A DNA stretch of 64,000 nt from positions 26,869-90,868 of the IMG/VR virus record IMGVR_UViG_3300024348_000017. One strand, given 5' to 3'. This stretch comes from a virus. The notes under the pieces are model-generated. The model worked only from the letters and a program-made list of their open reading frames with translations, made no database searches and was not told the DNA's origin. Positions within the stretch are counted from its first letter, which is position 1. Every line of letters begins with the position of its first letter. The position numbers and the translations under genes are program-made. This document shows positions 1 to 64,000 of this stretch, piece after piece.

Positions 1-121
1 TGCGCACTGGTTGCTTCACACCGTACTCCAGATTGATTGTTTCACCCTCGACTCTAACGCCGAACAAAAAAATCGTAACCCACTGTAATAAATTGAACGT
101 GTATCCGAATAACTTAATCAT
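1..121 (-). CDS. Small membrane-type protein, 3' part beyond window edge
   Basis: An ATG at 119-121 opens a frame that runs off the left edge; 40 codons are visible. The N-terminus (MIKLFGYTFNLLQWVTIFLF) is hydrophobic and could be a membrane segment or signal anchor, followed by a polar stretch. It lies just downstream of a strong terminator, so it probably has its own promoter. The product is not recognised. Confidence 0.5.
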   Translation of the reverse strand, partial: MIKLFGYTFNLLQWVTIFLFGVRVEGETINLEYGVKQPVR

Positions 122-145
122 AATTATTAATTTAATGGTTGTGTG

Positions 146-185
146 AAAAAAAAATGAACGGCGGTGGATGGATCACACCCACCGC
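146..185 (-). terminator. Rho-independent terminator
   Basis: On the minus strand a 10-bp stem (GCGGTGGGTG with CATCCACCGC, one G-U pair, five-base loop) is followed a few bases later by nine T residues. It begins just after the stop codon of the AT-hook gene at 194-439. Confidence 0.85.
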
Positions 186-193
186 GTCCAGAA

Positions 194-439
194 TTACGCT
201 GTAACCGCTTCTGGTTTCACCTTCTTAGGTGCACCACGCTTGATCACTTCACCGGCTGCAATTTTAGATGCACGATCGGCTAATTTCTTCTGGCGTGCTG
301 ATTCACCAGACGCTGGACGTCCCCTACCAATTGATCCACCCGCTGCTGCGCGTGCTGCTCTAGCTGCTAAACGTGCTTGACGTGCTGATGTTCCTACTAC
401 TGGACGACCTCTTTGTGTTGATTTGTTTTCTGTTGACAT
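194..439 (-). CDS. Small basic AT-hook protein
   Basis: An 81-residue, Arg/Lys/Ala-rich protein with two RGRP cores (residues about 11-14 and 39-42) inside repeated units that also share SARQ and an Ala-rich helix. RGRP is the minor-groove-binding core of AT-hooks, so a DNA-binding or DNA-packaging role is inferred. A third, degenerate unit (RGAPKK) lies near the C-terminus. The gene ends at a strong terminator and is visibly richer in G+C than its surroundings, partly because of the Arg/Gly/Ala content. It is related in style to the larger AT-hook protein at 773-1423. Confidence 0.7.
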   Translation of the reverse strand: MSTENKSTQRGRPVVGTSARQARLAARAARAAAGGSIGRGRPASGESARQKKLADRASKIAAGEVIKRGAPKKVKPEAVTA

Positions 440-471
440 AACCTGTTTTTTTTTATTATTTAATTTTATAT

Positions 472-501
472 TATAAATGTCTGGACAAAACGTTGCCCAA
501 A
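472..501 (-). promoter_or_regulatory. Promoter-like motif before the AT-hook gene
   Basis: The minus strand reads TTTGGGCA, then GACATTTATAA, with GGCA 16 bases before the GACATTTA element. This is a weaker copy of the recurrent phage promoter motif, placed 30-60 bases upstream of the start at 439. Confidence 0.4.
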
Positions 502-505
502 CAAC

Positions 506-712
506 TTATTTAACGAATACCTTTTGCATTGTATCTAAACCATAACTTACTCCGGCGTGAAAAATTTCCATTACATCTAACGCACCATCAACCTCAACGG
601 ATATCTTTACCTGTCCCGTTTCGTCTGGTTCATTTAATACTACTATTTTATCACCCATATTTTTCTGTAGGTAAGATAAACGCTCTACTTGTGTGAAAAT
701 TTCTACTTTCAT
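506..712 (-). CDS. Hypothetical small phage protein
   Basis: A 68-residue acidic protein (starts MKVEIFTQVERL) with no membrane segment. The start is supported by an A-rich leader ending GTTATG and by a promoter-like motif 25-55 bases upstream. It lies between the two AT-hook genes. The family is not recognised. Confidence 0.65.
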   Translation of the reverse strand: MKVEIFTQVERLSYLQKNMGDKIVVLNEPDETGQVKISVEVDGALDVMEIFHAGVSYGLDTMQKVFVK

Positions 713-736
713 AACTTTTATTTTAATTTATTATAC

Positions 737-768
737 CATCAATGTACGAAAAAAACTCCGACCGAACA
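737..768 (-). promoter_or_regulatory. Promoter-like motif
   Basis: The minus strand reads GGTCGGAG, then TTCGTACATTGATGG. The TACATTGA element matches the motif found before other genes; the upstream box is GGTC instead of GGCA. It lies between the stop of the AT-hook gene at 773 and the start at 712. Confidence 0.5.
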
Positions 769-772
769 AAAC

Positions 773-1423
773 CTATCGTCGAGTACTTTTCGGACGCCCA
801 CGTTTACCTCCAGTACGCACCTTAGTGGCTGCCTTCTGGCCGACCCTCTGGGTGATCACCGCTTGAGTAAGCGCTGGGCGTCCCCTTTTACCCGCGGGCT
901 TCTTTTCTGCGGATACCACCCGTACAACAGTACTAGCTGGTCTACCACGTTTCCCACCACTGCGCGTTGATCGTTCTATCTTAGCCGTGTCACGAGCTAA
1001 TTTAACCGCTGGGTCCAGAGCTGGACGTCCCCTGCGTCCACCCTCAACTTTCACCTTCACCTTATCGCCGCGTAAAACAGCACGTTCAGCAGCTGCCGCC
1101 TCACGCTCCTCACGGCGCGTCATTAGGTCCAGTGTTGCTTGGTGCTTAATGAGTGCTGGATGCACAATCACCTGATCAATATCATAGTGTCGTACACCAC
1201 CTCCATTATCGCGTACCTCAAAACCACCGTTTGGATAAAACCGAGCACCAGGCTCGTGTTGCTTTATTAATGTAAACGTCTCACCCGATTCATAAAAAAA
1301 CGGGGCTGGGAGTACACGTTGTCCAGGACGGAAACGTAACAATTCGGGCTCCACATCCTCATACGCATTGTATGTGCCGAGCTTCGCTCCACCGACGATA
1401 AAATCTCTTTCTATTACTTTCAT
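773..1423 (-). CDS. Protein with four C-terminal AT-hooks
   Basis: The N-terminal half (about 115 residues) is a folded-looking domain of unknown family that contains many aromatic and Gly/Pro residues. A charged helix rich in Arg, Glu and Ala follows, then a basic tail with four RGRP cores (RRGRPALD, KRGRPAST, KRGRPALT, KRGRPKST). Repeated RGRP units are the hallmark of HMGA-type AT-hooks, so binding to the minor groove of AT-rich DNA is likely; a histone-like or transcription role is inferred. A longer frame opens at 1468, but its extra 15 codons translate the promoter motif (SYIDV), so the ATG at 1421-1423 is preferred. G+C is clearly higher than in neighbouring genes. Confidence 0.75.
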   Translation of the reverse strand: MKVIERDFIVGGAKLGTYNAYEDVEPELLRFRPGQRVLPAPFFYESGETFTLIKQHEPGARFYPNGGFEVRDNGGGVRHYDIDQVIVHPALIKHQATLDLMTRREEREAAAAERAVLRGDKVKVKVEGGRRGRPALDPAVKLARDTAKIERSTRSGGKRGRPASTVVRVVSAEKKPAGKRGRPALTQAVITQRVGQKAATKVRTGGKRGRPKSTRR

Positions 1424-1440
1424 ATCTTTAATTATTATAA

Positions 1441-1470
1441 CGTCAATATACGAACAAAACTCTGCCACAA
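1441..1470 (-). promoter_or_regulatory. Recurrent phage promoter motif
   Basis: The minus strand reads GTGGCAGAGTTTTG, then TTCGTATATTGACG, giving GGCA 16 bases before TATATTGA. It stands about 20 bases upstream of the AT-hook gene start at 1423. This is among the best copies of the motif. Confidence 0.65.
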
Positions 1471-1860
1471 CAAAACACTATACACATACAAAAAAACAAA
1501 TGAAATTGGGTGGAAGATACGACTCCACTTTGACAAAACCAAACTTACTTTACGACAAAAAAGTTATAGACGCGGTGAAGGTACGACAAAATCTTGCCCA
1601 CTCCAAATTTAGTTGTGCGTCACAAAAGCGCAGTCGTGCGTCACAAAAATAGGGATGTGGGGGACAAAATGTTCATAAAGAAAAGTGTGGAGTGCGTGCA
1701 GAAAAAACAGGACGAAACCCAATCACCAACACCCATTATCAACCAACTCGTCACATACTATAATACAACCGAACAAAATATTACGCTATTACAAAACAAC
1801 GTTGATATATGTTGGACAAAAGTGGTACATGTTGCTACAAAAATTTAACTAATGTGTGAC
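1471..1860 (-). other. Non-coding leader with repeated TTTTGTC/TTTTGTG words
   Basis: About 390 bases without a credible gene. The minus strand carries roughly ten copies of TTTTGT, often as TTTTGTCGTA or TTTTGTCCA. Two of them are spaced like the recurrent promoter motif (near 1515-1545, GTCAAAG then TCGTATCTTC; near 1583-1605, GGGCAAG then TCGTACC). A direct repeat KTGTGCGTCACAAAA occurs at about 1612-1626 and 1632-1647 on the plus strand. The short plus-strand frames here look like repeat translation. It may be a multi-promoter regulatory region or replication-associated. Confidence 0.5.
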
Positions 1861-1892
1861 AAAAAAGCGCGTTATTTGCGCAGTAAACGCGC
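1861..1892 (-). terminator. Rho-independent terminator
   Basis: On the minus strand GCGCGTT pairs with AACGCGC across a 12-base loop and is followed by six T residues. It lies 18 bases after the stop codon of the gene at 1910 and closes the run of small genes upstream. Confidence 0.75.
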
Positions 1893-1909
1893 AAAAAAAC
1901 GCATGTAAT

Positions 1910-2146
1910 CTACGATTTAACTATTTGCTCGTATGGTACCCAATCGTAAGTAGCGTCGAATTTATTAGGTAATGCTAACAAAAACTCGTCGTTATGACCC
2001 TTAGCTATTCCTACCGTCCCATATCCCTCACAAATGTACGCTACCATAAACCCAGGTTTCAATTTGCTATATTCCTCTACCATATCGAAATCCCAAGGCA
2101 TGTCCGAATCATTTTCGTCACACCATTGCTTACTAAAGTCTGCCAT
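1910..2146 (-). CDS. Hypothetical small phage protein
   Basis: A 78-residue protein (starts MADFSKQWCDEND) rich in Asp, Glu and aromatics, with a compact hydrophobic centre (GFMVAYICEGYGTVG). The frame also offers a start at 2194, but the ATG at 2144-2146 has the A-rich leader typical of this genome, while the extra N-terminus reads like an untranslated leader. It is the last gene before the terminator at 1861-1892. The family is not recognised. Confidence 0.6.
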   Translation of the reverse strand: MADFSKQWCDENDSDMPWDFDMVEEYSKLKPGFMVAYICEGYGTVGIAKGHNDEFLLALPNKFDATYDWVPYEQIVKS

Positions 2147-2224
2147 CTTATTATTATTTACTGTTATTAATCTGAATTTACGTTTCGTTCCCATACTAGT
2201 GTTTGTAAATAATCACTATTGTGA

Positions 2225-2578
2225 TTAGTGCTTGTGTGGTGATCTGAATTGTATATGTTTCCCTATAGCGTCCTCGTCTGCCTCCTCGTTCGTTACATAA
2301 TGCGTTCCTTCGTTTCCGTTCTGCCCTATAACATCCATTCGTTTATTCGCTTCTTCCTCGTCCCAACTATCCGCATCATGATTTACACACGGATATTTCT
2401 TGATGTTGATTTCCATTCTATTATTTACCTTATAATCAAATATCATTCCCTCTAATGCATCTTTTACCAAATTAATATCATGGTTAAAGATCATATTCAT
2501 ATAGCCTTTATAATCAATATGTGCAATTGAGTAGTTGCCCTTATCGTCTATTAATTTCAATTCAATTTCTTTTATCAT
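2225..2578 (-). CDS. Hypothetical acidic phage protein
   Basis: 117 residues. The first 60 form a plausible alpha/beta domain (MIKEIELKLIDDKGNY), and the rest is Asp/Glu/Asn-rich and probably disordered, ending SPHKH. It abuts the next upstream gene (stop 2580) with essentially no spacer, indicating an operon. The family is not recognised. Confidence 0.65.
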   Translation of the reverse strand: MIKEIELKLIDDKGNYSIAHIDYKGYMNMIFNHDINLVKDALEGMIFDYKVNNRMEINIKKYPCVNHDADSWDEEEANKRMDVIGQNGNEGTHYVTNEEADEDAIGKHIQFRSPHKH

Positions 2579-2579
2579 C

Positions 2580-2795
2580 TTAATATTGTTTTATGTTATC
2601 AATATACGCTTGGTCCATTGCCTCCTCCATCTGTTTCCCAATGTTGAATACCTTTATCTGTAGTTCCTTAATCTTATCCTCATATTCATCCATCAATTCC
2701 TGATCGGTCACGTCTAGTCTTAGTCTACTCTCATACCAATTTAATTGCTCTAAATAGCGATCATACATCGCCTTCATATCTGCTATACTAATCAT
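2580..2795 (-). CDS. Hypothetical coiled-coil protein
   Basis: 71 residues with continuous helical heptad character (ISIADMKAMYDRYLEQLNWY, then a Lys/Glu helix with Met-Glu pairs). It overlaps its upstream neighbour by one base at 2795 and is followed two bases later by the next start. No known domain is visible. Confidence 0.65.
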   Translation of the reverse strand: MISIADMKAMYDRYLEQLNWYESRLRLDVTDQELMDEYEDKIKELQIKVFNIGKQMEEAMDQAYIDNIKQY

Positions 2796-2983
2796 TATCC
2801 TACATTTATTTCGTCTAATTTAACTTTACCATTTTGCCAATCCACCCATTGCTCATATGATAATGATTTAACCTTATCTGCATCAATACCATACTTCTCT
2901 ATTGCTTCTGCTCCATATCGATCAATGTAATCATCAACTACTTTCATATATCGTCTATAATCAAGTTCGGTATATATTTTCAT
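2795..2983 (-). CDS. Hypothetical small phage protein
   Basis: 62 residues, Tyr- and Lys-rich and helical, starting MKIYTELDYRRYMKVVDDY. It shares a base with the next gene's start, indicating translational coupling. The family is not recognised. Confidence 0.6.
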   Translation of the reverse strand: MKIYTELDYRRYMKVVDDYIDRYGAEAIEKYGIDADKVKSLSYEQWVDWQNGKVKLDEINVG

Positions 2984-2989
2984 TTATCC

Positions 2990-3343
2990 TTATTTATCAA
3001 TTATTGTATATGCACCCCCTAACTCAATACTATTACCATTTTCATCCCTGAACCATATTCTATCATTGTTATATCCATATCCTATCCTCGTTGTGTGGTA
3101 TATTGTTCCATCTGCTGCTCGTACCTCATAGTTGTGGTGTTCTGCTGGTAATGTTGCTAGTAGGTAGAATATTACTCCTACTAGTGTTAGGAATATTAAC
3201 CACTTACTGAATTTTACTAGCTGTGGTAATGTAGTTGGTTCTTCGTTTCTTTCTGTAAATAGTCCCATATTATATATTTTATCTCTATCATGATCAAATC
3301 CTATCTTCTCAACTTCTTTCTCTGTTATTTTTACCTTATTCAT
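2990..3343 (-). CDS. Single-pass membrane protein
   Basis: 117 residues. A cytoplasmic N-terminal part of about 45 residues is followed by one membrane helix at about 46-67 (WLIFLTLVGVIFYLLATL) and a C-terminal domain containing a repeated GT-Y-T motif (AADGTIYHTTRIGYGYN, then WFRDENGNSIELGG). The last part could be a small beta domain outside the cytoplasm. The start overlaps the preceding gene by eight bases. The function is unknown. Confidence 0.65.
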   Translation of the reverse strand: MNKVKITEKEVEKIGFDHDRDKIYNMGLFTERNEEPTTLPQLVKFSKWLIFLTLVGVIFYLLATLPAEHHNYEVRAADGTIYHTTRIGYGYNNDRIWFRDENGNSIELGGAYTIIDK

Positions 3344-3545
3344 TATGTGCTGGGTTATCGTTTGCCTCTAATGCTTCGTTATAACCATCAATATGTCCTT
3401 GATCGTATGCTCGTTCCTTCTCTGTTTCTAATATTGTTTCGTCCTCTTCCCTAAGCGTTTCAACTAGGTTCTCAAATGATGTATTCGTTTCGTATCGTTT
3501 CCTAATGTATGCTATTAGTTGCTCTAATGGTGTTAAATTATTCAT
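3336..3545 (-). CDS. Hypothetical acidic helical protein
   Basis: 69 residues, Glu-rich and helical (LTPLEQLIAYIRKRYETNT), ending with the tail ANDNPAHNE. It overlaps the membrane-protein gene that follows. The ATG is preceded by a sequence reading ATACGATTCATTATG. No recognised domain. Confidence 0.6.
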   Translation of the reverse strand: MNNLTPLEQLIAYIRKRYETNTSFENLVETLREEDETILETEKERAYDQGHIDGYNEALEANDNPAHNE

Positions 3546-3606
3546 AATGAATCGTATATACGTATTTAAGTATTGTGTGGTGTGTCCACCACTTTGAGGC
3601 TGAATT

Positions 3607-3849
3607 TTAGGGTGCGATCATTTGTTTCAATATTGCATCTGCTCGTTCTTCTAATTCGAACCATTCCATGTCACTATAGTCTGCGTTATAGCATTCGAAT
3701 TTAATTTCTTTACTTTTACGACCCATATCTATAAGTACTAGTACATTGTATTCGTCTCCTAAGTTACGTCCCATTGTTTCTTTAACTCGGTCTGCACTGT
3801 CACGTGGAAATTGAGTAGGTAGTCTTACTATGAATATTGGTTTAGCCAT
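3607..3849 (-). CDS. Hypothetical small phage protein
   Basis: 80 residues with an alpha/beta pattern: a beta strand (KPIFIVRLPTQF), helix, strand (NVLVLIDMGRKSKEIKFECY) and a C-terminal helix. The spacer to 3545 contains a TACGTATTT-like sequence and may carry a weak promoter. The stop lies just downstream of the membrane-protein gene at 3851. The family is not recognised. Confidence 0.65.
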   Translation of the reverse strand: MAKPIFIVRLPTQFPRDSADRVKETMGRNLGDEYNVLVLIDMGRKSKEIKFECYNADYSDMEWFELEERADAILKQMIAP

Positions 3850-3850
3850 G

Positions 3851-4090
3851 TTATTTTATATTTTTGTCTTGTTTCCACTTAGTATTCTTATCATTCTCAT
3901 TTAACGCCTCTTCTATTAGGTTACGTAGTGTTTTGGACATGTAATATAATCCAAGTATCGCTCCTACTACTAACATTATCCCAATTACATAAGCCGGAAA
4001 TATGAATATGAATACTAGTATTGCTATTAGTATTGACATTATAGTCATTGTAATTTTATTTGCTCGTTTTCTATTATTAGTAGTCTCCAT
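3851..4090 (-). CDS. Small two-helix membrane protein
   Basis: 79 residues. A basic N-terminus (TTNNRKRANK) precedes two adjacent hydrophobic segments (about 14-32 and 34-52, IMSILIAILVFIFIFPAY then GIMLVVGAILGLYYMS), followed by a charged tail rich in Lys and Asn. The topology would fit an inner-membrane or holin-like protein but no specific family was recognised. It overlaps the gene at 4077-4271 by 14 bases. Confidence 0.6.
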   Translation of the reverse strand: METTNNRKRANKITMTIMSILIAILVFIFIFPAYVIGIMLVVGAILGLYYMSKTLRNLIEEALNENDKNTKWKQDKNIK

Positions 4091-4271
4091 TTTGAATGAA
4101 TTTTGATTTAAATTGCATATCGTGATTTAATTGGTCTTCCGCTAATATACGTTCTTTATTTTGCTCCCACCACTGCTCGAATTTTCTACGTGGTTCGTTG
4201 ATTTGTATTTCCATTTGTTCTTGTTCCCATTGTATAACGTTTGGGTCCTTGTCGTTGTTGTAAATTGCCAT
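4077..4271 (-). CDS. Hypothetical charged protein
   Basis: 64 residues rich in Gln, Glu and Trp (WEQEQMEIQINEPRRKFEQW). It is strongly helical, with no membrane segment. Its 3' end overlaps the following membrane-protein gene. The function is unknown. Confidence 0.6.
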   Translation of the reverse strand: MAIYNNDKDPNVIQWEQEQMEIQINEPRRKFEQWWEQNKERILAEDQLNHDMQFKSKFIQNGDY

Positions 4272-4318
4272 ACTATTTAATTTTATTTATGTTGGTTTTC
4301 GTAGCGTTGTTCGTCTTG

Positions 4319-4600
4319 TTATAATGATGCTTTATAATCTTCATCTGCATCAGCATTACTTATTACTCTGTATTGTCCATTTACTATTCTATCGTCTTCA
4401 GTAAAGCCAGCACTGTCATATTCTGGTTCATCATCTTCATTACTATCCATTTCATATATTACTAAATCGATTTCATCACGTACTTTGTCTATTAGGTTAT
4501 TTACTGCATTAGCGTCTAATAGTTTGTGTTCTGAATAGTGTGTTATTGCTATGTTTAAGCAGTAATACATTTCGTTTAATTCCTTTAATGTTAATTTCAT
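4319..4600 (-). CDS. Hypothetical acidic phage protein
   Basis: 93 residues starting MKLTLKELNEMYYCLNIA, helical in the first 60 residues and then acidic and probably disordered. The frame opens further upstream at 4645, but those 15 codons translate the promoter motif (RSYIDVI), so the ATG at 4598-4600 is chosen. The ATG is preceded by an A-rich leader. The family is not recognised. Confidence 0.65.
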   Translation of the reverse strand: MKLTLKELNEMYYCLNIAITHYSEHKLLDANAVNNLIDKVRDEIDLVIYEMDSNEDDEPEYDSAGFTEDDRIVNGQYRVISNADADEDYKASL

Positions 4601-4618
4601 ATTTTTTAATTTTATAAC

Positions 4619-4650
4619 GTCAATGTACGAACGGAGCCCTGCCAAGCACT
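4619..4650 (-). promoter_or_regulatory. Recurrent phage promoter motif
   Basis: The minus strand reads CTTGGCAGGGCTCC, then GTTCGTACATTGACG, with GGCA 16 bases before TACATTGA. It sits directly after the hairpin at 4651-4676 and about 20 bases before the start at 4600. Confidence 0.65.
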
Positions 4651-4676
4651 AAGGAAGCGCCTTAATGGCGCTCCTT
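4651..4676 (-). terminator. Intergenic hairpin, probable terminator
   Basis: AAGGAGCGCC pairs with GGCGCTTCCTT (one bulge) around a five-base loop, beginning 12 bases after the stop of the gene at 4688. There is no T-run; the hairpin directly abuts the next promoter motif. Confidence 0.6.
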
Positions 4677-4687
4677 AATATACTTGA

Positions 4688-5473
4688 CTATTTACTAATC
4701 AATGTTAATTTATCTGTATCGGCACATAACTGCTTAAATTCATCCGCTGTTATGTTATTCATATTATCTACTCTAATTGTGTGTGACTCAATCATACCTG
4801 TTGTTAGGTTAGTAAGCGCTACACTGCTATTCTCACCTGTTAAGATATATTGATTCTCATCTTCATGTTTATATCTGTTACCTACTTTATGGGTAATGAA
4901 TAGTTCTGGAAAATCAGATTCAATTTGGTCTTTAAGGAATGATACTTTAGCTAATTCTTTGATTTGCTCTAGGCTTGATACTACGATCGCTTTCATACTG
5001 TATTGTTTTAATTGGTTATCGTCAATATACGATTTCTGTTCTGCCCCAACTAATACTAGATCACGTTCATTGTAGCTATTTGTTTCGCCATTCGACCAAG
5101 CAACATATATACCTAAATCACAATTTTTAATATCACTAATAATACCATCGGTATCAATTGGATTCCAAGTATTTTCAACACCATACCAAATTGAATCATC
5201 ACTAATCATTACTTTATCACCTACTTTGAATTTTGATTTCACTTTAGTCTCAGTTTGTTCTACTGCTGGGCAGAAATGAGCAGCGAATTTATCTTTAGGA
5301 ATAACAATGTCTATACCTCGTCCTGATGCTTTGTCCATTAAATAACCATTAGGACCATAATCGTCCCAATAAACGAATTTTTGACCTACTCTACAACGAT
5401 CACCATTGAAATCGGTAAAACCTTTGTAACACTCATAAACGACGCCTTGTTGTGGCTTAATTGATTTACTCAT
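4688..5473 (-). CDS. Two-part phage protein with an embedded promoter and internal start
   Basis: The 261-residue frame joins two different-looking halves. The first half (about 1-155) has a Tyr/Trp/Gly-rich segment (GVVYECYKGFTDFNGDRC) and an SH3-like stretch (KFKVGDKVMISDDSIWYG). The second half, from an internal Met at 4996 (MKAIVVSSLEQIKELAK), is a 102-residue helical and beta unit. Between them a strong copy of the recurrent promoter motif is translated in frame as GAEQKSYIDD. Either two genes became fused through loss of a stop codon, or both the full product and a short internal product are made. The upstream start has a GTTATG leader. Function unknown. Confidence 0.65.
   Translation of the reverse strand: MSKSIKPQQGVVYECYKGFTDFNGDRCRVGQKFVYWDDYGPNGYLMDKASGRGIDIVIPKDKFAAHFCPAVEQTETKVKSKFKVGDKVMISDDSIWYGVENTWNPIDTDGIISDIKNCDLGIYVAWSNGETNSYNERDLVLVGAEQKSYIDDNQLKQYSMKAIVVSSLEQIKELAKVSFLKDQIESDFPELFITHKVGNRYKHEDENQYILTGENSSVALTNLTTGMIESHTIRVDNMNNITADEFKQLCADTDKLTLISK
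5020..5050 (-). promoter_or_regulatory. Promoter motif inside an open frame
   Basis: The minus strand reads TTGGGGCAGAACAG, then AAATCGTATATTGACG; GGCA is 16 bases before TATATTGA. It lies 24 bases upstream of the internal ATG at 4996 and is translated through by the longer frame. Confidence 0.6.
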
Positions 5474-5505
5474 AACTTTTATTTTATTTTTAATTATTTA
5501 ATATA

Positions 5506-5535
5506 CGTCAATGTACGAACGGGACCCTGCCCAAT
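5506..5535 (-). promoter_or_regulatory. Recurrent phage promoter motif
   Basis: The minus strand reads TTGGGCAGGGTCCC, then GTTCGTACATTGACG, an almost perfect copy of the motif at 4619-4650. It fills the gap between the stop at 5536 and the start at 5473. Confidence 0.7.
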
Positions 5536-6576
5536 CTATCCTATTCTTATAGATTCATCATTATTCATCGTTAATATGGCTGTTGGTGCATTAGTAAATG
5601 TAAATGGGTTAGTTGGTATTGCTTGTTCCGTTACATCACGTTCAACTTCACCAAATTCTTCATCAGTACGTAATCCAGGGAATGTTAAAGCATCTCTCAT
5701 CCTAGTTACTATATCGGCAGTTTGGTGTTCTGTTTCTAATGCTGCTCTAAATCTTCTATTCTTTTTCTCAAAACACTCATCTTCCACTTTCATTTTTAAT
5801 TCTTCACTACATAGATCTTTATTAGTGATTTTTTTATTTATTTCCTCCTTAACAATATTAAAGATATTACCATCAACATCTACTTCATCCCAACTTACTT
5901 CTCTATCAACCGCATTCCATAATGTTGAACGCTCATATTCGCTGTCATAGTATTTCTGAGTTGCTATTTTATATCCTGTTTTCTTATTTAAGATATAAAT
6001 TAATGCTCCTCTATCCCAATAACGATGGAAGTGTTGTGGTTCGTGTATAGCGGTAGTGCACCATTTAGTCGCTGCTCCATATTTACATGAAGCTGAGAAT
6101 GTTAGTGGACGTAATACTAACCAAGTATCATCTTCAAATACCCTAACGATTTGAGCAGCCATATCCTTATCCATCGTTTTTAAATGAGCTATTGAGATGG
6201 CGTTTGATATATCATTAAATGTCTTATACTTTAAAATGTCATTTTCATCTATTAGACTTCTTTCATTTAAGTCCATAAACTCAATTAACGTTTTAATATT
6301 ATCACCATTCATATTATCAACAGCTAAATAAACCATCCTTAAATGAGAATCAGGTAATCCGTTAACAATACCATTTGCAATCCCATATTTCGTTAAAACA
6401 TCTCTAAAATAGTCTAAATCTTGGGTTGTGGTTCTGTTTTGGAGTTCATTTGTAATAACTTTAGACAACATAGGAAGATATTTATTCTTCTCTGTTGGAT
6501 CTATCATTGATAAGACATCTACTATTGACATTGATATCAATGGAAATTTCTCCTTCAAATCTTTAATTCGACTCAT
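5536..6576 (-). CDS. Conserved-type phage protein with KWCT motif
   Basis: 346 residues. The N-terminal 150 residues are helical. The centre holds a distinctive stretch, SCKYGAATKWCTT, followed by FHRYW and GALIYILNKKTGYK, which resembles a pattern seen in uncharacterised proteins of large phages. The C-terminal 130 residues are charged. No catalytic motif can be assigned. It starts one base after the caspase-like gene's stop codon (6578), so the two are probably co-transcribed. Confidence 0.7.
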   Translation of the reverse strand: MSRIKDLKEKFPLISMSIVDVLSMIDPTEKNKYLPMLSKVITNELQNRTTTQDLDYFRDVLTKYGIANGIVNGLPDSHLRMVYLAVDNMNGDNIKTLIEFMDLNERSLIDENDILKYKTFNDISNAISIAHLKTMDKDMAAQIVRVFEDDTWLVLRPLTFSASCKYGAATKWCTTAIHEPQHFHRYWDRGALIYILNKKTGYKIATQKYYDSEYERSTLWNAVDREVSWDEVDVDGNIFNIVKEEINKKITNKDLCSEELKMKVEDECFEKKNRRFRAALETEHQTADIVTRMRDALTFPGLRTDEEFGEVERDVTEQAIPTNPFTFTNAPTAILTMNNDESIRIG

Positions 6577-6577
6577 A

Positions 6578-7129
6578 CTAGTCTTTTAAATATAATCTAT
6601 TATAATTGTATAATGCTACAGGGTTATCTTCAACTAATAATTCGTAATTAGTCATTACGTGGTCGTAAGCGTCTTGTAGTGGTTCATTTATAACTTCACC
6701 TAATAATTGAGCGAAGTAATTATTTGAAGCGTCTACTTGATCTTGTTCTGTACCTGGTAATCCACAGTATGTTGCTTCGCTTATTTCACTAATGAACATA
6801 CCACTGTATAATCCTTTTAAATCATGTTTATTAACGAACTGATCTGCATTACACCAAATGAATATACATTCTTTGTTTCTTAATAACTCAACATTTTTAT
6901 CATTAATGATGAATCCACTATAATCTAAAGTTTTGAACTTAGCACAGCTAAATAAACCACTAGGCGAACCATGCCCCATCATATAGATACAATCGTGTTG
7001 TTCTATTAATTGATTTACTTCTTTTTTAGATATCCCACCCGTTACAATAGTAGCGTTGGTTATATGTTCATATATCGGCTTTAGGAAATCTGTACTCGGA
7101 TCGTCCGGGTGAATTATTAATGTTTTCAT
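6578..7129 (-). CDS. Putative caspase/CHAT-like fold protein
   Basis: 183 residues. Two hydrophobic strands each end in a candidate catalytic residue: CIYMMGHGSPSGLF (His-Gly) and CIFIWCNADQF (Cys), about 45 residues apart. This order and spacing match the His/Cys dyad of clan CD peptidases (caspases, CHAT, gingipain). The rest (SGMFISEISEATYCG) is compatible with a small alpha/beta domain. Known proteins of this style exist in Bacteroidota, but assignment as an active protease is inference. There is no signal peptide, so it would act in the cytoplasm. The start has a GTTATG leader after a hairpin. Confidence 0.55.
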   Translation of the reverse strand: MKTLIIHPDDPSTDFLKPIYEHITNATIVTGGISKKEVNQLIEQHDCIYMMGHGSPSGLFSCAKFKTLDYSGFIINDKNVELLRNKECIFIWCNADQFVNKHDLKGLYSGMFISEISEATYCGLPGTEQDQVDASNNYFAQLLGEVINEPLQDAYDHVMTNYELLVEDNPVALYNYNRLYLKD

Positions 7130-7140
7130 AACATAAAGAT

Positions 7141-7158
7141 AGGCAACTTGCGTTGCCC
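7141..7158 (-). terminator. Intergenic hairpin
   Basis: GGCAAC pairs with GTTGCC around a GCAA (GNRA) tetraloop, between the stop at 7167 and the start at 7129. It is followed by TATCTTTATGTTATG, so it is either a terminator or part of a compact promoter/leader. Confidence 0.55.
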
Positions 7159-7166
7159 ATCCTAGT

Positions 7167-7472
7167 TTATTTATTTGGATCTAAATCCGTATCATCATCA
7201 TTGTCATAATTGAACCAATCATCATTTGGAGAGATTGCATCCGTTAATTCATCTAAGGTATTATACGCTCTTTGCAAGTCGTTATTAATCATTCCTAGGT
7301 TATAACCTAATTTGATTTGGTTAAAATCATTAGCTACTAACTCAGAAATTCGATCAGTTGCTTCGTCTAATGCTGTGTAAATTTTAATTAACTCATCAAA
7401 TTGCTCTTGAGTTAATACGATTTGCTTTTGTTCTGGTTCCAGTTTTGCTGGTGTTTTTTTAGCTTTTGCCAT
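7167..7472 (-). CDS. Hypothetical coiled-coil protein
   Basis: 101 residues. A Lys-rich N-terminus (AKAKKTPAKLEPEQKQ) is followed by a long helix with heptad character and an Asp-rich tail (NYDNDDDTDLDPNK). The function is unknown; an accessory or binding protein is possible. Confidence 0.6.
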   Translation of the reverse strand: MAKAKKTPAKLEPEQKQIVLTQEQFDELIKIYTALDEATDRISELVANDFNQIKLGYNLGMINNDLQRAYNTLDELTDAISPNDDWFNYDNDDDTDLDPNK

Positions 7473-7492
7473 AATTGTATTTTTATTTTATT

Positions 7493-7648
7493 TTAATATA
7501 AATCATCTTCAAGGCCAATCCAATTATTCCTCCACCATTTAGTGAATTTAGGATACTTATTTCTAAGTGCTATTGACTCACCCAATACTAATGTTAGGAA
7601 GAATACTACTGAGAATAAACAGAATATTAATAGTATTTTATAAATCAT
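7493..7648 (-). CDS. 51-residue single-pass membrane protein
   Basis: ATG at 7646-7648, stop TAA at 7493-7495. An N-terminal membrane helix (YKILLIFCLFSVVFFLTLVL) is followed by a basic, Trp-rich tail (KYPKFTKWWRNNWIGLEDD). The start overlaps the 3' end of the preceding gene by 11 bases, typical of coupled phage genes, and the frame uses this genome's usual codons. Function unknown. Confidence 0.6.
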   Translation of the reverse strand: MIYKILLIFCLFSVVFFLTLVLGESIALRNKYPKFTKWWRNNWIGLEDDLY

Positions 7649-7907
7649 TACTATCTTCGTTTAACTCCATATTGAGTGTTAATAATATATCGCTTTCGTG
7701 CCCTTCAATAATTTCAGTCATTAATTGTTTAAATGATTCGAAATCATCAGTTAGATAGGCATCCATTATAGCATCTATCATTACACATTTAGCATCATGC
7801 GATGAATGAATCAAATAGTTATAGCTTGTATCTAAATCATCAAACATTTTAGACTTGATATCAGATATCATCATATCGCTTAAAACGCGTTCATTGTTTC
7901 TTGACAT
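7638..7907 (-). CDS. Hypothetical phage protein
   Basis: 89 residues, helical and acidic (SRNNERVLSDMMISDIKSKM). The start has the A-rich GTTATG leader. It overlaps the micro-membrane gene at 7493-7648. No domain recognised. Confidence 0.6.
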   Translation of the reverse strand: MSRNNERVLSDMMISDIKSKMFDDLDTSYNYLIHSSHDAKCVMIDAIMDAYLTDDFESFKQLMTEIIEGHESDILLTLNMELNEDSNDL

Positions 7908-7924
7908 AACTTTTATTTTAATAA

Positions 7925-8137
7925 TTAATAATTCTCATCATGCTCATCCCACTCACTACTATAATCATCTTCCACTTCACCATAGTAAGTAAATTCACCA
8001 GCCTCATCTAAATCTTCATAATAAGTCTCTAAAGTACCAATGAAATCTTCTAAATCGAAATTTTCAGGATGGCCGTTGTGACTTAATGTTGCGTTAGCGG
8101 CTACAATCAATTCTTTTAAAATGTCTTTAATTTCCAT
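7925..8137 (-). CDS. Hypothetical acidic protein
   Basis: 70 residues, helical for the first 45 (EIKDILKELIVAANATLSHN) and then extremely acidic (DDYSSEWDEHDENY). Such acidic tails occur in small phage inhibitors and DNA mimics, but nothing more specific can be said. It overlaps the upstream gene by 11 bases. Confidence 0.55.
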   Translation of the reverse strand: MEIKDILKELIVAANATLSHNGHPENFDLEDFIGTLETYYEDLDEAGEFTYYGEVEDDYSSEWDEHDENY

Positions 8138-8570
8138 TTGTTATTTTATTTTTCTTGCTATAAATATACTGAATAAATTCTGACAATGTACCTTCAAATT
8201 GAAGCATTTCTTCTTCCACTTCATCTTTACTCATTCTAAATTCTGCTTTAAATGCCTTGTACATTTCCTCTAATATCTTAGTTTCGTCCTTCTCGTAATC
8301 ATTATTTAAACGACGCTTACGCTCCCCAAACATACATCTAATTTCATGTTGTTTATCTGGGTTGGGTTCATTCGTTATAGATTGTTTCTCTAATTCTGTT
8401 TCCCACATTACCTGCCAATGATAATCACTCACTTCGAAATCACCATTTGCTACACGTTCGTCTAAACGTCTATAGTGATGAAGTGATTGGCGTGGTTGGA
8501 ATCGTCTCCACCAATAGAATCTGTTATAATTCTGTTTGCTGTATGTTGCTATTCTGTCTTTTAACTCCAT
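8127..8570 (-). CDS. Hypothetical phage protein
   Basis: 147 residues, strongly charged and mostly helical. It starts MELKDRIATYSKQNYNRFYW and contains an Arg/Trp/His-rich section (RFQPRQSLHHYRRLDERV). It overlaps genes on both sides (8561-8570 and 8127-8137). No family recognised. Confidence 0.6.
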   Translation of the reverse strand: MELKDRIATYSKQNYNRFYWWRRFQPRQSLHHYRRLDERVANGDFEVSDYHWQVMWETELEKQSITNEPNPDKQHEIRCMFGERKRRLNNDYEKDETKILEEMYKAFKAEFRMSKDEVEEEMLQFEGTLSEFIQYIYSKKNKITNGN

Positions 8571-8761
8571 TTTCTAGTAAAGTTAGGATCGTTTTTAAGT
8601 AAATACTCGAATTCTTCTATTTTTAATATTCTAAATGTACCTTCTGGGTCTTCTACTAACCAATTATCATACAACCAATCATCTAAATCACCCACATCAG
8701 ACTTTCTCCATAATTCATCCATTTCATTACCATAATTATCGTATAATATTTTTAACTCCAT
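8561..8761 (-). CDS. Hypothetical small phage protein
   Basis: 66 residues, acidic, Trp- and Leu-rich (DELWRKSDVGDLDDWLYD). The ATG lies five bases after a promoter-like TACATTTA element (ACGTTATG), leaving almost no room for an untranslated leader. Family unknown. Confidence 0.6.
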   Translation of the reverse strand: MELKILYDNYGNEMDELWRKSDVGDLDDWLYDNWLVEDPEGTFRILKIEEFEYLLKNDPNFTRKWS

Positions 8762-8762
8762 A

Positions 8763-8792
8763 ACGTAAATGTATGACTGTTGTTTTGACTAT
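8763..8792 (-). promoter_or_regulatory. Promoter-like motif adjoining a start codon
   Basis: The minus strand reads GTCAAAACAACAG, then TCATACATTTACGTTATG. GTCA replaces GGCA at the same 16-base distance. It overlaps the last codons of the ligase gene. Confidence 0.5.
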
Positions 8793-9868
8793 TCGAAATC
8801 TCTAATTGCAATTACTTTAGGAAAACGAGGTATTCCATCTTCAGTTAATTCAAAGTATTTAACTGTGGCTTGCTTACCTATTAAATCGTTTCGTTTTAAT
8901 AATTCAGCCAAGTATTCCCAATCCCCATTAACAGCAGATTCGAATGGTTTGCCGTTGATTTCGAATTGCAATTTACCAACTTTACCTGTTAAGTTACCTT
9001 TACCTTCAATCACACCCAATATTGTAAACTCAGCATCAACGAATGACTTATGTTTTAATAATGATTTAGAACGTTTATTTTCATATAGTGAATCGGTTCT
9101 TAATATTTGTCCTTCGTAACCTGCACTTACATAATCGAAATAATAAGCGTGTAAGTCATTTAAGTTATCAACTTGATCTGTTTGTACTTTAACACAGCAA
9201 TCTGGTAGGTTAAAGTCTCTTAATTCTTCAAATCGCTCTATAAATGTACCATCTACACTAGGAATATCATAAACCCAGTACTGTATTTTCTTAGATGTTT
9301 CTAAATCAGCTGCTGTTGGTTTCGTCTTACGAACGCAAGATATAATTGTATTGAAATCAGCTACATCCTTATTAGCATATAATTCACCATCTAATATTAA
9401 GTCAGGATTCTGTTCGAACCATGGCTTTAATGCCTCATAAATGTGAGGTGCAGATATAATTTGCTTACCGTTTCTACTCCACATTCCATCTTCCCTAATG
9501 ATACATCTAATACCATCTAGTTTTGGTTGTGAGTAAATTGGAAATTTGACTTTATTCTTGTAATCAAGGTAATCATGAGCCAACATCGGTTTGAAATAGA
9601 CAGGTGTGTCTATGTGTTCAAGTGCACTCCAATAACCTAAGTCTTTACGTTTAGTGTACATTGCTTCTACCTCAGCGTGAGCTTGCTGTTCGTCTGTAGT
9701 AGCATTTTTCTTACCTACATTTTTAGCTTTACATTCTGTCCATTCAGACGTCACTGATTTGCCATCTAAGAAACCACTAATTGTTCTGAAGCAATTGTCT
9801 TCTACTTCTGCTCTCCAGGTTGATACTTTCCCCGTAACGGAGCGCTTATACAGCATTGGATAATTCAT
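8789..9868 (-). CDS. ATP-dependent DNA ligase
   Basis: 359 residues. It seals nicks in duplex DNA during replication and repair. The nucleotidyltransferase motif I, QPKLDGIRCI, with the adenylated lysine, is at about residue 117. It is followed by motif III-type LDGELYA, motif IV-type YEGQILR, and motif V-type KHKSFVDAEF. A C-terminal OB-fold (about 280-359) follows. An N-terminal domain of about 100 residues precedes the catalytic core, as in some T4-like and T7-like ligases. It lies far from the replication block, among small genes, and follows its own promoter-like element. Confidence 0.9.
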   Translation of the reverse strand: MNYPMLYKRSVTGKVSTWRAEVEDNCFRTISGFLDGKSVTSEWTECKAKNVGKKNATTDEQQAHAEVEAMYTKRKDLGYWSALEHIDTPVYFKPMLAHDYLDYKNKVKFPIYSQPKLDGIRCIIREDGMWSRNGKQIISAPHIYEALKPWFEQNPDLILDGELYANKDVADFNTIISCVRKTKPTAADLETSKKIQYWVYDIPSVDGTFIERFEELRDFNLPDCCVKVQTDQVDNLNDLHAYYFDYVSAGYEGQILRTDSLYENKRSKSLLKHKSFVDAEFTILGVIEGKGNLTGKVGKLQFEINGKPFESAVNGDWEYLAELLKRNDLIGKQATVKYFELTEDGIPRFPKVIAIRDFE

Positions 9869-9888
9869 AACTATTAATTTTTGGTATA

Positions 9889-9925
9889 CGTAAATATACG
9901 CTTAGGACTTTGCCTTCCAAAACTG
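9889..9925 (-). promoter_or_regulatory. Promoter-like motif before DNA ligase
   Basis: The minus strand reads TTTTGGAAGGCAAAG, then AAGCGTATATTTACG. A GGCA box is 17 bases from TATATTTA. It stands about 20-55 bases upstream of the ligase start at 9868 and overlaps the end of the preceding gene. Confidence 0.55.
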
Positions 9926-10207
9926 CCACCAACGTCTTTTAGGTGTAGGCAGACATTGGCTGAATGGGTTATCACCGAATGATACCTTATTACTATATTT
10001 AGCTGTCATTATATTTAAGAATACCTCATGGTATTTCTCAGGTATAGTATTAAAGTCAGCTTCAATTTTAACATTCAATTCAATAGGACCTTCAGTACCA
10101 TTCACTGTTACTAATACTAGCGACTCGTTAATTGATACTAACTGTGACGTTTGAACGTTTAGATGTGAACCGAATCCTAAATGTATTTCGTTTTTATTTT
10201 CTTTCAT
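9902..10207 (-). CDS. Hypothetical phage protein
   Basis: 101 residues with beta-rich character in the first 60 (LNVQTSQLVSINESLVLVTV) and a basic, Trp-rich tail (PTPKRRWWQFWKAKS) that could bind membrane or nucleic acid. A GTTATG leader follows a hairpin. Family unknown. Confidence 0.6.
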   Translation of the reverse strand: MKENKNEIHLGFGSHLNVQTSQLVSINESLVLVTVNGTEGPIELNVKIEADFNTIPEKYHEVFLNIMTAKYSNKVSFGDNPFSQCLPTPKRRWWQFWKAKS

Positions 10208-10224
10208 AACATGTTAAATGTAAG

Positions 10225-10245
10225 TTGGGGGATTTGCACCCCCAA
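10225..10245 (-). terminator. Intergenic hairpin
   Basis: TTGGGGG pairs with CCCCCAA around a seven-base loop, ten bases after the DUF932 gene's stop. A TTACATTTAA element and the next ATG follow immediately. Confidence 0.6.
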
Positions 10246-10255
10246 ACCTACTAAA

Positions 10256-11002
10256 TTAAAGGTATGATTCTGCTAATTCGAACAACTGTTCGTTTAACTG
10301 AATGTCTTTTTGGAAGTTCTTTACTGATCTAGCCTTACGACCACCAGATGTATATGAACCACCTAATATTTTCTCTTGTACTCTATTAAATACGACCCAT
10401 AGATCATTACCCTGATCCTCAGTACGTGTAGGTGTAAGTACATCCATAATGTTAACTGTTTTCTTAGTTCTCAACGCTGCTGCTTTAGTAGCAAAATCAT
10501 TCATTTGAGTTTCAGTTAATGTTTTAGATTTGAATAAGTTAATCTTCTGAACTAATCCAGGCAATTTACTAATCATTTCAGCAACTCTAGCTTGTAATGA
10601 TTCGAATGTGTAATTTATGTGTCTAATAGACATTACTCCGAAATCAGCATCACTAATTACTAATCCATTACTACATACTAATCTGAAGATACCCACTCTA
10701 AAATTGAAAGCGGCTTTACCATCATGAGAATTAGTTAATAGGATTTCAGGAAACGAATCATCTCCATTTTCACCCTTAATTGTAATACTTGGATTACGAA
10801 ACACTAATAAGTGTTTTTGGAAGCCTTTATACTTACGAGATCTTACCTCTTGTACTTTAGTAACTTCCCAACCTAAATTCATTAGATCTTCTACTACTCT
10901 AATTGTAGGAGTCTGAATGTATTTGTCTGTTAAATGTGCTGCTTTAGTTTCTGTGAAAACTGAAGGCGCAGCTGCCTTGATTTGTTCAATGTTGTAACTC
11001 AT
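10256..11002 (-). CDS. DUF932-family phage/plasmid protein
   Basis: 248 residues. The centre carries the hallmark LLTNSHDGKAAFNFRVGIF, then RLVCSNGLVISDADFG, seen in DUF932 / TIGR03299-type proteins of phages and plasmids. These are common in mobile elements, and their biochemical role is not established. The C-terminus has a Gly/Arg linker (LGGSYTSGGRKARSVKNF). The start has a GTTATG leader and a promoter-like motif 20-50 bases upstream. Good match to the family by eye; function left open. Confidence 0.75.
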   Translation of the reverse strand: MSYNIEQIKAAAPSVFTETKAAHLTDKYIQTPTIRVVEDLMNLGWEVTKVQEVRSRKYKGFQKHLLVFRNPSITIKGENGDDSFPEILLTNSHDGKAAFNFRVGIFRLVCSNGLVISDADFGVMSIRHINYTFESLQARVAEMISKLPGLVQKINLFKSKTLTETQMNDFATKAAALRTKKTVNIMDVLTPTRTEDQGNDLWVVFNRVQEKILGGSYTSGGRKARSVKNFQKDIQLNEQLFELAESYL

Positions 11003-11022
11003 AACTTATTATTTTAATTATC

Positions 11023-11053
11023 CTTAAATCTACGTTAACCGCTCTGCCCGACC
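11023..11053 (-). promoter_or_regulatory. Promoter-like motif before the DUF932 gene
   Basis: The minus strand reads GGTCGGGCAGAGCGG, then TTAACGTAGATTTAAGG, with GGCA 16 bases before TAGATTTA. Confidence 0.55.
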
Positions 11054-11057
11054 ACCT

Positions 11058-11243
11058 CTAATTTAAGACACCTAAACGAGCATATGCAATTGCTTCTGCA
11101 ATGACTTCCATTTCATCTAACGTTTCAGGCTCATACATTTCATCAATCTTATATACGATTTCTTCTCTATCCATACCTCTCATCGTTAATGAACGGGTCC
11201 AATTCTCAATCTCCAAACATCTAATTTGTAATTCCATTGTCAT
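11058..11243 (-). CDS. Hypothetical small phage protein
   Basis: 61 residues (starts MTMELQIRCLEIENWTRS), helical and acidic, ending in an Ala/Leu-rich helix. A longer frame to 11291 would translate the upstream hairpin; the ATG at 11241-11243 has the typical TTAAAAGTTATG leader and is preferred. Confidence 0.6.
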   Translation of the reverse strand: MTMELQIRCLEIENWTRSLTMRGMDREEIVYKIDEMYEPETLDEMEVIAEAIAYARLGVLN

Positions 11244-11271
11244 AACTTTTAATTTATGCCGTGAATATAAG

Positions 11272-11290
11272 TGAGGGGCTATGCCCCTCA
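11272..11290 (-). terminator. Intergenic hairpin
   Basis: TGAGGGGC pairs perfectly with GCCCCTCA around a three-base loop, two bases after the stop of the gene at 11293. It is followed by TTATATTCACGG, a promoter-like element for the next gene. Confidence 0.65.
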
Positions 11291-11292
11291 AA

Positions 11293-11496
11293 TTATGCTT
11301 TATTATTTGATTCTCGTTCTCGTTTACGTTTATCTAAACGGATCCACTCATATTGTTCTGCTAATGTAGCGCCTCGTTGGTTTAGATCAGACCATGATTG
11401 CTCACTTAATGGTATTTCTTTCTTTTTCTTGTTTAATACTCTATCTAATTTCTTAGAAGCTTTGTCTTGAAACTGATCCCTCGTTTGAAACGCCAT
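11293..11496 (-). CDS. Hypothetical basic helical protein
   Basis: 67 residues, Lys/Arg-rich at both ends (KKLDRVLNKKKKEIP and LDKRKRERESNNKA). Mostly helical. It could bind nucleic acid, but no motif identifies it. Confidence 0.6.
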   Translation of the reverse strand: MAFQTRDQFQDKASKKLDRVLNKKKKEIPLSEQSWSDLNQRGATLAEQYEWIRLDKRKRERESNNKA

Positions 11497-11515
11497 ATCT
11501 TTAATTTTTGTTACA

Positions 11516-11545
11516 GCATGAATATACGACTATTGTTCTGCCACC
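11516..11545 (-). promoter_or_regulatory. Promoter-like motif
   Basis: The minus strand reads GGTGGCAGAACAATAG, then TCGTATATTCATG, with GGCA 16 bases before TATATTCA. It stands 20-50 bases upstream of the start at 11496 and overlaps the end of the SpeD-like gene. Confidence 0.6.
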
Positions 11546-11931
11546 CACTTACCACTATCAATCAATTTAAATTCATCACTATTTCTATCTATGAATTGAT
11601 ACGTTGCTGATTGTAAATCAAAATGTTCATTGATATGATTTAATACTTGCTCAGGTGTAAAATCGGAGCAGCTGTATAAATCGAATTGAAACATTGATGG
11701 ATGTATTGCATCCCAAACATGTATTGAGGCGTGGGATGTAGCTAGTGTTACTGTACCTGTTATTCCCTCATTTCCAAGTTCATTAACATATACTGAGGTA
11801 GGTCCTGCTACAACTACCATTCCGACTTTATTTACTAATTCTCTAAACCATTGGTTTAGTATTTCTTCTGACTTTGGTGGGTTAATAATATAACCCTTTA
11901 CTAGTAGGTGGATGTGATTCGGTACGAACAT
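11530..11931 (-). CDS. S-adenosylmethionine decarboxylase-like protein
   Basis: 133 residues, the size of short bacterial SpeD proenzymes. The diagnostic region TVTLATSHASIHVWD followed by FDLYSCSDF matches the SpeD pattern (SHxSIHxW, then DxFxC). In SpeD the serine before His becomes the pyruvoyl cofactor by self-cleavage. Here the residue before that Ser is Thr instead of the usual Glu, so self-cleavage or activity may differ. SpeD makes decarboxylated S-adenosylmethionine for spermidine synthesis; polyamines could help charge neutralisation of packaged DNA (inference). It overlaps the nuclease gene's stop by one base. Confidence 0.7.
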   Translation of the reverse strand: MFVPNHIHLLVKGYIINPPKSEEILNQWFRELVNKVGMVVVAGPTSVYVNELGNEGITGTVTLATSHASIHVWDAIHPSMFQFDLYSCSDFTPEQVLNHINEHFDLQSATYQFIDRNSDEFKLIDSGKWVAEQ

Positions 11932-12560
11932 TACTTAAACTTAAATCCTGTTAATTTTTCAACATCAGTAACACTAACCTTATTATTGGTGATACCGTCT
12001 GCTTTAGTTGTATTGTTATCAAATATAAATGCCATGTATTCTTTTGTCTTCTTAGTATAAACTACTTTCCAACATTGGGTTGGTACTGATGTAGTGCCTA
12101 TTTTATTTGCTACGCCTATTGACCCAGCCCAAACATGCACTGAATCCTCTTTAAGTGCTGTTTCACGAGATAACATTTCCAATGTTTTCCAATCCCCACG
12201 ATTTAAAGCAGGGTATTGAGCAGTCATATTACTGAAATAAAATGATTCGTCGTTTGCTACTTGATCGCATGAAGCGTCAGCGGCTGGAAAATTATGTCCA
12301 CGATCGAAACCAGCGCCTGTATAGTCTGATTGTAAATTTGTTTCAGTTGGTAATTTAGGATCAACAATAAATTTATCACCACGTTTTGCCTTAACAGGAC
12401 ACGTTAGTGATGCTTTTGTAATCCACCATTCAACTTTAACTGGGTAGTGTTTTGATTTGCTGTAATGCGTTGTGTACGCTTTGTGTGTTAGTATAACTAC
12501 ATCTTGAGCTGTAACTGTAAAACTAACTAATAGTAATAAGGCTAATAGGCATTGTTTCAT
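11931..12560 (-). CDS. Secreted DNA/RNA non-specific endonuclease
   Basis: 209 residues. An N-terminal signal peptide (KQCLLALLLLVSFTVTAQD, cleavage near AQ-D) precedes a beta-beta-alpha-Me nuclease domain with the DRGHNFPAAD signature at about residue 86-95 and the downstream Asn (YFSNMTAQYPALNRGDW) that binds the catalytic metal. This is the Serratia-nuclease family. The protein should be exported and degrade nucleic acid in the periplasm or outside. Possible roles are scavenging, blocking incoming phage DNA, or destroying extracellular DNA. It starts 12 bases after the gene at 12573-12776. Confidence 0.88.
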   Translation of the reverse strand: MKQCLLALLLLVSFTVTAQDVVILTHKAYTTHYSKSKHYPVKVEWWITKASLTCPVKAKRGDKFIVDPKLPTETNLQSDYTGAGFDRGHNFPAADASCDQVANDESFYFSNMTAQYPALNRGDWKTLEMLSRETALKEDSVHVWAGSIGVANKIGTTSVPTQCWKVVYTKKTKEYMAFIFDNNTTKADGITNNKVSVTDVEKLTGFKFK

Positions 12561-12572
12561 GCCGATAAATAT

Positions 12573-12776
12573 CTACGCTACTGGTTCATCAGCTAGGAAT
12601 TTTAAACTATTGTAATATTCTTCTCTCAAACGTCTAACAGCGGCTTCAGCACTCGCCACACCTGCTTTAAACATATGGTCATCACTTGATGATGCTCGCT
12701 CGTTAATTACTTTAAATACCTCTTCGAATACATCGAATCCGAAATACTCGCCTGAAATTTGATATTTGTTTTCCAT
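12573..12776 (-). CDS. Hypothetical small phage protein
   Basis: 67 residues, starting MENKYQISGEYFGFDVFEEV, helical, with an Ala/Glu-rich centre. It abuts the gene upstream (12778) by one base. Family not recognised. Confidence 0.55.
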   Translation of the reverse strand: MENKYQISGEYFGFDVFEEVFKVINERASSSDDHMFKAGVASAEAAVRRLREEYYNSLKFLADEPVA

Positions 12777-12777
12777 A

Positions 12778-12981
12778 TTATAATTTTTCTATTTCTTGTT
12801 TAACTTCTTGCCAATATTCTAATTCAAAATTTGGCGATTCATAAGGATGCCAAAATATGGCTTCTTTAATTTCTTCTACTGCAATTAATGCACATTGTTT
12901 AGCATCCTTAAAACCATAGGGTTGATGATTAGATTTAAAATACTTTTGTACTAATTCTAATGCTTTTTCTTTTGGATCCAT
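12778..12981 (-). CDS. Hypothetical small phage protein
   Basis: 67 residues, helical (MDPKEKALELVQKYFKSNHQ), containing ECALIAVEEIKEAI-like helix content (CALIAVEEIKEAIFWHPYES). This short ALIAVEEI helix followed by a Trp recurs in small phage proteins. It directly follows the basic gene at 12983. Confidence 0.6.
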   Translation of the reverse strand: MDPKEKALELVQKYFKSNHQPYGFKDAKQCALIAVEEIKEAIFWHPYESPNFELEYWQEVKQEIEKL

Positions 12982-12982
12982 A

Positions 12983-13162
12983 TTAGTTGAAATTAAAGAA
13001 TTTATGTTCTTGTTTTACTCTCAATTTTTGCTCTGCTACTACTCTTGGTTTTGGTTTGCGGCCTCGAGGTTTACTAACTCGATCTTCATCACTACCCCAA
13101 TTCGTTTCCCTAACCGTCTTATAAAAGCGTTCACGAACACGCTTCATATATTCATCTTCCAT
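12983..13162 (-). CDS. Small basic protein with an AT-hook-like core
   Basis: 59 residues; ATG at 13160-13162, stop at 12983-12985. The middle has KPRGRKPKPR, an AT-hook-like GRK/GRP core in a Lys/Arg/Pro context, flanked by charged helices. Binding to AT-rich DNA is inferred and would make this a third AT-hook-type protein here. Its start overlaps the preceding gene by 11 bases. Confidence 0.6.
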   Translation of the reverse strand: MEDEYMKRVRERFYKTVRETNWGSDEDRVSKPRGRKPKPRVVAEQKLRVKQEHKFFNFN

Positions 13163-13313
13163 CTTTAATTAATTGTGGGTTATTTTCAATTATATTTACA
13201 ATTGAATCTACTATCTCTTCTGGACCGAATGAGGTTTTCCAATCACACTCTTCAGATACCTCATTTACCCACTCCATATAAAGTTTAAATAACTCGTCTT
13301 TATCTATTTTCAT
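13152..13313 (-). CDS. Hypothetical acidic micro-protein
   Basis: 53 residues; ATG at 13311-13313 with a GTTATG leader, stop at 13152-13154. Acidic helices with a conserved-looking WVNEVSEECDWKTSFGPEE segment. It overlaps the next start. The function is unknown. Confidence 0.6.
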   Translation of the reverse strand: MKIDKDELFKLYMEWVNEVSEECDWKTSFGPEEIVDSIVNIIENNPQLIKDGR

Positions 13314-13317
13314 AACA

Positions 13318-13599
13318 TTAATTTAAATATTTTGAATCTGATATTTTTAACCCACAATATAAATCTAACATTCTCATTTCACGATCAGCTAGATACTTAT
13401 TGTAACGATGCTTTTTCATTATGAATTTAGTACCCCAATCTCGCCATTCCTCATTTTGGGCTTCAGTCATTGTGTATTGTTGATACCAATTATCCTTTCT
13501 ACTTTCAACATCTTCAAATTTAAGATCGTGACCTGCTATTTCAAACATCTTATCGATTAGTTCTTTTAATACTAACTTATTTTTATCTGCTCGTTTCAT
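13318..13599 (-). CDS. Hypothetical helical protein
   Basis: 93 residues, Lys/Glu-rich, containing TEAQNEEWRDWGTKFIMKK, which resembles small uncharacterised proteins of large phages. It overlaps the next upstream gene by four bases (ATGA), so it is translationally coupled. Confidence 0.6.
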   Translation of the reverse strand: MKRADKNKLVLKELIDKMFEIAGHDLKFEDVESRKDNWYQQYTMTEAQNEEWRDWGTKFIMKKHRYNKYLADREMRMLDLYCGLKISDSKYLN

Positions 13600-14174
13600 T
13601 TTAGATATTTTGATTTGAGTATCTTAGTATAGTAATCTGTTGTTACTGGTTCTTCATCATGTTTATGTGAAGTCCATGTTTGTGGAGCTTCCTTTATACA
13701 TTGCTCTATTCGCTCACGCTTTGATTTTGTTTTATCTGTTGCATATTCATAGTATAACCATGGTTCCCAATAGTGAGAATGATGTTCGCTATATACTGTT
13801 AATGCTATTTGATATCCGAAAAATACAAATGTAAATACTGGATTCCATTCGTGTCTAAAGTCATTAGGTGTCCATTTTGTTTTCCATCCTAAACTACACC
13901 AATCGAATCCAACTTTAATTGGTACTGCTTTAGTATAGTTTTTATACATATCGTATAACTTACTATCTATATGTTGTACATAGTTTTTATTGGTTTTATG
14001 CTTTTCCATTGCTTTTTGAATATCCTCTTCTGTATATTTAACCCATTTTCTAGGGAAGAAGTATGGAGTGCCTATTGCTAATTTACCAGCATAGAATCCA
14101 ATTTTAAATGGTTTAAAGGGACTCCATAGTGCTTTAATCCATCTAAAGCGTTGTATTGTGTATTTTATACTCAT
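13596..14174 (-). CDS. Conserved-type phage protein, aromatic rich
   Basis: 192 residues, unusually rich in Trp, Tyr, Phe and His (KVGFDWCSLGWKTKW, then NPVFTFVFFGYQIALTVY and HYWEPWLYYEYATDKTKS). The pattern looks like a soluble beta-rich domain; it is familiar from large phage genomes but has no assigned activity. It ends in a four-base overlap with the next gene. Confidence 0.65.
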   Translation of the reverse strand: MSIKYTIQRFRWIKALWSPFKPFKIGFYAGKLAIGTPYFFPRKWVKYTEEDIQKAMEKHKTNKNYVQHIDSKLYDMYKNYTKAVPIKVGFDWCSLGWKTKWTPNDFRHEWNPVFTFVFFGYQIALTVYSEHHSHYWEPWLYYEYATDKTKSKRERIEQCIKEAPQTWTSHKHDEEPVTTDYYTKILKSKYLK

Positions 14175-14177
14175 AAT

Positions 14178-14378
14178 CTAATTTATATATTCAATTAATA
14201 ATTCCTTAGCACCCACAACGTATTGTAATGCTCCTAATTTACATTCATTATTAAACGGCTTACCGTTTTTAATTTCCATTGACCATTGTGGTTGACCTCC
14301 ATTCGCTAATCCAGTGAAGAATCCATCCTCACTGAATATAACGAATTCGGGTAATTTATTTTGTTTGGGCTTTTTCAT
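14178..14378 (-). CDS. Hypothetical small phage protein
   Basis: 66 residues. Its start lies inside the 3' end of the phosphoesterase gene, and a promoter-like motif lies 11-40 bases upstream in that gene. Features include PEFVIFSEDGFFTGLANGGQ, which reads like two beta strands with a turn. Unknown family. Confidence 0.55.
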   Translation of the reverse strand: MKKPKQNKLPEFVIFSEDGFFTGLANGGQPQWSMEIKNGKPFNNECKLGALQYVVGAKELLIEYIN

Positions 14379-15117
14379 TCTCTAATTTGCCCAAAGATAC
14401 GACTCCATCGTTGACAATCAAATATTCTCTTGGCATTGTATCAATGAAATAGTAACGACCACCTGTAGCTTTACCCTCAATATCGATTTGTTTTTTGGTT
14501 GTATGGCCTACTACTTGTCTAATTTTAGTACGTAATGTATCGTAATTGGCTTCCATTAATGATTTAGGACGGATCCAAATAGGACCTTGGAATGTTTCAT
14601 CTCCAAACCCATAAGCACCATATACTTGATCTCCAACTTGTCTATATGAACGATAACCGACTTTAGTTGGTTGATAATTAAATAAATCATTCAGATACAT
14701 AGCTATATTCTCTACATCCCACATTGTAATCATATCATCTAACCATACACTACTTACACCAGCGTGTGTAACTAATATATCATCAAATTGATAGGCCATT
14801 TGTAAATGGTCTCTATTAGTACTGATGAGATATTGAATGGTTGGCGCCATTCTAGATTGATAACCTGAAGTATTACTATCTCCAATTTCAGGAAAATAAT
14901 GATAATCGTGATTACCAACTAATAACACTACTACTTTATCAGTTGTAGTTTTAAACTCAATAATGTCTTGAAAATTTTGGCATTGTATTAATCCAGGAAC
15001 TGTAAATGAATCGAAATAATCACCTACAAATACAAATCTGTCGGCGTCTTGTTCTTGTTGAACTACTTGCTTCCATGTATTGTGACCATGAATATCTCCT
15101 ATAATAACTGTTTTCAT
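14356..15117 (-). CDS. Calcineurin-like metallophosphoesterase (Ser/Thr phosphatase type)
   Basis: 253 residues. The dimetal-binding motifs appear in order: GDIHGH at residues 7-12, FVGDYFDSF at about 30, LLVGNHDYHY at about 66 and, further on, THAGVSS and GHT. This matches the PPP/lambda-phosphatase group. The substrate could be phosphoprotein or a nucleotide. The C-terminal codons contain a promoter-like motif for the next gene. The GTTATG leader supports the start. Confidence 0.88.
   Translation of the reverse strand: MKTVIIGDIHGHNTWKQVVQQEQDADRFVFVGDYFDSFTVPGLIQCQNFQDIIEFKTTTDKVVVLLVGNHDYHYFPEIGDSNTSGYQSRMAPTIQYLISTNRDHLQMAYQFDDILVTHAGVSSVWLDDMITMWDVENIAMYLNDLFNYQPTKVGYRSYRQVGDQVYGAYGFGDETFQGPIWIRPKSLMEANYDTLRTKIRQVVGHTTKKQIDIEGKATGGRYYFIDTMPREYLIVNDGVVSLGKLENEKAQTK
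14389..14420 (-). promoter_or_regulatory. Promoter motif within the phosphoesterase gene
   Basis: The minus strand reads TTGTCAACGATGGAG, then TCGTATCTTTG; TATCTTTG is a perfect match to the Bacteroidota TAnnTTTG box, with GTCA 16 bases upstream. It would drive the gene at 14178-14378. Confidence 0.5.
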
Positions 15118-15120
15118 AAC

Positions 15121-15351
15121 TTATAATATTATACCTTTAACTATTATGTGTTTTGATTTGTCAGGCACATAATAAGCAGTGTCCGCCTCTTCATGTTTAC
15201 CATAATACCATTCTTTATGTACATCTAAAGCTATTTCCATAACGGGGCCTATTGGACCAGCATCATTGTAACCACCTTCGTAGCCACTAACAAATACATG
15301 TAAATCGGGATCGAGCGTTTGTAATTGCTCTATTAATTCTTTAACTGTCAT
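15121..15351 (-). CDS. Small phage protein of a common family
   Basis: 76 residues: an N-terminal helix MTVKELIEQLQTLDPDLHVF followed by a Gly/Asp-rich turn (GYEGGYNDAGP) and beta strands. This KELIEQLQxLDPDxxV layout is common in small phage and plasmid proteins of unknown role. The GTTATG leader sits just after a TAAATTTA promoter-like box. Confidence 0.65.
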   Translation of the reverse strand: MTVKELIEQLQTLDPDLHVFVSGYEGGYNDAGPIGPVMEIALDVHKEWYYGKHEEADTAYYVPDKSKHIIVKGIIL

Positions 15352-15355
15352 AACC

Positions 15356-15379
15356 TAAATTTACGTAATTATTTTGCCA
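15356..15379 (-). promoter_or_regulatory. Promoter-like motif
   Basis: The minus strand reads GGCAAAATAATTACG, then TAAATTTAGGTTATG: GGCA 15 bases before TAAATTTA, with the start codon four bases after the box. Confidence 0.5.
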
Positions 15380-15613
15380 TTACCAAAATTTATACCATGG
15401 TTTTTCTACCTTAGTTTGTGGTTTTAATCGTGGTGTTATTTTAAGAGTACGATTTAATAATGCATTAGCATGCTTCTGGATTATTGATTTGTCTTCATCT
15501 GGTAAACCGCTAACGTTTATATGGATTTGTACTAATGAGCTAGTGGAACCAGCCTCTAACGTTGTTGTAATAACGTAATATTCTTTATTTTTGATATAAA
15601 CTGTACGTACCAT
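15380..15613 (-). CDS. Hypothetical small phage protein
   Basis: 77 residues, beta-rich in the first half (VRTVYIKNKEYYVITTTLEA) and ending in a basic Trp-containing tail (KPWYKFW) similar in style to the tail of the protein at 9902. Function unknown. Confidence 0.55.
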   Translation of the reverse strand: MVRTVYIKNKEYYVITTTLEAGSTSSLVQIHINVSGLPDEDKSIIQKHANALLNRTLKITPRLKPQTKVEKPWYKFW

Positions 15614-15638
15614 AGATATAAATATCTACAGTTCAAAC

Positions 15639-15899
15639 TTATTCAGTTTCGTGGTTCATATAATTTACAAACTCAAGAGCTGCTTTAGGATTTACCTCCT
15701 GTAAATGATCTAAAGTCAATTCGTATCTACCTAATTGGACATGTTTGATAAATGCTTCATCATATAGACTATCTGATGTTGATTGTAATGTTTTAACTTC
15801 AACCTTAAATTGGTTGATTCTTTCATTTTGAAAGTAAATTGTCGTTAACAGAGCTATCAATGTACCTGCTGTTAGTAATGGGTTAATGTATTTTTTCAT
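15639..15899 (-). CDS. Single-pass membrane protein with coiled coil
   Basis: 86 residues. One N-terminal membrane helix (INPLLTAGTLIALLTTIYF) is followed by a coiled coil (NQFKVEVKTLQSTSDSL) and a helical tail. The topology suggests an inner-membrane anchor with a periplasmic coiled coil, as in some lysis or superinfection proteins. No firm function. Confidence 0.6.
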   Translation of the reverse strand: MKKYINPLLTAGTLIALLTTIYFQNERINQFKVEVKTLQSTSDSLYDEAFIKHVQLGRYELTLDHLQEVNPKAALEFVNYMNHETE

Positions 15900-16051
15900 G
15901 TTATACTGTTTTTATCTTCTTCATCAAATAAGTCTTCACCTTTATAATCAGGATGATTTTCCTTCATATAGTCAATTCCACGTACCCAAAATGTGGCTAC
16001 GATTGCTGCTAATACAGCACTACATCCTATACCAATTGCTAATCCCACCAT
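15896..16051 (-). CDS. 51-residue membrane micro-protein
   Basis: ATG at 16049-16051, stop at 15896-15898. An N-terminal hydrophobic helix (GLAIGIGCSAVLAAIVATFW) is followed by an acidic tail ending DEEDKNSIT. It overlaps genes on both sides by a few bases (ATGA-type coupling to 15899), which supports it being real. Confidence 0.6.
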   Translation of the reverse strand: MVGLAIGIGCSAVLAAIVATFWVRGIDYMKENHPDYKGEDLFDEEDKNSIT

Positions 16052-16557
16052 TTTTCAATATTTTCTTCTAATATGTTAAATAATAATCGTCTTGCTCTTA
16101 AATGATTTATATGAGCTATGTTTATAGCTATTCCTGCTTTAGTTTTCTTCTTAAATGGAGGTTTCTTCATTGCTTTAACAGCAATCCAAATACGAGGATA
16201 CTTAATAAAGTAATCATCAAAATGTTCATTTAATTCCTTTAAATCCCATTCATAACTACCTGGATGTGATTCGCTTGGTGTAAATACAGATTCTGTTTGA
16301 TGATAATCATTATATTCATGTAAATAATATTCTGTTTGTAATTTATCAATTAGACGAGTACATAGCATCATTATTTCAGCATCGCGTTTAGCACTAACGT
16401 GTCTGTCTTTAGTACCAATATATTTTGCTTGATTCTTTAATTTGAATTTAAGTATCTCCCAAATATAATGATCATCCCAATCCTGGTCCTTCCATATAAT
16501 GGGTAACCAACGATATAAATTGTATATGCGTTTAAAGAATTGTTTTACCTTGTACAT
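16039..16557 (-). CDS. Hypothetical phage protein
   Basis: 172 residues, mostly helical and charged, with DRHVSAKRDAEIMMLCTRLI in the middle and a basic segment (KAMKKPPFKKKTKAG). It resembles uncharacterised proteins of large phages. The start has a GTTATG leader after a hairpin. Confidence 0.6.
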   Translation of the reverse strand: MYKVKQFFKRIYNLYRWLPIIWKDQDWDDHYIWEILKFKLKNQAKYIGTKDRHVSAKRDAEIMMLCTRLIDKLQTEYYLHEYNDYHQTESVFTPSESHPGSYEWDLKELNEHFDDYFIKYPRIWIAVKAMKKPPFKKKTKAGIAINIAHINHLRARRLLFNILEENIEKWWD

Positions 16558-16581
16558 AACATGAATTTAAAACAGAAATTT

Positions 16582-16604
16582 GGCCCTACCAAACAGGTAG
16601 AGCC
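16582..16604 (-). terminator. Intergenic hairpin, probable terminator
   Basis: GGCTCTACC pairs with GGTAGGGCC (one G-U pair) around a five-base loop, eight bases after the lipoprotein gene's stop. A short T/A-rich tract follows. Confidence 0.65.
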
Positions 16605-16612
16605 ATAATCAC

Positions 16613-16774
16613 TTACTTAGTTACAGTTGTATCAACTACTGCTGTAGTTGTATCAGATGTTACTACTGTTGAATCTACTGCTACGGCAGTTGAATCTGTT
16701 GTTGATACTTCAGTTGAAGCACCACCACATGCTACCAATGTAGCGATTGCGAAAATTGCAATTACTTTTCTCAT
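16613..16774 (-). CDS. Small lipoprotein
   Basis: 53 residues. The lipobox ATLVAC-GG gives a mature protein of about 38 residues with lipid-modified Cys and a low-complexity Thr/Ser/Val/Asp tail (TTDSTAVAVDSTVVTSDTT). It is the first of a run of exported proteins. Small lipoproteins in phages can act in superinfection exclusion, but that is inference. It is followed by a hairpin. Confidence 0.75.
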   Translation of the reverse strand: MRKVIAIFAIATLVACGGASTEVSTTDSTAVAVDSTVVTSDTTTAVVDTTVTK

Positions 16775-16798
16775 AGTGTAATTTTTGTTTTATTATAA

Positions 16799-16828
16799 TT
16801 AAATATACAACCGAATTTTGCCCAAACC
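16799..16828 (-). promoter_or_regulatory. Recurrent promoter motif before the lipoprotein gene
   Basis: The minus strand reads TTTGGGCAAAATTCG, then GTTGTATATTTAATT; GGCA lies 15 bases before TATATTTA and TTTG directly precedes it. It starts right after the stop of the barrel gene at 16833. Confidence 0.65.
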
Positions 16829-16832
16829 AAAT

Positions 16833-18242
16833 TTATAATTGAAGTCTTGAACCAATCATAAAGAAACTAAGTATGGGTGTACCGGGCACGGTTGATATGC
16901 TGGCTTTGTAATCGATGTTAAATCCAAATCTTTTACTCAATTTAAAACTATATCCTGTGCCTACCAAACCCATTACATTATAGTTCCAAGAGCTTCCCGA
17001 TTTGCTGTTGTAAGCGTAGGGCGAGGCCATCAGGAAGACTCCTGGAGATAAGGTTGATTTTAGACTTATTTGGTATGGTTTAGTCCAGAATGCTGTTGTT
17101 GACGACATCATTGAATATGAGTAACCATCTACTTCTTTTAATTTAATGTTAATAACTGATAAGTTGTAACCATACGTACCTAATTTTGGATGTGGTATAA
17201 TATGAGTATAACCACCGAAAGTCATATGGGTACCTGCAACGTAAGCGACGGTATATGAGTAAGCATCTATTGATTTGAGTGCTCCGTTCTTAAAATTCAT
17301 ATCGCTTTTATTCGCAGATAAAGCGAATGATTTTAAATCAGCCCATATCATACTCGATACGCCCCAACTCGATTCACCTGTAGCGGATGCTTGAGACATA
17401 CTCAATGATATGACTGGTGTGAACCCACCTGTAGCGTTTTGACCTACTGTTAAGTCAGAACCTATCATTATGGGATTCATTACTGCTTTTTTCTTTTCTT
17501 CCTTTTTATCTGATTTCTTTTCTTCTTTCTTTTCCTCTTTTTTCTCTTCTGATTTACTTTCTTCTTTCTTTTCTTCTTTAGTTTCTGATTTACTTTCTTC
17601 CTTTGATTCGGTTTTTGATTCGCTCTTACTTTCGGTTTTGGTTTCGGTTTTGGTTTCGCTGCTTGAACTGCTTCCTCCGCTGCTGCTCTCCGAGCTTGAG
17701 CCTGATGATGAGGAAGATCCAGATGAAGATGAAGATTGGGATGAAGATGATGATGATTGGGAAGATGATGACTGGGATGATGTACCACTCGATGCTGCGG
17801 CTCCTGAACCTGCTGAAGACGCTCCTGCTGAAGCGGCTCCGCTTGCTGCTCCTGAAGCCGCTCCTGAAGCGGCTCCACTTGCTGCACTTGATGCTGCTGA
17901 TGAAGCTGCGGATGCTGCTGCTGAGGCTGCTGCTTGTGATACTGCCTGAGTCACCGTCTGTGTTACCACGGGGGTTGATACGGGACATGCTAATGTATTG
18001 TAGGATGCATACGTTGCTTGAAGCCAAGCTTGTAATTCTCCATTTGTTACTTGCGCTGATGTAAATGTTTTGATTTGTCCATAGAAGGAAACGACAGCGT
18101 TTCCATTAACCATTGTAGTTGTAGCTACTTTAGTTTGACCAGTGCATTTGTCAATAAAGGTTTGAGTATAGACTTGTCCGTTCGCTGTTTTAGCGAATAA
18201 ACATATAACGATTAATATTAAACTTATTAACCATTTCTTCAT
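16833..18242 (-). CDS. Secreted outer-membrane barrel protein with low-complexity linker
   Basis: 469 residues. Signal peptide (KKWLISLILIVICLFAKTANG), then a Cys-containing N-terminal domain to about 95. A long low-complexity linker follows: Ala/Ser/Gly repeats (about 105-150), a Ser-only tract (about 150-195) and a Lys/Glu/Ser tract (about 198-253). The last 215 residues alternate like an outer-membrane beta-barrel and end FMIGSRLQL. This barrel part resembles the protein at 22191-23084 (GTYGYNLS against GTFGYSLI, KRFGFNIDY against KRFILNTNI, FMIGSRLQL against FMIGTNFQF). The linker could cross the periplasm or peptidoglycan. Host-surface role inferred; part of an exported-protein island. 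Confidence 0.75.
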   Translation of the reverse strand: MKKWLISLILIVICLFAKTANGQVYTQTFIDKCTGQTKVATTTMVNGNAVVSFYGQIKTFTSAQVTNGELQAWLQATYASYNTLACPVSTPVVTQTVTQAVSQAAASAAASAASSAASSAASGAASGAASGAASGAASAGASSAGSGAAASSGTSSQSSSSQSSSSSSQSSSSSGSSSSSGSSSESSSGGSSSSSETKTETKTESKSESKTESKEESKSETKEEKKEESKSEEKKEEKKEEKKSDKKEEKKKAVMNPIMIGSDLTVGQNATGGFTPVISLSMSQASATGESSWGVSSMIWADLKSFALSANKSDMNFKNGALKSIDAYSYTVAYVAGTHMTFGGYTHIIPHPKLGTYGYNLSVINIKLKEVDGYSYSMMSSTTAFWTKPYQISLKSTLSPGVFLMASPYAYNSKSGSSWNYNVMGLVGTGYSFKLSKRFGFNIDYKASISTVPGTPILSFFMIGSRLQL

Positions 18243-19066
18243 TACTTATTATTCAATCCAATTGAAATTTGAGAATACTTCCTAATTGGGTCAGTATCTA
18301 ATTTTAATGTGAACCATTTGAAATCTCTTATTAATCCGACTTTAAATGTAGTAAATGATGTGTTTGATTTTGGAAATGATATACCACCAATAGCATCTTT
18401 ACCTTGCCATCTAATAATTTCATTGCCAAATCCTACCATACCGTGTATTCCAATTTTACCAATTCGTTTACCTCCACCAACATATAAAGTTGATTCTTTT
18501 TTCCAATCGTTTTTACTAAGTGGGAAATCAACATTATTGATTTGACCATATGGATAATAGCTATTTTGGTCTATTGCATAAGTCATTACATAATCCATAA
18601 TGAAATATCCTTTCTTACCACCCACTACTCCCCAATAAGATATTTGTTTATTATTTGTATGTCCAAATCCAAAGGATGTATAAACTCGTTCTTTTCTAAC
18701 AGTATCTCTTCTACCACTTTCGTATATGTGAATTACACTTCTTTGTCTCCATCCTAAATCATCATACCAAATGTAAGGCATTGGTTGATACCATCCGTAG
18801 TTACCCCAATAATAACCAAACTGATTAGGGCCGTTCCAATTTTGAATACCACCCCTACCACGTGGTGGCAATGGTTGTGATTCTTGTGGTGGATTATTTC
18901 TCCAATTACTCACATTATTTTGTGGTAATGTAGGGGTTTGAACTCTTGACTGTGTTGCTTGAGACGTTTGTGCTGCTGGAGTACTTCCACCAGTTTGTCT
19001 CCAAGTTGATACTTGTGAAAAAGATATCATTGGAATAACCAACAATAAAACTAATAATTTTTTCAT
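18242..19066 (-). CDS. Exported protein, aromatic rich
   Basis: 274 residues. Signal peptide (KKLLVLLLVIPMISFSQ), a Gln/Thr/Pro-rich disordered stretch (about 25-85), a Trp/Tyr/Pro-rich section (FGYYWGNYGWYQPMPY) and a C-terminal beta-rich part (GKIGIHGMVGFGNEIIRW ... KYSQISIGLNNK) compatible with membrane strands. The stop and the next start overlap by one base. No family recognised; surface location inferred. Confidence 0.65.
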   Translation of the reverse strand: MKKLLVLLLVIPMISFSQVSTWRQTGGSTPAAQTSQATQSRVQTPTLPQNNVSNWRNNPPQESQPLPPRGRGGIQNWNGPNQFGYYWGNYGWYQPMPYIWYDDLGWRQRSVIHIYESGRRDTVRKERVYTSFGFGHTNNKQISYWGVVGGKKGYFIMDYVMTYAIDQNSYYPYGQINNVDFPLSKNDWKKESTLYVGGGKRIGKIGIHGMVGFGNEIIRWQGKDAIGGISFPKSNTSFTTFKVGLIRDFKWFTLKLDTDPIRKYSQISIGLNNK

Positions 19067-19069
19067 AGT

Positions 19070-19786
19070 TTAGTTTTTAAATACACCCTTCTTAATCATA
19101 CGAGGTAATATACGAGCACAAGCAATATCTAATGCTTTTTTAGTCGCAATACTAACTGTAGACTGATTAAATTTAACTGGGTCTATTGTTGCGTCTGATA
19201 ATATTGTTAATTCTCTTGTTGTTTTGGCTTCACCTAAACCCGATGCTGCTATAATTTCTCCTGTTTCAGCATCTGTAAAGCGTACTTGCAACCCTAAACG
19301 TGTAACCATTGTATTTTTAACTCCGTTTGATAAGTTTACTTCTTCATCATCTGAAACTGACCAATCGTATACTTCAATTTCAACGAAGTAATGAGCTAAT
19401 CTAATTTTACCTCTACCATCTAATTTATCTTGAGAAATCCCAGCGGCTGACGCTTGGAATTGTTTTACCATTCTATTTTTAATTTCTGTTTTATCTTCTG
19501 TAAACGTAAAGCGATTAAGATTTTCAAGATATTCAAGCGTGATGTTAGCAACGCCAAGGCCCACTTTCTTTTCCTTGAGTTCAGGATACGACTCATAAAG
19601 ATCATCTCCGATACCACATTTAAGAATTTGTATTGGTATCGTTGGTCCTTCATAATTTAAAAATTGACTAATGTCTATTTTGGTTTCGAATGACGCTTTG
19701 AACTGTTCTGTCTTCGTGCTTCCTATAGTTTGAGCACCCACATTTATGGTCAATAACAGACCTAATAATATTAATAAACTTTTCAT
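19070..19786 (-). CDS. CsgG-like exported protein
   Basis: 238 residues with a signal peptide (KSLLILLGLLLTINVGAQT) and no lipobox Cys. The body has VGLGVANITLEYLENLNRF, followed by a basic helix, then strands leading to TGEIIAASGLGEAKTTREL and a C-terminal helix (STVSIATKKALDIACARIL). This order is reminiscent of CsgG/FlgT-type proteins, which form curli-secretion pores. Canonical CsgG is a lipoprotein; here the lipid site is absent. The C-terminal FNQ-S-KK-D motif recurs in the protein at 26659-27312. Confidence 0.5.
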   Translation of the reverse strand: MKSLLILLGLLLTINVGAQTIGSTKTEQFKASFETKIDISQFLNYEGPTIPIQILKCGIGDDLYESYPELKEKKVGLGVANITLEYLENLNRFTFTEDKTEIKNRMVKQFQASAAGISQDKLDGRGKIRLAHYFVEIEVYDWSVSDDEEVNLSNGVKNTMVTRLGLQVRFTDAETGEIIAASGLGEAKTTRELTILSDATIDPVKFNQSTVSIATKKALDIACARILPRMIKKGVFKN

Positions 19787-19804
19787 ACATAAATTTAATT
19801 TAAA

Positions 19805-19826
19805 AAAGGGAACCGAAGTTCCCTTT
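19805..19826 (-). terminator. Rho-independent terminator
   Basis: On the minus strand AAAGGGAAC pairs with GTTCCCTTT around a TTCG tetraloop, followed by T-rich sequence. It begins eight bases after the stop of the two-helix membrane gene at 19834 and precedes the CsgG-like gene. Confidence 0.85.
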
Positions 19827-19833
19827 AGTTTTT

Positions 19834-20073
19834 TTAATCTTCTTTTTTCTTAGAGCTAAACTTATCGAATGTATCAGCACCCATCCCAATACCAGTAATA
19901 ATCATTACTGCATTTACTAATTCAGCTGATGGGGCGAAGTCTGCATGTGAAAATGAATTTAACATCATTGTAATACATAAGAACATTGCACCCACAAACG
20001 CTATAACTGGTTTTACTGAAATAGCGCCTCTTTCATCTTTAAATAAATCAATCACCCATTCTTTGAAATTCAT
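19834..20073 (-). CDS. Two-helix membrane protein, holin-like
   Basis: 79 residues. A cytoplasmic amphipathic N-terminus (NFKEWVIDLFKDERGA) is followed by two membrane helices (about 21-41, VIAFVGAMFLCITMML, and about 51-67, LVNAVMIITGIGMGA) and a Lys-rich tail (FDKFSSKKKED). Size, topology and basic tail fit a class II-type holin or another small phage membrane protein. No endolysin was recognised nearby. Confidence 0.55.
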   Translation of the reverse strand: MNFKEWVIDLFKDERGAISVKPVIAFVGAMFLCITMMLNSFSHADFAPSAELVNAVMIITGIGMGADTFDKFSSKKKED

Positions 20074-20094
20074 ACTTTTAATTTTTAATTGTTA

Positions 20095-20703
20095 CTAATG
20101 AGAGTCATCGTGGAAGTCTTTTAATAGACCGCAATTTTGACACTCTAATTCACCATCGTTATCGGCATCACCCCAAACATGTTTACATTGTCTGTGTTCG
20201 TGGTGTTCGAATTCTAATTTTTCCATCTCTTGCTCATGTTCTTGAGCATCTTTAGCTATATCTTGATCATGTTCTTGTTGATCTTTTTTCAACTCAAACT
20301 TTTGTTTGTTCTCAGTTACGGCTAAATCTCTTGCTGCTGCAGCACCTTGAACGAATGCATCTGGGATTAATGGAGTAAATGGTCTGTTACTTTCTTTTAT
20401 GTCATTAACACTACCTAATGCTACACCATCTTCCTCATCCATCTTTTGTACTAACATTTTATCCTTATCAGTGTCACTAAACCAATAGTCTATGATTTTA
20501 CCATAGCTACCAATAAAGGCACCTAATAACAATAATAATAATTCTTTCCACTCTCCTTCTATTGATGATTTACTTAATATAGCGAAGAACATTCCTCCTA
20601 TAATAAATAAAAATCCACCTAATACCATAGCGGTAATATACCATCTACGGCTCATCATTTTAATTAATAAATCTTTAAATCCTGTTGGAGTTTGATCTGC
20701 CAT
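20095..20703 (-). CDS. Membrane protein with coiled coil and zinc-ribbon tail
   Basis: 202 residues. Two membrane helices (about 18-40 and 48-65), a linker, then a Gln/Glu/Asp/His-rich coiled coil (KKDQQEHDQDIAKDAQEHEQ) and a C-terminal CKHVWGDADNDGELECQNCG, which has four potential zinc ligands and a DADNDG loop that could bind calcium. Family unknown. It overlaps the micro-ORF at 20675-20779. Confidence 0.6.
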   Translation of the reverse strand: MADQTPTGFKDLLIKMMSRRWYITAMVLGGFLFIIGGMFFAILSKSSIEGEWKELLLLLLGAFIGSYGKIIDYWFSDTDKDKMLVQKMDEEDGVALGSVNDIKESNRPFTPLIPDAFVQGAAAARDLAVTENKQKFELKKDQQEHDQDIAKDAQEHEQEMEKLEFEHHEHRQCKHVWGDADNDGELECQNCGLLKDFHDDSH

Positions 20704-20779
20704 TTTTATATGCTTTATACGATAATAAACTAATTAATATAATAAAGAACACTACTGTTCCTATCTTATATCCTACCAT
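20675..20779 (-). CDS. 34-residue nested membrane micro-protein
   Basis: ATG at 20777-20779 overlaps the stop of the preceding gene; stop TAA at 20675-20677 lies inside the next gene. The peptide MVGYKIGTVVFFIILISLLS is a single membrane helix, followed by KAYKNGRSNSNRI. Overlap at both ends and helix content fit a small phage membrane peptide, but length alone makes this tentative. Confidence 0.4.
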   Translation of the reverse strand: MVGYKIGTVVFFIILISLLSYKAYKNGRSNSNRI

Positions 20780-21078
20780 TGTGCTGGTTTTTCTTTAAAC
20801 TCATCACCGTCTTTTTTCTTAACTGGAGCTGCTGGTTTTGTTTCTGCTGTTTTTTCTTTAATGATTACGGTTTTACCACCTGCTGCTTGAGACTGTTGGT
20901 TGCTGTTAGTAATATTAATTACTGGGGCTGCTTGTTGTACTGGAGCTGCTTCATCACCACCACCTGTTAATTTATTTGTAATAAATCCACCTACACCTAG
21001 TGTAACTGTACTTACTAAACCGATGATAATGTTTTTAAATGATTTACCAGTTGATTCTTGTTCTACTTCTTCTGCCAT
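20773..21078 (-). CDS. Single-pass membrane protein
   Basis: 101 residues. An acidic N-terminus, then one hydrophobic helix (FKNIIIGLVSTVTLGVGG) near residue 15-35, then a Gln/Ala/Pro- and Lys-rich disordered tail. The function is unknown; it belongs to the membrane-protein island. A poly-T/A tract precedes the ATG. Confidence 0.6.
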   Translation of the reverse strand: MAEEVEQESTGKSFKNIIIGLVSTVTLGVGGFITNKLTGGGDEAAPVQQAAPVINITNSNQQSQAAGGKTVIIKEKTAETKPAAPVKKKDGDEFKEKPAQW

Positions 21079-21138
21079 TTTTATTTTTTTTTATATTTTT
21101 TTAATTTATTTTAAACTCAATAAAACTACCCAAACCAA

Positions 21139-21459
21139 TCACCAAATTGGGAGATTGACAAACCAATCACCAAATTTAGTTAAAAAACTACGATTATCAG
21201 TTTCATCATTTAAGTTTTGTTTACAAACATCACAACCACATTTTTCTCTTACCTGTTTCCAATTAATATCTGCTAAAACCTCATACCATATATGATTTTT
21301 ATCAGGGTGTTGATGAATGAATTTTATTGCTGCTGGTGTGAGTGCGTGTGTATCACATGCTGAACCAGGTCCGTCTCCACCAAATCCATAATATCTTACA
21401 TAATTTTCACCACAATCTGAGCAGTTATATACTATATCGTCTCCGTTTTTCTTTGCCAT
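21139..21459 (-). CDS. Zinc-finger-like phage protein
   Basis: 106 residues. An N-terminal CSDCGENYVRYYG knuckle and a later CGCDVCKQN pair provide four Cys for one zinc ribbon; between them is a His/Trp-rich helical stretch (HQHPDKNHIWYEVLADINWK). A zinc-binding regulator or adaptor is plausible. Lacks a signal peptide, unlike its neighbours. Confidence 0.65.
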   Translation of the reverse strand: MAKKNGDDIVYNCSDCGENYVRYYGFGGDGPGSACDTHALTPAAIKFIHQHPDKNHIWYEVLADINWKQVREKCGCDVCKQNLNDETDNRSFLTKFGDWFVNLPIW

Positions 21460-21470
21460 AATTTTTGCTT

Positions 21471-21851
21471 TTATATTTTGTTAAAATCTGTTATTCCTAA
21501 TTGATTACCATTAGCATCGAATAATCCTATTCTATATGCTGATGATGGTAATGCTGATGTATATACTTTTAAGATGTTGTCTCCAACAACTACGTTTACT
21601 GTTTCTTTTGATACTACTCTATTTGAAATATCAAATATTTTGATTGTAACTGATTGAGCTACATTACTTTTAACATTCATAGCAACCTCTGAGGTTACGA
21701 ATGGTGTTTGTAATTTAATACCTACCGCGCTAGCTATTTTTAATTCAGCATTAGCTGTAGGTGGTTGGGGTGTAGGTACGTCTACTTTTGTACATCCTGC
21801 AAATAGAATAATCGCAACCGCTATTGTACATAATTTCTTCATTGTATTCAT
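21471..21851 (-). CDS. Lipoprotein with T9SS-sorting-domain-like C-terminus
   Basis: 126 residues. A lipobox (IILFAGC-TK) gives a lipid-anchored mature protein; a Pro/Thr linker follows. The C-terminal 75 residues (IKIFDISNRVVSKETV, then LKVYTSALPSSAYRIG, ending GNQLGITDFNKI) read like the type A C-terminal sorting domain of Bacteroidota type IX secretion substrates (xxDxxGxxVxxxx, SxLPxGxYxxxxxDxxGxxxxxKxxK). It is a tandem paralogue of the next gene (shared VGxNxLKxYTSxLP). Presence of a lipobox with such a domain is unusual; direction and role remain open. Confidence 0.6.
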   Translation of the reverse strand: MNTMKKLCTIAVAIILFAGCTKVDVPTPQPPTANAELKIASAVGIKLQTPFVTSEVAMNVKSNVAQSVTIKIFDISNRVVSKETVNVVVGDNILKVYTSALPSSAYRIGLFDANGNQLGITDFNKI

Positions 21852-21852
21852 T

Positions 21853-22191
21853 TTAATTAATTTTAATGGTCGTTTTACCTATCTGAGTACGGGATTGGTC
21901 TTCCAATACTAGATATAAATATTTAACGGGTAGCGAACTAGTGTATATTTTCAACTTGTTTTGTCCTACTTTACCACTAATGCGCTCTCTTGTTATTACG
22001 TTTTGAGTTTGATCCAACATTGTTAAAGTATATGTACCTGCCGTCTTTAAATCGAAATAAATATCACCACCATTCACCACGGTTGATTCAGCAACACTGA
22101 ATATATCTGCTGTAATGGGTTTTGGTTCAGGTCTAACTTCTACTTTTCTACAGCTAGACAATAATAGCAATATGACTAGTAATTTTTTCAT
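21853..22191 (-). CDS. Tandem-paralogue lipoprotein
   Basis: 112 residues with lipobox LLLLSSC-RK and the same C-terminal domain as the preceding entry (VGQNKLKIYTSSLP, ending GKTTIKIN). The two lie head to tail with one base between them. It overlaps the barrel gene upstream by one base, indicating an operon. T9SS-like similarity is weaker here. Confidence 0.6.
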   Translation of the reverse strand: MKKLLVILLLLSSCRKVEVRPEPKPITADIFSVAESTVVNGGDIYFDLKTAGTYTLTMLDQTQNVITRERISGKVGQNKLKIYTSSLPVKYLYLVLEDQSRTQIGKTTIKIN

Positions 22192-23084
22192 TAAAATTGG
22201 AAATTTGTTCCTATCATAAATAGGATTGGGTTACTCTTTTTATATCCAACCGATTCACTTAATTTATCCCAAGTTGTGTTATATCTGATATTGGTATTTA
22301 ATATAAATCTTTTAGTTATTTTCCAATCAATAGATGTACCATAATATAAGTCTAAATTGAAATCATTTAAGTATCCTATATCTGATGCCGTACCATCTTT
22401 AAAATCTTTGTAGATATCACTCATAGCAAATACTTGTGGTGATATGTTTACCCTCTTTGTTTTGAATGTATATGTGTACATTGCCATACCTCTATAAGTT
22501 ATTTGAGATGATGATGGCATTATTGGATAAATTAAATCTACAAAATTACCATCTACATCTACTGTATATTTTCCTTCCCACTCACCTTGATATGTTCCCC
22601 AAAATGTTTTTGAGGCAATTAAACTATATCCAAATGTTCCAAACTTTTTAGTTCTAAATACATCTATAAATGATAGTGTAATATCTTTTTGGAAATTAAA
22701 ATCAGTTGAATAGAATGATTGTAATGTAGTTGTTCTTGTATCTGTATTTCTACTGAAGCCATATCCCACACCATAATAATTCCATATTGGGTTTATTGAT
22801 GATGCTAATGAGTGGGCCCATTTACCATTATTAGATGTTTTACTATATCCTAAATTTAAGGTGGTAGATACTTGCTTTCCAATTATACCTACTGAAAGGT
22901 TTGATGATGATAAAACATCTTTTGAAAAATCAATATAAGACTCCAATATACCTAAGTTATTCCAATCACTACTTTCTCCAAATAATTCTTTTGGTGTTAG
23001 TTGTAATGTATCAGGCTTTTGTATTTGTGCATTTGCTACAAATCCAATTAAAACTAACGATATGATTAATAATAATTTTTTCAT
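22191..23084 (-). CDS. Outer-membrane beta-barrel protein
   Basis: 297 residues. Signal peptide (KKLLLIISLVLIGFVANAQ) and many amphipathic strands rich in Tyr, Phe, Ser and Thr, ending in an aromatic residue (FMIGTNFQF), the usual BAM recognition feature. It aligns by eye with the C-terminal half of the protein at 16833-18242. The size suggests about ten to fourteen strands. Its stop and start overlap neighbours by one base, so it belongs to the island's operon. The function (pore, receptor mask or export channel) is unknown. Confidence 0.75.
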   Translation of the reverse strand: MKKLLLIISLVLIGFVANAQIQKPDTLQLTPKELFGESSDWNNLGILESYIDFSKDVLSSSNLSVGIIGKQVSTTLNLGYSKTSNNGKWAHSLASSINPIWNYYGVGYGFSRNTDTRTTTLQSFYSTDFNFQKDITLSFIDVFRTKKFGTFGYSLIASKTFWGTYQGEWEGKYTVDVDGNFVDLIYPIMPSSSQITYRGMAMYTYTFKTKRVNISPQVFAMSDIYKDFKDGTASDIGYLNDFNLDLYYGTSIDWKITKRFILNTNIRYNTTWDKLSESVGYKKSNPILFMIGTNFQF

Positions 23085-25000
23085 TATTTTACTTTAACTT
23101 TTAATGTTGTACCTGCTTTATTAACGGCATCAGTTGCACCTATTGAAATTAAACCCAATATATTATCAAGCTTAGTTGTTGATGTGAATGTTATTTTATA
23201 TTCAGTGGTGTTATCTAAGGTAGTATTACCATCACTTATTAATGAACCTAAATTAATATAAGCACCTTTATCAGTTGCATAGTTAGTAGGTGAACCTTTA
23301 GTAGTAAATTGTATTCCTTTAAACTTTAAGACTGAATTATCATAATTTAATTGGAATTGAGTTCCAACTACATTTTGTTGTAGTGGATCTAATGTAATAT
23401 AAGCATAAATACTATCACCAATCACTTCAGTCATTATTAAAGCATTAATTTCATTACTAATACTCATTCCCCTAACTGACATTGTTGTTAGATTATTTGA
23501 TTTAGGTGTTGTTGAATGAGATAAGTTTACATCACCTTTCCAAGCCATTGTTAAGTTTAATGTATCGGATGATTTACCTGTGTTTATATCAAATGAATAC
23601 CCACTACCCAATGGTGTTGTAAATGTAGTCCAATTAGATTTACCAATACTATCATATTTTGTTTGTGGTATAATTCTTAATGTTTTATTAAGATTAAATG
23701 TATCAACTAATGTTTTAGCGCCTGTTAAGTTTTGCAATAAAGCGAAACAATCAGCCTCATTAAAGTAACCATCACTATTTACATCAGCATTCTTATATTG
23801 AATACCATATCCAAATTCGTTTCCACTTTGGTTTCCAAATATACCACCATTTGCTAATTCCTTAAAAGCTAAATAAACGTCTGATACTGTTACAATACTA
23901 TTATATAAAGTTGTTAAATTATTTGTAGTAGTTGTAGTTATTGATTGTGTTTTGTATGTAGATAATTGTGAAAATGTAAATTCTGCTTGTAATCCATAAA
24001 ATCCATTTCCTGCTCTTATATTTGATGCGAAAGTAGAACCTGAAAAGTTAAATTGTGTGGGGGTATAAACATAAACTTCTGTCCAACCATTAGCATCGTA
24101 TGAATTAAATGTTACCGGCCCATCCCATAAATCAAATAATTGTAAATTACTGATTGATGATGGTGTAGATAATATACCATTTACTTCTCTACTATCAATA
24201 CCAATTCTATATCTTTGATTGGTTGCATCGTATTGATATATTACACACCACTCTACTCCACCACTAGTTGTTAATGCTTTAACTCCACTTGCTACTTTGG
24301 TACTATCTAATAATGTTGTTATATCAACTGAACCTGCTGAACTTAATGCTGAACCTATTGCAAATGTTGTTGCTGTTAGGTTGGTATTCAAATTAAAATT
24401 TGCTACTGCTTTTTTAGTAGGTGTATTATTAATATTTGTTACTTCTTCATTCCAATATGAGTATGTATTTGGTGCACTTGGTCTTGACCATCTCACAAAT
24501 AAAGCATCACCACCACCATATTCTTGATACCTTGTAACTATCTTATATCTTGTACCAGCAACCATATTTTTTGAACCATATTGATATCCACTAGCACCAT
24601 GCCCACCATAGTAAGTTGATATTATTGTTCCGTCTACTGATATATCGCTCGCATCATCTGAATTGATTCCAAATCTATAGGTTCCTGTTTGTGTTGGTAT
24701 AAACCAAAATTCAAATTTAATTGCATAGAAATCACCTCCCCAATGTGGGGTTTGAATTGAACCATCACACATAATATTAAGAGCAACTTCACCTGTATGT
24801 GTTATAGTTGTATTTGAGTTTGCCGTATTTAACATATTGTCAAATTCGGCAGCCGTATTTGCGTGGTATGGATATTGGGTTATACTCCCGTTTCCATTAT
24901 GTGTTTTGTAAGAGGTATAATTAACGTACCCCCAACCCGATTGAGCTAAAGATACGTTAGTTAATAGGAAAGCTAATAATATCGTAACGAATCTCTTCAT
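23084..25000 (-). CDS. Secreted PA14/dockerin/cohesin-like adhesin
   Basis: 638 residues. Signal peptide (RFVTILLAFLLTNVSLAQ); a PA14-like domain at about 30-190 (FWFIPTQTGTYRFGINSDDA, later AGTRYKIVTRYQEYGGGDAL), which in other proteins binds glycans; a beta-rich middle; a helix TVSDVYLAFKELANGG; a dockerin-type calcium loop ADVNSDGYFNEADCFAL at about 420; and a C-terminal cohesin-like sandwich (VGTQFQLNYDNSVLKFKGI). Its C-terminal half is paralogous to the next protein. Surface adhesion or assembly of a surface fibre is inferred. The overlapping starts and stops indicate one operon. Confidence 0.65.
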   Translation of the reverse strand: MKRFVTILLAFLLTNVSLAQSGWGYVNYTSYKTHNGNGSITQYPYHANTAAEFDNMLNTANSNTTITHTGEVALNIMCDGSIQTPHWGGDFYAIKFEFWFIPTQTGTYRFGINSDDASDISVDGTIISTYYGGHGASGYQYGSKNMVAGTRYKIVTRYQEYGGGDALFVRWSRPSAPNTYSYWNEEVTNINNTPTKKAVANFNLNTNLTATTFAIGSALSSAGSVDITTLLDSTKVASGVKALTTSGGVEWCVIYQYDATNQRYRIGIDSREVNGILSTPSSISNLQLFDLWDGPVTFNSYDANGWTEVYVYTPTQFNFSGSTFASNIRAGNGFYGLQAEFTFSQLSTYKTQSITTTTTNNLTTLYNSIVTVSDVYLAFKELANGGIFGNQSGNEFGYGIQYKNADVNSDGYFNEADCFALLQNLTGAKTLVDTFNLNKTLRIIPQTKYDSIGKSNWTTFTTPLGSGYSFDINTGKSSDTLNLTMAWKGDVNLSHSTTPKSNNLTTMSVRGMSISNEINALIMTEVIGDSIYAYITLDPLQQNVVGTQFQLNYDNSVLKFKGIQFTTKGSPTNYATDKGAYINLGSLISDGNTTLDNTTEYKITFTSTTKLDNILGLISIGATDAVNKAGTTLKVKVK

Positions 25001-26658
25001 TATTCAACTATTAATTCTATCTTTTTACCAGTAGCATCAACTGCATCTGCTAATACTGTATAGAATAAACCTGCAGTGTTACTTAGAGGTGATTTAGAAG
25101 TAAATATTAATTTATATGGAGTACCAACTTTAATTCTAGCTGTCTTTAATTGATCAATTGAACCAAATGTTAACCTACCATTATCATGTGTTGAGAAATT
25201 TGTAACTGTACTTCCAGCATCAAATATAACATCTGTTAATGTTAATTTAGTACTATCGTATTGCATGATTACTTCTAAACCAGCTAAATCAGCTTTAGTT
25301 AAGCTTGCTGATAATGTTACTTTATTATTTTCAACTGTAGATGTTAAGCTTAATGTTGCTTTTTCTAAAGCTTCAGTAGCGTAAGCCATACTGCTAAATG
25401 ATGCTGTTCTTATAGTTTCACCTGGGTTAATTGAATTATAATAGTTACCGCTTGATATTCTTGAAGCAATAGTATCAGGATGAGATGAGTGTGACCAATC
25501 TAAATCACCACCCCAAGCAAATACAGCGTCTACTGTTTGAATTGGAGTTGCAATTGTTACTTTATTTGTTTGTCCACCATCTAACCAAGTTTGATTTAAT
25601 AAACCACTATAGTATCTTACTGATGTGGATGTTGATTTAGGAACAGATGCTTTAGAAGTTACATCTATACCCATTACATGAGCAAATAAGTAGTAACCAT
25701 CACTTTCACCAAATGTGGAATTACTTAATGTTATTAAACCAATTCTTTTCTCTAATACAGGCCTAGTAAAATATGTTGAGGTACCAGTAATATCAGTTTG
25801 AGTATGTCCTAAAAATGCCTTATAAGCATCTGATACTGTTATAATATTATTCATCCAAGTTTTAGTCATTGCAGGTGCAATAAATACACCTAAACTATCT
25901 CCAACTTTAATCCCTGATGTGAATATTGCTTCACCACTAGCATCTAATGCTTTAGTTTGTATTGGTTGTTGAGTCCAATCAATACCACCACTACCATCAG
26001 TTTTTAATTTCATTAATTGAACTGAATGATCACCAATATTGTAATTTGAAGGAAATAATACTCTAACTTTAAATTGAGATGTATTACCACTTACACTCGA
26101 TAGTGATACTTTACCTGTTGTAGTTGTGATTGGAGCAATATAAGCTGATGTATCATCAATAGCATATGATAAGTCTAATTTATGAATGTCAGTATAATCA
26201 GCCAAATCTTTAATTACATATTTTTGTGTTGCTATAATTCCATCAACACTAGCATCAGTTCTTTGTACTGTTAATTGACCAATATTCCAATCTGAATTTG
26301 AAACATAAGACCAAGGTGTAGCTAAATATTGTGCGTATAAACTTGTTGCAACTATACTATTTGCTGTACTTGCTGTAAATTTATAAGATGACCAATTTGT
26401 ATAATATGTTTGCACTGCACTACCTTGTGACCAGGTTGTTGATACATAAGCTAAAGCTTTGTTATTAAATTGATATCTTAACCAATAATAACGTGGTTTA
26501 GTTGTACCCTTAGCTACAGTGTACTTAATTTGAATAGTATCACCCACCTTATAAGGTGCTGCTGTTACTACTGCTTGGTTTACTGTTAATTGTGCGTTGG
26601 CTGTTAATGACAGCATAGATACTGCTAGTATCCCTAAAATTGTTAATAGTTTTTTCAT
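25000..26658 (-). CDS. Secreted protein with cohesin-like C-terminal domain
   Basis: 552 residues. Signal peptide (KKLLTILGILAVSMLSLTANA) and all-beta character. The ITVSDAYKAFLGH helix and AWGGDLDWSHSSHP segment match the same positions of the neighbouring protein, and the C-terminal domain (GLEVIMQYDSTKLTLTDVIF) has a cohesin-like pattern. It lacks the PA14 part and the clear dockerin loop. The pair could interact through cohesin/dockerin-type contacts, or both could bind another partner (inference). Confidence 0.65.
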   Translation of the reverse strand: MKKLLTILGILAVSMLSLTANAQLTVNQAVVTAAPYKVGDTIQIKYTVAKGTTKPRYYWLRYQFNNKALAYVSTTWSQGSAVQTYYTNWSSYKFTASTANSIVATSLYAQYLATPWSYVSNSDWNIGQLTVQRTDASVDGIIATQKYVIKDLADYTDIHKLDLSYAIDDTSAYIAPITTTTGKVSLSSVSGNTSQFKVRVLFPSNYNIGDHSVQLMKLKTDGSGGIDWTQQPIQTKALDASGEAIFTSGIKVGDSLGVFIAPAMTKTWMNNIITVSDAYKAFLGHTQTDITGTSTYFTRPVLEKRIGLITLSNSTFGESDGYYLFAHVMGIDVTSKASVPKSTSTSVRYYSGLLNQTWLDGGQTNKVTIATPIQTVDAVFAWGGDLDWSHSSHPDTIASRISSGNYYNSINPGETIRTASFSSMAYATEALEKATLSLTSTVENNKVTLSASLTKADLAGLEVIMQYDSTKLTLTDVIFDAGSTVTNFSTHDNGRLTFGSIDQLKTARIKVGTPYKLIFTSKSPLSNTAGLFYTVLADAVDATGKKIELIVE

Positions 26659-27312
26659 TTATTTTTCTCCTAATAGTTTAGTGACTAATTTATCACAACC
26701 TTTCTTAATAGCGTTACTAAGACTTGTTTGATTGAATTTACCACCCTCATCTACTATAAGAGTCGACATAGAGATTTCAGATGATGATTCTTCAACTAAA
26801 ACCTCTTTTTCTTTGATACCATCTTTGTATAAAATACCTTTTAAACGAATTACAACTTCTTGTTCGTTTTTATGAAACACAGATACGTTCTTTTTTGTAG
26901 TTAGAACGTCTAGATAAACAATTTCAACACGTAATTTATTCTCAGCATCTGGGGATAAATCATATCCCTTTTCCTGAATATATTCTTCTAAAATATTTTT
27001 AACACCGAATTCTAAATTGCGGTTACCTGCTAATTTACCAATAACAACTTTATTAGTAACTTTCTCAACATAAATATGTTCAGATGCATTATACCAAATA
27101 TTACCTGGGCTATTTTTAAAAGTACCATCGAATCTCCATGAAAATTCATTGGCTAAATGTTGCATATATTCTTCTTTTCCAGAGAATTGAAGAACTACGA
27201 AGAAAATTTGTGTAATTAATGCAAGACCTATAAATAATCCTACACCTAATAAGAATAATTGAAATAATCGGTCGCGTAGACTGATGGCCAGACTGATAGC
27301 TTTTTGCTTCAT
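26659..27312 (-). CDS. Membrane-anchored exported protein related to the CsgG-like protein
   Basis: 217 residues. A basic N-terminus (KQKAISLAISLRDR) and one membrane helix (about 16-38, LFQLFLLGVGLFIGLALI) anchor a C-terminal soluble domain. The last 60 residues (TLIVDEGGKFNQTSLSNAIK, then KLVTKLLGEK) echo the end of the protein at 19070-19786. It heads the exported-protein operon and is preceded by a terminator and a TATATTC box. It could be an inner-membrane partner of the CsgG-like protein. Confidence 0.55.
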   Translation of the reverse strand: MKQKAISLAISLRDRLFQLFLLGVGLFIGLALITQIFFVVLQFSGKEEYMQHLANEFSWRFDGTFKNSPGNIWYNASEHIYVEKVTNKVVIGKLAGNRNLEFGVKNILEEYIQEKGYDLSPDAENKLRVEIVYLDVLTTKKNVSVFHKNEQEVVIRLKGILYKDGIKEKEVLVEESSSEISMSTLIVDEGGKFNQTSLSNAIKKGCDKLVTKLLGEK

Positions 27313-27352
27313 CTTTTAATTTTTAATGTGGTTCGAATATAAATATGCAAAA

Positions 27353-27377
27353 GAAAGCAACCATTTCTGGTTGCTTC
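27353..27377 (-). terminator. Rho-independent terminator after the tmRNA
   Basis: GAAGCAACC pairs with GGTTGCTTTC around a six-base loop, followed by TTTTGC. It lies about 50 bases downstream of the tmRNA 3' end and upstream of the exported-protein operon. Confidence 0.75.
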
Positions 27378-27429
27378 GTAAAAGGCCCACTCTGAGCGCC
27401 CTGATCGCGGGAAGGGGAATGGACTCTTG

Positions 27430-27800
27430 TGGAGATGACGAGAGTCGAACTCGTGTCTCAATAATGAACAATAATACCAACGTCTCACACGCTTAGCTCA
27501 CTGATTAACCCCAGTGCATGAGGTATAGGGCCACAAGTTTTTGGTCTTAGTGACATCCACCACCTAGTTTTAATCTAAACTAAGAAAATCTAGCTTGTAA
27601 CTTCTGTTCCTAGGATGTTACACCCGACGCTATTTAAGCCGCTAATGCGTACTCGTTCGCACCTACGAAAGACATCATATCTTCGAAGGTCATAGTAGAT
27701 AATTCTACAGTTATTGTTTCGCAAGGTTTTAAGGACTTATCTTACTTTGTCCGCGTGTGGTACTACCTTCAGATTACTGATCAAATACCGGTACATCCCC
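27430..27800 (-). ncRNA. ssrA: Transfer-messenger RNA (tmRNA)
   Basis: The 5' end GGGGATG pairs with 3' CATCTCC to form a tRNA-like acceptor, and a T-arm (ACGAG TTCGACT CTCGT) precedes the 3' strand. An internal tag frame at 27634-27660 reads ANEYALAA then TAA, close to the canonical ANDENYALAA tag, with TAGGT just before the first Ala codon where E. coli has TAGTC. Length is about 371 nt, normal for tmRNA. CCA is not encoded. tmRNA rescues stalled ribosomes and tags products for proteolysis; phage copies are uncommon. It overlaps the 3' end of the gene at 27774. Confidence 0.88.
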
Positions 27801-28100
27801 ATGTTTTTTTGACTTTTTGTCTAATATTTTCTTCACTTCAGCACATAACTCATATTCCTCAATTTTAATTAAGTCATCTAAGCAATTGCTTAATAGTTCA
27901 ATATACTGCGATTTTTCAATATTAAATATCATACCACTTGTATCCTTGAATGTGATATCAAATATATCAATGCCGTCTTTATTTCGTTTATATGCGCTAA
28001 GTACACATTTAACCATTTTAAGAATCAATTCACTGTCCCTTTCCTTCATCATTTGAAGGAACTCACGTTGATCCTTTAACATTAAACAGTGGCATGCCAT
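27774..28100 (-). CDS. Hypothetical phage protein overlapping the tmRNA
   Basis: 108 residues starting MACHCLMLKDQREFLQMM, helical, with an ECA-VKKIL-KK C-terminal helix reminiscent of the protein at 31306-31614 (YDKCIEIRDLIKQ). The frame extends to 28121, but the ATG at 28098-28100 has the TTATGG leader and is preferred. Its last eight codons and stop lie inside the 5' end of the tmRNA. Confidence 0.65.
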   Translation of the reverse strand: MACHCLMLKDQREFLQMMKERDSELILKMVKCVLSAYKRNKDGIDIFDITFKDTSGMIFNIEKSQYIELLSNCLDDLIKIEEYELCAEVKKILDKKSKKHGDVPVFDQ

Positions 28101-28114
28101 AACGATAAATATTA

Positions 28115-28223
28115 AATACACTGTCTGTACTGTTAAACTGTCTCAATACTACCTTTATCCGTAGTAGAGGTGCTTTATTCATTCTTAGCGTCTGTTCAGT
28201 CCTCCTTTCGGAGCAGTGTATTT
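28115..28223 (-). ncRNA. Structured RNA in the tRNA cluster
   Basis: Bases 28115-28124 and 28214-28223 form a perfect 10-bp inverted repeat (AAATACACTG / CAGTGTATTT) that would close a 109-nt domain. Inside lie a CTCC-GAAA-GGAG hairpin, a TACTAC/GTAGTA hairpin and an ACTGTTAAACTGT hairpin. The branched fold next to tRNA genes recalls the stable RNAs C and D of T4, but no sequence relation is claimed. Confidence 0.5.
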
Positions 28224-28224
28224 G

Positions 28225-28310
28225 TGCCTCAGGCGAGAATCGAACTCGCACTCGCGTTGCGGCGAACAGGATTTTAAGTCCTGCGTGTCTACCAATTTCA
28301 CCACCAAGGC
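28225..28310 (-). tRNA. tRNA-Leu (anticodon TAA)
   Basis: 86 nt with acceptor GCCTTGG/CTGAGGC (two wobble pairs), D-arm GGTGGTGAAATTGGTAGAC, anticodon stem-loop CAGGA-CTTAAAA-TCCTG, a long variable arm and T-arm GCGAG TTCGATT CTCGC. CCA is not encoded. Confidence 0.93.
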
Positions 28311-28370
28311 ATGAGACCCGATATCCGCGTTTTCATCTCACTCGGGTCATGATGAGCTTCCGACGGTTTG

Positions 28371-28526
28371 CTGTAGGGGCTGGAATCGAACCAGCACGCT
28401 GCAATTCAATATAAGACAATTAAGCCGGCTTTGTGGTCAACCCATATCTTACATCTATCTCTTATCAGCACCCACGAGACGAGTGGGCACGTCTACCTTG
28501 ACTGCCGTCATTTCCGCCACCCTACA
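28371..28526 (-). ncRNA. Oversized tRNA-like element
   Basis: A normal T-arm (28379-28395) and perfectly complementary 7-base acceptor strands (28520-28526 TGTAGGG and 28372-28378 CCCTACA) lie 156 nt apart, about 70 nt longer than a class II tRNA. The 5' part contains Leu-like D-arm pieces (GGCGGAAATG ... GGTAGACGTG) split by a small TGAC/GTCA hairpin. An anticodon-like hairpin CCCAC-TCGTCTC-GTGGG has C, not U, before the presumptive anticodon GTC. The remainder can form a very long variable arm (GCTG+ATAAGA with TCTTAT+CAGC). It may be a tRNA with insertions, a pseudo-tRNA or a new tRNA-like RNA. Confidence 0.55.
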
Positions 28527-28529
28527 GTA

Positions 28530-28763
28530 TTAAACCCATCTATTACCATTTCGGCGTTTAGCTTCTTCAGCTTCTTTAACTCCTTTAACCATTTTAATCC
28601 AGGTTAAAGATACGTCAACAGGAGCTAATACCCAAGCCATAACTAAAACCATTATAGCATCCATTTCTGGGGAGGTTCCGAAATCAATTCCTCTTGTTTT
28701 ATATTTTTTATTTAACTGATAGAAACAGTAAATAATACAAATAATGTAATAACCTAATAACAT
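28530..28763 (-). CDS. Small membrane protein
   Basis: 77 residues with an N-terminal helix (LLGYYIICIIYCFYQLNKKY) and a second hydrophobic stretch (DAIMVLVMAWVLAPVDVS), then a basic tail. The start at 28763 lies five bases after the preceding stop; a longer alternative begins at 28796. Confidence 0.55.
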   Translation of the reverse strand: MLLGYYIICIIYCFYQLNKKYKTRGIDFGTSPEMDAIMVLVMAWVLAPVDVSLTWIKMVKGVKEAEEAKRRNGNRWV

Positions 28764-28767
28764 ATAA

Positions 28768-28977
28768 CTATTTTTTAAAGTATTTTTCAAGTGCATCTAT
28801 CTTATCATCAGCATCAACTAACATTGTAAGTGCTTCTTCAGCATTACTATAGAAGTCTTTTGTTGAATGATCACCAATACCAACAGCGTGATTAGATAAT
28901 AAATCTAAACTTAATAATGCTTTTGATTTTTCAGCTATTGCTGATGCCATAAGCATGTCAAATAATTCTTTTTTCAT
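28768..28977 (-). CDS. Hypothetical helical protein
   Basis: 69 residues, Ala/Leu/Lys-rich helices (KKELFDMLMASAIAEKSKAL), no membrane segment. It lies between tRNA genes. Unknown family. Confidence 0.55.
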   Translation of the reverse strand: MKKELFDMLMASAIAEKSKALLSLDLLSNHAVGIGDHSTKDFYSNAEEALTMLVDADDKIDALEKYFKK

Positions 28978-28990
28978 ATTTTTTATTTTG

Positions 28991-29075
28991 CGGAAAGACA
29001 GGGATTCGAACCCCAGAACCTGTTACAGTTGCCAGTTTTCAAGACTGGTGCATTCAACCACTCTGCCATCTTTCC
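28991..29075 (-). tRNA. tRNA-Ser (anticodon TGA)
   Basis: 85 nt with acceptor GGAAAGA/TCTTTCC, D-arm GAGTGGTTGAATGCACC, anticodon stem-loop CCAGT-CTTGAAA-ACTGG, a long variable arm and T-arm CTGGGGTTCGAATCCC. CCA is not encoded. Confidence 0.93.
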
Positions 29076-29182
29076 AAGAGGATGAGGTTTAGCGGCCAAC
29101 TAAACAAAGTTACTACTTGCTCTCACCTCGAGTTACACGTGACAGTTACGGGTGAATAGGGTTTCGTCAACACTCATCTTTG

Positions 29183-29255
29183 ATCCAGAAATAAGAATCG
29201 AACTTACGACCTACTGATTACAAATCAGTTGCTCTACCTGCTGAGCTATTCTGGA
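29183..29255 (-). tRNA. tRNA-Thr (anticodon TGT)
   Basis: 73 nt with acceptor TCCAGAA/TTCTGGA, D-arm GCTCAGCAGGTAGAGC, anticodon stem-loop CTGAT-TTGTAAT-CAG and T-arm GTAAG TTCGATT CTTAT. CCA is not encoded. Confidence 0.93.
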
Positions 29256-29542
29256 GTTTAGAGGATAGGCTCCGCGCCTCTACTAGGGGTTTCCTAATAG
29301 CGTAGACTTTCATGTTATTACCTTCGCATGCTCTCCTACCCTCTTTATATTTTTAGGAAAGTAGAAGATGGGTGCGTGGACATCTACTTTTACGATTGGC
29401 ATTTCTAACCGATTATATCCGCCCTTCCTACAGTTAAAGGATACGTCCCAATCAACCTAATATCATAACAACTACCTACAATTTTTTAAAGTCGCCTCCT
29501 CGTCATGCGATGGTTATACCTGCGGCAGGTAGTTATTGTTTG
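29256..29542 (-). other. Structured non-coding spacer in the tRNA cluster
   Basis: 287 bases without a gene. The minus strand contains AAAGTAGATG facing CATCTTCTACTTT (around 29360-29395), and AACTACCT facing AGGTAGTT (around 29465-29535) with an inner CTGCCGCAGG. These could be spacers cut during tRNA processing or further stable RNAs. No standard tRNA was found. Confidence 0.45.
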
Positions 29543-29614
29543 TTGCGAGAGAAGGATTCGAACCTCCGACCCCTAGGTTATGAGCCTAGTGAGCTACCCC
29601 TGCTCTATCTCGCG
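29543..29614 (-). tRNA. tRNA-Met (anticodon CAT), initiator-like
   Basis: 72 nt with the anticodon arm CTAGG-CTCATAA-CCTAG and T-arm GGAGGTTCGAATCC. The first base C faces A at position 72, the mismatch that marks bacterial initiator tRNA. The anticodon stem has only two of the three consecutive G-C pairs usual in initiators. CCA is not encoded. Confidence 0.88.
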
Positions 29615-29619
29615 GTTTG

Positions 29620-29691
29620 TACTTCCAACGGGATTTGAACCCGTATTACTTCCGTGAAAGGGAAGTGACCTAACCCTTAGTCGATAGAAGC
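29620..29691 (-). tRNA. tRNA-Glu (anticodon TTC)
   Basis: 72 nt with anticodon stem-loop CTTCC-CTTTCAC-GGAAG, D-loop GGGTTAGGTC and T-arm ACGGG TTCAAAT CCCGT. The acceptor (GCTTCTA/TGGAAGT) has a G-T first pair and one wobble. CCA is not encoded. Confidence 0.88.
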
Positions 29692-29699
29692 AACTCTAG

Positions 29700-29930
29700 T
29701 TACTCAGCTTCTGGAGTTTCTACTGCTACAATTACTTCTGCAATTTTAGCTTCTGATGCTGATTTAACTTCAAATGCCTCTTCGTCGCGGCTCAATAAAT
29801 ATTGCACTGTGCGGGCTTCCGCCTCAGTTACTGATTGAGCGTCCACTAAGTAGTTTACTGTTTCTTTTTTTACTTTACCATTTTCGTTTTCAATTCTAAA
29901 TTGAACTTTTACGTTGAAATACTGTCCCAT
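29700..29930 (-). CDS. DUF4494-like phage protein
   Basis: 76 residues starting MGQYFNVKVQFRIENENGKV, with KKETVNYLVDAQSVTEAEAR. The pattern of strand, YLVDAxSxTEAEAR and a helix matches DUF4494-type proteins that are common in Bacteroidota and their phages. A longer frame to 30080 would overlap the preceding gene extensively; the ATG at 29928-29930 fits better. Function not established. Confidence 0.7.
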   Translation of the reverse strand: MGQYFNVKVQFRIENENGKVKKETVNYLVDAQSVTEAEARTVQYLLSRDEEAFEVKSASEAKIAEVIVAVETPEAE

Positions 29931-29937
29931 GTTTTTA

Positions 29938-30249
29938 TTAGTTTTGTTTTGTGTATACTGAATAATCGTAGATGTGAGCTCTATATTTGTATAGAACTTT
30001 TTGGAATTTACCACGATTTTTATATTCTTCAATAGATTCACCTTCTCTACGTGATGGGGCAATACCCATATAGTAGTCAATTACATCGTTGTTTAGCTTA
30101 ACTTCATTAGCAAAGAACATCATCTTAGCCATGTTTTGAGATCCAAATGGCTGGTAACCAGCTTTATACATTTGTTTTACTTCAGCTGGTAATTCAAAAC
30201 CAGCAAATTGGTTGTGTAAACCAACATATTGTTTTTTAGGTCCTCCCAT
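29938..30249 (-). CDS. Conserved-type phage protein
   Basis: 103 residues (starts MGGPKKQYVGLHNQFAGFEL) with a helical middle (NDVIDYYMGIAPSRREGESI) and a C-terminal YRAHIYDYSVYTK. It resembles uncharacterised Bacteroidota phage proteins. A TATATTTACC element is 20 bases upstream. Confidence 0.6.
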   Translation of the reverse strand: MGGPKKQYVGLHNQFAGFELPAEVKQMYKAGYQPFGSQNMAKMMFFANEVKLNNDVIDYYMGIAPSRREGESIEEYKNRGKFQKVLYKYRAHIYDYSVYTKQN

Positions 30250-30287
30250 ATTTTATAACTTTATTTACGGTAAATATACGACGGGCA

Positions 30288-30887
30288 TTATAATATTCCA
30301 AGTGCTTTCATATTCTCTATTTGATCTTCTGAAAGCTGAAAATCGGGTTCCGCTACATTGTATTTGTTGGTTGTAAAGCTTTCAATCTTATCTACCTGTT
30401 CGGGAGTAAACACATCGCCTATAAGTAAATAATAACAATTATAACATAACAATTCTAAATTATCCAAACGATAATTACGTTTGTTATTATCTTTAAAGTT
30501 AAGTAATAATGGTATTTTATAGTCAGTTACTCTACGCTCGCAGAATCCACAATTACTGCAATCCTCAGCTATTTTATTTTCATAAATTAGTCTATTTTTA
30601 ATCTTTTCAGGATTAAAGTGAGAAGGATCCATTGAACCATTTAATATCTGCTCTAAAGCAGGCTCTTTCTTCTTACCAACTAAATGTTTAGGAATGCCCT
30701 TACCAGATTGGTTTAAGTGGGTATCAAATAATGTTTTACTCGTTTCGTCATCTGTATAGAGCTTAGCATATGCCTTATAATGAGTATAAGAGCAATTTAA
30801 GTAACGAGCAGCTGCTCTATTACTACGAGTATGTCTCATAGCCCTTAAGACATCGTCTTTCGAAAACGGTTTTGGTTTCATTCCCAT
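30288..30887 (-). CDS. HTH protein with HNH-like zinc knuckle lacking the final His
   Basis: 199 residues. The N-terminal 50 (KDDVLRAMRHTRSNRAAARY then CSYTHYKAY) read as a helix-turn-helix. The C-terminal part has CSNCGFCERR and, 30 residues on, DNLELLCYNCYYLL. This matches the zinc-binding frame of HNH endonucleases, but the usual His after the last Cys pair is Tyr, so nuclease activity is doubtful; it could be a DNA-binding regulator. Starts with GTTATG next to the gene at 30890. Confidence 0.6.
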   Translation of the reverse strand: MGMKPKPFSKDDVLRAMRHTRSNRAAARYLNCSYTHYKAYAKLYTDDETSKTLFDTHLNQSGKGIPKHLVGKKKEPALEQILNGSMDPSHFNPEKIKNRLIYENKIAEDCSNCGFCERRVTDYKIPLLLNFKDNNKRNYRLDNLELLCYNCYYLLIGDVFTPEQVDKIESFTTNKYNVAEPDFQLSEDQIENMKALGIL

Positions 30888-30889
30888 AA

Positions 30890-31303
30890 CTACTTTTTTT
30901 TCTTCAAACCCTCATTGATAACCTGTAGCAATAACCACAATTCATCTGGATTTTGAAGTATTACTTCTTTGCCTGTTGGATCAACTAATACATTTATGCT
31001 TCCGTCTGGATTTAGTCTATCATAAAGATAAAAGAATATTAACTCCGATGCTTCTTTTCCAAAATGCATTACTAATAAATTATCAATAGCATCGTAGAAT
31101 ATATCATCGTATTTATTAAGATCTAATTTAAAATCATTTTCTAAAATGAATGAACGACCATTTGCTTGTTCTAGATTAATTATAACCTTATTAAACAAAT
31201 CTCTAGTAACGTCAGTTTGTGTTTTCTTCCTTCTAGTAAGAGTTGTATCAGAACCTAAAATTAAATCTATTGATTTTTTTGCATCGTCAATATTATCCTC
31301 CAT
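30890..31303 (-). CDS. Hypothetical phage protein
   Basis: 137 residues, alpha-helical, with a Lys-rich N-terminal segment (LTRRKKTQTDVTRDL) and a hydrophobic helix (ASELIFFYLYDRLNP) near the middle. It abuts the next gene at 31306. The family is not recognised. Confidence 0.6.
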   Translation of the reverse strand: MEDNIDDAKKSIDLILGSDTTLTRRKKTQTDVTRDLFNKVIINLEQANGRSFILENDFKLDLNKYDDIFYDAIDNLLVMHFGKEASELIFFYLYDRLNPDGSINVLVDPTGKEVILQNPDELWLLLQVINEGLKKKK

Positions 31304-31305
31304 AA

Positions 31306-31614
31306 CTAAATTTGTTTTATTAAATCCCTTATTTCAATACATTTATCGTAATTTTCATCCTCAATATATTGATCTAATATTTTTTCAAGTGTTGGTTGCC
31401 ACTTTTCTTTTTCCAATTCAAGGTACGTAGTTGTTCCTGCTATCTGAAATAAAGGTATGGACTTCTTTTTATTTTTTACTCCTTCCTTAATTGCAAATAT
31501 AGTTTCTTCTATAACTACTTTTCTAATTTCAGGGTGAGAGCTTACTTGCTCATAGGTTACCCCATCGCTAAGTGACACTCTAAACACAGGAATCTTTCTT
31601 TTCATATTCCTCAT
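31306..31614 (-). CDS. Conserved-type phage protein
   Basis: 102 residues. A beta-rich first half (KIPVFRVSLSDGVTYEQV) precedes a helical C-terminal end with ENYDKCIEIRDLIKQI, a motif also seen in the protein at 27774. It lies in a cluster of small conserved genes upstream of the tRNAs. Function unknown. Confidence 0.6.
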   Translation of the reverse strand: MRNMKRKIPVFRVSLSDGVTYEQVSSHPEIRKVVIEETIFAIKEGVKNKKKSIPLFQIAGTTTYLELEKEKWQPTLEKILDQYIEDENYDKCIEIRDLIKQI

Positions 31615-31625
31615 TTGTTGTTGAT

Positions 31626-31973
31626 TTATTCAGCTGTAACTTCTTCTTCAGAAGCTGGAGGCGGTAATTCCGCTGCTGGCTCCTCAACTGGTGCCTCTGC
31701 AGGCATTATTGCATTCTTGATCATCAATCTGATGTCTTGAATTGGGATAAGGAATCCAATAACATTATCAAATGGAACATCTGTATCCATGTTTGCAGTC
31801 ATATTATATTGTTGCAAACCTTGATTTAGCTTAGATTGTAACTTTTGAGTCATAGCCGCTTTATCATCACCAACTAATGTTTGTGGTAATACAAATTGTA
31901 CCTTAACACCCTTTTTAGTTGGATTATGGTTTACGTCTACTTTAAGTTTTGGTTTTATGTTCAAATCAGCCAT
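31626..31973 (-). CDS. Hypothetical phage protein
   Basis: 115 residues: alpha/beta segment (KLKVDVNHNPTKKGVKVQFV) with a Gln-rich helix, then a Pro/Glu/Ala-rich disordered tail (EAPVEEPAAELPPPASEE). The tail resembles scaffold or assembly proteins, but the evidence is thin. It lies just downstream of clpP. Confidence 0.55.
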   Translation of the reverse strand: MADLNIKPKLKVDVNHNPTKKGVKVQFVLPQTLVGDDKAAMTQKLQSKLNQGLQQYNMTANMDTDVPFDNVIGFLIPIQDIRLMIKNAIMPAEAPVEEPAAELPPPASEEEVTAE

Positions 31974-32003
31974 TATGTTGTGTTTATATATAAATATGTG
32001 AAA

Positions 32004-32546
32004 TTATTCAAGGATCTCATCTACTAAGCCATATCTCTGTGCTACTTTAACATCGAAATACCATTCAGCTTGTTTATCCCTGTGTGGTTTTAATATCTTA
32101 TCTGTGAACTTTGTTTTAGACATAAAGTAAGCATCACACACTTTATCAATACGCACACACTCAGCTAATTCTTGTTTATGAAATGCTACTTTACCTTCAA
32201 CTTCATAATTACCCTCGTGGTACATGAATGTAGCATATTTACTAGCCTGTCTAACATGGCCCGCCGAGAATACTACTAACCCCATTGACATTGCATGACC
32301 ATGACATATTGTGTGGATTGGAGTCTGCGAAGAATCAATTACATCAATTAAAGCCATCCCATTATATATCTCTCCTCCAGGTGAGTTGATAATGAGTTTT
32401 ATTGGGTCTACTATTTGCTTTTTAGCGTCCTCAGCATTAATCTCATATATATCCTGTATGATTTCGTTAACTGTTAGACCATCAATGTATCCTAATGTTA
32501 TAACTCGACTTAACGGGTCTAATTTGGAACGACGCTCTCTTGCCAT
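32004..32546 (-). CDS. clpP: ClpP-family serine protease
   Basis: 180 residues, close to the ClpP length. The nucleophile loop GHAMSMGL (Ser), the helix that follows, and MYHEG (His) match the S14 catalytic order; the third acid residue lies near KILKPHRDKQAEWYF. NSPGGEIYNGMALIDVI is the substrate-groove strand. Phage ClpP-like proteins often act in capsid maturation, but here no capsid gene is adjacent, so a role with host ClpX or in takeover cannot be excluded. The leader contains a TATATTTAT element 22 bases upstream. Confidence 0.85.
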   Translation of the reverse strand: MARERRSKLDPLSRVITLGYIDGLTVNEIIQDIYEINAEDAKKQIVDPIKLIINSPGGEIYNGMALIDVIDSSQTPIHTICHGHAMSMGLVVFSAGHVRQASKYATFMYHEGNYEVEGKVAFHKQELAECVRIDKVCDAYFMSKTKFTDKILKPHRDKQAEWYFDVKVAQRYGLVDEILE

Positions 32547-32582
32547 AAATTATAAATTTTCTCTTATAAATATAAGTCCAAA

Positions 32583-33365
32583 TTATTGCTTAAACAAAGG
32601 AGGGTAATTTGAATTTGTTTCGCCGTTTCTATACCCGTAAAAACCCCATTTATATTTAAAATACTCGTGGCATTCTCTTTCAATTAATCCCTTCTGATAC
32701 GTCACTTCTGGTTCTATTTTTCTAGTACCTACTGATACGAAATGGTAGAAGTGGGTATTATAAGTTCTCTTCATCTCCATTCCCGACATTTCACATTGCA
32801 TAAAGAACTCCCAATCAACTACCCAAGGACCAGGATATGTTTCATCCCAACCTCCAACTTGAAGATATTTAGTTTTATTCATGAATATAGGAAGAGTTGA
32901 ACCACAATTATCAGATTCTTTTCTATTAATTGTTGATGTATAATCCCAAAAACTAACAAGATCAAAATCCTCTACACTCCCAAGTGGATGAACTACAAAC
33001 TGCTTAAATATTCCTGGATTAGGTTCTATTTGATTTGGAGCCCAAACAATATTTGGGTCATATATTTCTTCTAACTTAGCGTCCCAATCTTTATCAAATA
33101 CGTTATCATCATTTGCAATTAATATTTTATCTGATGTTGCGTTATATACTCCAAAGTTAGTTGCTGTATTCAATCCTCTATTTTCAGGTAAATTAAGTAC
33201 ATCAATATGTTTAGAATATTTATCTAATACCTCTTTATTAATATCGTAAAAACCATCTACAACTACTATAATTTGATTTTTATGAGCAGCCCCATTGATT
33301 GCTGAATTTAGACATACGTCTAAAGCATGGGGTTCTTTATATGTTGGGATTATTACTGATATCAT
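32583..33365 (-). CDS. Glycosyltransferase family 2
   Basis: 260 residues. The GT-A fold is shown by MISVIIPTYKEPHALDVCLN, IIVVVDGF and the metal-binding region ILIANDDNVFDKDWD (an NDD in place of DxD). The acceptor half has GPWVVDWEFFMQCEMSG. The substrate is not predictable. It overlaps the epimerase gene by one base and ends the sugar cassette. Confidence 0.85.
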   Translation of the reverse strand: MISVIIPTYKEPHALDVCLNSAINGAAHKNQIIVVVDGFYDINKEVLDKYSKHIDVLNLPENRGLNTATNFGVYNATSDKILIANDDNVFDKDWDAKLEEIYDPNIVWAPNQIEPNPGIFKQFVVHPLGSVEDFDLVSFWDYTSTINRKESDNCGSTLPIFMNKTKYLQVGGWDETYPGPWVVDWEFFMQCEMSGMEMKRTYNTHFYHFVSVGTRKIEPEVTYQKGLIERECHEYFKYKWGFYGYRNGETNSNYPPLFKQ

Positions 33366-34240
33366 TATTTATTATTTAAAATCATTTCAATTCTTTCTTC
33401 TAATGTATATTTCGGCTTGTAAATTGAATTAAATAAAGATGGATCACAAACTCTATACGATACACCTATTGGTTTTCCTATTAAGTGTTTTATTCCATTA
33501 GTAGGAGTATGACCACTTATTTCAAACATTGTTTTTGCTAAATCGTTAAATGAAGTTGCAATACCACTTCCTAAATTTAGTGCATCAACTTCAACATCAT
33601 TATCAACTACAGTCATAACCGCTTCAACTATATCATCCATATGAATGAAGTCTCTAACTTGAGTACCATCTCCCCAAATTTCAAATTCATCAACTTTACG
33701 ATTAATTCTATCTATAAAGGAAGGGAATGGATAAGTTAAATCTTGGTCGATACCATATCCACTAAACGGTCTAAATACATAGACTTTAGTTCCACTTTGT
33801 CTTACAAATTTAGCTAAATATTCTCCTGTTAACTTAGACCACCCATAAGTGTAGTCAGGTAATCTTATATCATCTAAATTAATATCACTTTCTTTTAACT
33901 GATATTTTAATTCAGGTAATTGTAAGTGAACTGGGTAAGCAGCGCTACTACTAAAGTATACTACTCGTTTTTGTTTTGTCTTAATTACCCAATTAAAGAA
34001 CTCAGAATCAATTGATAGATCAGTTGCTACGGATAATGGTTCGTTTTCAATAGTTTCTCTCCCACCAACAATAGCAGCTAAATGAATAACTAAATCAAAT
34101 ACTTGATTTGACTGTTTGAAATAATCTCTACAATCATTTCCTTCTTTTAAATCTATTCCTAAAATTTCATGTTTACCATTGAAATATTTTAAAAATGATC
34201 TACCAACAAAACCTAAATGACCTGTTATTAATATTTTCAT
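33365..34240 (-). CDS. NAD-dependent sugar epimerase/dehydratase
   Basis: 291 residues. Extended short-chain dehydrogenase: the dinucleotide motif GHLGFVGRSF at residues 7-16, IHLAAIVGG, the catalytic Ser in YFSSSAAYP and the YxxxK pair in YTYGWSKLTGEYL. It should act on a nucleotide-sugar such as GDP- or UDP-hexose. Starts within the preceding gene's stop. Supplies a sugar donor to the neighbouring glycosyltransferases (inference). Confidence 0.88.
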   Translation of the reverse strand: MKILITGHLGFVGRSFLKYFNGKHEILGIDLKEGNDCRDYFKQSNQVFDLVIHLAAIVGGRETIENEPLSVATDLSIDSEFFNWVIKTKQKRVVYFSSSAAYPVHLQLPELKYQLKESDINLDDIRLPDYTYGWSKLTGEYLAKFVRQSGTKVYVFRPFSGYGIDQDLTYPFPSFIDRINRKVDEFEIWGDGTQVRDFIHMDDIVEAVMTVVDNDVEVDALNLGSGIATSFNDLAKTMFEISGHTPTNGIKHLIGKPIGVSYRVCDPSLFNSIYKPKYTLEERIEMILNNK

Positions 34241-35106
34241 TTTATAATCTTTTTATATAGTTCAATATGTTGATTAGCTACATACCTTGAATTGCACATT
34301 TCTTTAATATTATCTGGTAGGGTTGTTTCTATTTCTGTTAAATTTCCATTAACATCAATTAAGTAAATATAACCAGGAACATCGCAACACCATCCTTCTA
34401 AAGTAGTTCTTCCTAATAATATACCTGCTGTAAAGTCCATATGTTTTACAACATTTTCAGTATCCCATCTTGTATTAATATACTTTATGTTTGAGTGCTT
34501 AAAATCATGTTTACTATTACTCATTAAGTATAAATCCCAATCATTTTCTATACAGCTGTCTACTAAATGAGAGACTGCTTTGAAACGAATTGGATCTAAA
34601 ACTTCACCAACAAATATACCACTCGTTTTTTCATTTTTAGTAACACCCTCTGAATTGAATCTGCTTTGATCAATTGGATTGTAAATTAAAGATATTTTAT
34701 CTTTTGGTATTCCATATTCATTTATCAACATATCTGTAATAGGCTTCCTAATAGATATGTAGTGAGATATATTTTCATCCAGTATAGGAGTTTCACTTCT
34801 AATTTCTGAGTGTATTACACTAATGAGAGGAGTTCCTTTAAAATATTGAATTATGAAAGCATTTACTTGAGGTTGACTTGCTAATATGATATCAAATTTT
34901 TCATTTATATCAAGTGTTTTTGCGTCAATTTGTCTTATCCCTAATTCGTCTATTCTCTTTCTAACAGAATCGTTTTTATCAATATCTCTTAATGAAAATA
35001 AGGTAACATTGTTACCTAATGAATGTAGTTCTCTAACCAATTCATAATGGTACATTTCACTTCCTCCGAAACCATTAACGTTTAGACAACAGACTAATAT
35101 TTTCAT
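34237..35106 (-). CDS. Glycosyltransferase family 4-like
   Basis: 289 residues with a GT-B pattern: N-terminal MKILVCCLNVNGFGGSEMYH and ELVRELHSLGNNVTLFSL, then a donor-binding half with SGIFVGEVLDPIRFKAV and GILLGRTTLEGWCCDVPGY. Compared with full-length GT4 enzymes (about 370 residues) it is short. It overlaps the genes on both sides by a few bases. Confidence 0.78.
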   Translation of the reverse strand: MKILVCCLNVNGFGGSEMYHYELVRELHSLGNNVTLFSLRDIDKNDSVRKRIDELGIRQIDAKTLDINEKFDIILASQPQVNAFIIQYFKGTPLISVIHSEIRSETPILDENISHYISIRKPITDMLINEYGIPKDKISLIYNPIDQSRFNSEGVTKNEKTSGIFVGEVLDPIRFKAVSHLVDSCIENDWDLYLMSNSKHDFKHSNIKYINTRWDTENVVKHMDFTAGILLGRTTLEGWCCDVPGYIYLIDVNGNLTEIETTLPDNIKEMCNSRYVANQHIELYKKIIK

Positions 35107-35690
35107 TATTTCCCCTTTGCAATAATATATTGAAAGTAATCTTTATGATGTAGTGTTACATCCCAACCTGAGGCAATAAACATTTCCTTATATGAATCAC
35201 CATTAAATACCCATAAATGAAATGGAGCATGATATGAAGGAGTTTCATAATCAGGGGATGAGGCAATTATATATTTAACTCCATTATCTAATAATCTTTT
35301 TATAAAAGCATCTGGGTCTACTAAATGTTCCAATACTTCTGTAGCAATTGCTATATCCGGAAATTCAATAGATTCATTTACAAAGTCTAAATATTTTATA
35401 TTTTCAGAGTTCCCTTTCTGTACAGCGTCTTCAATATTAGTAGGTTGTAAGTCATATCCCCAAATTTTATTAGGTAATTTACTTTCTATTTCTCTAATAA
35501 GACCTCCATTCCCACATCCAAAATCAGCAATAGTAGTCTCTGAATTATCTCCTACTATCTGAATCAGATATTCTAGGACTTGCATTAATCTTGGTCTATG
35601 ATTATCTTGATTTATATGATCTGCTAATTCTCTACTTTTATACCACTCAGCGTCATGTGAATGGGGTTGATCAAATGTTTTATATCTCAT
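35106..35690 (-). CDS. Class I SAM-dependent methyltransferase
   Basis: 194 residues. Motif I is IADFGCGNGGL, motif II is IWGYDLQPTN, and motif IV is PDIAIATEVLEHL. The EVLEHL and YIIASSPDYETPSYHAPF segments resemble small-molecule or sugar methyltransferases (ubiE/WbdD type). It sits inside the glycosyltransferase cassette, so O-methylation of a glycan is the likely role. Overlaps the next gene by 11 bases. Confidence 0.85.
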   Translation of the reverse strand: MRYKTFDQPHSHDAEWYKSRELADHINQDNHRPRLMQVLEYLIQIVGDNSETTIADFGCGNGGLIREIESKLPNKIWGYDLQPTNIEDAVQKGNSENIKYLDFVNESIEFPDIAIATEVLEHLVDPDAFIKRLLDNGVKYIIASSPDYETPSYHAPFHLWVFNGDSYKEMFIASGWDVTLHHKDYFQYIIAKGK

Positions 35691-36360
35691 ATAAACTTTT
35701 TACTTTATTAACATCGTTTGGAAAATCATTTCCACTTCTATAAACAGCGTATGCTTGTTGATCTATATAAGCTACTGAAGCAGCATCAACATATTGAGAA
35801 TCTCTTTCTGCTTTGCCATTATCTGGATGGACATGTTCAAATGTAACGTTATCAAAGTATTTTATTATGTTTAGGTTATTTCCTAAATCCAACCAAAAAT
35901 TATCAGCATACATGTGAAGTAAACATTCAGGAACCATAAATCCTAATACATCTACTATATTTGAAGTTAAACAAACTGCAGTAGGTAATTTAGCACCTTG
36001 TAATAAGTCATTACCATAGGCAATACCTATACCGTTGTTGCTTTCAAAATAACTAATGAATTGTGATTCCCATTTAGTTCTAATAATATGATCATCTCCA
36101 AAGAAAGCAACATACTTGTATGAATCTTTATATTTCATAGCAATTTGATTCAATGTAGGAATCATTCTAATTCTAGGATTTACCTCATATATAACTCCTT
36201 CTCTAACAGGATACTTGTGAGCATCATCATCATCTAAAGCTATACATAAATCACTAAACCCTTCAGTGTTTAATTTCCAATTTTCAATAAATCTATCTAC
36301 ATTTGGATATCTTTCACTATCTCCACTTCTTGATGGAACTATAATTAATATATCTTTCAT
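35680..36360 (-). CDS. GT-A-fold glycosyltransferase-like protein
   Basis: 226 residues from the ATG at 36358-36360 (MKDILIIVPSRSGDSERYPN). The frame has ALDDDDAHKYP, a metal-binding DDDD, and FFGDDHIIRTKWESQF, so it looks like a GT2-type enzyme. The C-terminal end has a His-rich stretch (NVTFEHVHPDNGKAE). An alternative start at 36384 overlaps the preceding stop; the later ATG is preferred. The substrate is unknown. Confidence 0.72.
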   Translation of the reverse strand: MKDILIIVPSRSGDSERYPNVDRFIENWKLNTEGFSDLCIALDDDDAHKYPVREGVIYEVNPRIRMIPTLNQIAMKYKDSYKYVAFFGDDHIIRTKWESQFISYFESNNGIGIAYGNDLLQGAKLPTAVCLTSNIVDVLGFMVPECLLHMYADNFWLDLGNNLNIIKYFDNVTFEHVHPDNGKAERDSQYVDAASVAYIDQQAYAVYRSGNDFPNDVNKVKSLYEI

Positions 36361-36361
36361 T

Positions 36362-36793
36362 TTAGTCTTGTTTAAAATATTCAATATAATTTAATGCTTC
36401 CATATATGTGCTTCCAAAATGCTGGATAGTTTTCATATCAGCTTTGTGAGTAGCGCCTTCAGGAAATTTAGATTTTTCTTCTTCAGTAACTAAAGTTGCT
36501 TTAACTCCAGCCCAATTCCAAGTATTGTCAACTAAATCAACGAATACCATTCCTTTAGTTGGGTGGTTAATTGTTGAAGGATACCAATAATATCCGTTTT
36601 TATCTAACTTTTTAATAGCTCTATATAGTTCGGGTATTACTGCTTCTGTTTTTTCTAAATCAACAGTTTCAATATGCTGATTTGAGTTTGAAGCAAATCC
36701 ACAGCCGAAGCAATGCCATAATTTCTTTTGCTCTTGTTCTACTTCATAGCAGAAATCTGATTCACAAACAGGGCATGTTATTAACTTATCCAT
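36362..36793 (-). CDS. Zinc-ribbon protein
   Basis: 143 residues. The N-terminal ribbon uses CPVCESDFCYEVEQ and CFGCGFASN (CxxC pairs). The rest has a Trp/Tyr/Thr-rich fold (NGYYWYPSTINHPTKGMVF). No catalytic motif is visible. It overlaps the next gene by eight bases. A regulatory or nucleic-acid-binding adaptor is plausible. Confidence 0.65.
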   Translation of the reverse strand: MDKLITCPVCESDFCYEVEQEQKKLWHCFGCGFASNSNQHIETVDLEKTEAVIPELYRAIKKLDKNGYYWYPSTINHPTKGMVFVDLVDNTWNWAGVKATLVTEEEKSKFPEGATHKADMKTIQHFGSTYMEALNYIEYFKQD

Positions 36794-36980
36794 TTAATTG
36801 TTGTTTTGTTGTTGTTGAATTTAGACCTAGTTTTTCTATTTCAATTTTATAAGTACTAGGTTCATCATTTACGTTTGCTAGTTTTTCTTTTAACAGATCC
36901 CATTGTTTTGGGGTTATATTAAAGTCATGTACTCCTTCTGTAAATCCTTTTAACCAAAGGATAAATTCTTTACTTGTCAT
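36786..36980 (-). CDS. Hypothetical small phage protein
   Basis: 64 residues starting MTSKEFILWLKGFTEGVHDF, a pattern that is common in small phage proteins (LWLKGFxEGxxxxxxxPxQWxxLKEKL). Unknown function. It overlaps the zinc-ribbon gene. Confidence 0.62.
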   Translation of the reverse strand: MTSKEFILWLKGFTEGVHDFNITPKQWDLLKEKLANVNDEPSTYKIEIEKLGLNSTTTKQQLNG

Positions 36981-36985
36981 TATTT

Positions 36986-37291
36986 TTATGCTAAAGGTGA
37001 TTCTTTAATTCTTTTTTCAGTATCTTCTTTAATTATTGATATAATTTTTGTTTGAGCTTCTTTTGATAATAGAGATAAATTGTGTGTTGAAATATCTTCT
37101 CTATCAAATTCTAAACTCGAGTACAATGATAAATCTTGTGGAATTACCAATGATTTAATTTTATTTGAATATGGTTGATTTGATGGTCTTTCAATTATTT
37201 TTTTAGCTCTTGCTATAAATTGTTCGTCAAATAATGGTTTTTCTTTTTTTCCAAACCATTTGTTAAATATTTTTTTTATAAAATTTATCAT
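36986..37291 (-). CDS. Hypothetical phage protein
   Basis: 101 residues with a basic amphipathic N-terminus (INFIKKIFNKWFGKKEKPLF) that could touch membrane or nucleic acid, then a helical C-terminal half. It lies between two glycosyltransferase genes. Unknown. Confidence 0.55.
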   Translation of the reverse strand: MINFIKKIFNKWFGKKEKPLFDEQFIARAKKIIERPSNQPYSNKIKSLVIPQDLSLYSSLEFDREDISTHNLSLLSKEAQTKIISIIKEDTEKRIKESPLA

Positions 37292-37292
37292 A

Positions 37293-38588
37293 TTATACTT
37301 TATTTAAGGTTGGTAACTTGCTTTTTTTCAATTTAGGTAAAGGAATTTCTTTAGGTACAATACTTTTATCTAATATACCAACTAATTTTTCTTCCATTTT
37401 TTCTAAACTAAATTCAGTACGACAAATATACGACTGTCTTTTTGCTTTTTCAAGGTATTCATCATAGTCAGTATAAATCGCCTTTAATCCTAATGACGCT
37501 TCATCATAGCTAGGAGTAAACCATTTTGATTCTGCTATTAACATATTTTCTTGAACTGCACTCTTATCTATTGGTTTTAATTCACCACCAACGAATAAAC
37601 TGAATTCTTTATTTAAGAAATCTGTATGTCCGCTCCACCCACTAACTATAATTGGTTTTTGTGACTGAGTAAATTCGATTAATGGTCTACCATATCCTTC
37701 ACCTTTAGTTAAGCTAAACATAGCTTTTACTTTAGGATGGTTATATAAACTATTCATCTCACTATCAGTTAATTCACCGTGTAGTAAATAAATGTTTGGT
37801 AATTCACCTTCAACCATTGATTTAATTTCTTCAATTTTAGCAAGCATGCTGTCTCTATCCATAATAGAATAAGTTCCACCATTTACTTTTAAAAGTAATC
37901 CTGGTTTTATTTTTCTATTTTTGAATGTTTCAAGGAAGGTTTTAATTGTTCCTCCCATATTTTTTCTATCTTCACCAAAATTTCCTTGTAACCAATGTCC
38001 TACAACTAAGAAGTTAAAATCTTCAGGAATGCCTTGTAGCACATAATCTAAGTTTTCATCAATACCTGTTTCTTTTTTATAAATGTTAGTATCAACACCC
38101 TCAAATAACACCTCCATTGGAACTGTTGTTTGAATAATACTTACAATTTCTTCAGGATTGTCTTTTTTACGTTGTTCGTATTTAGAATTTTGAAATACAT
38201 TTTTAGCATGGTTACATGACGTTAATACTAAATCCATTCTATTACATCCTTCAATCCATGGGGTTGAACATAAATCCGTCTCAATACCAGCAGTAATACC
38301 AATATTAAATGTACCTAACTTTTGAAATTCATTTGGTACAGTAATCTGTATCCAAACATCAGGCACACCTTCTAATTTATTATTACTTGGTTGAATGCAA
38401 TCAATAATTTTCTTATGATCAGGAATATCAGCATTCAAGAATCCAAATGGAGTACCACCCCATCTTTGTGATAGAATTTTTACTTCGTATTTTTCTGAGT
38501 TAATAATTGCTTTAACTACGTCTCTTGACCTTGCTCCATATCCACTGAATGTGTCTATTGGGCAACTAATTGCTATAACTGGTTTCAT
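37293..38588 (-). CDS. Glycosyltransferase (GT4-like)
   Basis: 431 residues. N-terminal Rossmann half (SGYGARSRDVVKAIINSEK), donor half with FLVVGHWLQGN, YLLHGELTDSEM and the GT-B signature TKGEGYGRPLIEFTQSQKPI followed by GWSGHTDFL. This E-x7-E type signature marks GT-B retaining enzymes. Starts with GTTATG two bases from the next gene's stop. Confidence 0.85.
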   Translation of the reverse strand: MKPVIAISCPIDTFSGYGARSRDVVKAIINSEKYEVKILSQRWGGTPFGFLNADIPDHKKIIDCIQPSNNKLEGVPDVWIQITVPNEFQKLGTFNIGITAGIETDLCSTPWIEGCNRMDLVLTSCNHAKNVFQNSKYEQRKKDNPEEIVSIIQTTVPMEVLFEGVDTNIYKKETGIDENLDYVLQGIPEDFNFLVVGHWLQGNFGEDRKNMGGTIKTFLETFKNRKIKPGLLLKVNGGTYSIMDRDSMLAKIEEIKSMVEGELPNIYLLHGELTDSEMNSLYNHPKVKAMFSLTKGEGYGRPLIEFTQSQKPIIVSGWSGHTDFLNKEFSLFVGGELKPIDKSAVQENMLIAESKWFTPSYDEASLGLKAIYTDYDEYLEKAKRQSYICRTEFSLEKMEEKLVGILDKSIVPKEIPLPKLKKSKLPTLNKV

Positions 38589-38590
38589 AA

Positions 38591-40072
38591 CTATTTTGCT
38601 ATTAAATAAGGATTATAATGTATTGGTTGATTTAATGTTTCTACAGGTATTAATTCATATGAGTATCTTGGTGTCCATTTTTCTAATGTTTCCTCAATAC
38701 CTTCAATAATGTTTTTAGACATCCATCTAGCTGACATCATTGATTCATCTGAAGTTACCCACTCATAAGCGGCCTTACAAATTTCTTCATACGTTTCTAA
38801 TCTAGTATGAGATCCATATTCAGCAACTTGATTAGTTTTTATGGCGTATATTTCTTGAATTTGAGAAGCTATATCATCTGTAGATACTCTATCATCGTAA
38901 ATGTAAGGAGTTGGTATTGACCCTACAAGTGAGTGATTATTAGGAAATACTGGGAAAGCCCATTTGCCATGTTTCTTATATTTACCTCTATGATTCGAAC
39001 CGAATTCTTCTGTAAATTTAACCCACTTACCATTTTCATCTTCAAAACGCATCTGGTCCTGCATACCGCCTGTTACAGTAGCTATAATTGGCTTACCAGC
39101 CATCATTGCTTCTGTTAATGATAATCCCCATCCTTCATTTGATGAAACTAAAGCACATCCATCAGTAATATTATAAAGTAAGTTCATTACTTGAGCTGGA
39201 TGTTTGTGTTGGGAGAATATTACATTGCCTCCCTCTTTTCCAAACATCATATCTCTAACCGCTATTAAATCTGTACCATGCTCATCTTTCATTTGGGTAT
39301 GCATTACAAAGGCAACCTTATCTGCTTTATCCTTTGGTAATGAATCTCGGAATAACTTCCAAGCTAACATTAAGTCAGGAGCTGATTTACGTCTGATGTT
39401 TCTAGCATTATATAATAGAGTAAATTCATATTCTTTACCTTTAAATAATTGCTTTTTAAATTCATCCATAGCAAGATACTCAGGCATTGCCTCAGTAATA
39501 GGAAAGAATATACTTTCATTTATTCCATGAGGGATATATTTGATTATTTTTTCTTCAGCTACTTCACCTAATACAACACGATTAATGTTTTCTGTTTGTT
39601 TGCTGATAGCAAATAAAGCATCACACGATTCGTAGTATGATTTGTTATACATTGGATAAGGTAAATCATCCCAAATATTTAAATAAATAATTGGTAACTG
39701 CTTTCTTATCTCATGTTCGCCTTGAAATAACCAAATCCAATATCTTGGATCAGTAAAGATCATTAATGCGTCTGGTTTTTCAAGTTGGATAAGTTGTCTT
39801 AACCATTCCATATTACCATATCCTTTTACAGGATAAATAAATACGCTTGAATCTTCTATTCCAGCATGTTCGTTTGTGCTAGCACAGATATCTAATTTTT
39901 TACCTTCTTCGGGATGGTTAATTCCACCACCTAAGTTAATCCAATTAAAACGATGAGCGGTACCTACCACTATTTCTCTAGCCATGGTAGATATACCGCT
40001 CGTCATTCTTATATCATCGCAAAGTAATAAAATTTTCTTTCTATCCTCTTGTTTAATATAACCTTCTTTCAT
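38591..40072 (-). CDS. Glycosyltransferase (GT4-like)
   Basis: 493 residues with a GT-B layout: N-terminal ILLLCDDIRMTSGISTMARE, donor half with LLYNARNIRRKSAPDLMLAW and the signature LVSSNEGWGLSLTEAMMAGKPI, then GGMQDQM. It is the largest member of the sugar cassette and probably its first gene. Starts with GTTATG directly after the ribbon-helix-helix gene. Confidence 0.85.
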   Translation of the reverse strand: MKEGYIKQEDRKKILLLCDDIRMTSGISTMAREIVVGTAHRFNWINLGGGINHPEEGKKLDICASTNEHAGIEDSSVFIYPVKGYGNMEWLRQLIQLEKPDALMIFTDPRYWIWLFQGEHEIRKQLPIIYLNIWDDLPYPMYNKSYYESCDALFAISKQTENINRVVLGEVAEEKIIKYIPHGINESIFFPITEAMPEYLAMDEFKKQLFKGKEYEFTLLYNARNIRRKSAPDLMLAWKLFRDSLPKDKADKVAFVMHTQMKDEHGTDLIAVRDMMFGKEGGNVIFSQHKHPAQVMNLLYNITDGCALVSSNEGWGLSLTEAMMAGKPIIATVTGGMQDQMRFEDENGKWVKFTEEFGSNHRGKYKKHGKWAFPVFPNNHSLVGSIPTPYIYDDRVSTDDIASQIQEIYAIKTNQVAEYGSHTRLETYEEICKAAYEWVTSDESMMSARWMSKNIIEGIEETLEKWTPRYSYELIPVETLNQPIHYNPYLIAK

Positions 40073-40079
40073 AACGTAA

Positions 40080-40274
40080 TTAGTCTTCTTTTTTCAGTTG
40101 TGTGTTTAATTGGTTGTGCATCGTTTTGCGATACTCATCATCGGTTAAATACAAATACATTGCGCGTTCTGTTAATTTCTGAATACTGAATTTATGTTTT
40201 ACGCAAGCTATTTTAAATTCTTCAAATAATGATTCGGGTATTTTTACACTGGTTAATTGCATTTTATCTGCCAT
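40080..40274 (-). CDS. Ribbon-helix-helix regulator
   Basis: 64 residues. A short strand (MQLTSVKIPES) followed by two helices (FEEFKIACVKHKFSIQKLTE) matches the CopG/Arc type, which binds operator DNA as a dimer. It directly precedes the sugar cassette and may control it (inference). Confidence 0.72.
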   Translation of the reverse strand: MADKMQLTSVKIPESLFEEFKIACVKHKFSIQKLTERAMYLYLTDDEYRKTMHNQLNTQLKKED

Positions 40275-40303
40275 AATAATATATTTGATATAAATATATA
40301 CAA

Positions 40304-41248
40304 CTATACGGAGGATGCAATTTTATCGCAGAGTTCTGGTAGGTCACGATAAGGGCACCACTTACATGCATTTTCACCAACATTTTTAAGATACGACTTT
40401 ATTTGGGGTTTACCAAATTCATCAAAGCAATCTTTAATAAATGCTTGAAAGTTATCTACTGCTTGTTTACGCTTATTTTTCCCACTTGCTGGTTTGAATG
40501 ATTGAGTTCTGGGAGTTGGGTATTCTGATTGCTCCCAGATTTTTCGTTTAACGATGAAGTATTCAACTTCGATTTTCCCAACATCAACCCCAAATTGTTT
40601 TGAAAAGTACTCCTTGTATAATAAGACTTGAGCAATTTTACTATCGTCTTTCTTTTCTTTATCGCTCCATCCTCGTGTTGATGTTTTGATGTCATATATA
40701 TAAATTTTATCTAAATCTTCATCATATAATACAAAGTCAATAAATCCTTTTAAAAATATATTATTAGCTACGTTTATCATTAAAGGTATTTCAATACCTA
40801 ATAATTTTACTCTGCGGATTGTAAATAATTTATTCCTATTCTTCTTAATAAACTGGATAATAGCTATGGCGTCCTCATAAAAATCACCCATTTCCTGAGG
40901 TGTTGTAAAATGAGCACCCATCTTTTTATATTCCTTAGAATATACTTTAGAGAAGTTTTCCTGAAATAATATTTCAAGATCCATTCTATCTGCCTCAGCT
41001 CCACTCTGATTGTACATCACATCAAGATATGATTGTATTGTTTCGTGAAACGCAGTTCCAAATACAGTATGTATGCTGGCTTGGTATGGTTGTTTATTCT
41101 CTACATAGGTAAGATACCACTTATGAGGACATGAGTCCCACATTGAGAATTGAGAATAAGATACAGTTTTATGAAACGCCGGATTAACCTCAGGGGCTTG
41201 ATGACTCTTTATCTTAAGTTCAATCTCAGATAATTTTTTCTTTGCCAC
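40304..41248 (-). CDS. RecB/Cas4-like PD-(D/E)XK nuclease with Fe-S cysteines
   Basis: 314 residues. The N-terminal SYSQFSMWDSCPHKWYL, the FGTAFHETIQSYLD helix (His), and FIDFVLYDED followed by IYIYDIKTSTRGW (Asp and xxK) form the PD-(D/E)XK core. One Cys in the N-terminal motif and three in the C-terminal CKWCPYRDLPELC give four cysteines, as in Cas4/AddB-type 4Fe-4S nucleases. A 5'-end-processing role in recombination or DNA breakdown is inferred. It could need the phage's own Fe-S assembly genes. Confidence 0.82.
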   Translation of the reverse strand: MAKKKLSEIELKIKSHQAPEVNPAFHKTVSYSQFSMWDSCPHKWYLTYVENKQPYQASIHTVFGTAFHETIQSYLDVMYNQSGAEADRMDLEILFQENFSKVYSKEYKKMGAHFTTPQEMGDFYEDAIAIIQFIKKNRNKLFTIRRVKLLGIEIPLMINVANNIFLKGFIDFVLYDEDLDKIYIYDIKTSTRGWSDKEKKDDSKIAQVLLYKEYFSKQFGVDVGKIEVEYFIVKRKIWEQSEYPTPRTQSFKPASGKNKRKQAVDNFQAFIKDCFDEFGKPQIKSYLKNVGENACKWCPYRDLPELCDKIASSV

Positions 41249-41480
41249 TGATTTCTTGTTTAATTTTTTCTAAATACAAGATAGCATCCATATGCTCTTG
41301 TTTAGCATGTTCAATCCATTCAAGTATAGGTAAATCATTACGATCTAAATTAACACCGTATTTTTTATGACCCATAAGGGCTCTAGTTGTGAATTGATTT
41401 AAAATTGAGCTAACAACTGAATCTAATTGTACTAGCTCTCCATTTTCATCTTCAACGTAGTGATATTCTTTAGTTACCAT
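41226..41480 (-). CDS. MazG-like / DUF5664-type nucleotide diphosphohydrolase
   Basis: 84 residues. The segment RALMGHKKYGVNLDRNDLPI followed by EWIEHAKQEHMDAILYLE has the metal-binding Glu/Asp spacing (Exx..ExxD) of all-alpha NTP pyrophosphatases. Such phage proteins hydrolyse dATP/dGTP or reduce ppGpp-type signals. It overlaps genes at both ends. Function assigned by motif only. Confidence 0.68.
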   Translation of the reverse strand: MVTKEYHYVEDENGELVQLDSVVSSILNQFTTRALMGHKKYGVNLDRNDLPILEWIEHAKQEHMDAILYLEKIKQEISGKEKII

Positions 41481-41844
41481 TGATTTGTTGTGTTATATTT
41501 TTTAATTCATCTTTAGGTAGCATATCAATATATTCTTTAGCTTCCTTTTTACTAATTTCAAAGTATAAAGATACTGCCTCTATATCGCCAGCATCGTAAT
41601 CTTTCTTCTTGGTTGATTTAATATATTTAAGATACTTGTATTGTTTAGGAATAAGATCCTTATACAGATTGTATAGGTACTCACCTTTCATTTGCCAAGT
41701 ATTCTTTTGAACCATATTAACTACCTCACAATAGTCCGGATCCATACTTAAAAAGCGATTAATCATCCAGTTGTTCCAACCTTCATCGCCTAAGTAAACA
41801 TCCTTATTAGTTGTAATATTCTTAATATGATCAAATATATTCAT
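41470..41844 (-). CDS. Clamp-loader small subunit (gp62-like)
   Basis: 124 residues. The pattern WNNWMINRFLSMDPDYCEVV, then IPKQYKYLKYIKS, then a C-terminal three-helix end with ISKKEAKEYIDMLPKDEL matches T4 gp62, which joins gp44 in loading the clamp. It is separated from the gp44-like gene by two small genes instead of being adjacent as in T4. Overlaps neighbours by one and eleven bases. Confidence 0.8.
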   Translation of the reverse strand: MNIFDHIKNITTNKDVYLGDEGWNNWMINRFLSMDPDYCEVVNMVQKNTWQMKGEYLYNLYKDLIPKQYKYLKYIKSTKKKDYDAGDIEAVSLYFEISKKEAKEYIDMLPKDELKNITQQINGN

Positions 41845-42113
41845 TAGTATGTTTTATTGTTCTGTAATACATCATTTCTAGTCTTATCAATACGACTTGT
41901 AAAATGACTGTACTGAGATTTGATTTGTTTGTCTACATTACTAATTGACTCTCTTGTTTCATTGGTAAATTTAGGTACCCATGTATTGATATTATTCAAT
42001 TCTATATTTAATCGATCAATCTGCTCTTGTAGTTTATCTGATCTTTTAGCTCCGTAATACGCTGTAATAGCGTTTGATATTGCTATTAACAATATTGTTA
42101 TTGATATCATCAT
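41844..42113 (-). CDS. Membrane-anchored coiled-coil protein
   Basis: 89 residues: an N-terminal membrane helix (ISITILLIAISNAITAYYG) followed by a coiled coil (LQEQIDRLNIELNNINT) and a charged tail. It lies between clamp-loader genes; role unknown. Confidence 0.6.
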   Translation of the reverse strand: MMISITILLIAISNAITAYYGAKRSDKLQEQIDRLNIELNNINTWVPKFTNETRESISNVDKQIKSQYSHFTSRIDKTRNDVLQNNKTY

Positions 42114-42115
42114 AA

Positions 42116-42415
42116 TTAAAATGTTATTATTTTAGCACCTTTGTTTTCTTCTACTTCAACCTCAGGTTCAATAGTTTCTTCTTTAGGTGTTGCTTGTTGT
42201 CTCATTTGTATTGGTAAGAATTCTTCATTTACATTACCACAACTCATACAAGCGAATACTTGAATAGGAATCAAAGCATCTTGTGCTGTTCCTGTTAATA
42301 ATCGAGATGCTTTTCTAAGCAATACTCCTTCTTGGAAAACTTGACTACCGCACTTGTTGCAAGATATTGGTTGGGTTTTGTCTAATCCAATGTTTAGGTT
42401 CATTTGTTGATCCAT
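42116..42415 (-). CDS. Zinc-ribbon phage protein
   Basis: 99 residues. CNKCGSQVFQEGVLLR and CMSCGNVNEEF supply four Cys for one zinc ribbon. An acidic tail rich in Glu follows. Possibly a transcription or replication adaptor; family not recognised. The stop overlaps the clamp-loader gene by one base. Confidence 0.68.
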   Translation of the reverse strand: MDQQMNLNIGLDKTQPISCNKCGSQVFQEGVLLRKASRLLTGTAQDALIPIQVFACMSCGNVNEEFLPIQMRQQATPKEETIEPEVEVEENKGAKIITF

Positions 42416-43338
42416 TATAATATTTGTTTTTTATTTGTTTCTAATACTTTAGCAATTGCTGCTGCAAAATTTATTTCTTTATCCGGAACCACTGATGAGC
42501 GCCAAATGAAATCATCTAATATAACTGATAGTTCAGCATCGTGTCCGTAACTAAATTCAGATAAGTGCTCAAACATATATCTATAAGCGGTTTGAAAATC
42601 ATCTACTTGCGAGTCAGCCACCAACTGTCTAATTTCATACCACGCCTTTTTATCGCGTTTATTTAATATTTGAATTAATTGCTTACACCAGTTGTCATCT
42701 ATAGTATCCACAACTAAAGTACCGCCTTGAGAAAATTGTTGTAATGTTTTAAGAATAGAACGTACATCAGGATAAAATATATTAATTATCTGAGCTACGT
42801 CTTTCATATCATATTTAATATTTTCAACATCAAGAACGTTTAAACATAAATGTTTAGCAACGGACCCTTTAGTTGGAGGTTTTAACATATGAACTTCACA
42901 ACGTGATTGAAGCGGTTCAATTAAACGCTCTAAATAATTACAAGTCAATATAAAGCGAGTATATGCTGAGTATTCTTCAATTATATTACGTAATGCTGCT
43001 TGAGCGGGTTGAGTTAAGAAGTCTGCTTCATCTAATATTACAACCTTAAGTGGTTGAAATGATGCTGTTGAAGCAAATCCTTTTACTTTATCTCTAATAG
43101 TATCAATTCCATTCTCATCGCTGGCGTTAATATAAAGATAATCGCATTGGATGTTCTTGACAATTAACTTCGCGAGTGTAGTTTTTCCTGTTCCTGCGCT
43201 ACCAGCGAAGATGAAATGGGGTATGTCGTTTTTAGCAATACAATCGGTGATGCGGGTTTTAACCGCATCATTGCCGATGTACTGTTCTAAGGTTTGTGAC
43301 CTATATTTTTCTATCCAGAGTGTGTGTTGCTTGTTCAT
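42415..43338 (-). CDS. Clamp-loader large subunit (gp44-like AAA+ ATPase)
   Basis: 307 residues. Walker A GSAGTGKTTLAK at about 44-55, Walker B VVILDEADFL, sensor-1 FILTCNYL and the arginine finger in LQSRCEV are all present, followed by the lid and a C-terminal collar domain. It would load the clamp (46202-46924) with the gp62-like subunit. A GTTATG start just overlaps the cREC gene. Confidence 0.93.
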   Translation of the reverse strand: MNKQHTLWIEKYRSQTLEQYIGNDAVKTRITDCIAKNDIPHFIFAGSAGTGKTTLAKLIVKNIQCDYLYINASDENGIDTIRDKVKGFASTASFQPLKVVILDEADFLTQPAQAALRNIIEEYSAYTRFILTCNYLERLIEPLQSRCEVHMLKPPTKGSVAKHLCLNVLDVENIKYDMKDVAQIINIFYPDVRSILKTLQQFSQGGTLVVDTIDDNWCKQLIQILNKRDKKAWYEIRQLVADSQVDDFQTAYRYMFEHLSEFSYGHDAELSVILDDFIWRSSVVPDKEINFAAAIAKVLETNKKQIL

Positions 43339-43700
43339 AACTGATTTTGGTGTTTAATAACATTATTAATATATGCCTCTATATTTGCCTTACCAACGGG
43401 GTTTGCAGAATGACAATTCCATTTTGGGTATGGTTTATTTGTTAGTAAACAGTGTTGTCCTAACCATTTAGCAGCATCATAACCACTTTTAGTTTCCTTC
43501 TTTTGCTCTCTTGCTTTACGCTTAAGCATTCCTGCTTCTACTTTTGCTTTAGCAACGTCTTCTCCCAAATCATGGTCAAATGATACTTCATCAGGAATGC
43601 CATTAAATCTAACCCATGCTACGAAATCTTCGTAGTTACGAACGATATCCCACCCCTCTGTTTGTGGAGTGCGGATATCGTCTAAATATAACTTTTTCAT
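43335..43700 (-). CDS. Cyclic-phosphate-processing receiver-domain protein
   Basis: 121 residues. KLYLDDIRTPQTEGWDIVRN and EVSFDHDLGED match the cREC-type receiver fold (two Asp-containing loops), and HSANPVGKANIEAYIN closes the domain. This family is found in phages near RNA- or nucleotide-processing enzymes. Its proposed function, processing of cyclic phosphates, rests on family knowledge. It overlaps gp44's start by four bases. Confidence 0.78.
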   Translation of the reverse strand: MKKLYLDDIRTPQTEGWDIVRNYEDFVAWVRFNGIPDEVSFDHDLGEDVAKAKVEAGMLKRKAREQKKETKSGYDAAKWLGQHCLLTNKPYPKWNCHSANPVGKANIEAYINNVIKHQNQL

Positions 43701-43709
43701 ACATTGAAT

Positions 43710-45332
43710 CTACATACCTAACCCTGCCATACCACCCATATCATCCTTCTTCTCATCTGGTTTTTCATTAATAACACATTCAGTCATTAATAATGTAATG
43801 GCGGCTGCGGCTGCGTTTTCAAGTGCGCAACGTACCACCTTAGTAGGATCAATAATACCTGATTCAAATGCATCTACCATTTCTCCACTATTAATATTAG
43901 GAACAGATTTTGAATCTGTAACTTTTAATAATTTAAGATACCACTCACTATATGATTCACCAGCATTAGATAAAATTTGTTTAAGTGGAGTATTGCACGA
44001 TTGGAATACTATTTGTTTACCTTTACCAAAATCGGTTTTATCACGATTAGTAATAGAGAACTTAGCATCAACTAAAGCCATACCAGCACCTGGAACGATA
44101 CCTTCTTCTAAAGCCGCTTTTGTAGCTTGTAAAGCATCATCAATACGATCTTTTTTCTCATCAATCTCAATTTCATTACCACCACCAACATTGATAATAG
44201 CAACACCACCAACCATTTTACCTAAACGCTCTTGATATTTTTCAATTTCATAAGGTGTGGTATCTGGTTTATCCATCTGAGCTTTAATATTTAAAATACG
44301 CTCTTCAATTTTATCAATATTACCTTTACCATCAACAATTGTAGTTACATCTTTACTAACAGTAACTACTCTAGATTTACCTAACCAGGTAATATCTAAT
44401 TTTGCTAATGTCATTCCTTTATCATTTGAAACAACTGTTCCTCCTGTTAAAGTAGCAATATCTTCCAAAATTGCTGTTCTACGATCTCCAAAGTCAGGTG
44501 CTTTAACAGCACATACTTGTAATACACCACGTGCTTTATTCATTACTAATGTCGCTAACGCTTCACCATCAATGTCTTCAGCAATAATTAAAAGAGATTT
44601 ACTCTCAGTAGAAACACGTTCAAGCAATGGAAGTAAATCCTTAACTGCACTAATACGTTTATCATAAATTAAAATATAGGGTTCATTTAATGTAACTTGC
44701 ATTGTGTTGTTATCGGTTACAAAGTAAGGAGATTTATAACCTCTATCAAATTGCATACCTTCTACAACCTCTAATGTTGTTTCACCTGTACGAGATTTCT
44801 CTACAGTAACAACACCATCTCTACCTACTTTATCAATAGCGGTAGCTACAATATTACCAATTTCTTCATCACCATTAGCTGACAATGTAGCTACTTGTTT
44901 AATTTGTGCCTCATCTGTAATGTCTACAGATATTGCTTTTAATTCAGCTACTACTTCTTTAACAGCAGCTTCAATACCACGTTTTACTTGAGTAGCATTT
45001 GTTGATGCATACGCTGTAGCTTGTAGTGCTTGAGATGCAATCGAGTGAGCCAATACAGTAGATGTTGTTGTACCATCACCTGCTTGATCAACTGTCTTTG
45101 ATGCTGCTTGCTTAATAACAGTAGCAGCCATGTTTTCGATAGGATCTTCTAATGTAATTGATTTAGCTACAGTCACACCATCTTTAGTTGATGATACTTG
45201 ACCATACTCTCTCTCAATTAACACGTTACGTCCGAAAGGACCCATTGTTGTTGCTACGGCTTTGTAGACTTTGTCTACACCCGCCTGTAATTTTTCTTTT
45301 GCTTCGCGATCGAAACTGATTATTTTACTCAT
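43710..45332 (-). CDS. groL: Chaperonin GroEL
   Basis: 540 residues, full length. ATP-site motifs are intact: the DGTTTSTVLA loop near residue 87, GGVAIINVGG, and the second catalytic Asp in DRIDDALQATKAA. The tail (MGGMAGLGM) is of the GGM type. The apical and equatorial sequence looks typical of bacteria, which suggests transfer from a host. Expected to form a 14-mer that folds phage proteins with the co-encoded GroES. Stop and start overlap groES by eight bases. Confidence 0.97.
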   Translation of the reverse strand: MSKIISFDREAKEKLQAGVDKVYKAVATTMGPFGRNVLIEREYGQVSSTKDGVTVAKSITLEDPIENMAATVIKQAASKTVDQAGDGTTTSTVLAHSIASQALQATAYASTNATQVKRGIEAAVKEVVAELKAISVDITDEAQIKQVATLSANGDEEIGNIVATAIDKVGRDGVVTVEKSRTGETTLEVVEGMQFDRGYKSPYFVTDNNTMQVTLNEPYILIYDKRISAVKDLLPLLERVSTESKSLLIIAEDIDGEALATLVMNKARGVLQVCAVKAPDFGDRRTAILEDIATLTGGTVVSNDKGMTLAKLDITWLGKSRVVTVSKDVTTIVDGKGNIDKIEERILNIKAQMDKPDTTPYEIEKYQERLGKMVGGVAIINVGGGNEIEIDEKKDRIDDALQATKAALEEGIVPGAGMALVDAKFSITNRDKTDFGKGKQIVFQSCNTPLKQILSNAGESYSEWYLKLLKVTDSKSVPNINSGEMVDAFESGIIDPTKVVRCALENAAAAAITLLMTECVINEKPDEKKDDMGGMAGLGM

Positions 45333-45627
45333 TTGTATTGTTTTCTAGTGCTATTAATAAATCTGTTTCTTTTAGAATAATATATTCTTCACCATCTACT
45401 GATATTTTATTTCCACCAAATGAAGGAAATACAACTACCTGTCCTACCTTAAGGTGCGTTTCAACGAATACTCCAGTTACTGTATAAGTTCCAGGTCCAA
45501 TCTCAACAATAGTTCCTTGTAGTGGTTTTTCTTTACCTAAATCGGCAACCACAATACGGCCGTAGGTTTGTTCTTGATTTTCATCTTGCTTAATCACAAC
45601 GTGATTATGCAGCGCTTTTATTTTCAT
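45325..45627 (-). CDS. groS: Co-chaperonin GroES
   Basis: 100 residues. The core KIKALHNHVVIKQDENQEQT and the mobile loop region followed by GTIVEIGPGTY and VGQVVVFPSFGGNKI are all GroES-like. It caps the GroEL ring. A palindrome found also before hsp20 lies 28-45 bases upstream. Confidence 0.93.
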   Translation of the reverse strand: MKIKALHNHVVIKQDENQEQTYGRIVVADLGKEKPLQGTIVEIGPGTYTVTGVFVETHLKVGQVVVFPSFGGNKISVDGEEYIILKETDLLIALENNTNE

Positions 45628-45654
45628 ATGTAATTTTGTTTTTGTAATAAAATG

Positions 45655-45672
45655 AAGATACTGACAGGTCTT
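45655..45672. promoter_or_regulatory. Palindromic operator-like site before groES-groEL
   Basis: AAGATACTGACAGGTCTT: half-sites AAGATACTG and AAGACCTGT face each other. The same element, with one extra T, lies before hsp20 at 46164-46182 and nowhere else noticed. A regulator common to the chaperone genes is inferred. Confidence 0.6.
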
Positions 45673-45685
45673 CGGTTTTCAAAAC

Positions 45686-46123
45686 TTATTTTTTCTTAGG
45701 CACTAAGATTTGTATTTTCTTTGGTGCTCTTTCTTCTGAAACTGGAATGTCAATAATTAACAATCCTTTATCCATCGTGGCTGTTAAGCTAGTTAAATCA
45801 AATTTAGCTGCTACTTTCCAAGCCAAGTCAAAGGAACGACGTGCTATACCCTTTTGGATATAATTACGTTCTTCTTCTACTGTCTTTCTGTCGTGTGTGA
45901 TTCTAAGTGTATCTCCTTCTACTAGGATATCTAGGTCCTCTTGATTGAGACCTACCACTGCTAATTCAAATCGTAACCCGTTGTTTTCGGTTTCGTAAAT
46001 ATCAACTGGGTAGTTGATTTTGTTTTCAATTGTGTTGAATGGGGAATTTACATCTAAAAAATTCTTCCAAACAATGTCGAATGGGTCCATTGCCCAATGT
46101 TGTAATTGTGTCATTTTGTTCAC
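45686..46123 (-). CDS. Small heat-shock protein (Hsp20 family)
   Basis: 145 residues. The alpha-crystallin domain (about 35-140) includes FELAVVGLNQEDLDILVEGD and the conserved A-x-x-x-G-L-L motif (ATMDKGLLIIDIP), ending with KKIQILVPKKK. It would hold unfolded proteins for GroEL. Flanked by the two operator palindromes. Confidence 0.9.
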   Translation of the reverse strand: MNKMTQLQHWAMDPFDIVWKNFLDVNSPFNTIENKINYPVDIYETENNGLRFELAVVGLNQEDLDILVEGDTLRITHDRKTVEEERNYIQKGIARRSFDLAWKVAAKFDLTSLTATMDKGLLIIDIPVSEERAPKKIQILVPKKK

Positions 46124-46163
46124 ATTTTGTGCTTCCCTAAGGTAAGCGGTTAATAATCGAAAT

Positions 46164-46182
46164 AAGACCTGTCAAGTATCTT
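46164..46182. promoter_or_regulatory. Palindromic operator-like site before hsp20
   Basis: AAGACCTGTCAAGTATCTT, the reverse complement of the groES site apart from one inserted base. It sits 41-59 bases upstream of the hsp20 start. Confidence 0.6.
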
Positions 46183-46201
46183 AAATATAAATATATACCA
46201 A

Positions 46202-46924
46202 CTACACTTTCGCTAAGATAATATAAGAAGCTTTATGGCCTTCTTCGTTGCTAAAATCCAATTTCATAGCACCATCATTGCTAATGTATGCTCTTCCATC
46301 TGAATTATAGTTTGCGTCGAATATTGCTTTTAAGTACTCTGCATTAAATTTTAATGTAGCACTATCGGTAACTAATCCGGTAATAGGAATTTCGAATTGA
46401 ATTTTATTGGAATGGCCTTCGGGCTCGCCTAATGTAAAGTTAACCTTACATTCACTATCTTCATTTGTGTATGCTTTTAGTATTGTTGTATCCGAATTTA
46501 ATGCTTTTTTAGCTTTAATCCAATTGTTAATTAGTTCATTGTTTACTTCAAACTCATAATCGCTTTCAAAGTCACTAACTGTAAAGTTAACGTTTGGTGC
46601 TAACATTAAGTTTGCTAATGCATACTCTAAATTATATTCTTGGTCTGCTATTAATAGTTTCGTTGCTATTTTACCATCGATTTGTATATCCATAGTAAGG
46701 AATTGAGCACATATACCGACAAGCTTTAGAAATTTCGAAGTGTCGAATATTACAAATTCACTATCTGGAAATTCAAAGGGAGCCGTAACTATACCTACCA
46801 TATCTTTTGTTGGTGAGAATGTTTTGATAACTACTTCGTTATCTTTAACTGTCCACTTTACTTTTTCACCTATACCATTTAGGTAATACTTATCGATTAT
46901 CGATACTAATGATTGTTTTTCCAT
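46202..46924 (-). CDS. DNA sliding clamp (gp45-like)
   Basis: 240 residues, the size of T4 gp45 (228). Sequence shows two repeated alpha/beta lobes (EFVIFDTSKFLKLVGICAQF and TLKFNAEYLKAIFDANYNSD) as in trimeric phage clamps. The position between polymerase and clamp loader supports the call. It would tether the polymerase; T4 gp45 also activates late transcription. Confidence 0.88.
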   Translation of the reverse strand: MEKQSLVSIIDKYYLNGIGEKVKWTVKDNEVVIKTFSPTKDMVGIVTAPFEFPDSEFVIFDTSKFLKLVGICAQFLTMDIQIDGKIATKLLIADQEYNLEYALANLMLAPNVNFTVSDFESDYEFEVNNELINNWIKAKKALNSDTTILKAYTNEDSECKVNFTLGEPEGHSNKIQFEIPITGLVTDSATLKFNAEYLKAIFDANYNSDGRAYISNDGAMKLDFSNEEGHKASYIILAKV

Positions 46925-46925
46925 A

Positions 46926-47264
46926 TTATTTCCATAAAATTTGAATTCCTATAATTGATATTCCTAATCCTATACACACTAGTGTTTTAGGTGTGAATGG
47001 TTCTTTAAATAAGTAATGACTCATTATGCTAAATACAACTATACCTAAGCCAAATCCAATTAAGCGACTAGGCCATAACTGACCATCAAATGCCGCTACA
47101 AAGTATTCAACTGATTTAATGTAGAACCAACTTAAAGGTACGCTCATTAGTAATACAGGCCAAAAGTATTTAGGAAACCATCCTAATTTCATTGCGCCTT
47201 GTAATTGTAGATATGAGCCTATTTGTCCTAATAGCCCAAAGAGTATTCCATATATTATATTCAT
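46926..47264 (-). CDS. Four-helix membrane protein, DMT/EamA-like
   Basis: 112 residues with four hydrophobic helices (IIYGILFGLLGQIGSYLQLQ, LLMSVPLSWFYIKSVEYFV, IGFGLGIVVFSIMSHYLF and LVCIGLGISIIGIQIL), the size and topology of small DMT-superfamily transporters. It could move a metabolite or act as a dimer. Close neighbours of this kind occur in T4-like marine phage genomes. Activity not established. Confidence 0.65.
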   Translation of the reverse strand: MNIIYGILFGLLGQIGSYLQLQGAMKLGWFPKYFWPVLLMSVPLSWFYIKSVEYFVAAFDGQLWPSRLIGFGLGIVVFSIMSHYLFKEPFTPKTLVCIGLGISIIGIQILWK

Positions 47265-47266
47265 AA

Positions 47267-47294
47267 CGTGAATGTACGATTATTATTTTGACTA
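47267..47294 (-). promoter_or_regulatory. Promoter-like motif before the membrane-protein and clamp genes
   Basis: The minus strand reads TAGTCAAAATAATAA, then TCGTACATTCACGTTATG: GTCA 16 bases before TACATTCA, with ATG five bases after the box. It overlaps the end of the polymerase gene. Confidence 0.5.
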
Positions 47295-49868
47295 ATCAAA
47301 TTTAAAGAATTTACCTGCCTTTTCATGTAGCGACGGGAACTCCCATTTTAGATCATCATAAATGCCTACTAATTTATTCATCAATGACGATTCGAACCCC
47401 TGCTCTCTATCAGCATACTTATCAATGAATAAATTTATAAATTCAGGATCATTACCTGTTAATCCTATTACATCGATTCTATATGGATTATCTTTTAGTT
47501 GAATATATTTCATTTTATCTCCTTCAGTAAAGCATGGATATTTCTTATCTAGTTTCTTAAAACGTAATAAATCATTATACCACACAGCTGCTTTAGTATT
47601 GATAGGACATTTTAATCTTAATTGTGAGAATATTTCTCCAGTACCTGGTTTGCGTTCAATGTAGGCTTGTATTTGTTTTACTCCTGTTGGTTTAGCTATA
47701 TCTGTTATAGGAAGATCTTTAACATATTTTTTAAAGTCGAGTATGCGTTTATCAATTTCCTTCTTATCAGTACCAAACATAATTTGTTGTAATAATTCCT
47801 CTCCAAATTTACGATACATTGGAGTCATATTTGACTTCATTAGATCAAGACCCATCATTACCATTTCATCAACAGTAACACCTTCTTTATTTACAATATA
47901 CATTGCATAACGACGTTTACCTGCAAAATAACCTCTTTCAATAACCACTTCTTGTTTTAATTCAAGGTAGTGTGTTCTTTCATTCTTTATATTAAATGCT
48001 GATTTAGCAAACGTATTAATAAATTTATTTGCTACTTTTTGTAATTCAGTAGCTATCTCTAATGTTGCTTCTATGCAAGCGGCTTTATCAGTTAAATCTA
48101 TACCCTTAGATATTAATATGTCTTTTACTTGAATAAATAATGAATCGGTATCTGATGTTACAATAAAGTCCTTATCAGTTACATTTAGGTATTTGTTTAA
48201 ATATACATTCATATTTTTAATACTTTCCTGTAGTAACCTTTGTCCTGTTAATGTAATAGCTTTTGATATAATTTTATGACCATCAGTATAGCGCCACCCA
48301 TTAATAGCGTAACAACCATAAACGTCATTTAATTTAATCTTCATAGCATGTTGTCTACGATTGTAGAATTCGCCTTTAACAGCATCACCTGCTTTATAGG
48401 CTTTCTTCATTTTATTTTTATATTCAACACGTTTATTGAACCAATCAGTTAATACCTCACACACTACTGAGGATTTATCAGTACGGAATAATGCTCCGGA
48501 TGCTGCAACTAATATGTCTCCACCTTCAATAAATTTAACAATCTGACCTATTGTTGTTTGGGAATGATTAGTTGATTTATCATCTTTTAATCGTTCAATA
48601 GTAATTAGTTGTTCAGGGTCCATTAGTTTAAGATCATCTAATGTCCAATTATTATCGTATTTACCATCGTTCATTATTCGGCCAACGTACGTCTCAATAC
48701 CTATATTAAGTGAGCGTATAATTGACGGATACAGCGATGTAAAGTCAAGATCAATAACCCATTCATAAAGTCCAGGTACTGGGTCTTTTAAGTATCCACC
48801 TGCGTATTCTTCTTTGACAGCATATAATGCAGGTCGAGTTGTGGTGGGTTTGTTTGGTGAAACTATACCTTGACGTTTTAGGTATGTTAATATAGCTCCA
48901 TCATTTAGTGATGTTGATAGATATATTTGTTCATAAGGCACGTGGCATAAGTGACATATAGTAATTGTTAATTCTATAAATTTGAATTTCTTTTCTAATT
49001 CAATAATAATTTCAACGTCACGAATATTATATTCAATATACTTATTTACATCTTCAGAGAATAATCTATCAAGATTACCTTCATATTCAATTTTACCTAA
49101 ACCAACATATTTTTCTCCTATATCTCCTAATTTGTAAGACGGTTCTTGTTTAGCATTATACTTTTTAAATAATAACATATAATCTAAATGACTTAAACCT
49201 GCTAATGATACAGGTGCATCGTTTATATACTGTCCAAATTTAATCTTACGAAGAGGAGATAAACGAGAGGCCTCACTAGTACCTAGTTGATTTTCAATTC
49301 TGTGATATAGGAAGGGAACGTCAAAATATTCTGTATTCCATCCTGTAATAATAGTTGGGTCTAATTGTTCCCATAGGTTAAGGAATGCTCTTAATAAATC
49401 ATGTTCATGTTGAAATGAAATAATAGCTCTACTATCTTCGTTAATTGTTTGGATTTGTTTATTTTCGTCTAAAATTAAACAGTAATACTTTTGAGTTGTA
49501 TTATCATAAACAGCTATAGAGGTAATTTTAGTAGGAGCATTTTTGATCAGTTCAGGTGTTAAGGCACCTGCTATTTCACACTCAATATCAAAGTAAACGA
49601 TATTTTGCCATTCAGCAGTATCATCACTATCTTTATATCTATCAATTAATACAGCTGTGTTAGCATCTAAATCAGATTCATACAATGAATTATCCTTCCA
49701 ATCATATTTAGTGATTGAATTAGCTCGTTTACCATCTAATGTAGGATATTGACCATTTGGATCAATAATAAATCGGGGGCGAGTATATTTAAACTCACTC
49801 CATCCCGTTTTATCATCACGTAAATTGAATGTATAGGTAGACCTATCGTAATAAATTGCTTGATACAT
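47292..49868 (-). CDS. Family B DNA polymerase (gp43-like)
   Basis: 858 residues; T4 gp43 has 898. The exonuclease motifs are DIECEIAG (ExoI), GWNTEYFDVPFLYHR (ExoII) and YNIRDVEII (ExoIII). The polymerase motifs are DLDFTSLYPSIIRS (A), KIKLNDVYGCYA (B, with D in place of the usual S after Asn) and TSDTDSLFIQ (C). It has both proofreading and synthesis activities, so it is the phage replicase. The ATG is five bases after TTACATTTAAG, itself directly after a hairpin. Confidence 0.96.
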   Translation of the reverse strand: MYQAIYYDRSTYTFNLRDDKTGWSEFKYTRPRFIIDPNGQYPTLDGKRANSITKYDWKDNSLYESDLDANTAVLIDRYKDSDDTAEWQNIVYFDIECEIAGALTPELIKNAPTKITSIAVYDNTTQKYYCLILDENKQIQTINEDSRAIISFQHEHDLLRAFLNLWEQLDPTIITGWNTEYFDVPFLYHRIENQLGTSEASRLSPLRKIKFGQYINDAPVSLAGLSHLDYMLLFKKYNAKQEPSYKLGDIGEKYVGLGKIEYEGNLDRLFSEDVNKYIEYNIRDVEIIIELEKKFKFIELTITICHLCHVPYEQIYLSTSLNDGAILTYLKRQGIVSPNKPTTTRPALYAVKEEYAGGYLKDPVPGLYEWVIDLDFTSLYPSIIRSLNIGIETYVGRIMNDGKYDNNWTLDDLKLMDPEQLITIERLKDDKSTNHSQTTIGQIVKFIEGGDILVAASGALFRTDKSSVVCEVLTDWFNKRVEYKNKMKKAYKAGDAVKGEFYNRRQHAMKIKLNDVYGCYAINGWRYTDGHKIISKAITLTGQRLLQESIKNMNVYLNKYLNVTDKDFIVTSDTDSLFIQVKDILISKGIDLTDKAACIEATLEIATELQKVANKFINTFAKSAFNIKNERTHYLELKQEVVIERGYFAGKRRYAMYIVNKEGVTVDEMVMMGLDLMKSNMTPMYRKFGEELLQQIMFGTDKKEIDKRILDFKKYVKDLPITDIAKPTGVKQIQAYIERKPGTGEIFSQLRLKCPINTKAAVWYNDLLRFKKLDKKYPCFTEGDKMKYIQLKDNPYRIDVIGLTGNDPEFINLFIDKYADREQGFESSLMNKLVGIYDDLKWEFPSLHEKAGKFFKFD

Positions 49869-49883
49869 AACTTAAATGTAAGA

Positions 49884-49902
49884 TGGGAGTCTTTGACTCC
49901 CA
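49884..49902 (-). terminator. Intergenic hairpin between dcd and DNA polymerase
   Basis: TGGGAGTC pairs perfectly with GACTCCCA around a three-base loop, a few bases after the dcd stop. The TTACATTTAAG promoter-like box and polymerase ATG follow immediately. Confidence 0.62.
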
Positions 49903-49906
49903 CTTA

Positions 49907-50434
49907 TTATAATGAACTTCTTTGTTTATCGTTTTGCCACTGACCATCGTATAGTTCAGCTCCATTACATTCATGGAAGTATATTTGTGCTACACGAGCA
50001 TCCTTCTCAATGAATAGTGGTTCATGAACATATAATAATGTACCCATAAATTCAGTTTCAAAGCCTGGATCAAATACAGGACTATTGATAATGGCTCCGT
50101 TACGATATAATGATGAACGTTGTTTGATGAATGCTACACGATTTTCAGGTATTTTACAACCTTCATTAAAGGTAATATCATAAACACCTTCATGCAATAA
50201 CCATCCTTCAACTCCATCCAACATAATAGTTGATTTTGGAGTGTACTTAGTTAGCTCAGTTTTGTTTTTTAATACTTTACCAACAGCATTATCATTGAAT
50301 ATATTATATCCAATTCTAGTACCTATTTTTTGTACTGCTTTAAGGGATAAATCATAACCTACTTGTGCAGGTTTACCTTGTGTGTGCTCTAATAGCAATA
50401 GACCTTCGTCTACAATTTGTTTTGCGTTTAACAT
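49907..50434 (-). CDS. dCTP deaminase / dUTPase-family protein
   Basis: 175 residues. The signature VGYDLSLKA and the active-site loop FIKQRSSLYRNGAII (RSSLxR as in Dcd) together with PVFDPGFETEFMG place it in the dUTPase/Dcd superfamily. It would produce dUMP or dUTP precursors for thymidylate or modified bases. Whether it is a deaminase, dUTPase or both is not decided. Starts with GTTATG. Confidence 0.82.
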   Translation of the reverse strand: MLNAKQIVDEGLLLLEHTQGKPAQVGYDLSLKAVQKIGTRIGYNIFNDNAVGKVLKNKTELTKYTPKSTIMLDGVEGWLLHEGVYDITFNEGCKIPENRVAFIKQRSSLYRNGAIINSPVFDPGFETEFMGTLLYVHEPLFIEKDARVAQIYFHECNGAELYDGQWQNDKQRSSL

Positions 50435-50445
50435 AACTTTATTTT

Positions 50446-50769
50446 TTATACTGCAAATGACTCACCGCAACCACAGGTTCGTGAAGCATTTGGATTAATA
50501 AATTGAAATCCTTTACCATTTAACCCACCACTAAACTCTAATTCAGTACCATAAAGATACAATAGAGATTTCATATCTACAAGTATTTTTACGCCTTTAT
50601 CTTCTGCTAATGTATCTGAGGGTTGTTGTTCAGTATCAAATGATAAATCATAGGATAATCCACTGCATCCTCCCCCTTTAACTGATACTCTAACAAATGG
50701 GGTTTTAAATCCACTTTCTTCAATTAGTGAAGCTAATTTTATTGCTGCTGTTTCTGATACTGTTACCAT
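50446..50769 (-). CDS. A-type Fe-S carrier (IscA/ErpA family)
   Basis: 107 residues, the size of IscA. VSVKGGGCSGLSYDLSF has the first Cys and SRTCGCGESF the CGC pair, the three ligands of A-type proteins. It transfers Fe-S clusters from IscU to targets. One-base overlap with the ferredoxin gene shows co-translation. Confidence 0.92.
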   Translation of the reverse strand: MVTVSETAAIKLASLIEESGFKTPFVRVSVKGGGCSGLSYDLSFDTEQQPSDTLAEDKGVKILVDMKSLLYLYGTELEFSGGLNGKGFQFINPNASRTCGCGESFAV

Positions 50770-51077
50770 TATGCATACTTTAATCCGAAGAACTCATAAT
50801 TTTTATGAACTGATTCTTCATCACCTGCTTTAATTGCTAAATCTTCATCTTCATAGATTGCACTAACAGGACATTCAGGAACACAAGCCCCACAATTGAT
50901 ACAAGTATCTGGATTAATATACATTTGCCCACCTGGGAACGCTGCTCTACCATCTCTTTCAATCTCACCACCCGAACCTTCCATATCAATGGGTCCGTGA
51001 ATACAGTCAACAGGACAAGCGTTAGCGCAAGCTGTATCCATACAATCAACACAACTTTTACCAATAATAAAACTCAT
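50769..51077 (-). CDS. Ferredoxin (two Fe-S cluster motifs)
   Basis: 102 residues starting MSFIIGKSCVDCMDTACANA at 51077; the frame opens further upstream (51113), but that ATG is not well placed. CVDCMDTACANACPVDC and CINCGACVPECP give two sets of four ligands (7Fe or 8Fe ferredoxin type). Electron donor for cluster building or for the radical-SAM and reductase enzymes nearby. The PEC and HGP features match seven-iron ferredoxins. Confidence 0.9.
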   Translation of the reverse strand: MSFIIGKSCVDCMDTACANACPVDCIHGPIDMEGSGGEIERDGRAAFPGGQMYINPDTCINCGACVPECPVSAIYEDEDLAIKAGDEESVHKNYEFFGLKYA

Positions 51078-51087
51078 AATTTTTAAT

Positions 51088-51498
51088 TTATACGTGTGAA
51101 GCATCAAATACAATTGCCTCTAATCCGTTTTTTACTCTATAATCATTAATAGCTGATTTAATAGCGTCTTCTGCTAAAACTGAACAGTGAATTTTAACAG
51201 GAGGTAAATTTAATTCCTCTACTAAATCCATATTGTCAATTGTTAAGGCCTCATCAATACTTTTTCCTTTTAACCATTCAGTTGCTACTGAAGAAGATGC
51301 AATTGCTGAACCACACCCAAATGTTTTGAATTTAGCGTCAACAATTATATTATTTTCTACTTCAATCTGTAAGCGCATTACGTCTCCACATTCCGGAGCT
51401 CCGACTAATCCTGTACCAACGTTTACTTTAGATTTATCTAAAGTGCCTACGTTTTGTGGATTTGAGTAGTGATCTAACACTTTATCTGAATATGCCAT
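51088..51498 (-). CDS. iscU: Fe-S scaffold protein IscU
   Basis: 136 residues. The three ligands are in GAPECGDVM, FKTFGCGSAIASSSV and KIHCSVLAEDAI, spaced as in IscU. It scaffolds 2Fe-2S clusters with host IscS, since no cysteine desulfurase is encoded here. A LPPVK motif before the third Cys matches the HscA-binding loop. Starts with an ATG after a TATAAATA-like leader. Confidence 0.94.
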   Translation of the reverse strand: MAYSDKVLDHYSNPQNVGTLDKSKVNVGTGLVGAPECGDVMRLQIEVENNIIVDAKFKTFGCGSAIASSSVATEWLKGKSIDEALTIDNMDLVEELNLPPVKIHCSVLAEDAIKSAINDYRVKNGLEAIVFDASHV

Positions 51499-51511
51499 GT
51501 GTATAAATATG

Positions 51512-51673
51512 TTAAAGTTCTTCTATGATACCTAATATCTCAGCAACTATAAAGAAACATCCTGCTGCTACCATGTGTTCAGACATTAAAGCAATACCCG
51601 CTACAATACGGAGTATTGATTTGAATACACTTATTTTAAAATGCCAATTTGTATGTGATTCTTTAGGTTGCAT
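51512..51673 (-). CDS. 53-residue membrane micro-protein
   Basis: ATG at 51671-51673, stop at 51512-51514. A polar start (MQPKESHTNWHFKISVFKS) precedes two hydrophobic segments (ILRIVAGIALMSEH and MVAAGCFFIVAEILGII). It overlaps neither neighbour but fills the gap between iscU and folE with no other frame. Function unknown. Confidence 0.58.
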   Translation of the reverse strand: MQPKESHTNWHFKISVFKSILRIVAGIALMSEHMVAAGCFFIVAEILGIIEEL

Positions 51674-51674
51674 A

Positions 51675-52307
51675 TTAGAATTTTGTTCCGTTTACTTCGA
51701 TCGCGTGTAAGAATTCTTCACGAATTAAATTTTCTTTTTCCATAAATACGCCACTGAATTTGTTTGTAGTCATTACAGAGCCATGTTTAATACCTCTATG
51801 AGAGCAACATGTATGCTTACAAGCAATACTAACTGCTACTGAATTACATATCATTTTATCAGCAATATAATTATGAATTTGTGTTGTTAACGATTCTTGC
51901 ATTTGTGGTCTACGAGAGAACCATTCTACAATTCTATTTAATTTACTCAAACCAATAACATTTTCAGCAGGAACATATGCTACTGTAGCGAATCCTGTAA
52001 ATGCTAAGTTATGGTGAGCACACATACTAACGATAGGAATACCTGATTGAATTACTAATCCATCATATCCTTCATCGTTAGGAAATACAGTCATATTTGG
52101 TTCATTACTGATTGATCCTACGATTAAATCTTTAAGCCATGCCTTCGCGACACGACGAGGAGTATTTACTGTTTGTCTATCTGCTGTATAATCAAATCCA
52201 ACTGCATTAAGGAAATGTCCATATGCTACTGTTGCTTGATCAATCATTTGCTCAATTTCTTCTGGTGTACGAGCTAAACTACCATTTGATTTGTTTAATA
52301 ATTCCAT
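51675..52307 (-). CDS. folE: GTP cyclohydrolase I
   Basis: 210 residues. The active site and zinc ligands occur in order: CAHHNLAFTGFA (Cys, His), GLSKLNRIVEWFSRRPQ, and SIACKHTCCSHRGIKHG (His and Cys). It converts GTP to dihydroneopterin triphosphate, the first step of 7-deazaguanine (and folate) synthesis. With QueD, QueE and QueC in the same gene run, the 7-deazaguanine role is favoured. Confidence 0.93.
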   Translation of the reverse strand: MELLNKSNGSLARTPEEIEQMIDQATVAYGHFLNAVGFDYTADRQTVNTPRRVAKAWLKDLIVGSISNEPNMTVFPNDEGYDGLVIQSGIPIVSMCAHHNLAFTGFATVAYVPAENVIGLSKLNRIVEWFSRRPQMQESLTTQIHNYIADKMICNSVAVSIACKHTCCSHRGIKHGSVMTTNKFSGVFMEKENLIREEFLHAIEVNGTKF

Positions 52308-52312
52308 TTATT

Positions 52313-52669
52313 TTATTTTTTACTTTCGAAATATAATTCCCTTACTTTGGCTCCCAAAATCTGATCGTTAGGATTGTTTGTAATAATCCATTCTGGTACT
52401 AAAAGATTGTTGCGGTTTGTTCCTGCATCAAAGCATTTAGAACATAATTGGCCTGCACCTTCAATATATCCAATTCTCATATCTACATGAGTATTGCGTT
52501 TGTATGCTGTTTCTACTCCACATAATATACAATGATCAAATCCATCTGCTTTAAATTCAGCATTCAAAGCACAAGATAAATGATCATAACCATTTAAATA
52601 ATCATACTCTACGTTTGAAGTATCATTACCACAGAACTGACAAGTCCACATTGATATTTGTTGTGACAT
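52313..52669 (-). CDS. Zinc-binding phage protein
   Basis: 118 residues with three Cys pairs (CQFCGNDTS, CILCGVETA and LCSKCFDAG), so two or more zinc sites are possible. It may be a DNA-binding or redox-insensitive adaptor; no family recognised. Sits between folE and two micro-proteins. Confidence 0.65.
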   Translation of the reverse strand: MSQQISMWTCQFCGNDTSNVEYDYLNGYDHLSCALNAEFKADGFDHCILCGVETAYKRNTHVDMRIGYIEGAGQLCSKCFDAGTNRNNLLVPEWIITNNPNDQILGAKVRELYFESKK

Positions 52670-52679
52670 GTAATTTGTT

Positions 52680-52811
52680 TTATTTATTTGTAAATATCAT
52701 ATACCATACCTCACCTAATATTCTAACTCCCCAATATATAATGGTGAATCCTAAAATTAAACCTGAGAAATAGCCAAAATTTTCTAAGAATTTTTCTAAT
52801 TTCTTTTTCAT
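52680..52811 (-). CDS. 43-residue membrane micro-protein
   Basis: ATG at 52809-52811, stop at 52680-52682. An N-terminal basic amphipathic part (KKKLEKFLENFGYFSG) is followed by a hydrophobic helix (LILGFTIIYWGVRIL). Starts two bases after the next gene's stop. Tentative but in the usual codon context. Confidence 0.5.
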   Translation of the reverse strand: MKKKLEKFLENFGYFSGLILGFTIIYWGVRILGEVWYMIFTNK

Positions 52812-52812
52812 A

Positions 52813-52908
52813 TTACTTTATTTTATTAATTTGTCTAATCATGTCTATAGCACCAAATACTGATAGTGCAGCCACTATAACATATCCTAATATAATTAAC
52901 ATTTCCAT
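52813..52908 (-). CDS. 31-residue membrane micro-protein
   Basis: ATG at 52906-52908, stop at 52813-52815. EMLIILGYVIVAALSVFGAI is a single membrane helix, then IDMIRQINKIK. Its stop lies just before the next ATG, typical of packed phage genes, but its length makes it tentative. Confidence 0.42.
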   Translation of the reverse strand: MEMLIILGYVIVAALSVFGAIDMIRQINKIK

Positions 52909-52909
52909 A

Positions 52910-53749
52910 TTATACGTTTAATGTTTTATTCCAAGCGGCAATATGTAATCTAGTTAAACCTCTAAATCTGTACTTCTTAGCCATTTCAAGACAGAATCTA
53001 GTGCGCTCTTCAAAATCAGAAGCATCATCTAAACCAGGCATACAAACAACGTTTTTAAGCGGTATATTAAATGGTACTACAAAGTCACGGAATAATTCCT
53101 GTACATCGTCTTCAGTGCTGATAACGAACTTAAATTGATAGTTTTTATGTAGTTTAATACGCTCAATCGCTTCTGGATTAATACGTTGCTTTTCTGTCAT
53201 ACCTGAATTAGCTAATTTAGGTGAACAGTTAATTTGATCTAACATATTAAATAACTTAACATCTATTACTATTGTACCATTAGTCTCAATTTCATAGAAT
53301 GGTTTAACATTATTAACGTCAAGATATCTTGACATCCAGTAATTAGTAAAGTTAATAATTGATTCTTGGTGTCCCTTAATTGTTGGTTCACCACCAGTCC
53401 AAATAATATGAACTAAACCATTTTTAATATCTTCATATACACCCTCTTCTTTCCAACGATTAATTAAATAATCGAAATCTTTATCTTCACCTCTCCACAA
53501 CCATTGACTAGTACTATCACAAGTCCAGGTTGCTTTACCTTCCTTAACTAAATCACCTTCGAATATCTCTCCGTCTTCTAATTTCTTTTCTTTCTCTAAT
53601 TGATTAGTGAATGCACGAGACATACCGCAAGTTAAATTACAAATTCCTAAACGAACGAAGTACGATGGAATACCTGATGATATACCTTCGCCTTGTATTG
53701 TGTAAAAGTCACTACTGATAAGTAACTTGTGTGGATCTATTTTACTCAT
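52910..53749 (-). CDS. queE: 7-carboxy-7-deazaguanine synthase (QueE) with displaced third cysteine
   Basis: 279 residues. Radical-SAM start FYTIQGEGISSGIPSYFVRL and CNLTCGMSR are QueE-like, and VHIIWTGGEPTIKG and YEIETNGT are the downstream SAM and substrate motifs. The usual CxxxCxxC becomes CxxxC followed by 35 residues and then CDST, so the third ligand is separated by an inserted segment. It converts 6-carboxytetrahydropterin to 7-carboxy-7-deazaguanine. Needs an Fe-S cluster, possibly from the phage's own IscU set. Confidence 0.88.
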   Translation of the reverse strand: MSKIDPHKLLISSDFYTIQGEGISSGIPSYFVRLGICNLTCGMSRAFTNQLEKEKKLEDGEIFEGDLVKEGKATWTCDSTSQWLWRGEDKDFDYLINRWKEEGVYEDIKNGLVHIIWTGGEPTIKGHQESIINFTNYWMSRYLDVNNVKPFYEIETNGTIVIDVKLFNMLDQINCSPKLANSGMTEKQRINPEAIERIKLHKNYQFKFVISTEDDVQELFRDFVVPFNIPLKNVVCMPGLDDASDFEERTRFCLEMAKKYRFRGLTRLHIAAWNKTLNV

Positions 53750-53868
53750 TTGAATATTGTTTTAATATAATTAAATATAGGAATAAAATTATGCCACTCA
53801 CTAAGTATTACAATAATACTTGGATGTTTGTCACCGCATATTCCTAATATGTGCATTATTTCGTGCAT
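53746..53868 (-). CDS. 40-residue micro-protein with HExxH motif
   Basis: ATG at 53866-53868; its TGA stop overlaps the QueE ATG by four bases. MHEIMHILGICGDKH contains HEIMH, the zinc motif of metzincin-type proteases, but without the rest of any protease domain. It may be a remnant or a tiny metal-binding protein. Confidence 0.5.
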   Translation of the reverse strand: MHEIMHILGICGDKHPSIIVILSEWHNFIPIFNYIKTIFK

Positions 53869-53869
53869 G

Positions 53870-54025
53870 TTATTTTGTTTTTACTTCTGCTACTGGTTCT
53901 GCTTTCTTAAATTGAGCCTTCCATTCTAATTTTGGAATAAATTTCCACTCGCTTGTAGCTGCGTTTGCTTCTTTATCAGACACTCTGATGATCTTTCCTG
54001 TTTTTGAACTTTTTAAACACTTCAT
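53870..54025 (-). CDS. Hypothetical 51-residue protein
   Basis: ATG at 54023-54025, stop at 53870-53872. Basic, with KCLKSSKTGKIIRVSDKEA and a WKFIPKLEWKAQFKKAE segment, which resembles small conserved phage proteins. It ends just before the micro-protein at 53746. Confidence 0.58.
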   Translation of the reverse strand: MKCLKSSKTGKIIRVSDKEANAATSEWKFIPKLEWKAQFKKAEPVAEVKTK

Positions 54026-54061
54026 AGTTTATTTCCTCCATGTTTTAATTAATAAAATAAA

Positions 54062-54095
54062 AACATCTCCCCTATCCGTAGACGGGGGAGATGTT
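54062..54095 (-). terminator. Rho-independent terminator
   Basis: AACATCTCCCC pairs with GGGGAGATGTT around a loop of about 12 bases, followed by a T-rich tract, just after the stop of the gene at 54105. Confidence 0.85.
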
Positions 54096-54104
54096 GGTTT
54101 GGAA

Positions 54105-54341
54105 TTAAGCAGATGCTAATTCACTGTTTTTCACTCTGCGGCTTGTTAAATTATACATTGCATTAGCAATTGTATTATTTACTCTACGCTTCAAACTTGT
54201 TACGTTTGATAAATGGCTAACAGAATAGCCTGTTTCTTCTGACAATCTTGTTAAATCACCTGTACGTTGACGGTGAGTAAAGAATGACAATTTTGCTGTG
54301 CGATTTAAGTAGTTCGCACGAACGTTTGTTTGATAACTCAT
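54105..54341 (-). CDS. Small basic protein, HTH-like
   Basis: 78 residues, Arg/Ser/Thr-rich, with LTRLSEETGYSVSHLSNVTS, which reads as a short helix-turn-helix, and a C-terminal VNNTIANAMYNLTSRRVKN. A DNA-binding regulator is plausible. Starts with GTTATG. Confidence 0.58.
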   Translation of the reverse strand: MSYQTNVRANYLNRTAKLSFFTHRQRTGDLTRLSEETGYSVSHLSNVTSLKRRVNNTIANAMYNLTSRRVKNSELASA

Positions 54342-54362
54342 AACTGTATGTTTGTTTTATGT

Positions 54363-55238
54363 TTACGATTTATGTGAATCTAATACTGATTGTACTGATT
54401 CTTTTACTTCTTCCCATTTCACAGTGCGGATACCACCCTCTGGTAATTGTTCACCATACTGTACAGGATCGGGACGACCTAGTTTAATAAATGCTTCTAC
54501 ACGTTCAACTGATGCTGCTGATTTATAATCAGATAACCAGATGTCATTTGATAATTTGATTGGCTTGTAAGATGTGTTTGTGCGTTTATACACTTCATTA
54601 AAATCTAATCTTAAATCAAAACATGCTTTTTCACCATCTTTTAAAATACCGAATTTATCAGTATCAAGGTATGGAGTGTAGACTTCTACTAATTCAGAAT
54701 CCCAATTTCCAATCTTAAATGCTTCAAAATCAGCATCTCTAAATTCTTGTCTACAATCAGGATAAATAGCGTGGTCACCTGCATGGATTCCCATCGCAAT
54801 AGCACATGTTTGTTTTTCTCCTTTAGTAGCGATTGATAATGCTGCTGCTTGAATTAATGAACTAAATATTTTGTTTCTGTTAGGTACAACTGTTTCTTTC
54901 ATGTTGTCCTGTTCATAATGTCCTTCAGGAACATCTTGTCCACCTTCTACTAAAGCGGAATTTAGTAATTGTGATAAGCCATCTAATTTAATAATTTGAT
55001 GTTTTACTAATGGAAAATTTTTCCCAGTTACTGTAATTGTTCCTAATTGATCTTGTTCTGCTTTTTGAGAACATCCATTTAGATACTCTACTAATTCAGT
55101 AGCACGCTCTAATTCAATTTTGTGTTTCTGACCATAGTCAAATCCTAATGCTGTTACTTCATAGCCGTTAGCTAATAGGTGTAACAATAATGAACTACTG
55201 TCCATTCCACCTGATAATGATAAAACTGCTTTTTTCAT
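54363..55238 (-). CDS. queC: 7-cyano-7-deazaguanine synthase (QueC) lacking zinc cysteines
   Basis: 291 residues. The PP-loop is LSLSGGMDSSSLL, and YPDCRQEFRDADF is QueC-like. It makes preQ0 from 7-carboxy-7-deazaguanine. The usual C-terminal zinc set (SCY, then CGxCxSC) appears as NTSYKPI and then NDIWLSDYKSA, with no cysteine, although the following ERVEAFIKLGRPDP matches the family. The start at 55236-55238 (MKKAVLS) is chosen over a frame open to 55295. Confidence 0.88.
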   Translation of the reverse strand: MKKAVLSLSGGMDSSSLLLHLLANGYEVTALGFDYGQKHKIELERATELVEYLNGCSQKAEQDQLGTITVTGKNFPLVKHQIIKLDGLSQLLNSALVEGGQDVPEGHYEQDNMKETVVPNRNKIFSSLIQAAALSIATKGEKQTCAIAMGIHAGDHAIYPDCRQEFRDADFEAFKIGNWDSELVEVYTPYLDTDKFGILKDGEKACFDLRLDFNEVYKRTNTSYKPIKLSNDIWLSDYKSAASVERVEAFIKLGRPDPVQYGEQLPEGGIRTVKWEEVKESVQSVLDSHKS

Positions 55239-55245
55239 AACTTTA

Positions 55246-56031
55246 TTATTTAATAAATGATTTAAATCTGTTGACATTGAATATAATATCTTCAAGTTGA
55301 CCGCTCAAGTCTTTTTCAAAATAATGTTCAAGTTTTTCTTTAGGTTTCCATGTTAATCCACTATCACTATATCTTTTACCTTCTGCTCCAACTAAAATAG
55401 GATTAGACGTATCCACTGATTTAACAAATTTCCAGTCACTGTACGACATAAATTCTTGTGGTAATGAACATCCTAACAAATGGTGGTAATGGCTTTTTCT
55501 AATAGTACCTGATTGTACCAGGCGTCTAATAAATTCCATTCTACCATACATTGATGCTTTCAAATGATCCATTCCTGTATATTCATTCTGATAGGCTATA
55601 CTGGAGTGATTGAATGCGATATGTTCGTATCCTAAGTCTATTAATGTTTGATATGTTGTAATTAATTCACCCATATCATTGCCTTGACATACTGCCATTA
55701 AATTAACCCCTTCAGGTAAATTTTCTTTGAAATTAATCATCCAGCTTTTAGCATTCACTAATGTTGTATTAGAATCATTCCAAGCATCGGGTACGATGAA
55801 TATGTTAGGGCGAACTAGATTGATTTTTTCTAATAAGTCTTCAGTTGTATGCAGCACACCCTCAAATAAACCATTATCCATGATAATGAAACGTTTATCT
55901 AAACGTGATTTTTGAAAGAATATTTTATATTGGTCATACTGATCGATTAAGTGGGGTAGACAATAATCATAATTATTCCATTTATACGCATTGTGCATTA
56001 GTGCTAAAGGCAACTCATGGCTTACTTTCAT
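55246..56031 (-). CDS. DpdA-like 7-deazaguanine DNA transglycosylase
   Basis: 261 residues. Segments IIMDNGLFEGV, FIVPDAWND, YEHIAFNHSS and YHHLLGCSLPQEFMSY then VKSVDTSNP resemble the TGT/DpdA barrel (catalytic Asp, LLG..PQE, S-DTSNP). Phage DpdA proteins exchange guanine in DNA for a 7-deazaguanine. Location between queC and queD supports the role. Tempered by the low overall similarity that can be judged by eye. Confidence 0.7.
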   Translation of the reverse strand: MKVSHELPLALMHNAYKWNNYDYCLPHLIDQYDQYKIFFQKSRLDKRFIIMDNGLFEGVLHTTEDLLEKINLVRPNIFIVPDAWNDSNTTLVNAKSWMINFKENLPEGVNLMAVCQGNDMGELITTYQTLIDLGYEHIAFNHSSIAYQNEYTGMDHLKASMYGRMEFIRRLVQSGTIRKSHYHHLLGCSLPQEFMSYSDWKFVKSVDTSNPILVGAEGKRYSDSGLTWKPKEKLEHYFEKDLSGQLEDIIFNVNRFKSFIK

Positions 56032-56296
56032 AGTGATGTAATTTTTCTTTTAATTTATCGATTCTAATTTGACAATACCATTTTCCCAACCAACTAGAGG
56101 CCTCAGCATATCTTTTTTCCCAATACTTAATACCTTTATTTGTCTTAGCGTTTATTTTTTCAAGCATATCTATGTCCCAATAACTGTGGGGTTCTAGATT
56201 TAATTCTTCCCATATACCTTCTGAATGGTATGGGGTATGCACTTCATGGTTAATTTTAATCTGGCGATTGCGCTGTTTTGTCGTTTTCTTGCTCAT
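56015..56296 (-). CDS. Hypothetical phage protein
   Basis: 93 residues, Lys/Trp-rich, with ITKQRNRQIKINHE-like basic start (KKTTKQRNRQIKINHEVHTP) and a helical C-terminal part. It overlaps both neighbours by 16 and 41 bases. Unknown. Confidence 0.5.
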   Translation of the reverse strand: MSKKTTKQRNRQIKINHEVHTPYHSEGIWEELNLEPHSYWDIDMLEKINAKTNKGIKYWEKRYAEASSWLGKWYCQIRIDKLKEKLHHYESKP

Positions 56297-56480
56297 TGGA
56301 TTTGGGTAGTATTGATGGTTTGTTTAGTATTTCAGTTAAGGTAGTTATGTTCTTAGATTTAAAATGTTTTGTATTTTGTCTATTACCATTAAAGAATGCC
56401 AACTGTTCATCTCTACTTATTGCATACCACAAGTCTTCATGATGGTTAAACCAGAAAATATAATTATAAAGTGCGTCCAT
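56256..56480 (-). CDS. Hypothetical small phage protein
   Basis: 74 residues, starts MDALYNYIFWFNHHEDLWYA. The first half has the WYAISRDEQLAFFNGN pattern of a beta hairpin. Overlaps the gene at 56015-56296. Family unknown. Confidence 0.55.
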   Translation of the reverse strand: MDALYNYIFWFNHHEDLWYAISRDEQLAFFNGNRQNTKHFKSKNITTLTEILNKPSILPKSNEQENDKTAQSPD

Positions 56481-56481
56481 A

Positions 56482-56943
56482 TTATTCGTATATAGCAGTG
56501 TTTTTACTGTGTTCCATGAATTCTACTCTTACAACACTAACTCTACCTTCTGTTTCTTCTTGAACAAATGTATTTAATTTCTCAAAAATGTATTTTGAAA
56601 ATTGTTCAGCTCCAACTGATGGTAATATTCTAACTTGAGCTATTCCTAAATTATCCATTACTTTAAATCCACTAATACCTGGATCATCTTCAGCTACTAT
56701 TAATGTGTGGTCAAACATATAATCCATCCATGCTTTAGGATTCATTCCGTCTATAGTACCTTTAGCACGTTTCATACCTCCGAAATCCCATACCCAATTA
56801 CGTTCATCTAATTCACCTTCAAACCATACTCTAAATGATACTCCATACCCATGAAGGAATTTGCAGTGAGTTCCTTCTGCTTTCCATTGACGAAATACAC
56901 AACTGAAACCGTCAAATAATTTTGTTGATTGAAACTTTGCCAT
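56482..56943 (-). CDS. queD: 6-carboxytetrahydropterin synthase (QueD) variant
   Basis: 153 residues. GFSCVFRQWKAEGTHCKFLH, then GYGVSFRVW, WVWDFGGMK and DYMFDHTLIVAEDD have the QueD order. The HGH usual for zinc binding is HGY here and the AAH motif is replaced, so the zinc site is altered as in a phage- or bacteria-type subgroup. Converts dihydroneopterin triphosphate to 6-carboxytetrahydropterin. It follows DpdA and two unknown genes. Confidence 0.78.
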   Translation of the reverse strand: MAKFQSTKLFDGFSCVFRQWKAEGTHCKFLHGYGVSFRVWFEGELDERNWVWDFGGMKRAKGTIDGMNPKAWMDYMFDHTLIVAEDDPGISGFKVMDNLGIAQVRILPSVGAEQFSKYIFEKLNTFVQEETEGRVSVVRVEFMEHSKNTAIYE

Positions 56944-56944
56944 T

Positions 56945-57151
56945 TTACTTTTCTTTTTTTACTGTAATGTTTGATCTGAATAATATACCCGCTATTAAAT
57001 TTAATCCGCAAGCTTCCCAAAAACTAATATATCTCAAGTTAAATATACTTGTTATTAAAGCATTCCATAGGAATTGAAGTGGTAATCCAAATAATAGAGC
57101 TGCTAACATTAACAACCCTACAAGATAAAATGCTTGTTCTATTGGTTTCAT
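56945..57151 (-). CDS. Small membrane protein
   Basis: 68 residues with helices FYLVGLLMLAALLFGLPLQF and a second C-terminal stretch. Basic tail (RSNITVKKEK). Overlaps neither neighbour by more than a base. No family. Confidence 0.6.
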   Translation of the reverse strand: MKPIEQAFYLVGLLMLAALLFGLPLQFLWNALITSIFNLRYISFWEACGLNLIAGILFRSNITVKKEK

Positions 57152-57152
57152 A

Positions 57153-57350
57153 TTATTCTGTTTCTTCGTTATTTAATTCTTCTAATTCTGCTTTAGTTAC
57201 TTCTATCCAATTTTTATCATTATCAATGATTTCGTATACTTCATTCATGATAGTTTCTAATTCTTTAGATAATGTTTCAATATTAGCGTCAGGTACAGTT
57301 ATTTGTTCCTGGAGTTGTTTTGCTTTGTCTAATAATTCTATTAAATTCAT
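57153..57350 (-). CDS. Hypothetical acidic coiled-coil protein
   Basis: 65 residues, Leu/Glu-rich helices (LIELLDKAKQLQEQITVP then LSKELETIMNEVYEIID). It overlaps the next gene by one base. Unknown. Confidence 0.6.
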   Translation of the reverse strand: MNLIELLDKAKQLQEQITVPDANIETLSKELETIMNEVYEIIDNDKNWIEVTKAELEELNNEETE

Positions 57351-57544
57351 TATTCTTTATTTGGATTAAATTTAAGTAATTTCTCTGACACAACCACCCT
57401 TCCCTTAGTATGTTTTGGAGAGTAAGGACAGTGCCTACACCCATTACCACAGCACTGGCCGCGTTTAATGTGTGCGAGCGCAGTGAAAATCACGCGCTCG
57501 CCTTCTATATAATAATCTATATTATTTATAAGATCTTTACTCAT
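57350..57544 (-). CDS. DUF5522-like cysteine-rich protein
   Basis: 64 residues. GQCCGNGCRHCPY carries four cysteines in the arrangement of DUF5522-type proteins, which are widespread in Bacteroidota and could hold Fe-S or zinc. It directly follows the reductase gene. Confidence 0.72.
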   Translation of the reverse strand: MSKDLINNIDYYIEGERVIFTALAHIKRGQCCGNGCRHCPYSPKHTKGRVVVSEKLLKFNPNKE

Positions 57545-57545
57545 A

Positions 57546-59396
57546 TCATACTATTTCACAAGCACCACCAGCGCAAGCCGCTTGGTCCATTAGTGCTGTA
57601 TCATCTGTAAACTCTACAATTTTACTTAAGTCAATATTATGTAAATGTTGAACCATTTCATCGAACTGTTCTTTAGTAATATCTTCAAATGGAGCTTGAG
57701 TATAACTACCTCCAAAGAATGGTAATACTGATAATCCGTTGAATGTATCTCTATTAGTCCACATCCATTGTCCTACTTGTTCCCATTCATTTTCATTAAT
57801 AGGTACTGTAGCGGAAACGTTATTTGTGTTAGCACCTTTTCTATGTCCTTTTTTAACCCATTGTGTGTTGAATTTCTTAACACGTTCAAGCATATCCATT
57901 ACATTCTCTGTTCTTAAGATAGAACCTGGAGGTGCTTGTTGTGGTACTGAAATTACAGCTTGAATTGTTGGTTTAAAGAAATCATCTTCTACTAATTCAG
58001 GATGATTAATAGCTAAGTAGTTATAAATAGCCTCGTTCTTACCTACACGGATACGTCTAATATAGTAATCATTATGCCAAGCGTGAATACCTGATGCAGT
58101 TCCTAATACTAATGATGTTGTTCCCGATGGTTTAACTGTAGTTACACGAGCGGCTTTATTAACTCCAATAATCTCAGCGATACGAGCATTTTCTGTTTTA
58201 GCTAAATCAGCTGCTTTCTTTAAATCGTAATTTAAAATAACACCTGATCCAATACCTGTCATTCCAACACCTAATAAGGCATCTTTTTCAGTTGTTTTCT
58301 GCCATATGTCTCTTAAGTAATGAAAATCAGTATATGCTGCTTGTAATGTTCCAATGAATGCTCCTATTCTAACACGTTCATTTAAGTCTTCTTGTGATTC
58401 GATGTTTGATACATTTACCTCACATAAGTTACAGAATTGGAATGGTCTTAAAGCAATTTCACAGCATGGGTTTGTTCCCCATTCTTTATCGTTGCTAAAG
58501 TAGATACCTGGTTCTCCAGATCCACTTAATTCAATTTTCTTCCATAATTTAAGAAATTCCTCTTCATCAATTTTGTGACGTATTACTACAGCACTGTTGT
58601 TAGCACGACCACGTTGTGGGTTTTCTTCCCACCAAGCACCAAATTTACATGTTAACATTTCTTCATCATCTAAATTGAATAATGAAATTAATGCTGCTCT
58701 TCTAATACCACCACTTAATACTGCATCAGCAATATGGCAAGCCATATCATGAGCATCTAGTGATGTTAATTTGTCACCATTCTTTTTACGTTCAAATACT
58801 TTTTGTAAGTTAAATAAACATTCTTTCAATGGTTCTGGGCCTGGTGCTTTACCACCAACCGTGATCAGTTGAGCACCTTTAGCTCTAATATCTCTATAAT
58901 CGAATAAAGGCAACGGAGCACCTGTGAAATACGCTTTACAAAGCATTCTTACCGCATCCGCCCATCCTTCGATACTGTCGCCTATTAAATACCTTTTGTG
59001 TTTAGTTGGCACCTTAATTTCAGGTAGTTCATCAACGTGATGTGTTTGAACTGAATATCCAACTCCACAACCACTCAACAATAAGAACATTATTTCGCTG
59101 AATGCTCTCCAATCATTGATAGGAAGAAAAGAGCAATTAAATATACGAGAATTATTAAGTTCAATGGGTTTGCCTGCAAACTGTAGCGAACGCATTGATG
59201 GTAATACTTTCTTATCGTAGACCAATTTATAAGATTCTTCAATTTCATCTTTTAACTGTGGAAATTTTGCTTGATGCATTTCCTTGTTTCTTGTTACTAA
59301 TTCTTTCCATGTTTCTCTTCTCTTTTTCTCAGGAGAGTACTTAGCATATTTCATGTAAGTAGTTATTTCGCTAAGAATTTCTTGCGTTACGTCCAT
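57546..59396 (-). CDS. Ribonucleotide reductase, B12-dependent (class II) type
   Basis: 616 residues. The N-terminal fold includes LPSMRSLQFAGKPIEL and NCSFLPINDW. The active-site Cys region is GTNPCCEIALRPFQFCNLC, with PSGTTSLVLGTASGIHAWH for substrate binding. A C-terminal CAGGACEIV pair provides reducing equivalents from thioredoxin. No separate radical-generating subunit is present, and the length fits monomeric adenosylcobalamin-dependent RTPR-type enzymes. It needs the host's B12. Thioredoxin is directly upstream. Confidence 0.85.
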   Translation of the reverse strand: MDVTQEILSEITTYMKYAKYSPEKKRRETWKELVTRNKEMHQAKFPQLKDEIEESYKLVYDKKVLPSMRSLQFAGKPIELNNSRIFNCSFLPINDWRAFSEIMFLLLSGCGVGYSVQTHHVDELPEIKVPTKHKRYLIGDSIEGWADAVRMLCKAYFTGAPLPLFDYRDIRAKGAQLITVGGKAPGPEPLKECLFNLQKVFERKKNGDKLTSLDAHDMACHIADAVLSGGIRRAALISLFNLDDEEMLTCKFGAWWEENPQRGRANNSAVVIRHKIDEEEFLKLWKKIELSGSGEPGIYFSNDKEWGTNPCCEIALRPFQFCNLCEVNVSNIESQEDLNERVRIGAFIGTLQAAYTDFHYLRDIWQKTTEKDALLGVGMTGIGSGVILNYDLKKAADLAKTENARIAEIIGVNKAARVTTVKPSGTTSLVLGTASGIHAWHNDYYIRRIRVGKNEAIYNYLAINHPELVEDDFFKPTIQAVISVPQQAPPGSILRTENVMDMLERVKKFNTQWVKKGHRKGANTNNVSATVPINENEWEQVGQWMWTNRDTFNGLSVLPFFGGSYTQAPFEDITKEQFDEMVQHLHNIDLSKIVEFTDDTALMDQAACAGGACEIV

Positions 59397-59409
59397 TTTA
59401 AAGTGGTTT

Positions 59410-59670
59410 TTAAATAAGTGATTTGATTGTGTTTACATAAGTTGATTTTGGATTTAATCCAACGTAACGTTGAATAGTTTGGCCGTCCTTTTCAATTATT
59501 ACTGTTGGGACTGAAGTGACCATATACTTTTGTGTTTCTTCGGGGGAGTTGTCTACATCAATTGTTTCAAATGAAACATTTGTGTACTCTGACTGTAATT
59601 GTCCGAAAAGAGGAGACAATTGCTTACACGGACCGCACCAAGCAGCCGTGAACCTTTTAACCTTTACCAT
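59410..59670 (-). CDS. Thioredoxin
   Basis: 86 residues. The active site is AAWCGPCKQL; the fold includes SVPTVIIEKDGQ with cis-Pro. It is shorter than E. coli thioredoxin. Being next to the reductase gene, it is likely the reductant for that enzyme. Confidence 0.9.
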   Translation of the reverse strand: MVKVKRFTAAWCGPCKQLSPLFGQLQSEYTNVSFETIDVDNSPEETQKYMVTSVPTVIIEKDGQTIQRYVGLNPKSTYVNTIKSLI

Positions 59671-59708
59671 AATTTTTATTGTTGTAGTTATAAATATAGT
59701 ATATACTA

Positions 59709-61088
59709 TTAGCCTTTGTTAAGTTCGAAAAACTTCTGTTGAAGATAGTCTCTATCATCATTGTTTACATTACTATAAGCATTTACTGGTTTTGAGTCTC
59801 CATCTTCATCATCATCTAATGGTGTTTCGTATATATCTATTTTTCCGTTTGACGTATCTATTTTGGAACCGAATGTTAATCCATCTGCTCCATATCTGTT
59901 TTTCATAAAGTGCCAGCGTCCTGTTCCATTTACTTTATCTTTCTTTTGTCTAGATAAGGATATAATTATATCTCCAATCATTATCTTTTCATAAGAACCG
60001 GCTGCATTATCTCCTTCAATAATACTGCTTTTAGCAGCGCCTCTATTTGCTTGTGAAGGTGATAAAATAGGTATTCCTAATTCTTTAGCTAATGCTTTAG
60101 CTCCAACATACACATCATCAATTTCCTCTTTACGCTCTCCACTTTTATTACGAGTAGAACTTTTAACATAATCCAAATAATCAATAATAATTAAATCTGG
60201 TTTAAAATCATGTTGAAATTCTAATTGTTGTAAATGAGCATTAATTGTATCGAATGATGCTCGTTTTGGAGGATATTCTTTAATTACAACCTTACCTTTC
60301 ACTTTAGCTACTGTTTCTTCTACTTTAGATCTATGTTTATCTAACTGATCAACAGGTATTCCTGTAAACACAGCATCATATCTTTTACCTACATAACCTT
60401 CAGCTAATTCTAATGAATAGTGTACTACATTAAAGCCCATAGCAGCGGCGTATGCTCCAATATCAATTGCAGCCCATGTTTTACCACCACCTGGATTACC
60501 AAATACTAATACTAAATCGCCTTTACCCATTCCACCTTGTGTTAATGAATTAAATACGGGCCATGGAAATGGTATTGGATTTCTATCGTCTTCTCTATAT
60601 CTTGATTCTACGTCTTTGTCATATTCATGACCTATATTCTTATCTTCACCTGCTTTTAAAGCACCATTGATAAGTGATCTGATGCCATCATAATCTCCCA
60701 TGTTGAGTAAATCGACTGATGTCATAATCGCCTTTTTCATTTGTTGGTTTTTACAGAAATCTGTGAATTCTGTTTCTACCCATTCTAAATCACTTGCTTG
60801 TGATTCTTTATATGCCTCTCTTAATCCTTCAGTAATAGCTATTTTTAGAACATCATTATCAATCTTTTTTACTTCAGTTGATAATACCTCCATTGTAGGA
60901 ACTGTATGGTACTTGGAGAAATATTGTTGTACCTCTTTTATAATCCATTGGTTGGCCTGATTCTCAAAGTATTCCTTTTCAAGCGAATCGGATACATTAA
61001 CTAAGAAATTCTTCTGTGTTAATAATGCTCCAATTACTTTGGTTTGGAAACCCGGGCCGTACTGGTTTAATTTGCTTAATGTTGTCAT
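59709..61088 (-). CDS. Replicative DNA helicase (gp41/DnaB-like)
   Basis: 459 residues. Walker A is FGNPGGGKTWAAID; Walker B is PDLIIIDYLDYV; SQANRGAAKSS and SLSRQKKDK match downstream motifs of the RecA-type helicases. The N-terminal 150 residues are the helical domain. It should act as the hexameric 5'-3' replicative helicase; no primase was recognised in this window. Starts with GTTATG. Confidence 0.9.
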   Translation of the reverse strand: MTTLSKLNQYGPGFQTKVIGALLTQKNFLVNVSDSLEKEYFENQANQWIIKEVQQYFSKYHTVPTMEVLSTEVKKIDNDVLKIAITEGLREAYKESQASDLEWVETEFTDFCKNQQMKKAIMTSVDLLNMGDYDGIRSLINGALKAGEDKNIGHEYDKDVESRYREDDRNPIPFPWPVFNSLTQGGMGKGDLVLVFGNPGGGKTWAAIDIGAYAAAMGFNVVHYSLELAEGYVGKRYDAVFTGIPVDQLDKHRSKVEETVAKVKGKVVIKEYPPKRASFDTINAHLQQLEFQHDFKPDLIIIDYLDYVKSSTRNKSGERKEEIDDVYVGAKALAKELGIPILSPSQANRGAAKSSIIEGDNAAGSYEKIMIGDIIISLSRQKKDKVNGTGRWHFMKNRYGADGLTFGSKIDTSNGKIDIYETPLDDDEDGDSKPVNAYSNVNNDDRDYLQQKFFELNKG

Positions 61089-61104
61089 AACTTATTTTAT
61101 AAAT

Positions 61105-62130
61105 TTAATTTAGAGAATTTAGATAACCAAATGTTTCTTGTAACCAATTATCTACATTCGGAATTGATTCCCCCAATCTATCATTTACATATATTTGGTG
61201 AAACAGATACTTATTTAATTCATACGAATTATTAAAAGCGTCTTTTACCACTTGTTTATTCTCTGGTGATAGGAAACTTCCATTCAAAGACATCAATTGA
61301 TGATTAATAGCTAATTGGTGTCGTCTTTCTACAACAGATAAATATAATTTATTTTCATCTATTTGATTAGCAGATTTTTCAATAATTTCATCTAATGTTA
61401 CTGGATTATCTGATGCTAATTCTGGAAATAGTTTATTTAACTTTTTAGGTCCTAAACCTGTAATTCCAGGCACATTATCAGAATTGTCACCTAATAATAT
61501 TTTGTAATTTAGAAAATTATAGCTGCTAACTCCAAATTCCTCTAATACATCCTTTGGTTTATATATTTTCTTTTTAACAGGAGAATATACTTGTACTTTA
61601 GGTGATATTAATTGTAAGAAATCTTTATCAGCAGACATAATTGTTACGCTTGTAGTCTCATTATAAGCTTGAAACTTATTAGCTAAATAACCAATAATGT
61701 CATCTGCTTCTAAACCATCAATACCAATAACAGTAATAGGTAGACATTTAAGATACTGAATTAATCTTGCCATCTGATTGTTTATACTCTCCGTTTCTTC
61801 TTCTTTTGAAGAGAAAATTGAGTAATTTGTCATACGACTAACGTGACGATTTGCTTTATATTCCGGATATAAATTTCTTCTAGCATTCGAACCACCAATC
61901 CCATCAAATATAATTACAACTTTAGTTGGGTTAAGCATTTTAATTGCATAACCTACTGATTTCAAAAATCCAGTTAGGCCACCAATGTGGTGGCCATTTG
62001 GATTTATGTGGTTTATCATAGTAAACGCTCTTAAAAAAGTATTTAAGCCGTCTATTATTAAAATTGAATCTAGAGATGTACGAGTGTCAGGTTGAATACT
62101 TGAAAAAAGTTCAAAGTATTTATTCTGCAT
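61105..62130 (-). CDS. 5'-3' exonuclease / RNase H-like (FEN family)
   Basis: 341 residues. Metal-binding residues are in SILIIDGLNTFLRA, IFDGIG, IDGLEADDIIGYLA and MSADKDFLQL, and the helix-hairpin-helix is LLGDNSDNVPGITGLG. This matches T4 RNase H and related FEN nucleases. It removes RNA primers and flaps during lagging-strand synthesis. Confidence 0.88.
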   Translation of the reverse strand: MQNKYFELFSSIQPDTRTSLDSILIIDGLNTFLRAFTMINHINPNGHHIGGLTGFLKSVGYAIKMLNPTKVVIIFDGIGGSNARRNLYPEYKANRHVSRMTNYSIFSSKEEETESINNQMARLIQYLKCLPITVIGIDGLEADDIIGYLANKFQAYNETTSVTIMSADKDFLQLISPKVQVYSPVKKKIYKPKDVLEEFGVSSYNFLNYKILLGDNSDNVPGITGLGPKKLNKLFPELASDNPVTLDEIIEKSANQIDENKLYLSVVERRHQLAINHQLMSLNGSFLSPENKQVVKDAFNNSYELNKYLFHQIYVNDRLGESIPNVDNWLQETFGYLNSLN

Positions 62131-63226
62131 TGTTGTTATCTATTTCTATCATAGGAGATATCTTGCTACTTTCATCCCATTCGCTAGCATCTTCTACAAT
62201 TTGTAATTCATCTACATTGGTCAGTCCTTCAAACCACTGATTAGCGTGTTGTTTCTTATAAGCTTTAATTGCATTATCCTCATCAGGAATAAATCCATGA
62301 GGAGTAGCAACTACAGTTGATGAGGTTGCAACACCACAGTCAGCGTGAATTTTGTCAATTGCTATTTTAGTACGCTTTGCAAATTCAACATTTTTTCCGT
62401 TTTTAACTGCTTTGATTTTAGATGTACCACTATTAGTTACATTACCAAATGTAATAACAAGTGAAGCATCCCAATACATTGCATTACCACCTTTATTTGT
62501 CATTCTTGGTTGAGACATAGGCGTTAAAGCTGGTTGAACACCTGTTTTATTAATTACAAAGAATGTATTTGTGTAAGGGTATTTTTCCTTACGTGATAAC
62601 GGAAATTGTTGGTTGATAAAGTTACCAAACTGAGTAGCCATAGCACCAGCATTCCACATAGGATTGTTGTTACCTTGTTTAACACTCATTTCACACGGAA
62701 TAGAACCTACTGAGTCCCATAAGAATAACAAGTCATAAGGTAATTTACCTTTAGCTTGATCATTTAAAGTATCAGCTATAAAAGCAGAAACATCTTCAAT
62801 TGTATTTAAAGATGATCTATCAACATAAATGAAGAATCCTTTATAGTTAATTACTTCGCCTGTTTCTTCATCAGGAACTGCATCTAATTCTAATCCCATT
62901 GTTTGAGCGTGAGCAAAGTCCCACTTCATCTCAGTAATGATGAATACAGGCAGTATGCCCATTTTCTGGGCATTAACTGCTGTTTCAATCATTAATGTAG
63001 TTTTACCAGTGTCAGAGCCTCCTCTAGCAATAGCAACGTGGCCCATAGGAATACCAGGAATAGATAATGCATCTCGAACTGCAGGAGAGAATGGAATCCA
63101 TTTCTGCTCTTTGAATTTAGTTGTTTCATCCAAGAATTTAGATTTCTTGTATGCATTAATATCAAAGGATTTTTTTAACGATTCAGATACTACTGAAGTT
63201 AGATTTTTTTCTTTGGACGTTGCCAT
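62120..63226 (-). CDS. RecA-like recombinase (UvsX)
   Basis: 368 residues (T4 UvsX has 391). Walker A GGSDTGKTTLMIET, Walker B DLLFLWDSVGS and the loop regions with NNPMWNAGA and MTNKGGNAMYWDASLVITFG are UvsX/RecA-like. It forms filaments on single-stranded DNA for strand exchange and replication restart. Overlaps the next gene by 11 bases. Confidence 0.9.
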   Translation of the reverse strand: MATSKEKNLTSVVSESLKKSFDINAYKKSKFLDETTKFKEQKWIPFSPAVRDALSIPGIPMGHVAIARGGSDTGKTTLMIETAVNAQKMGILPVFIITEMKWDFAHAQTMGLELDAVPDEETGEVINYKGFFIYVDRSSLNTIEDVSAFIADTLNDQAKGKLPYDLLFLWDSVGSIPCEMSVKQGNNNPMWNAGAMATQFGNFINQQFPLSRKEKYPYTNTFFVINKTGVQPALTPMSQPRMTNKGGNAMYWDASLVITFGNVTNSGTSKIKAVKNGKNVEFAKRTKIAIDKIHADCGVATSSTVVATPHGFIPDEDNAIKAYKKQHANQWFEGLTNVDELQIVEDASEWDESSKISPMIEIDNNNAE

Positions 63227-63228
63227 TT

Positions 63229-64000
63229 TTAATCATTGAAGAGTGAATCAAATTTGTCAGATGCCGTTTCTTTTGGTTTTACATCTAAACTGTAAGGTTG
63301 GACAGGTGCGTTTATTTCTTTAATAAAATCATCTTCCTCATCTTCAGTTGATGCTACTGTTGGTGTTGCTTCTGTAGAGGTTTCCTCTTCAGGGCTTAAC
63401 CATTTTTGTAATACATCTTTCAATTGATCGTAAGTGTACTTACGGTTGATTGCTAAGATATCTGGTTGTTCTTCTAGTGCTTTTTCTACTAAAACAGAAT
63501 CATCAGATATTGGAGATGTTTTTGGTTTGATACGTAAAGTACATTTAATACCTTTTCTACCAGCAATAACATCTTCTACAGCTTCAACTGTAAAATCACG
63601 TCCATCAGTAATGTCAGTAAAATCACCATAATCTTCATCGCTAGCGATGCCCATTAATTGGTCATTTACTAATTTACCTACTTCCCATAAACGTACACCT
63701 GTGCTTTCTTCACCGCGAACGATTACTGGAGCGAAATAGCGTGTTTTTGGAGAAATTTTGTTAGCTAAAGTCCAATCATCTTTGTCAGCTGATTTTCTTA
63801 ATCCCTTAGCGAAACCTGTAATTGGATCCTCTTCACCCCAATTAGATAAAGCCAAAATTGGTCCCTTAGAAAATCCATAATGCATTTGGATTTCTCTTAG
63901 CGGCCACTCTTTTCTAAACTTGTTTGGGATAATTCTAATCTGGTATTTACCTGCTTTAGGTTTCCAGAAGATCTTTGTGTAGTCGATTTTTTCACGACCG
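63229..64000 (-). CDS. Single-stranded DNA-binding protein (gp32-like), 5' end outside window
   Basis: The frame stays open to the window edge beyond an internal Met at 63885. The visible N-terminal part reads IFWKPKAGKYQIRIIPNKF and KEWPLREIQMHYG, typical of gp32 proteins of T4-like phages, with a C-terminal acidic disordered tail (TASTEDEEDDFIKEI). It protects and organises single-stranded DNA and recruits UvsX and polymerase. About 257 residues are visible; the N-terminal basic segment is missing. Confidence 0.9.
   Translation of the reverse strand, partial: GREKIDYTKIFWKPKAGKYQIRIIPNKFRKEWPLREIQMHYGFSKGPILALSNWGEEDPITGFAKGLRKSADKDDWTLANKISPKTRYFAPVIVRGEESTGVRLWEVGKLVNDQLMGIASDEDYGDFTDITDGRDFTVEAVEDVIAGRKGIKCTLRIKPKTSPISDDSVLVEKALEEQPDILAINRKYTYDQLKDVLQKWLSPEEETSTEATPTVASTEDEEDDFIKEINAPVQPYSLDVKPKETASDKFDSLFND

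Follow-up and report, generated by a model that had tools for sequence, protein, structure and literature searches.

A recurring module of exported proteins, including lectin- or PA14-bearing putative adhesins and a predicted CsgG-fold protein, in large phages of Bacteroidota

The DNA analysed here, called the window throughout, is a 64-kb stretch of a 90,868-base IMG/VR virus record whose host is a freshwater Bacteroidota. Its gene content is that of a T4-related myophage, with a family B DNA polymerase, UvsX-like and DnaB-like proteins, a clamp loader and a ribonucleotide reductase, and its genes lie on the - strand almost throughout. The window also carries genes for GroEL (43710-45332), QueC/QueE-type proteins (52910-55295), an S-adenosylmethionine decarboxylase (11530-11931) and a glycosyltransferase cluster with a nucleotide-sugar epimerase (32004-40072), the last probably for glycosylation of DNA or of the surface, in a genome that also encodes the module described below. 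The remaining 27 kb of the record hold baseplate-type genes and a GH19 endolysin.

Fourteen co-directional ORFs, g1 to g14 (Table 1), form an island on the - strand from 27312 down to 16613, flanked by a tmRNA/tRNA group on one side and by ordinary small phage genes on the other. The initial annotation, made from the letters alone, had described a nearly unbroken co-directional run of mostly exported proteins in which many start codons overlap the previous stop, and this description held: all 14 ORFs were found on that strand in that place, start codons overlap or abut the preceding stop at five junctions (g2/g1, g3/g2, g4/g3, g5/g4 and g13/g12), and a terminator-like hairpin lies at each of the two proposed edges. 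By a simple hydropathy heuristic, a signal peptide, a lipobox or an N-terminal anchor was called in 10 of the 14 ORFs, and a transmembrane (TM) segment in each of g8, g9 and g10. The same heuristic flagged 10 of the other 94 window ORFs, the sole convincing secreted one being a nuclease at 11931-12560. Directly upstream of the island, at 27429-27800, the phage encodes a tmRNA (tag ANEYALAA) and five tRNAs; methylophage Melnitz likewise has both a tmRNA and a curli operon.

Table 1. Genes and signals of the island, listed in the direction of reading (positions in the window).
Feature	Position	Strand	Description	Basis
Hairpin	27354..27377	-	terminator-like, end of upstream tmRNA/tRNA unit	hairpin search
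Motif	27338..27346	-	promoter-like, ATATTTATA, 26-34 bp before g1	intergenic bias, relatives
g1	26659..27312	-	N-terminally anchored, YajG/Lipoprotein_16-like, predicted periplasmic	Pfam; 100% of 77 loci
g2	25000..26658	-	exported 552-aa putative adhesin subunit; dockerin-like and cohesin-like C-terminal part; paralogue of g3	hhalign
g3	23084..25000	-	exported putative adhesin; PA14 tip, dockerin-like and cohesin-like parts	Pfam
g4	22191..23084	-	exported 297-aa predicted outer-membrane beta-barrel, very conserved, 71% of loci	AlphaFold2, Foldseek
g5	21853..22191	-	lipoprotein, tandem paralogue of g6	lipobox Cys 90/91
g6	21471..21851	-	lipoprotein, C-x-K-x-D after Cys; sandwich domain weakly type-IX-sorting-like	lipobox 87/87
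g7	21139..21459	-	small Cys-rich cytoplasmic-type protein, optional (25% of loci)	
g8	20773..21078	-	small single-TM protein, 100% of loci, also immuto gp16	
g9	20095..20703	-	TM protein, 95% of loci	
g10	19834..20073	-	small TM protein, holin-like in size only	
Hairpin	19805..19826	-	terminator-like, between g10 and g11	
g11	19070..19786	-	exported predicted CsgG-fold protein, no lipobox	AlphaFold2, Foldseek
g12	18242..19066	-	exported aromatic-rich protein, optional (43% of loci)	
g13	16833..18242	-	exported; N-terminal domain, long Ser/Ala- and Lys/Glu-rich linker, strand-rich C-terminal part	sequence
g14	16613..16774	-	53-aa lipoprotein, optional, similar to immuto gp30	
Hairpin	16581..16605	-	terminator-like, closing the island	

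The hairpin that ends the upstream unit (GCAACC...GGTTGC) also precedes g1 in several relatives. When we searched the whole record for ATATTTAT, the coding strand had 24 sites and the opposite strand 4; of those 24, 17 are intergenic, in a genome that is only ~9% intergenic (p about 2e-13), and these lie mostly 12-34 bp ahead of a start codon, structural-gene starts included. Of 34 diverged regions upstream of g1, 19 contain the motif, where shuffling predicts 1.35. In Flavobacterium phage immuto, 16 of 20 TATTTATA sites are intergenic, and the genes that the motif precedes include those for terminase, portal and tail spike as well as gp13, which encodes the lectin. We infer, with no expression data, a late-type phage promoter ahead of the island. 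E. coli-type sigma-70 promoters were fewer than in shuffles. More generally, ATATTTATA seems to act as a promoter element of the phage, standing ahead of many genes on the coding strand (for example at 27338, 31989, 32565, 40289 and 59689); a copy inside g5 (21914) was rejected as a promoter, being explained instead by conserved KYLY codons.

Two scans of viral contigs yielded no fewer than 80 g2 relatives and 77 g4 loci, on contigs of 4-335 kb, and conservation was counted over 77 loci that extend far enough to either side. Considering that g1 and g2 were required in the locus set and that loci were fetched via g2 or g4, those percentages are biased, while the others are not; some of the loci are repeats of one contig. 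Eight core genes are each present in 95-100% of the 77 loci (g1, g2, g3, g8 and g11 in 100%, g5 and g6 in 99%, g9 in 95%), with g13 (78%), g4 (71%), g12 (43%) and g7 (25%) less constant. Core order and strand are kept in 73 of 76 loci, while the genes flanking the island in the window occur in only 3-19% of loci and the commonest upstream neighbour of the module in only 12 of 92. The core is thus kept together while its surroundings change, and the island is a real module, some 10 to 14 genes in size and found again in many large phages, its order and presence being far beyond chance. Export signals are also kept in relatives (g2 96/101, g3 79/83, g4 52/57, g11 81/84 and g12 33/34), and median identity to the window is higher for g4 (83%) and g11 (76%) than for the other core proteins. 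A bacterial origin was rejected: contigs of bacterial genomes gave two matches only, both phage-like contigs binned in Bacteroidota metagenome-assembled genomes (MAGs). No CsgG gene was found in those MAGs, and a plasmid search for island relatives gave no match.

The putative adhesins g2 and g3 are paralogous in their C-terminal dockerin-like/cohesin-like half (hhalign 100%, E 2.9e-67). What had been called a PA14/dockerin/cohesin-like protein and its partner stands firmly for PA14, which in g3 scores above the curated cut-off (E 1.1e-7, 32.2 bits vs 24), and less so for the rest: the cohesin match is weak and below cut-off in the window (2.4e-4), reaching 5e-9 in relatives, and the dockerin match is also weak (0.04), with a best score of 3.3e-4 in relatives and matches in 5 of 46. 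The nearest solved structure to the g3 PA14 domain is that of a large biofilm adhesin (6m8m, E 0.004-0.008), with a DD pair aligned. Among 46 relatives, the g3 position is mostly taken by Lectin_C (34/46), with LCCL in 9 and PA14 in 8, and the EPN and WND motifs of Ca2+-dependent sugar binding are both present in 60 of 67 distinct relative proteins. There was no sign of a tip made hypervariable by diversification: conservation of the lectin part is good, and tips differ by domain swap. The g3 gene is thus predicted to encode a secreted glycan-binding domain on a dockerin-like/cohesin-like stalk. The cellulosome shares cohesin-like and dockerin-like modules with the island; unlike in a cellulosome, the domain scores here are weak, there are no enzymes, and both modules sit on the same protein. 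The type IX sorting domain (TIGR04183/PF18962) is absent from the window g2 and g3, and since no sorting domain is recognisable, their route to the surface is unproven and both could stay periplasmic.

The protein g11 had been called CsgG-like, and this stands by fold only. An AlphaFold2 model built from 42 relatives (pLDDT 77) gave CsgG for all of its 17 best Foldseek matches (E 3.6e-7, probability 1.00), followed by PelC; the TM score to CsgG is low (0.48) and the rmsd large, indicating a match of topology. At the level of sequence there was no match to Pfam PF03783 at E<=1, no PDB sequence match, and an hhalign probability of 0.9% against E. coli CsgG. The pore-forming features were not found either: the signal peptide ends A/Q-type with no lipobox and hence no lipidated N-terminal Cys, and at the two pore-hairpin places the model has one acidic hairpin (133-172) and a single strand (178-194) with no return strand, so the CsgG pore hairpins are probably missing and a channel is not shown. 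For these reasons we describe g11 as a modelled CsgG-fold periplasmic protein without claiming a pore. PelC also has the CsgG fold without pore hairpins and serves polysaccharide export; unlike PelC, g11 has no Pel genes beside it in the island. As for g1, proposed as an anchored relative of g11, the anchor was recovered and the protein matches PF03923 (Lipoprotein_16) just under the cut-off (E 3.3e-5), but its kinship to g11 is weak (hhalign probability 45%), and we rejected homology between the two.

Most of the remaining proteins would populate the envelope. Of the two outer-membrane barrels that had been suggested, g4 is favoured by a strand-rich but weak model (pLDDT 59) whose top Foldseek matches are all outer-membrane barrels (best E 2e-3), while a barrel in the C-terminal part of g13 is possible only. 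The two tandem lipoproteins are borne out by their lipoboxes and by their paralogy (hhalign 99.9%). The small lipoprotein, g14, was recovered, and so was the aromatic exported protein, g12, which small lipoproteins replace in loci without it. Surface-exposed Bacteroidota lipoproteins bear a surface export signal (LES), C-x-K-(D/E)2, after the lipobox (PMC5080379). The window g6 has C-T-K-V-D at this place; its family has the strict motif in 30 of 87 members and a relaxed one (K at +3, acid at +4/+5) in 64 of 87. The sandwich domain of g6 weakly resembles a type IX C-terminal domain in one hhalign comparison (90%, E 1.7e-6), and its profile match is weak (E 0.05-0.07). The several small membrane proteins reduce to g8, g9 and g10, the last of which (or a 90-aa counterpart) is present in most loci; the small Cys-rich g7 is not a membrane protein.

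A search of 50,697 phage records matched the island to immuto only. Its gp12-gp19 (MW353175) represent a diverged module, with lectin, cohesin protein, small TM, CsgG-fold, linker/outer-membrane and YajG-like proteins in one stretch; the record labels them, without comment, as lectin, cohesin or, mostly, hypothetical proteins. Here gp17 (51% identical) corresponds to g11 and gp18 to g13, gp13 is a C-type lectin (3e-15), and gp15 combines a cohesin (6e-9) with a type IX sorting domain (9e-12); no clear counterparts of g4, g5 and g6 were found. A similar fusion of cohesin (5e-9) and sorting domain (2e-7; Pfam 2e-11) occurs in a 642-aa protein of L157, a 254-kb phage contig binned into a Bacteroidota MAG; the same contig (C291 of G002) encodes a second type IX sorting-domain protein at about 133 kb. 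Phage contigs are present in the MAG bins L156 and L157.

As the initial annotation had supposed, no single known phage module matches the whole island. Pelagiphages and methylophage Melnitz carry curli operons with true csgG/csgF and partly curlins, for which aggregation ('sibling capture'), uptake or lysis have been proposed (PMC7029224, PMC9599517, PMC9004378). Like these type VIII secretion operons, the island has a CsgG-fold exported protein and lies outside the virion genes; unlike them, it has no PF03783 match and no lipidated CsgG, its cargo is lectin/PA14 and cohesin-like adhesins, and its hosts are Bacteroidota. A Pfam scan of 12 of the 14 island proteins, all but g7 and g10, gave no match to CsgF, CsgE or the curlins CsgA/B, and the island is not a curli system. 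The second comparison is with the Cryophage type IX secretion cargo for the Bacteroidota surface, one with a PA14 domain, encoded by single variable genes and not by a conserved multi-gene envelope module (PMC7468147). The immuto and L157 versions resemble this cargo in bearing a type A sorting domain, which the window adhesins, unlike them, do not; by sequence, the latter are not recognisable type IX cargo. The island may work like both systems, though it belongs to neither by membership tests. A literature search for CsgG, lectin and Bacteroidetes phage found no description of such a block.

We lean, with only a little more belief than doubt, towards a late phage envelope module that displays a glycan-binding adhesin on the infected Bacteroidota cell, likely for sticking to cells or particles. 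This reading has a computed basis in the export signals, module conservation, lectin/PA14/cohesin domains, CsgG fold and promoter motif; how the parts assemble, the late timing, the route across the outer membrane and the purpose are inferred only. There would be a part for each envelope layer, with g8-g10 in the inner membrane, the anchored g1 and soluble g11 in the periplasm, the g4/g13 barrels and g5/g6/g14 lipoproteins in the outer membrane, and the adhesins g2 and g3 outside. The tip would be g3, with PA14 here and mostly a C-type lectin elsewhere, joined to g2 through the dockerin-like/cohesin-like modules, and the periplasmic, barrel and inner-membrane proteins, together with the possibly surface-exposed lipoproteins g5 and g6, would serve as a scaffold for export and anchoring. 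Some relatives may instead pass the adhesin to the host type IX secretion system by means of a C-terminal sorting domain. The infected cell could then adhere to kin, neighbours or polysaccharide particles before lysis, so that progeny would be freed beside new hosts; such adhesion between cells is inferred from domain types alone, without experiment.

The main rival is exclusion of competing phages, in which the displayed lectin/PA14 proteins, barrels and lipoproteins would mask or occupy surface glycans or receptors and incoming DNA would be destroyed by an exported nuclease. Typical exclusion factors include lipoproteins and surface proteins, phage glycosyltransferases are encoded elsewhere in the same genome, and g6 has a PHROG match to the Cor exclusion family that is weak and confined to the signal peptide. 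The window nuclease mentioned above is an exported DNA/RNA non-specific endonuclease (PF01223, 1.6e-42), and at 17 loci an exported Endonuclease_NS is encoded within or close to the module, often directly after g13 and in ten as part of the module; host or competitor DNA outside the cytoplasm could be its substrate. A class 3 lipase is found within the module at 21 loci (e.g. L113:13654-14397 and L039:18870-19613), accompanied by FeoA-like and PspC-like small proteins. Nuclease and lipase fit either adhesion or exclusion. Against exclusion, however, the promoter motif is of the kind that precedes structural (late) genes, while exclusion tends to pay off early; ten genes would be many for that role, and there was no PADLOC match. 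We consider this explanation unlikely, if still a live one.

The proteins could also be mere passengers of host secretion (type IX, lipoprotein export) with no phage apparatus, g11, g1 and the barrels having porin- or stress-like roles. The sorting domains of immuto gp15 and of the L157 642-aa protein, the C-x-K-(D/E) signals in g6 and the precedent of the Cryophage cargo (PMC7468147) are what such passengers would look like. However, g1, g8 and g11 are found in 77 of 77 loci, always with the adhesins, which argues for joint function, and the window lineage of g2 and g3 lacks the sorting domain; we think it rather unlikely that secretion by the host is all there is. A lysis or egress module, with the small TM proteins as holins and the outer-membrane parts opening the envelope, is improbable. 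The island does have three small TM proteins, some loci have spanin-like or lipase genes near the module, and a GH19 endolysin lies immediately upstream in 12 of 92 loci, but the endolysin is no commoner there than other neighbours, that of the window's genome lies about 28 kb from the island among the baseplate genes, and immuto has a separate chitinase and holin pair about 30 kb away, so a lysis cassette was rejected. Virion decoration or receptor-binding parts seem very unlikely, since Sec signal peptides and lipoboxes are kept in nearly all relatives and immuto tail fibres and spikes are encoded elsewhere, even if the promoter motif is common to structural genes and carbohydrate-binding domains are common on virions.

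The proposal that the island encodes a coordinated system that changes the host surface, and not virion parts, is therefore supported by its conservation as a unit, its export signals, its predicted components for every envelope layer and its lectin/PA14 adhesins, and by the position of the immuto module away from the tail-fibre and holin/chitinase genes. Beyond that proposal, the unit is widespread and probably late-expressed, its tip is swapped between lectin types, and relatives use type IX sorting. A bolder version of adhesin display, which we hold only tentatively and think doubtful, is an undescribed trans-envelope machine in which a CsgG-fold ring, barrels and inner-membrane proteins would export a self-assembling, cohesin/dockerin-jointed, lectin-tipped fibre late in infection, the cassette having spread through large Bacteroidota phages.

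If the late display of a glycan-binding adhesin is true, a large group of aquatic Bacteroidota phages would remodel the surface of infected cells with lectins, and what infected cells stick to would become a measurable part of phage ecology, with immuto and its cultured host, Flavobacterium sp. LMO8, making direct testing feasible. The question of why phages carry secretion-pore-like proteins, raised by the pelagiphage curli operons, would also gain a second and unrelated example in the island.

Follow-up and report, generated by a model that had tools for sequence, protein, structure and literature searches.

A phage-encoded one-piece tmRNA with a predicted 24-residue tag and a conserved, phage-specific leader

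Introduction

The tags encoded by tmRNAs are usually regarded as short peptides whose function resides in the C-terminal residues. The tmRNA gene analyzed here raises the question what a phage may gain from placing a long tag of its own on the proteins of stalled ribosomes. The gene lies in a stretch of 64,000 nucleotides, in the following called the window, which comprises positions 26869–90868 of a 90,868-base IMG/VR virus record of an uncultivated phage. An earlier note on this DNA had described a tmRNA with the short tag ANEYALAA, proposed that tagged peptides may be directed to a chosen protease and called phage tmRNAs rare. Rarity holds only in a relative sense, given the count of tmRNAs in 402 of 18,146 phage genomes reported in PMC9004378. 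Here we describe the gene, its tag reading frame and the family of phage tmRNAs to which it belongs.

Results

The window contains a one-piece tmRNA gene

ARAGORN identified a one-piece, ssrA-like tmRNA gene on the minus strand at 27429–27800, with the 5' end at 27800 and the 3' end at 27429. The covariance model RF00023 of Rfam matched positions 27427–27800 over its full length (1–374 of 374) with 71.6 bits (E 7.3e-26), compared to a curated cut-off of 47 bits, so that the complete tmRNA with acceptor stem and T-arm postulated before was borne out by both programs. The 5' half of the tRNA-like domain (27773–27800, minus strand; ARAGORN domain limits) comprises the acceptor strand GGGGAUG with the G3 of the alanine identity pair G3-U70, and the 3' half (27429–27465, minus strand; ARAGORN and RF00023) comprises the T-arm and the acceptor strand CAUCUCC. 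This pair is present in the acceptor stem of the window tmRNA, and neither column varies among the 59 aligned members of the family described below. At the 3' end, the discriminator A is followed by CAA and CCA is not encoded; 22 of the 59 family representatives have a CCA end within the ARAGORN limits. Downstream of the tag, the region from PK2 to PK4 is spanned by the full-length RF00023 match with low posterior values, and the 3' part of the tmRNA differs in length among the members.

ARAGORN also called tRNA genes for Leu, Ser, Thr, Met and Glu, five in all, upstream of the tmRNA on the same strand. About 50 nt downstream of its 3' end, a terminator-like hairpin is found at 27354–27377 (minus strand), which is weak evidence by itself because three such hairpins were found in the region versus 1.9 expected in shuffled sequences. 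An open frame of 115 amino acids (27774–28121, minus strand) overlaps the first 27 nt of the tmRNA; if this frame is a gene, the 5' end of the tmRNA must be cut from a longer transcript. Sequence and structure both give good support for the assignment of this locus as a ribosome-rescue tmRNA encoded by the phage.

Comparative evidence places the resume codon 16 codons upstream of the annotated tag

ARAGORN starts the tag of the window tmRNA at a GCG codon (tmRNA position 141), 60 nt downstream of the pseudoknot PK1, and thus reports ANEYALAA followed by a stop (27634–27660, minus strand). Further upstream, the same frame contains no stop as far as GUA at 27706–27708 (tmRNA position 93), 16 codons earlier. 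This GUA is located 12 nt past PK1 and is directly preceded by CAAUAACU. PK1 itself (27721–27752, minus strand) was found by script with the stems S1 GGAC/GUCC and S2 GUAAG/CUUGC, and the 12-nt spacer between PK1 and the GUA, GAAACAAUAACU (27709–27720, minus strand; script), has U at position -5 and A at position -4. PK1 and a canonical resume context, both relevant to the earlier assignment, are present. The geometry matches that of E. coli tmRNA in PK1 distance and in U-5/A-4: according to the description in PMC2481249, the E. coli resume codon lies 12 nt past PK1, behind the 11-nt spacer AAAAAAUAGUC with U85/A86 at -5/-4. From GUA to UAA, the frame (27634–27708, minus strand) encodes VELSTMTFEDMMSFVGANEYALAA, 24 residues, and consists of the leader VELSTMTFEDMMSFVG (27661–27708, minus strand), which is specific to phages and is not part of the ARAGORN call in the window, and the C-terminal part ANEYALAA.

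Among the relatives of the window tmRNA, PK1 was detected upstream of the tag in 57 of 59 cluster representatives with a mean score of 11.1 versus 4.9 in shuffled sequences, and the observed median was reached by 5% of the shuffles. The stems covary among the members (AGGCG/CGCCU, AGACA/UGUCU, GGAC/GUCC and others). In 97 of 99 members, a codon beginning with G (GAC in 67, GCA in 21 and GUA in 9) directly follows (U/C)AANN. It precedes the Glu of the leader by one whole codon in 61, by two in 25 and by three in 11 of these members. In length, the resume site varies by whole codons, and the tags of the 97 members have 23–26 residues; the two members that do not fit the rule are L164 and L186. 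ARAGORN itself reports the long tag in most relatives, for example DVELSTMTFEDAMAFVGADYAVAA or DEMSTMTFDSMMEFIGASEYAYAA.

Resumption at GCG to yield the eight-residue tag, with the upstream sequence remaining untranslated, would agree with the ARAGORN report for the window, and the five bases before GCG (UAGGU) also include U-5 and A-4, so that the context alone permits internal resumption. However, the distance of 60 nt to PK1 compares to 11–12 nt, the in-frame evolution of the 16 upstream codons is that of coding sequence (see below), their length changes by whole codons, and the long frame is called in most relatives, which together make the short tag highly improbable. Because the comparative evidence places the resume codon 16 codons before GCG, we read the tag as the full 24-residue sequence. 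On these comparative grounds, the predicted tag is about 24 residues long with resumption at GUA, and the eight-residue tag, which the earlier note had adopted, is an annotation artefact that reflects the start point chosen by ARAGORN within a coding frame that begins at a canonical site. As ARAGORN truncates the long tags in part of the family, tag catalogues built on this program will under-report them.

The window tag ends in ANEYALAA, a degron-like end of the type hydrophobic-Ala-Ala, and most members end in YA(L/V/Y/I)AA. In four members (L091, L098, L054 and L097), ADEATFA replaces the A-(L/V/Y)-A-A that is usual at the tag end, possibly representing a different degron.

The leader occurs in a wide family of phage tmRNAs

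We found at least 99 distinct ARAGORN-called tmRNAs with the leader in IMG/VR, which form at least 59 clusters at 90% identity. These numbers, obtained after removal of identical sequences, are a lower bound for a larger family; two scans for the leader codons yielded at least 120 stretches and 69 stretches, respectively. Across all loci examined, with L001 excluded because it duplicates the window, the leader motif was matched at least 187 times, 127 times inside and 60 times outside of ARAGORN-called tmRNAs. Four of the outside matches are ordinary reading frames (L177, L183, L034 and L069), and the remainder resembled, as judged by eye, tmRNAs that were missed by ARAGORN or cut at the end of the stretch. 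All 60 were excluded from the statistics except L005 and L014, which were used in set B. One of the outside matches, L182 (reverse strand near 1062), has no ARAGORN tmRNA call and a frameshifted tag that reads ELSTMTFDDLMAFVGRLIK and then stops.

Two scans with patterns that do not touch the leader recovered the same family. The scan for the C-terminal codons yielded 17 stretches, consisting of 12 relatives, four permuted tmRNAs and one stretch without tmRNA, and the scan that targeted conserved sequence beyond the stop codon, on its 3' side, yielded 13 stretches; the leader was present in 12 of 12 relatives from the former and 13 of 13 from the latter. The four permuted tmRNAs, from viral contigs (L006, L012, L013 and L016), are two-piece molecules with the tag ANANDYALAA and without the family leader.

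Relatives of the family B DNA polymerase of the window were found in 35 records, 14 of which have a tmRNA over the cut-off, and many of the other 21 are short fragments. All 14 tmRNAs from records chosen by polymerase contain the leader, most of these records having already been included in the leader scans. Conversely, the polymerase was found in 21 of 31 large contigs with a family tmRNA, including that of the window; besides the window's own, 19 matches had 37–82% identity and one was a weak partial match at 28%. Because the leader is kept across polymerases as low as 37% identical, much of the divergence among the polymerases would be younger than the leader, provided that the tmRNA has not moved between phages. 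No gene was a universal neighbour of the tmRNA, the commonest cluster being present near it in 22 of 59 representatives.

The leader evolves as coding sequence and additionally contains a hairpin

Codons 9–16 were selected by none of the leader patterns. Their pN/pS was 0.29 in the tag frame versus 1.03 and 1.40 in the other frames (51 distinct segments; set A, from which members with AMAWMN or ALVSN were excluded), and nine distinct sequences recovered with patterns outside of the leader had a pN/pS over 16 codons of 0.32 versus 2.56 and 1.04. When substitutions were counted on a tree of the remaining tmRNA sequence, codon positions 1/2/3 had changed 54/19/89 times in codons 9–16 and 6/0/55 times in codons 1–8, where only third positions are informative, the amino acids being fixed by the search patterns in most loci. 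Control regions gave 122/131/129 on the 5' side and 91/152/159 on the 3' side, the latter not flat but without the near-absence of second-position changes. Third positions vary while the amino acids remain the same or similar at codons 3, 4, 8 and 12. As judged from these substitution patterns, the leader is evolving as coding sequence under purifying selection.

Covariation also pointed to a hairpin within the tag coding sequence (27662–27689, minus strand), in which CCU.CGA pairs with UCG.AGG. Counted from the Glu of the leader, base 3 of codon 7 covaries with base 1 of codon 14, with TTC+G in 72 and TTT+A in 21 of the 99 members and TTC+ATG (4) and TTT+G (2) as exceptions. The helix is paired in 89.0% of the cells versus 85.8% in shuffles and 22.9–55.4% when slid, with 11 cells changed on both sides. 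Since the changes are silent in codon 7, where Phe is kept, and conservative in codon 14, where Val becomes Ile, peptide and hairpin are kept together.

Both the covariation and the pairing frequencies are what would be expected if the leader, although translated, were conserved mainly as an RNA hairpin needed by the tmRNA and not as a functional peptide. We regard this as unlikely in view of the pN/pS of 0.29 and of the third positions outside of the stem, which vary while the amino acids hold; moreover, a hairpin alone cannot account for the frame-keeping insertions and deletions or for the conservation of S-T-M-T-F outside of the stem. The hairpin accounts for part, but not all, of the leader conservation, and selection on the peptide remains our preferred explanation.

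The leader was not found in bacterial tmRNAs or in the phage records searched

In 84,980 bacterial and archaeal genomes, the first leader pattern had no match and a broader pattern had four, none of them in an ARAGORN-called tmRNA. A bacterial source of the leader was rejected on this basis. When 50,697 phage records (INPHARED) were searched by tblastn with a family tag of 23 residues, no match was obtained, and blastn of the window tmRNA against the same collection gave only short and weak matches. The leader strings were also absent from the literature searched. Among solved structures, nothing but 'Cake' proteins matched the tag, and these matches were weak, with a best E of 0.0032. Mimicry of the tag by phage proteins was considered and rejected: outside of tmRNAs, six-frame translation of 4.1 Mb (both strands counted) contained a single tag-like peptide in a frame broken by stops, and the window's record held no convincing match.

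The tags called by ARAGORN in Bacteroidota, 30 in 31 stretches (the best 30 of 118 genomes by score and one further), were all short, for example GENNYALAA, GEYNYALAA and DNNYSYRLAA. With GANEYALAA at its end, the phage tag resembles such a host tag placed behind a phage leader, which may indicate the origin of this end.

Partner proteins and host

None of the 31 large contigs with a family tmRNA, which may be fragments, contained SmpB. ClpP was detected in seven of them and AAA_2 over the cut-off in six; the four AAA_2 proteins that were read by eye are MoxR/CobS-like and not ClpX. A partnership of the tag with a phage ClpXP was rejected on the latter two counts, and a self-contained phage module of tmRNA, SmpB and ClpXP on all three. 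Direction of the tag to a phage protease, as suggested in the earlier note, is consequently not supported as a trait of the family. Because SmpB was found in 0 of 31 contigs, the tmRNA most likely uses host SmpB, and most likely host proteases as well.

The window does encode the ClpP-like protein mentioned in the same note (32004–32546, minus strand; Pfam E 5e-24). It keeps the Ser (GHAMSMG) and His (MYHEG) motifs, and in a match to solved ClpP the third triad position, which we take to be the catalytic Asp, aligns to Glu. A 178-aa relative in L274 shares the QAEWYF motif. The phage of the window itself may still pair its tag with its own ClpP.

By several window proteins, the closest cultured relative is Flavobacterium phage immuto (Immutovirus), with identities of 57.5% for GroEL, 53.9% for a DnaB-like helicase and 59.1% for a glycosyltransferase; Microcystis phage Mel-JY01 is also near. 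The relatedness to immuto suggests a Bacteroidota host. No tmRNA over the RF00023 cut-off was found in the immuto or Mel-JY01 records. Further genes of the window encode a GroEL-type chaperonin (43710–45332), Hsp20 (45686–46123), GTP cyclohydrolase I (51675–52307) and QueC (54363–55295), of which the latter two suggest a deazaguanine pathway.

Discussion

The phage very probably encodes a one-piece tmRNA that adds a 24-residue tag, relies on SmpB and a protease of the host, and carries a leader selected as a peptide. This reading is drawn from sequence comparison throughout. The tmRNA would be made from a transcript that probably also covers the tRNA cluster, charged by the host alanyl-tRNA synthetase through G3-U70 and delivered to stalled ribosomes by host SmpB. 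Translation would resume on the GUA past PK1, and the ribosome would append alanine and the encoded tag to the stalled chain. The C-terminus YALAA would then route the product to a host protease of the ClpXP type for degradation. For the leader of 15–16 residues, selection would act on the peptide, the most likely role of which is that of a docking segment for a host or phage factor.

More specifically, the leader, (V/D)E(L/M)STMTF(E/D)D-x-M-x-FVG, might act as a phage-specific address peptide that hands stalled chains to such a phage or host factor. We put this forward tentatively, as one possible function and not the expected one. If it were true, the factor could be an adaptor, a protease or a holdase, tagging would go beyond marking for the host protease, and the phage would rewrite the meaning of the ribosome-rescue tag. 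Whatever its function, this segment of about 15 residues has been maintained among phages with polymerase identities down to 37%, yet the genome scans found it in no bacterial tmRNA.

Titration of host SmpB by a decoy or inhibitor, the role suggested for the form of mycobacteriophage DS6A that consists only of the tRNA-like domain (TLD), would be in line with the lack of SmpB in the 31 contigs, and the TLD-only phage form is reported in PMC4131195 to resemble a tmRNA-inhibiting molecule. However, a decoy would not need a tag frame, let alone one with a degron-like end under purifying selection, and we consider an inhibitory role extremely unlikely. A tmRNA that tags stalled chains remains our favored interpretation.

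Long tags are found in Bxz1-group mycobacteriophages, and for this reason we do not claim tag length alone as new. Judged from the literature and sequence searches, the conserved leader and the wide family that shares it seem to be new.

Flavobacterium phage immuto, unlike the window, has no RF00023 match; it also has no match to the family B DNA polymerase of the window, and the gene annotated next to its groEL is that of a family A polymerase. Mycobacteriophages and phage G appear in earlier lists of phage tmRNAs (PMC4131195), descriptions of huge phages include some with both tmRNA and SmpB (PMC7162821), and Methylophilales phage Melnitz has a permuted two-piece tmRNA (PMC9004378). Like the tmRNAs of isolated phages (the Bxz1 group, phage G, Tomas and Melnitz), the window tmRNA is carried by a phage, often together with tRNAs in this group. 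It differs from those of Bacillus phage G (AKLNITNNELQVA) and Streptomyces phage Tomas (DNSNVAFALAA) in tag sequence and from that of Melnitz in being one-piece and not permuted. With bacterial one-piece tmRNA (SsrA, RF00023), it shares the tRNA-like domain with G3-U70, PK1, a resume codon beginning with G, the spacer of 11–12 nt with U-5/A-4 and the tag end hydrophobic-Ala-Ala. In contrast to bacterial SsrA, for which 10 amino acids is given as the commonest tag length in PMC11915505, the tags of this phage family comprise 23–26 residues.
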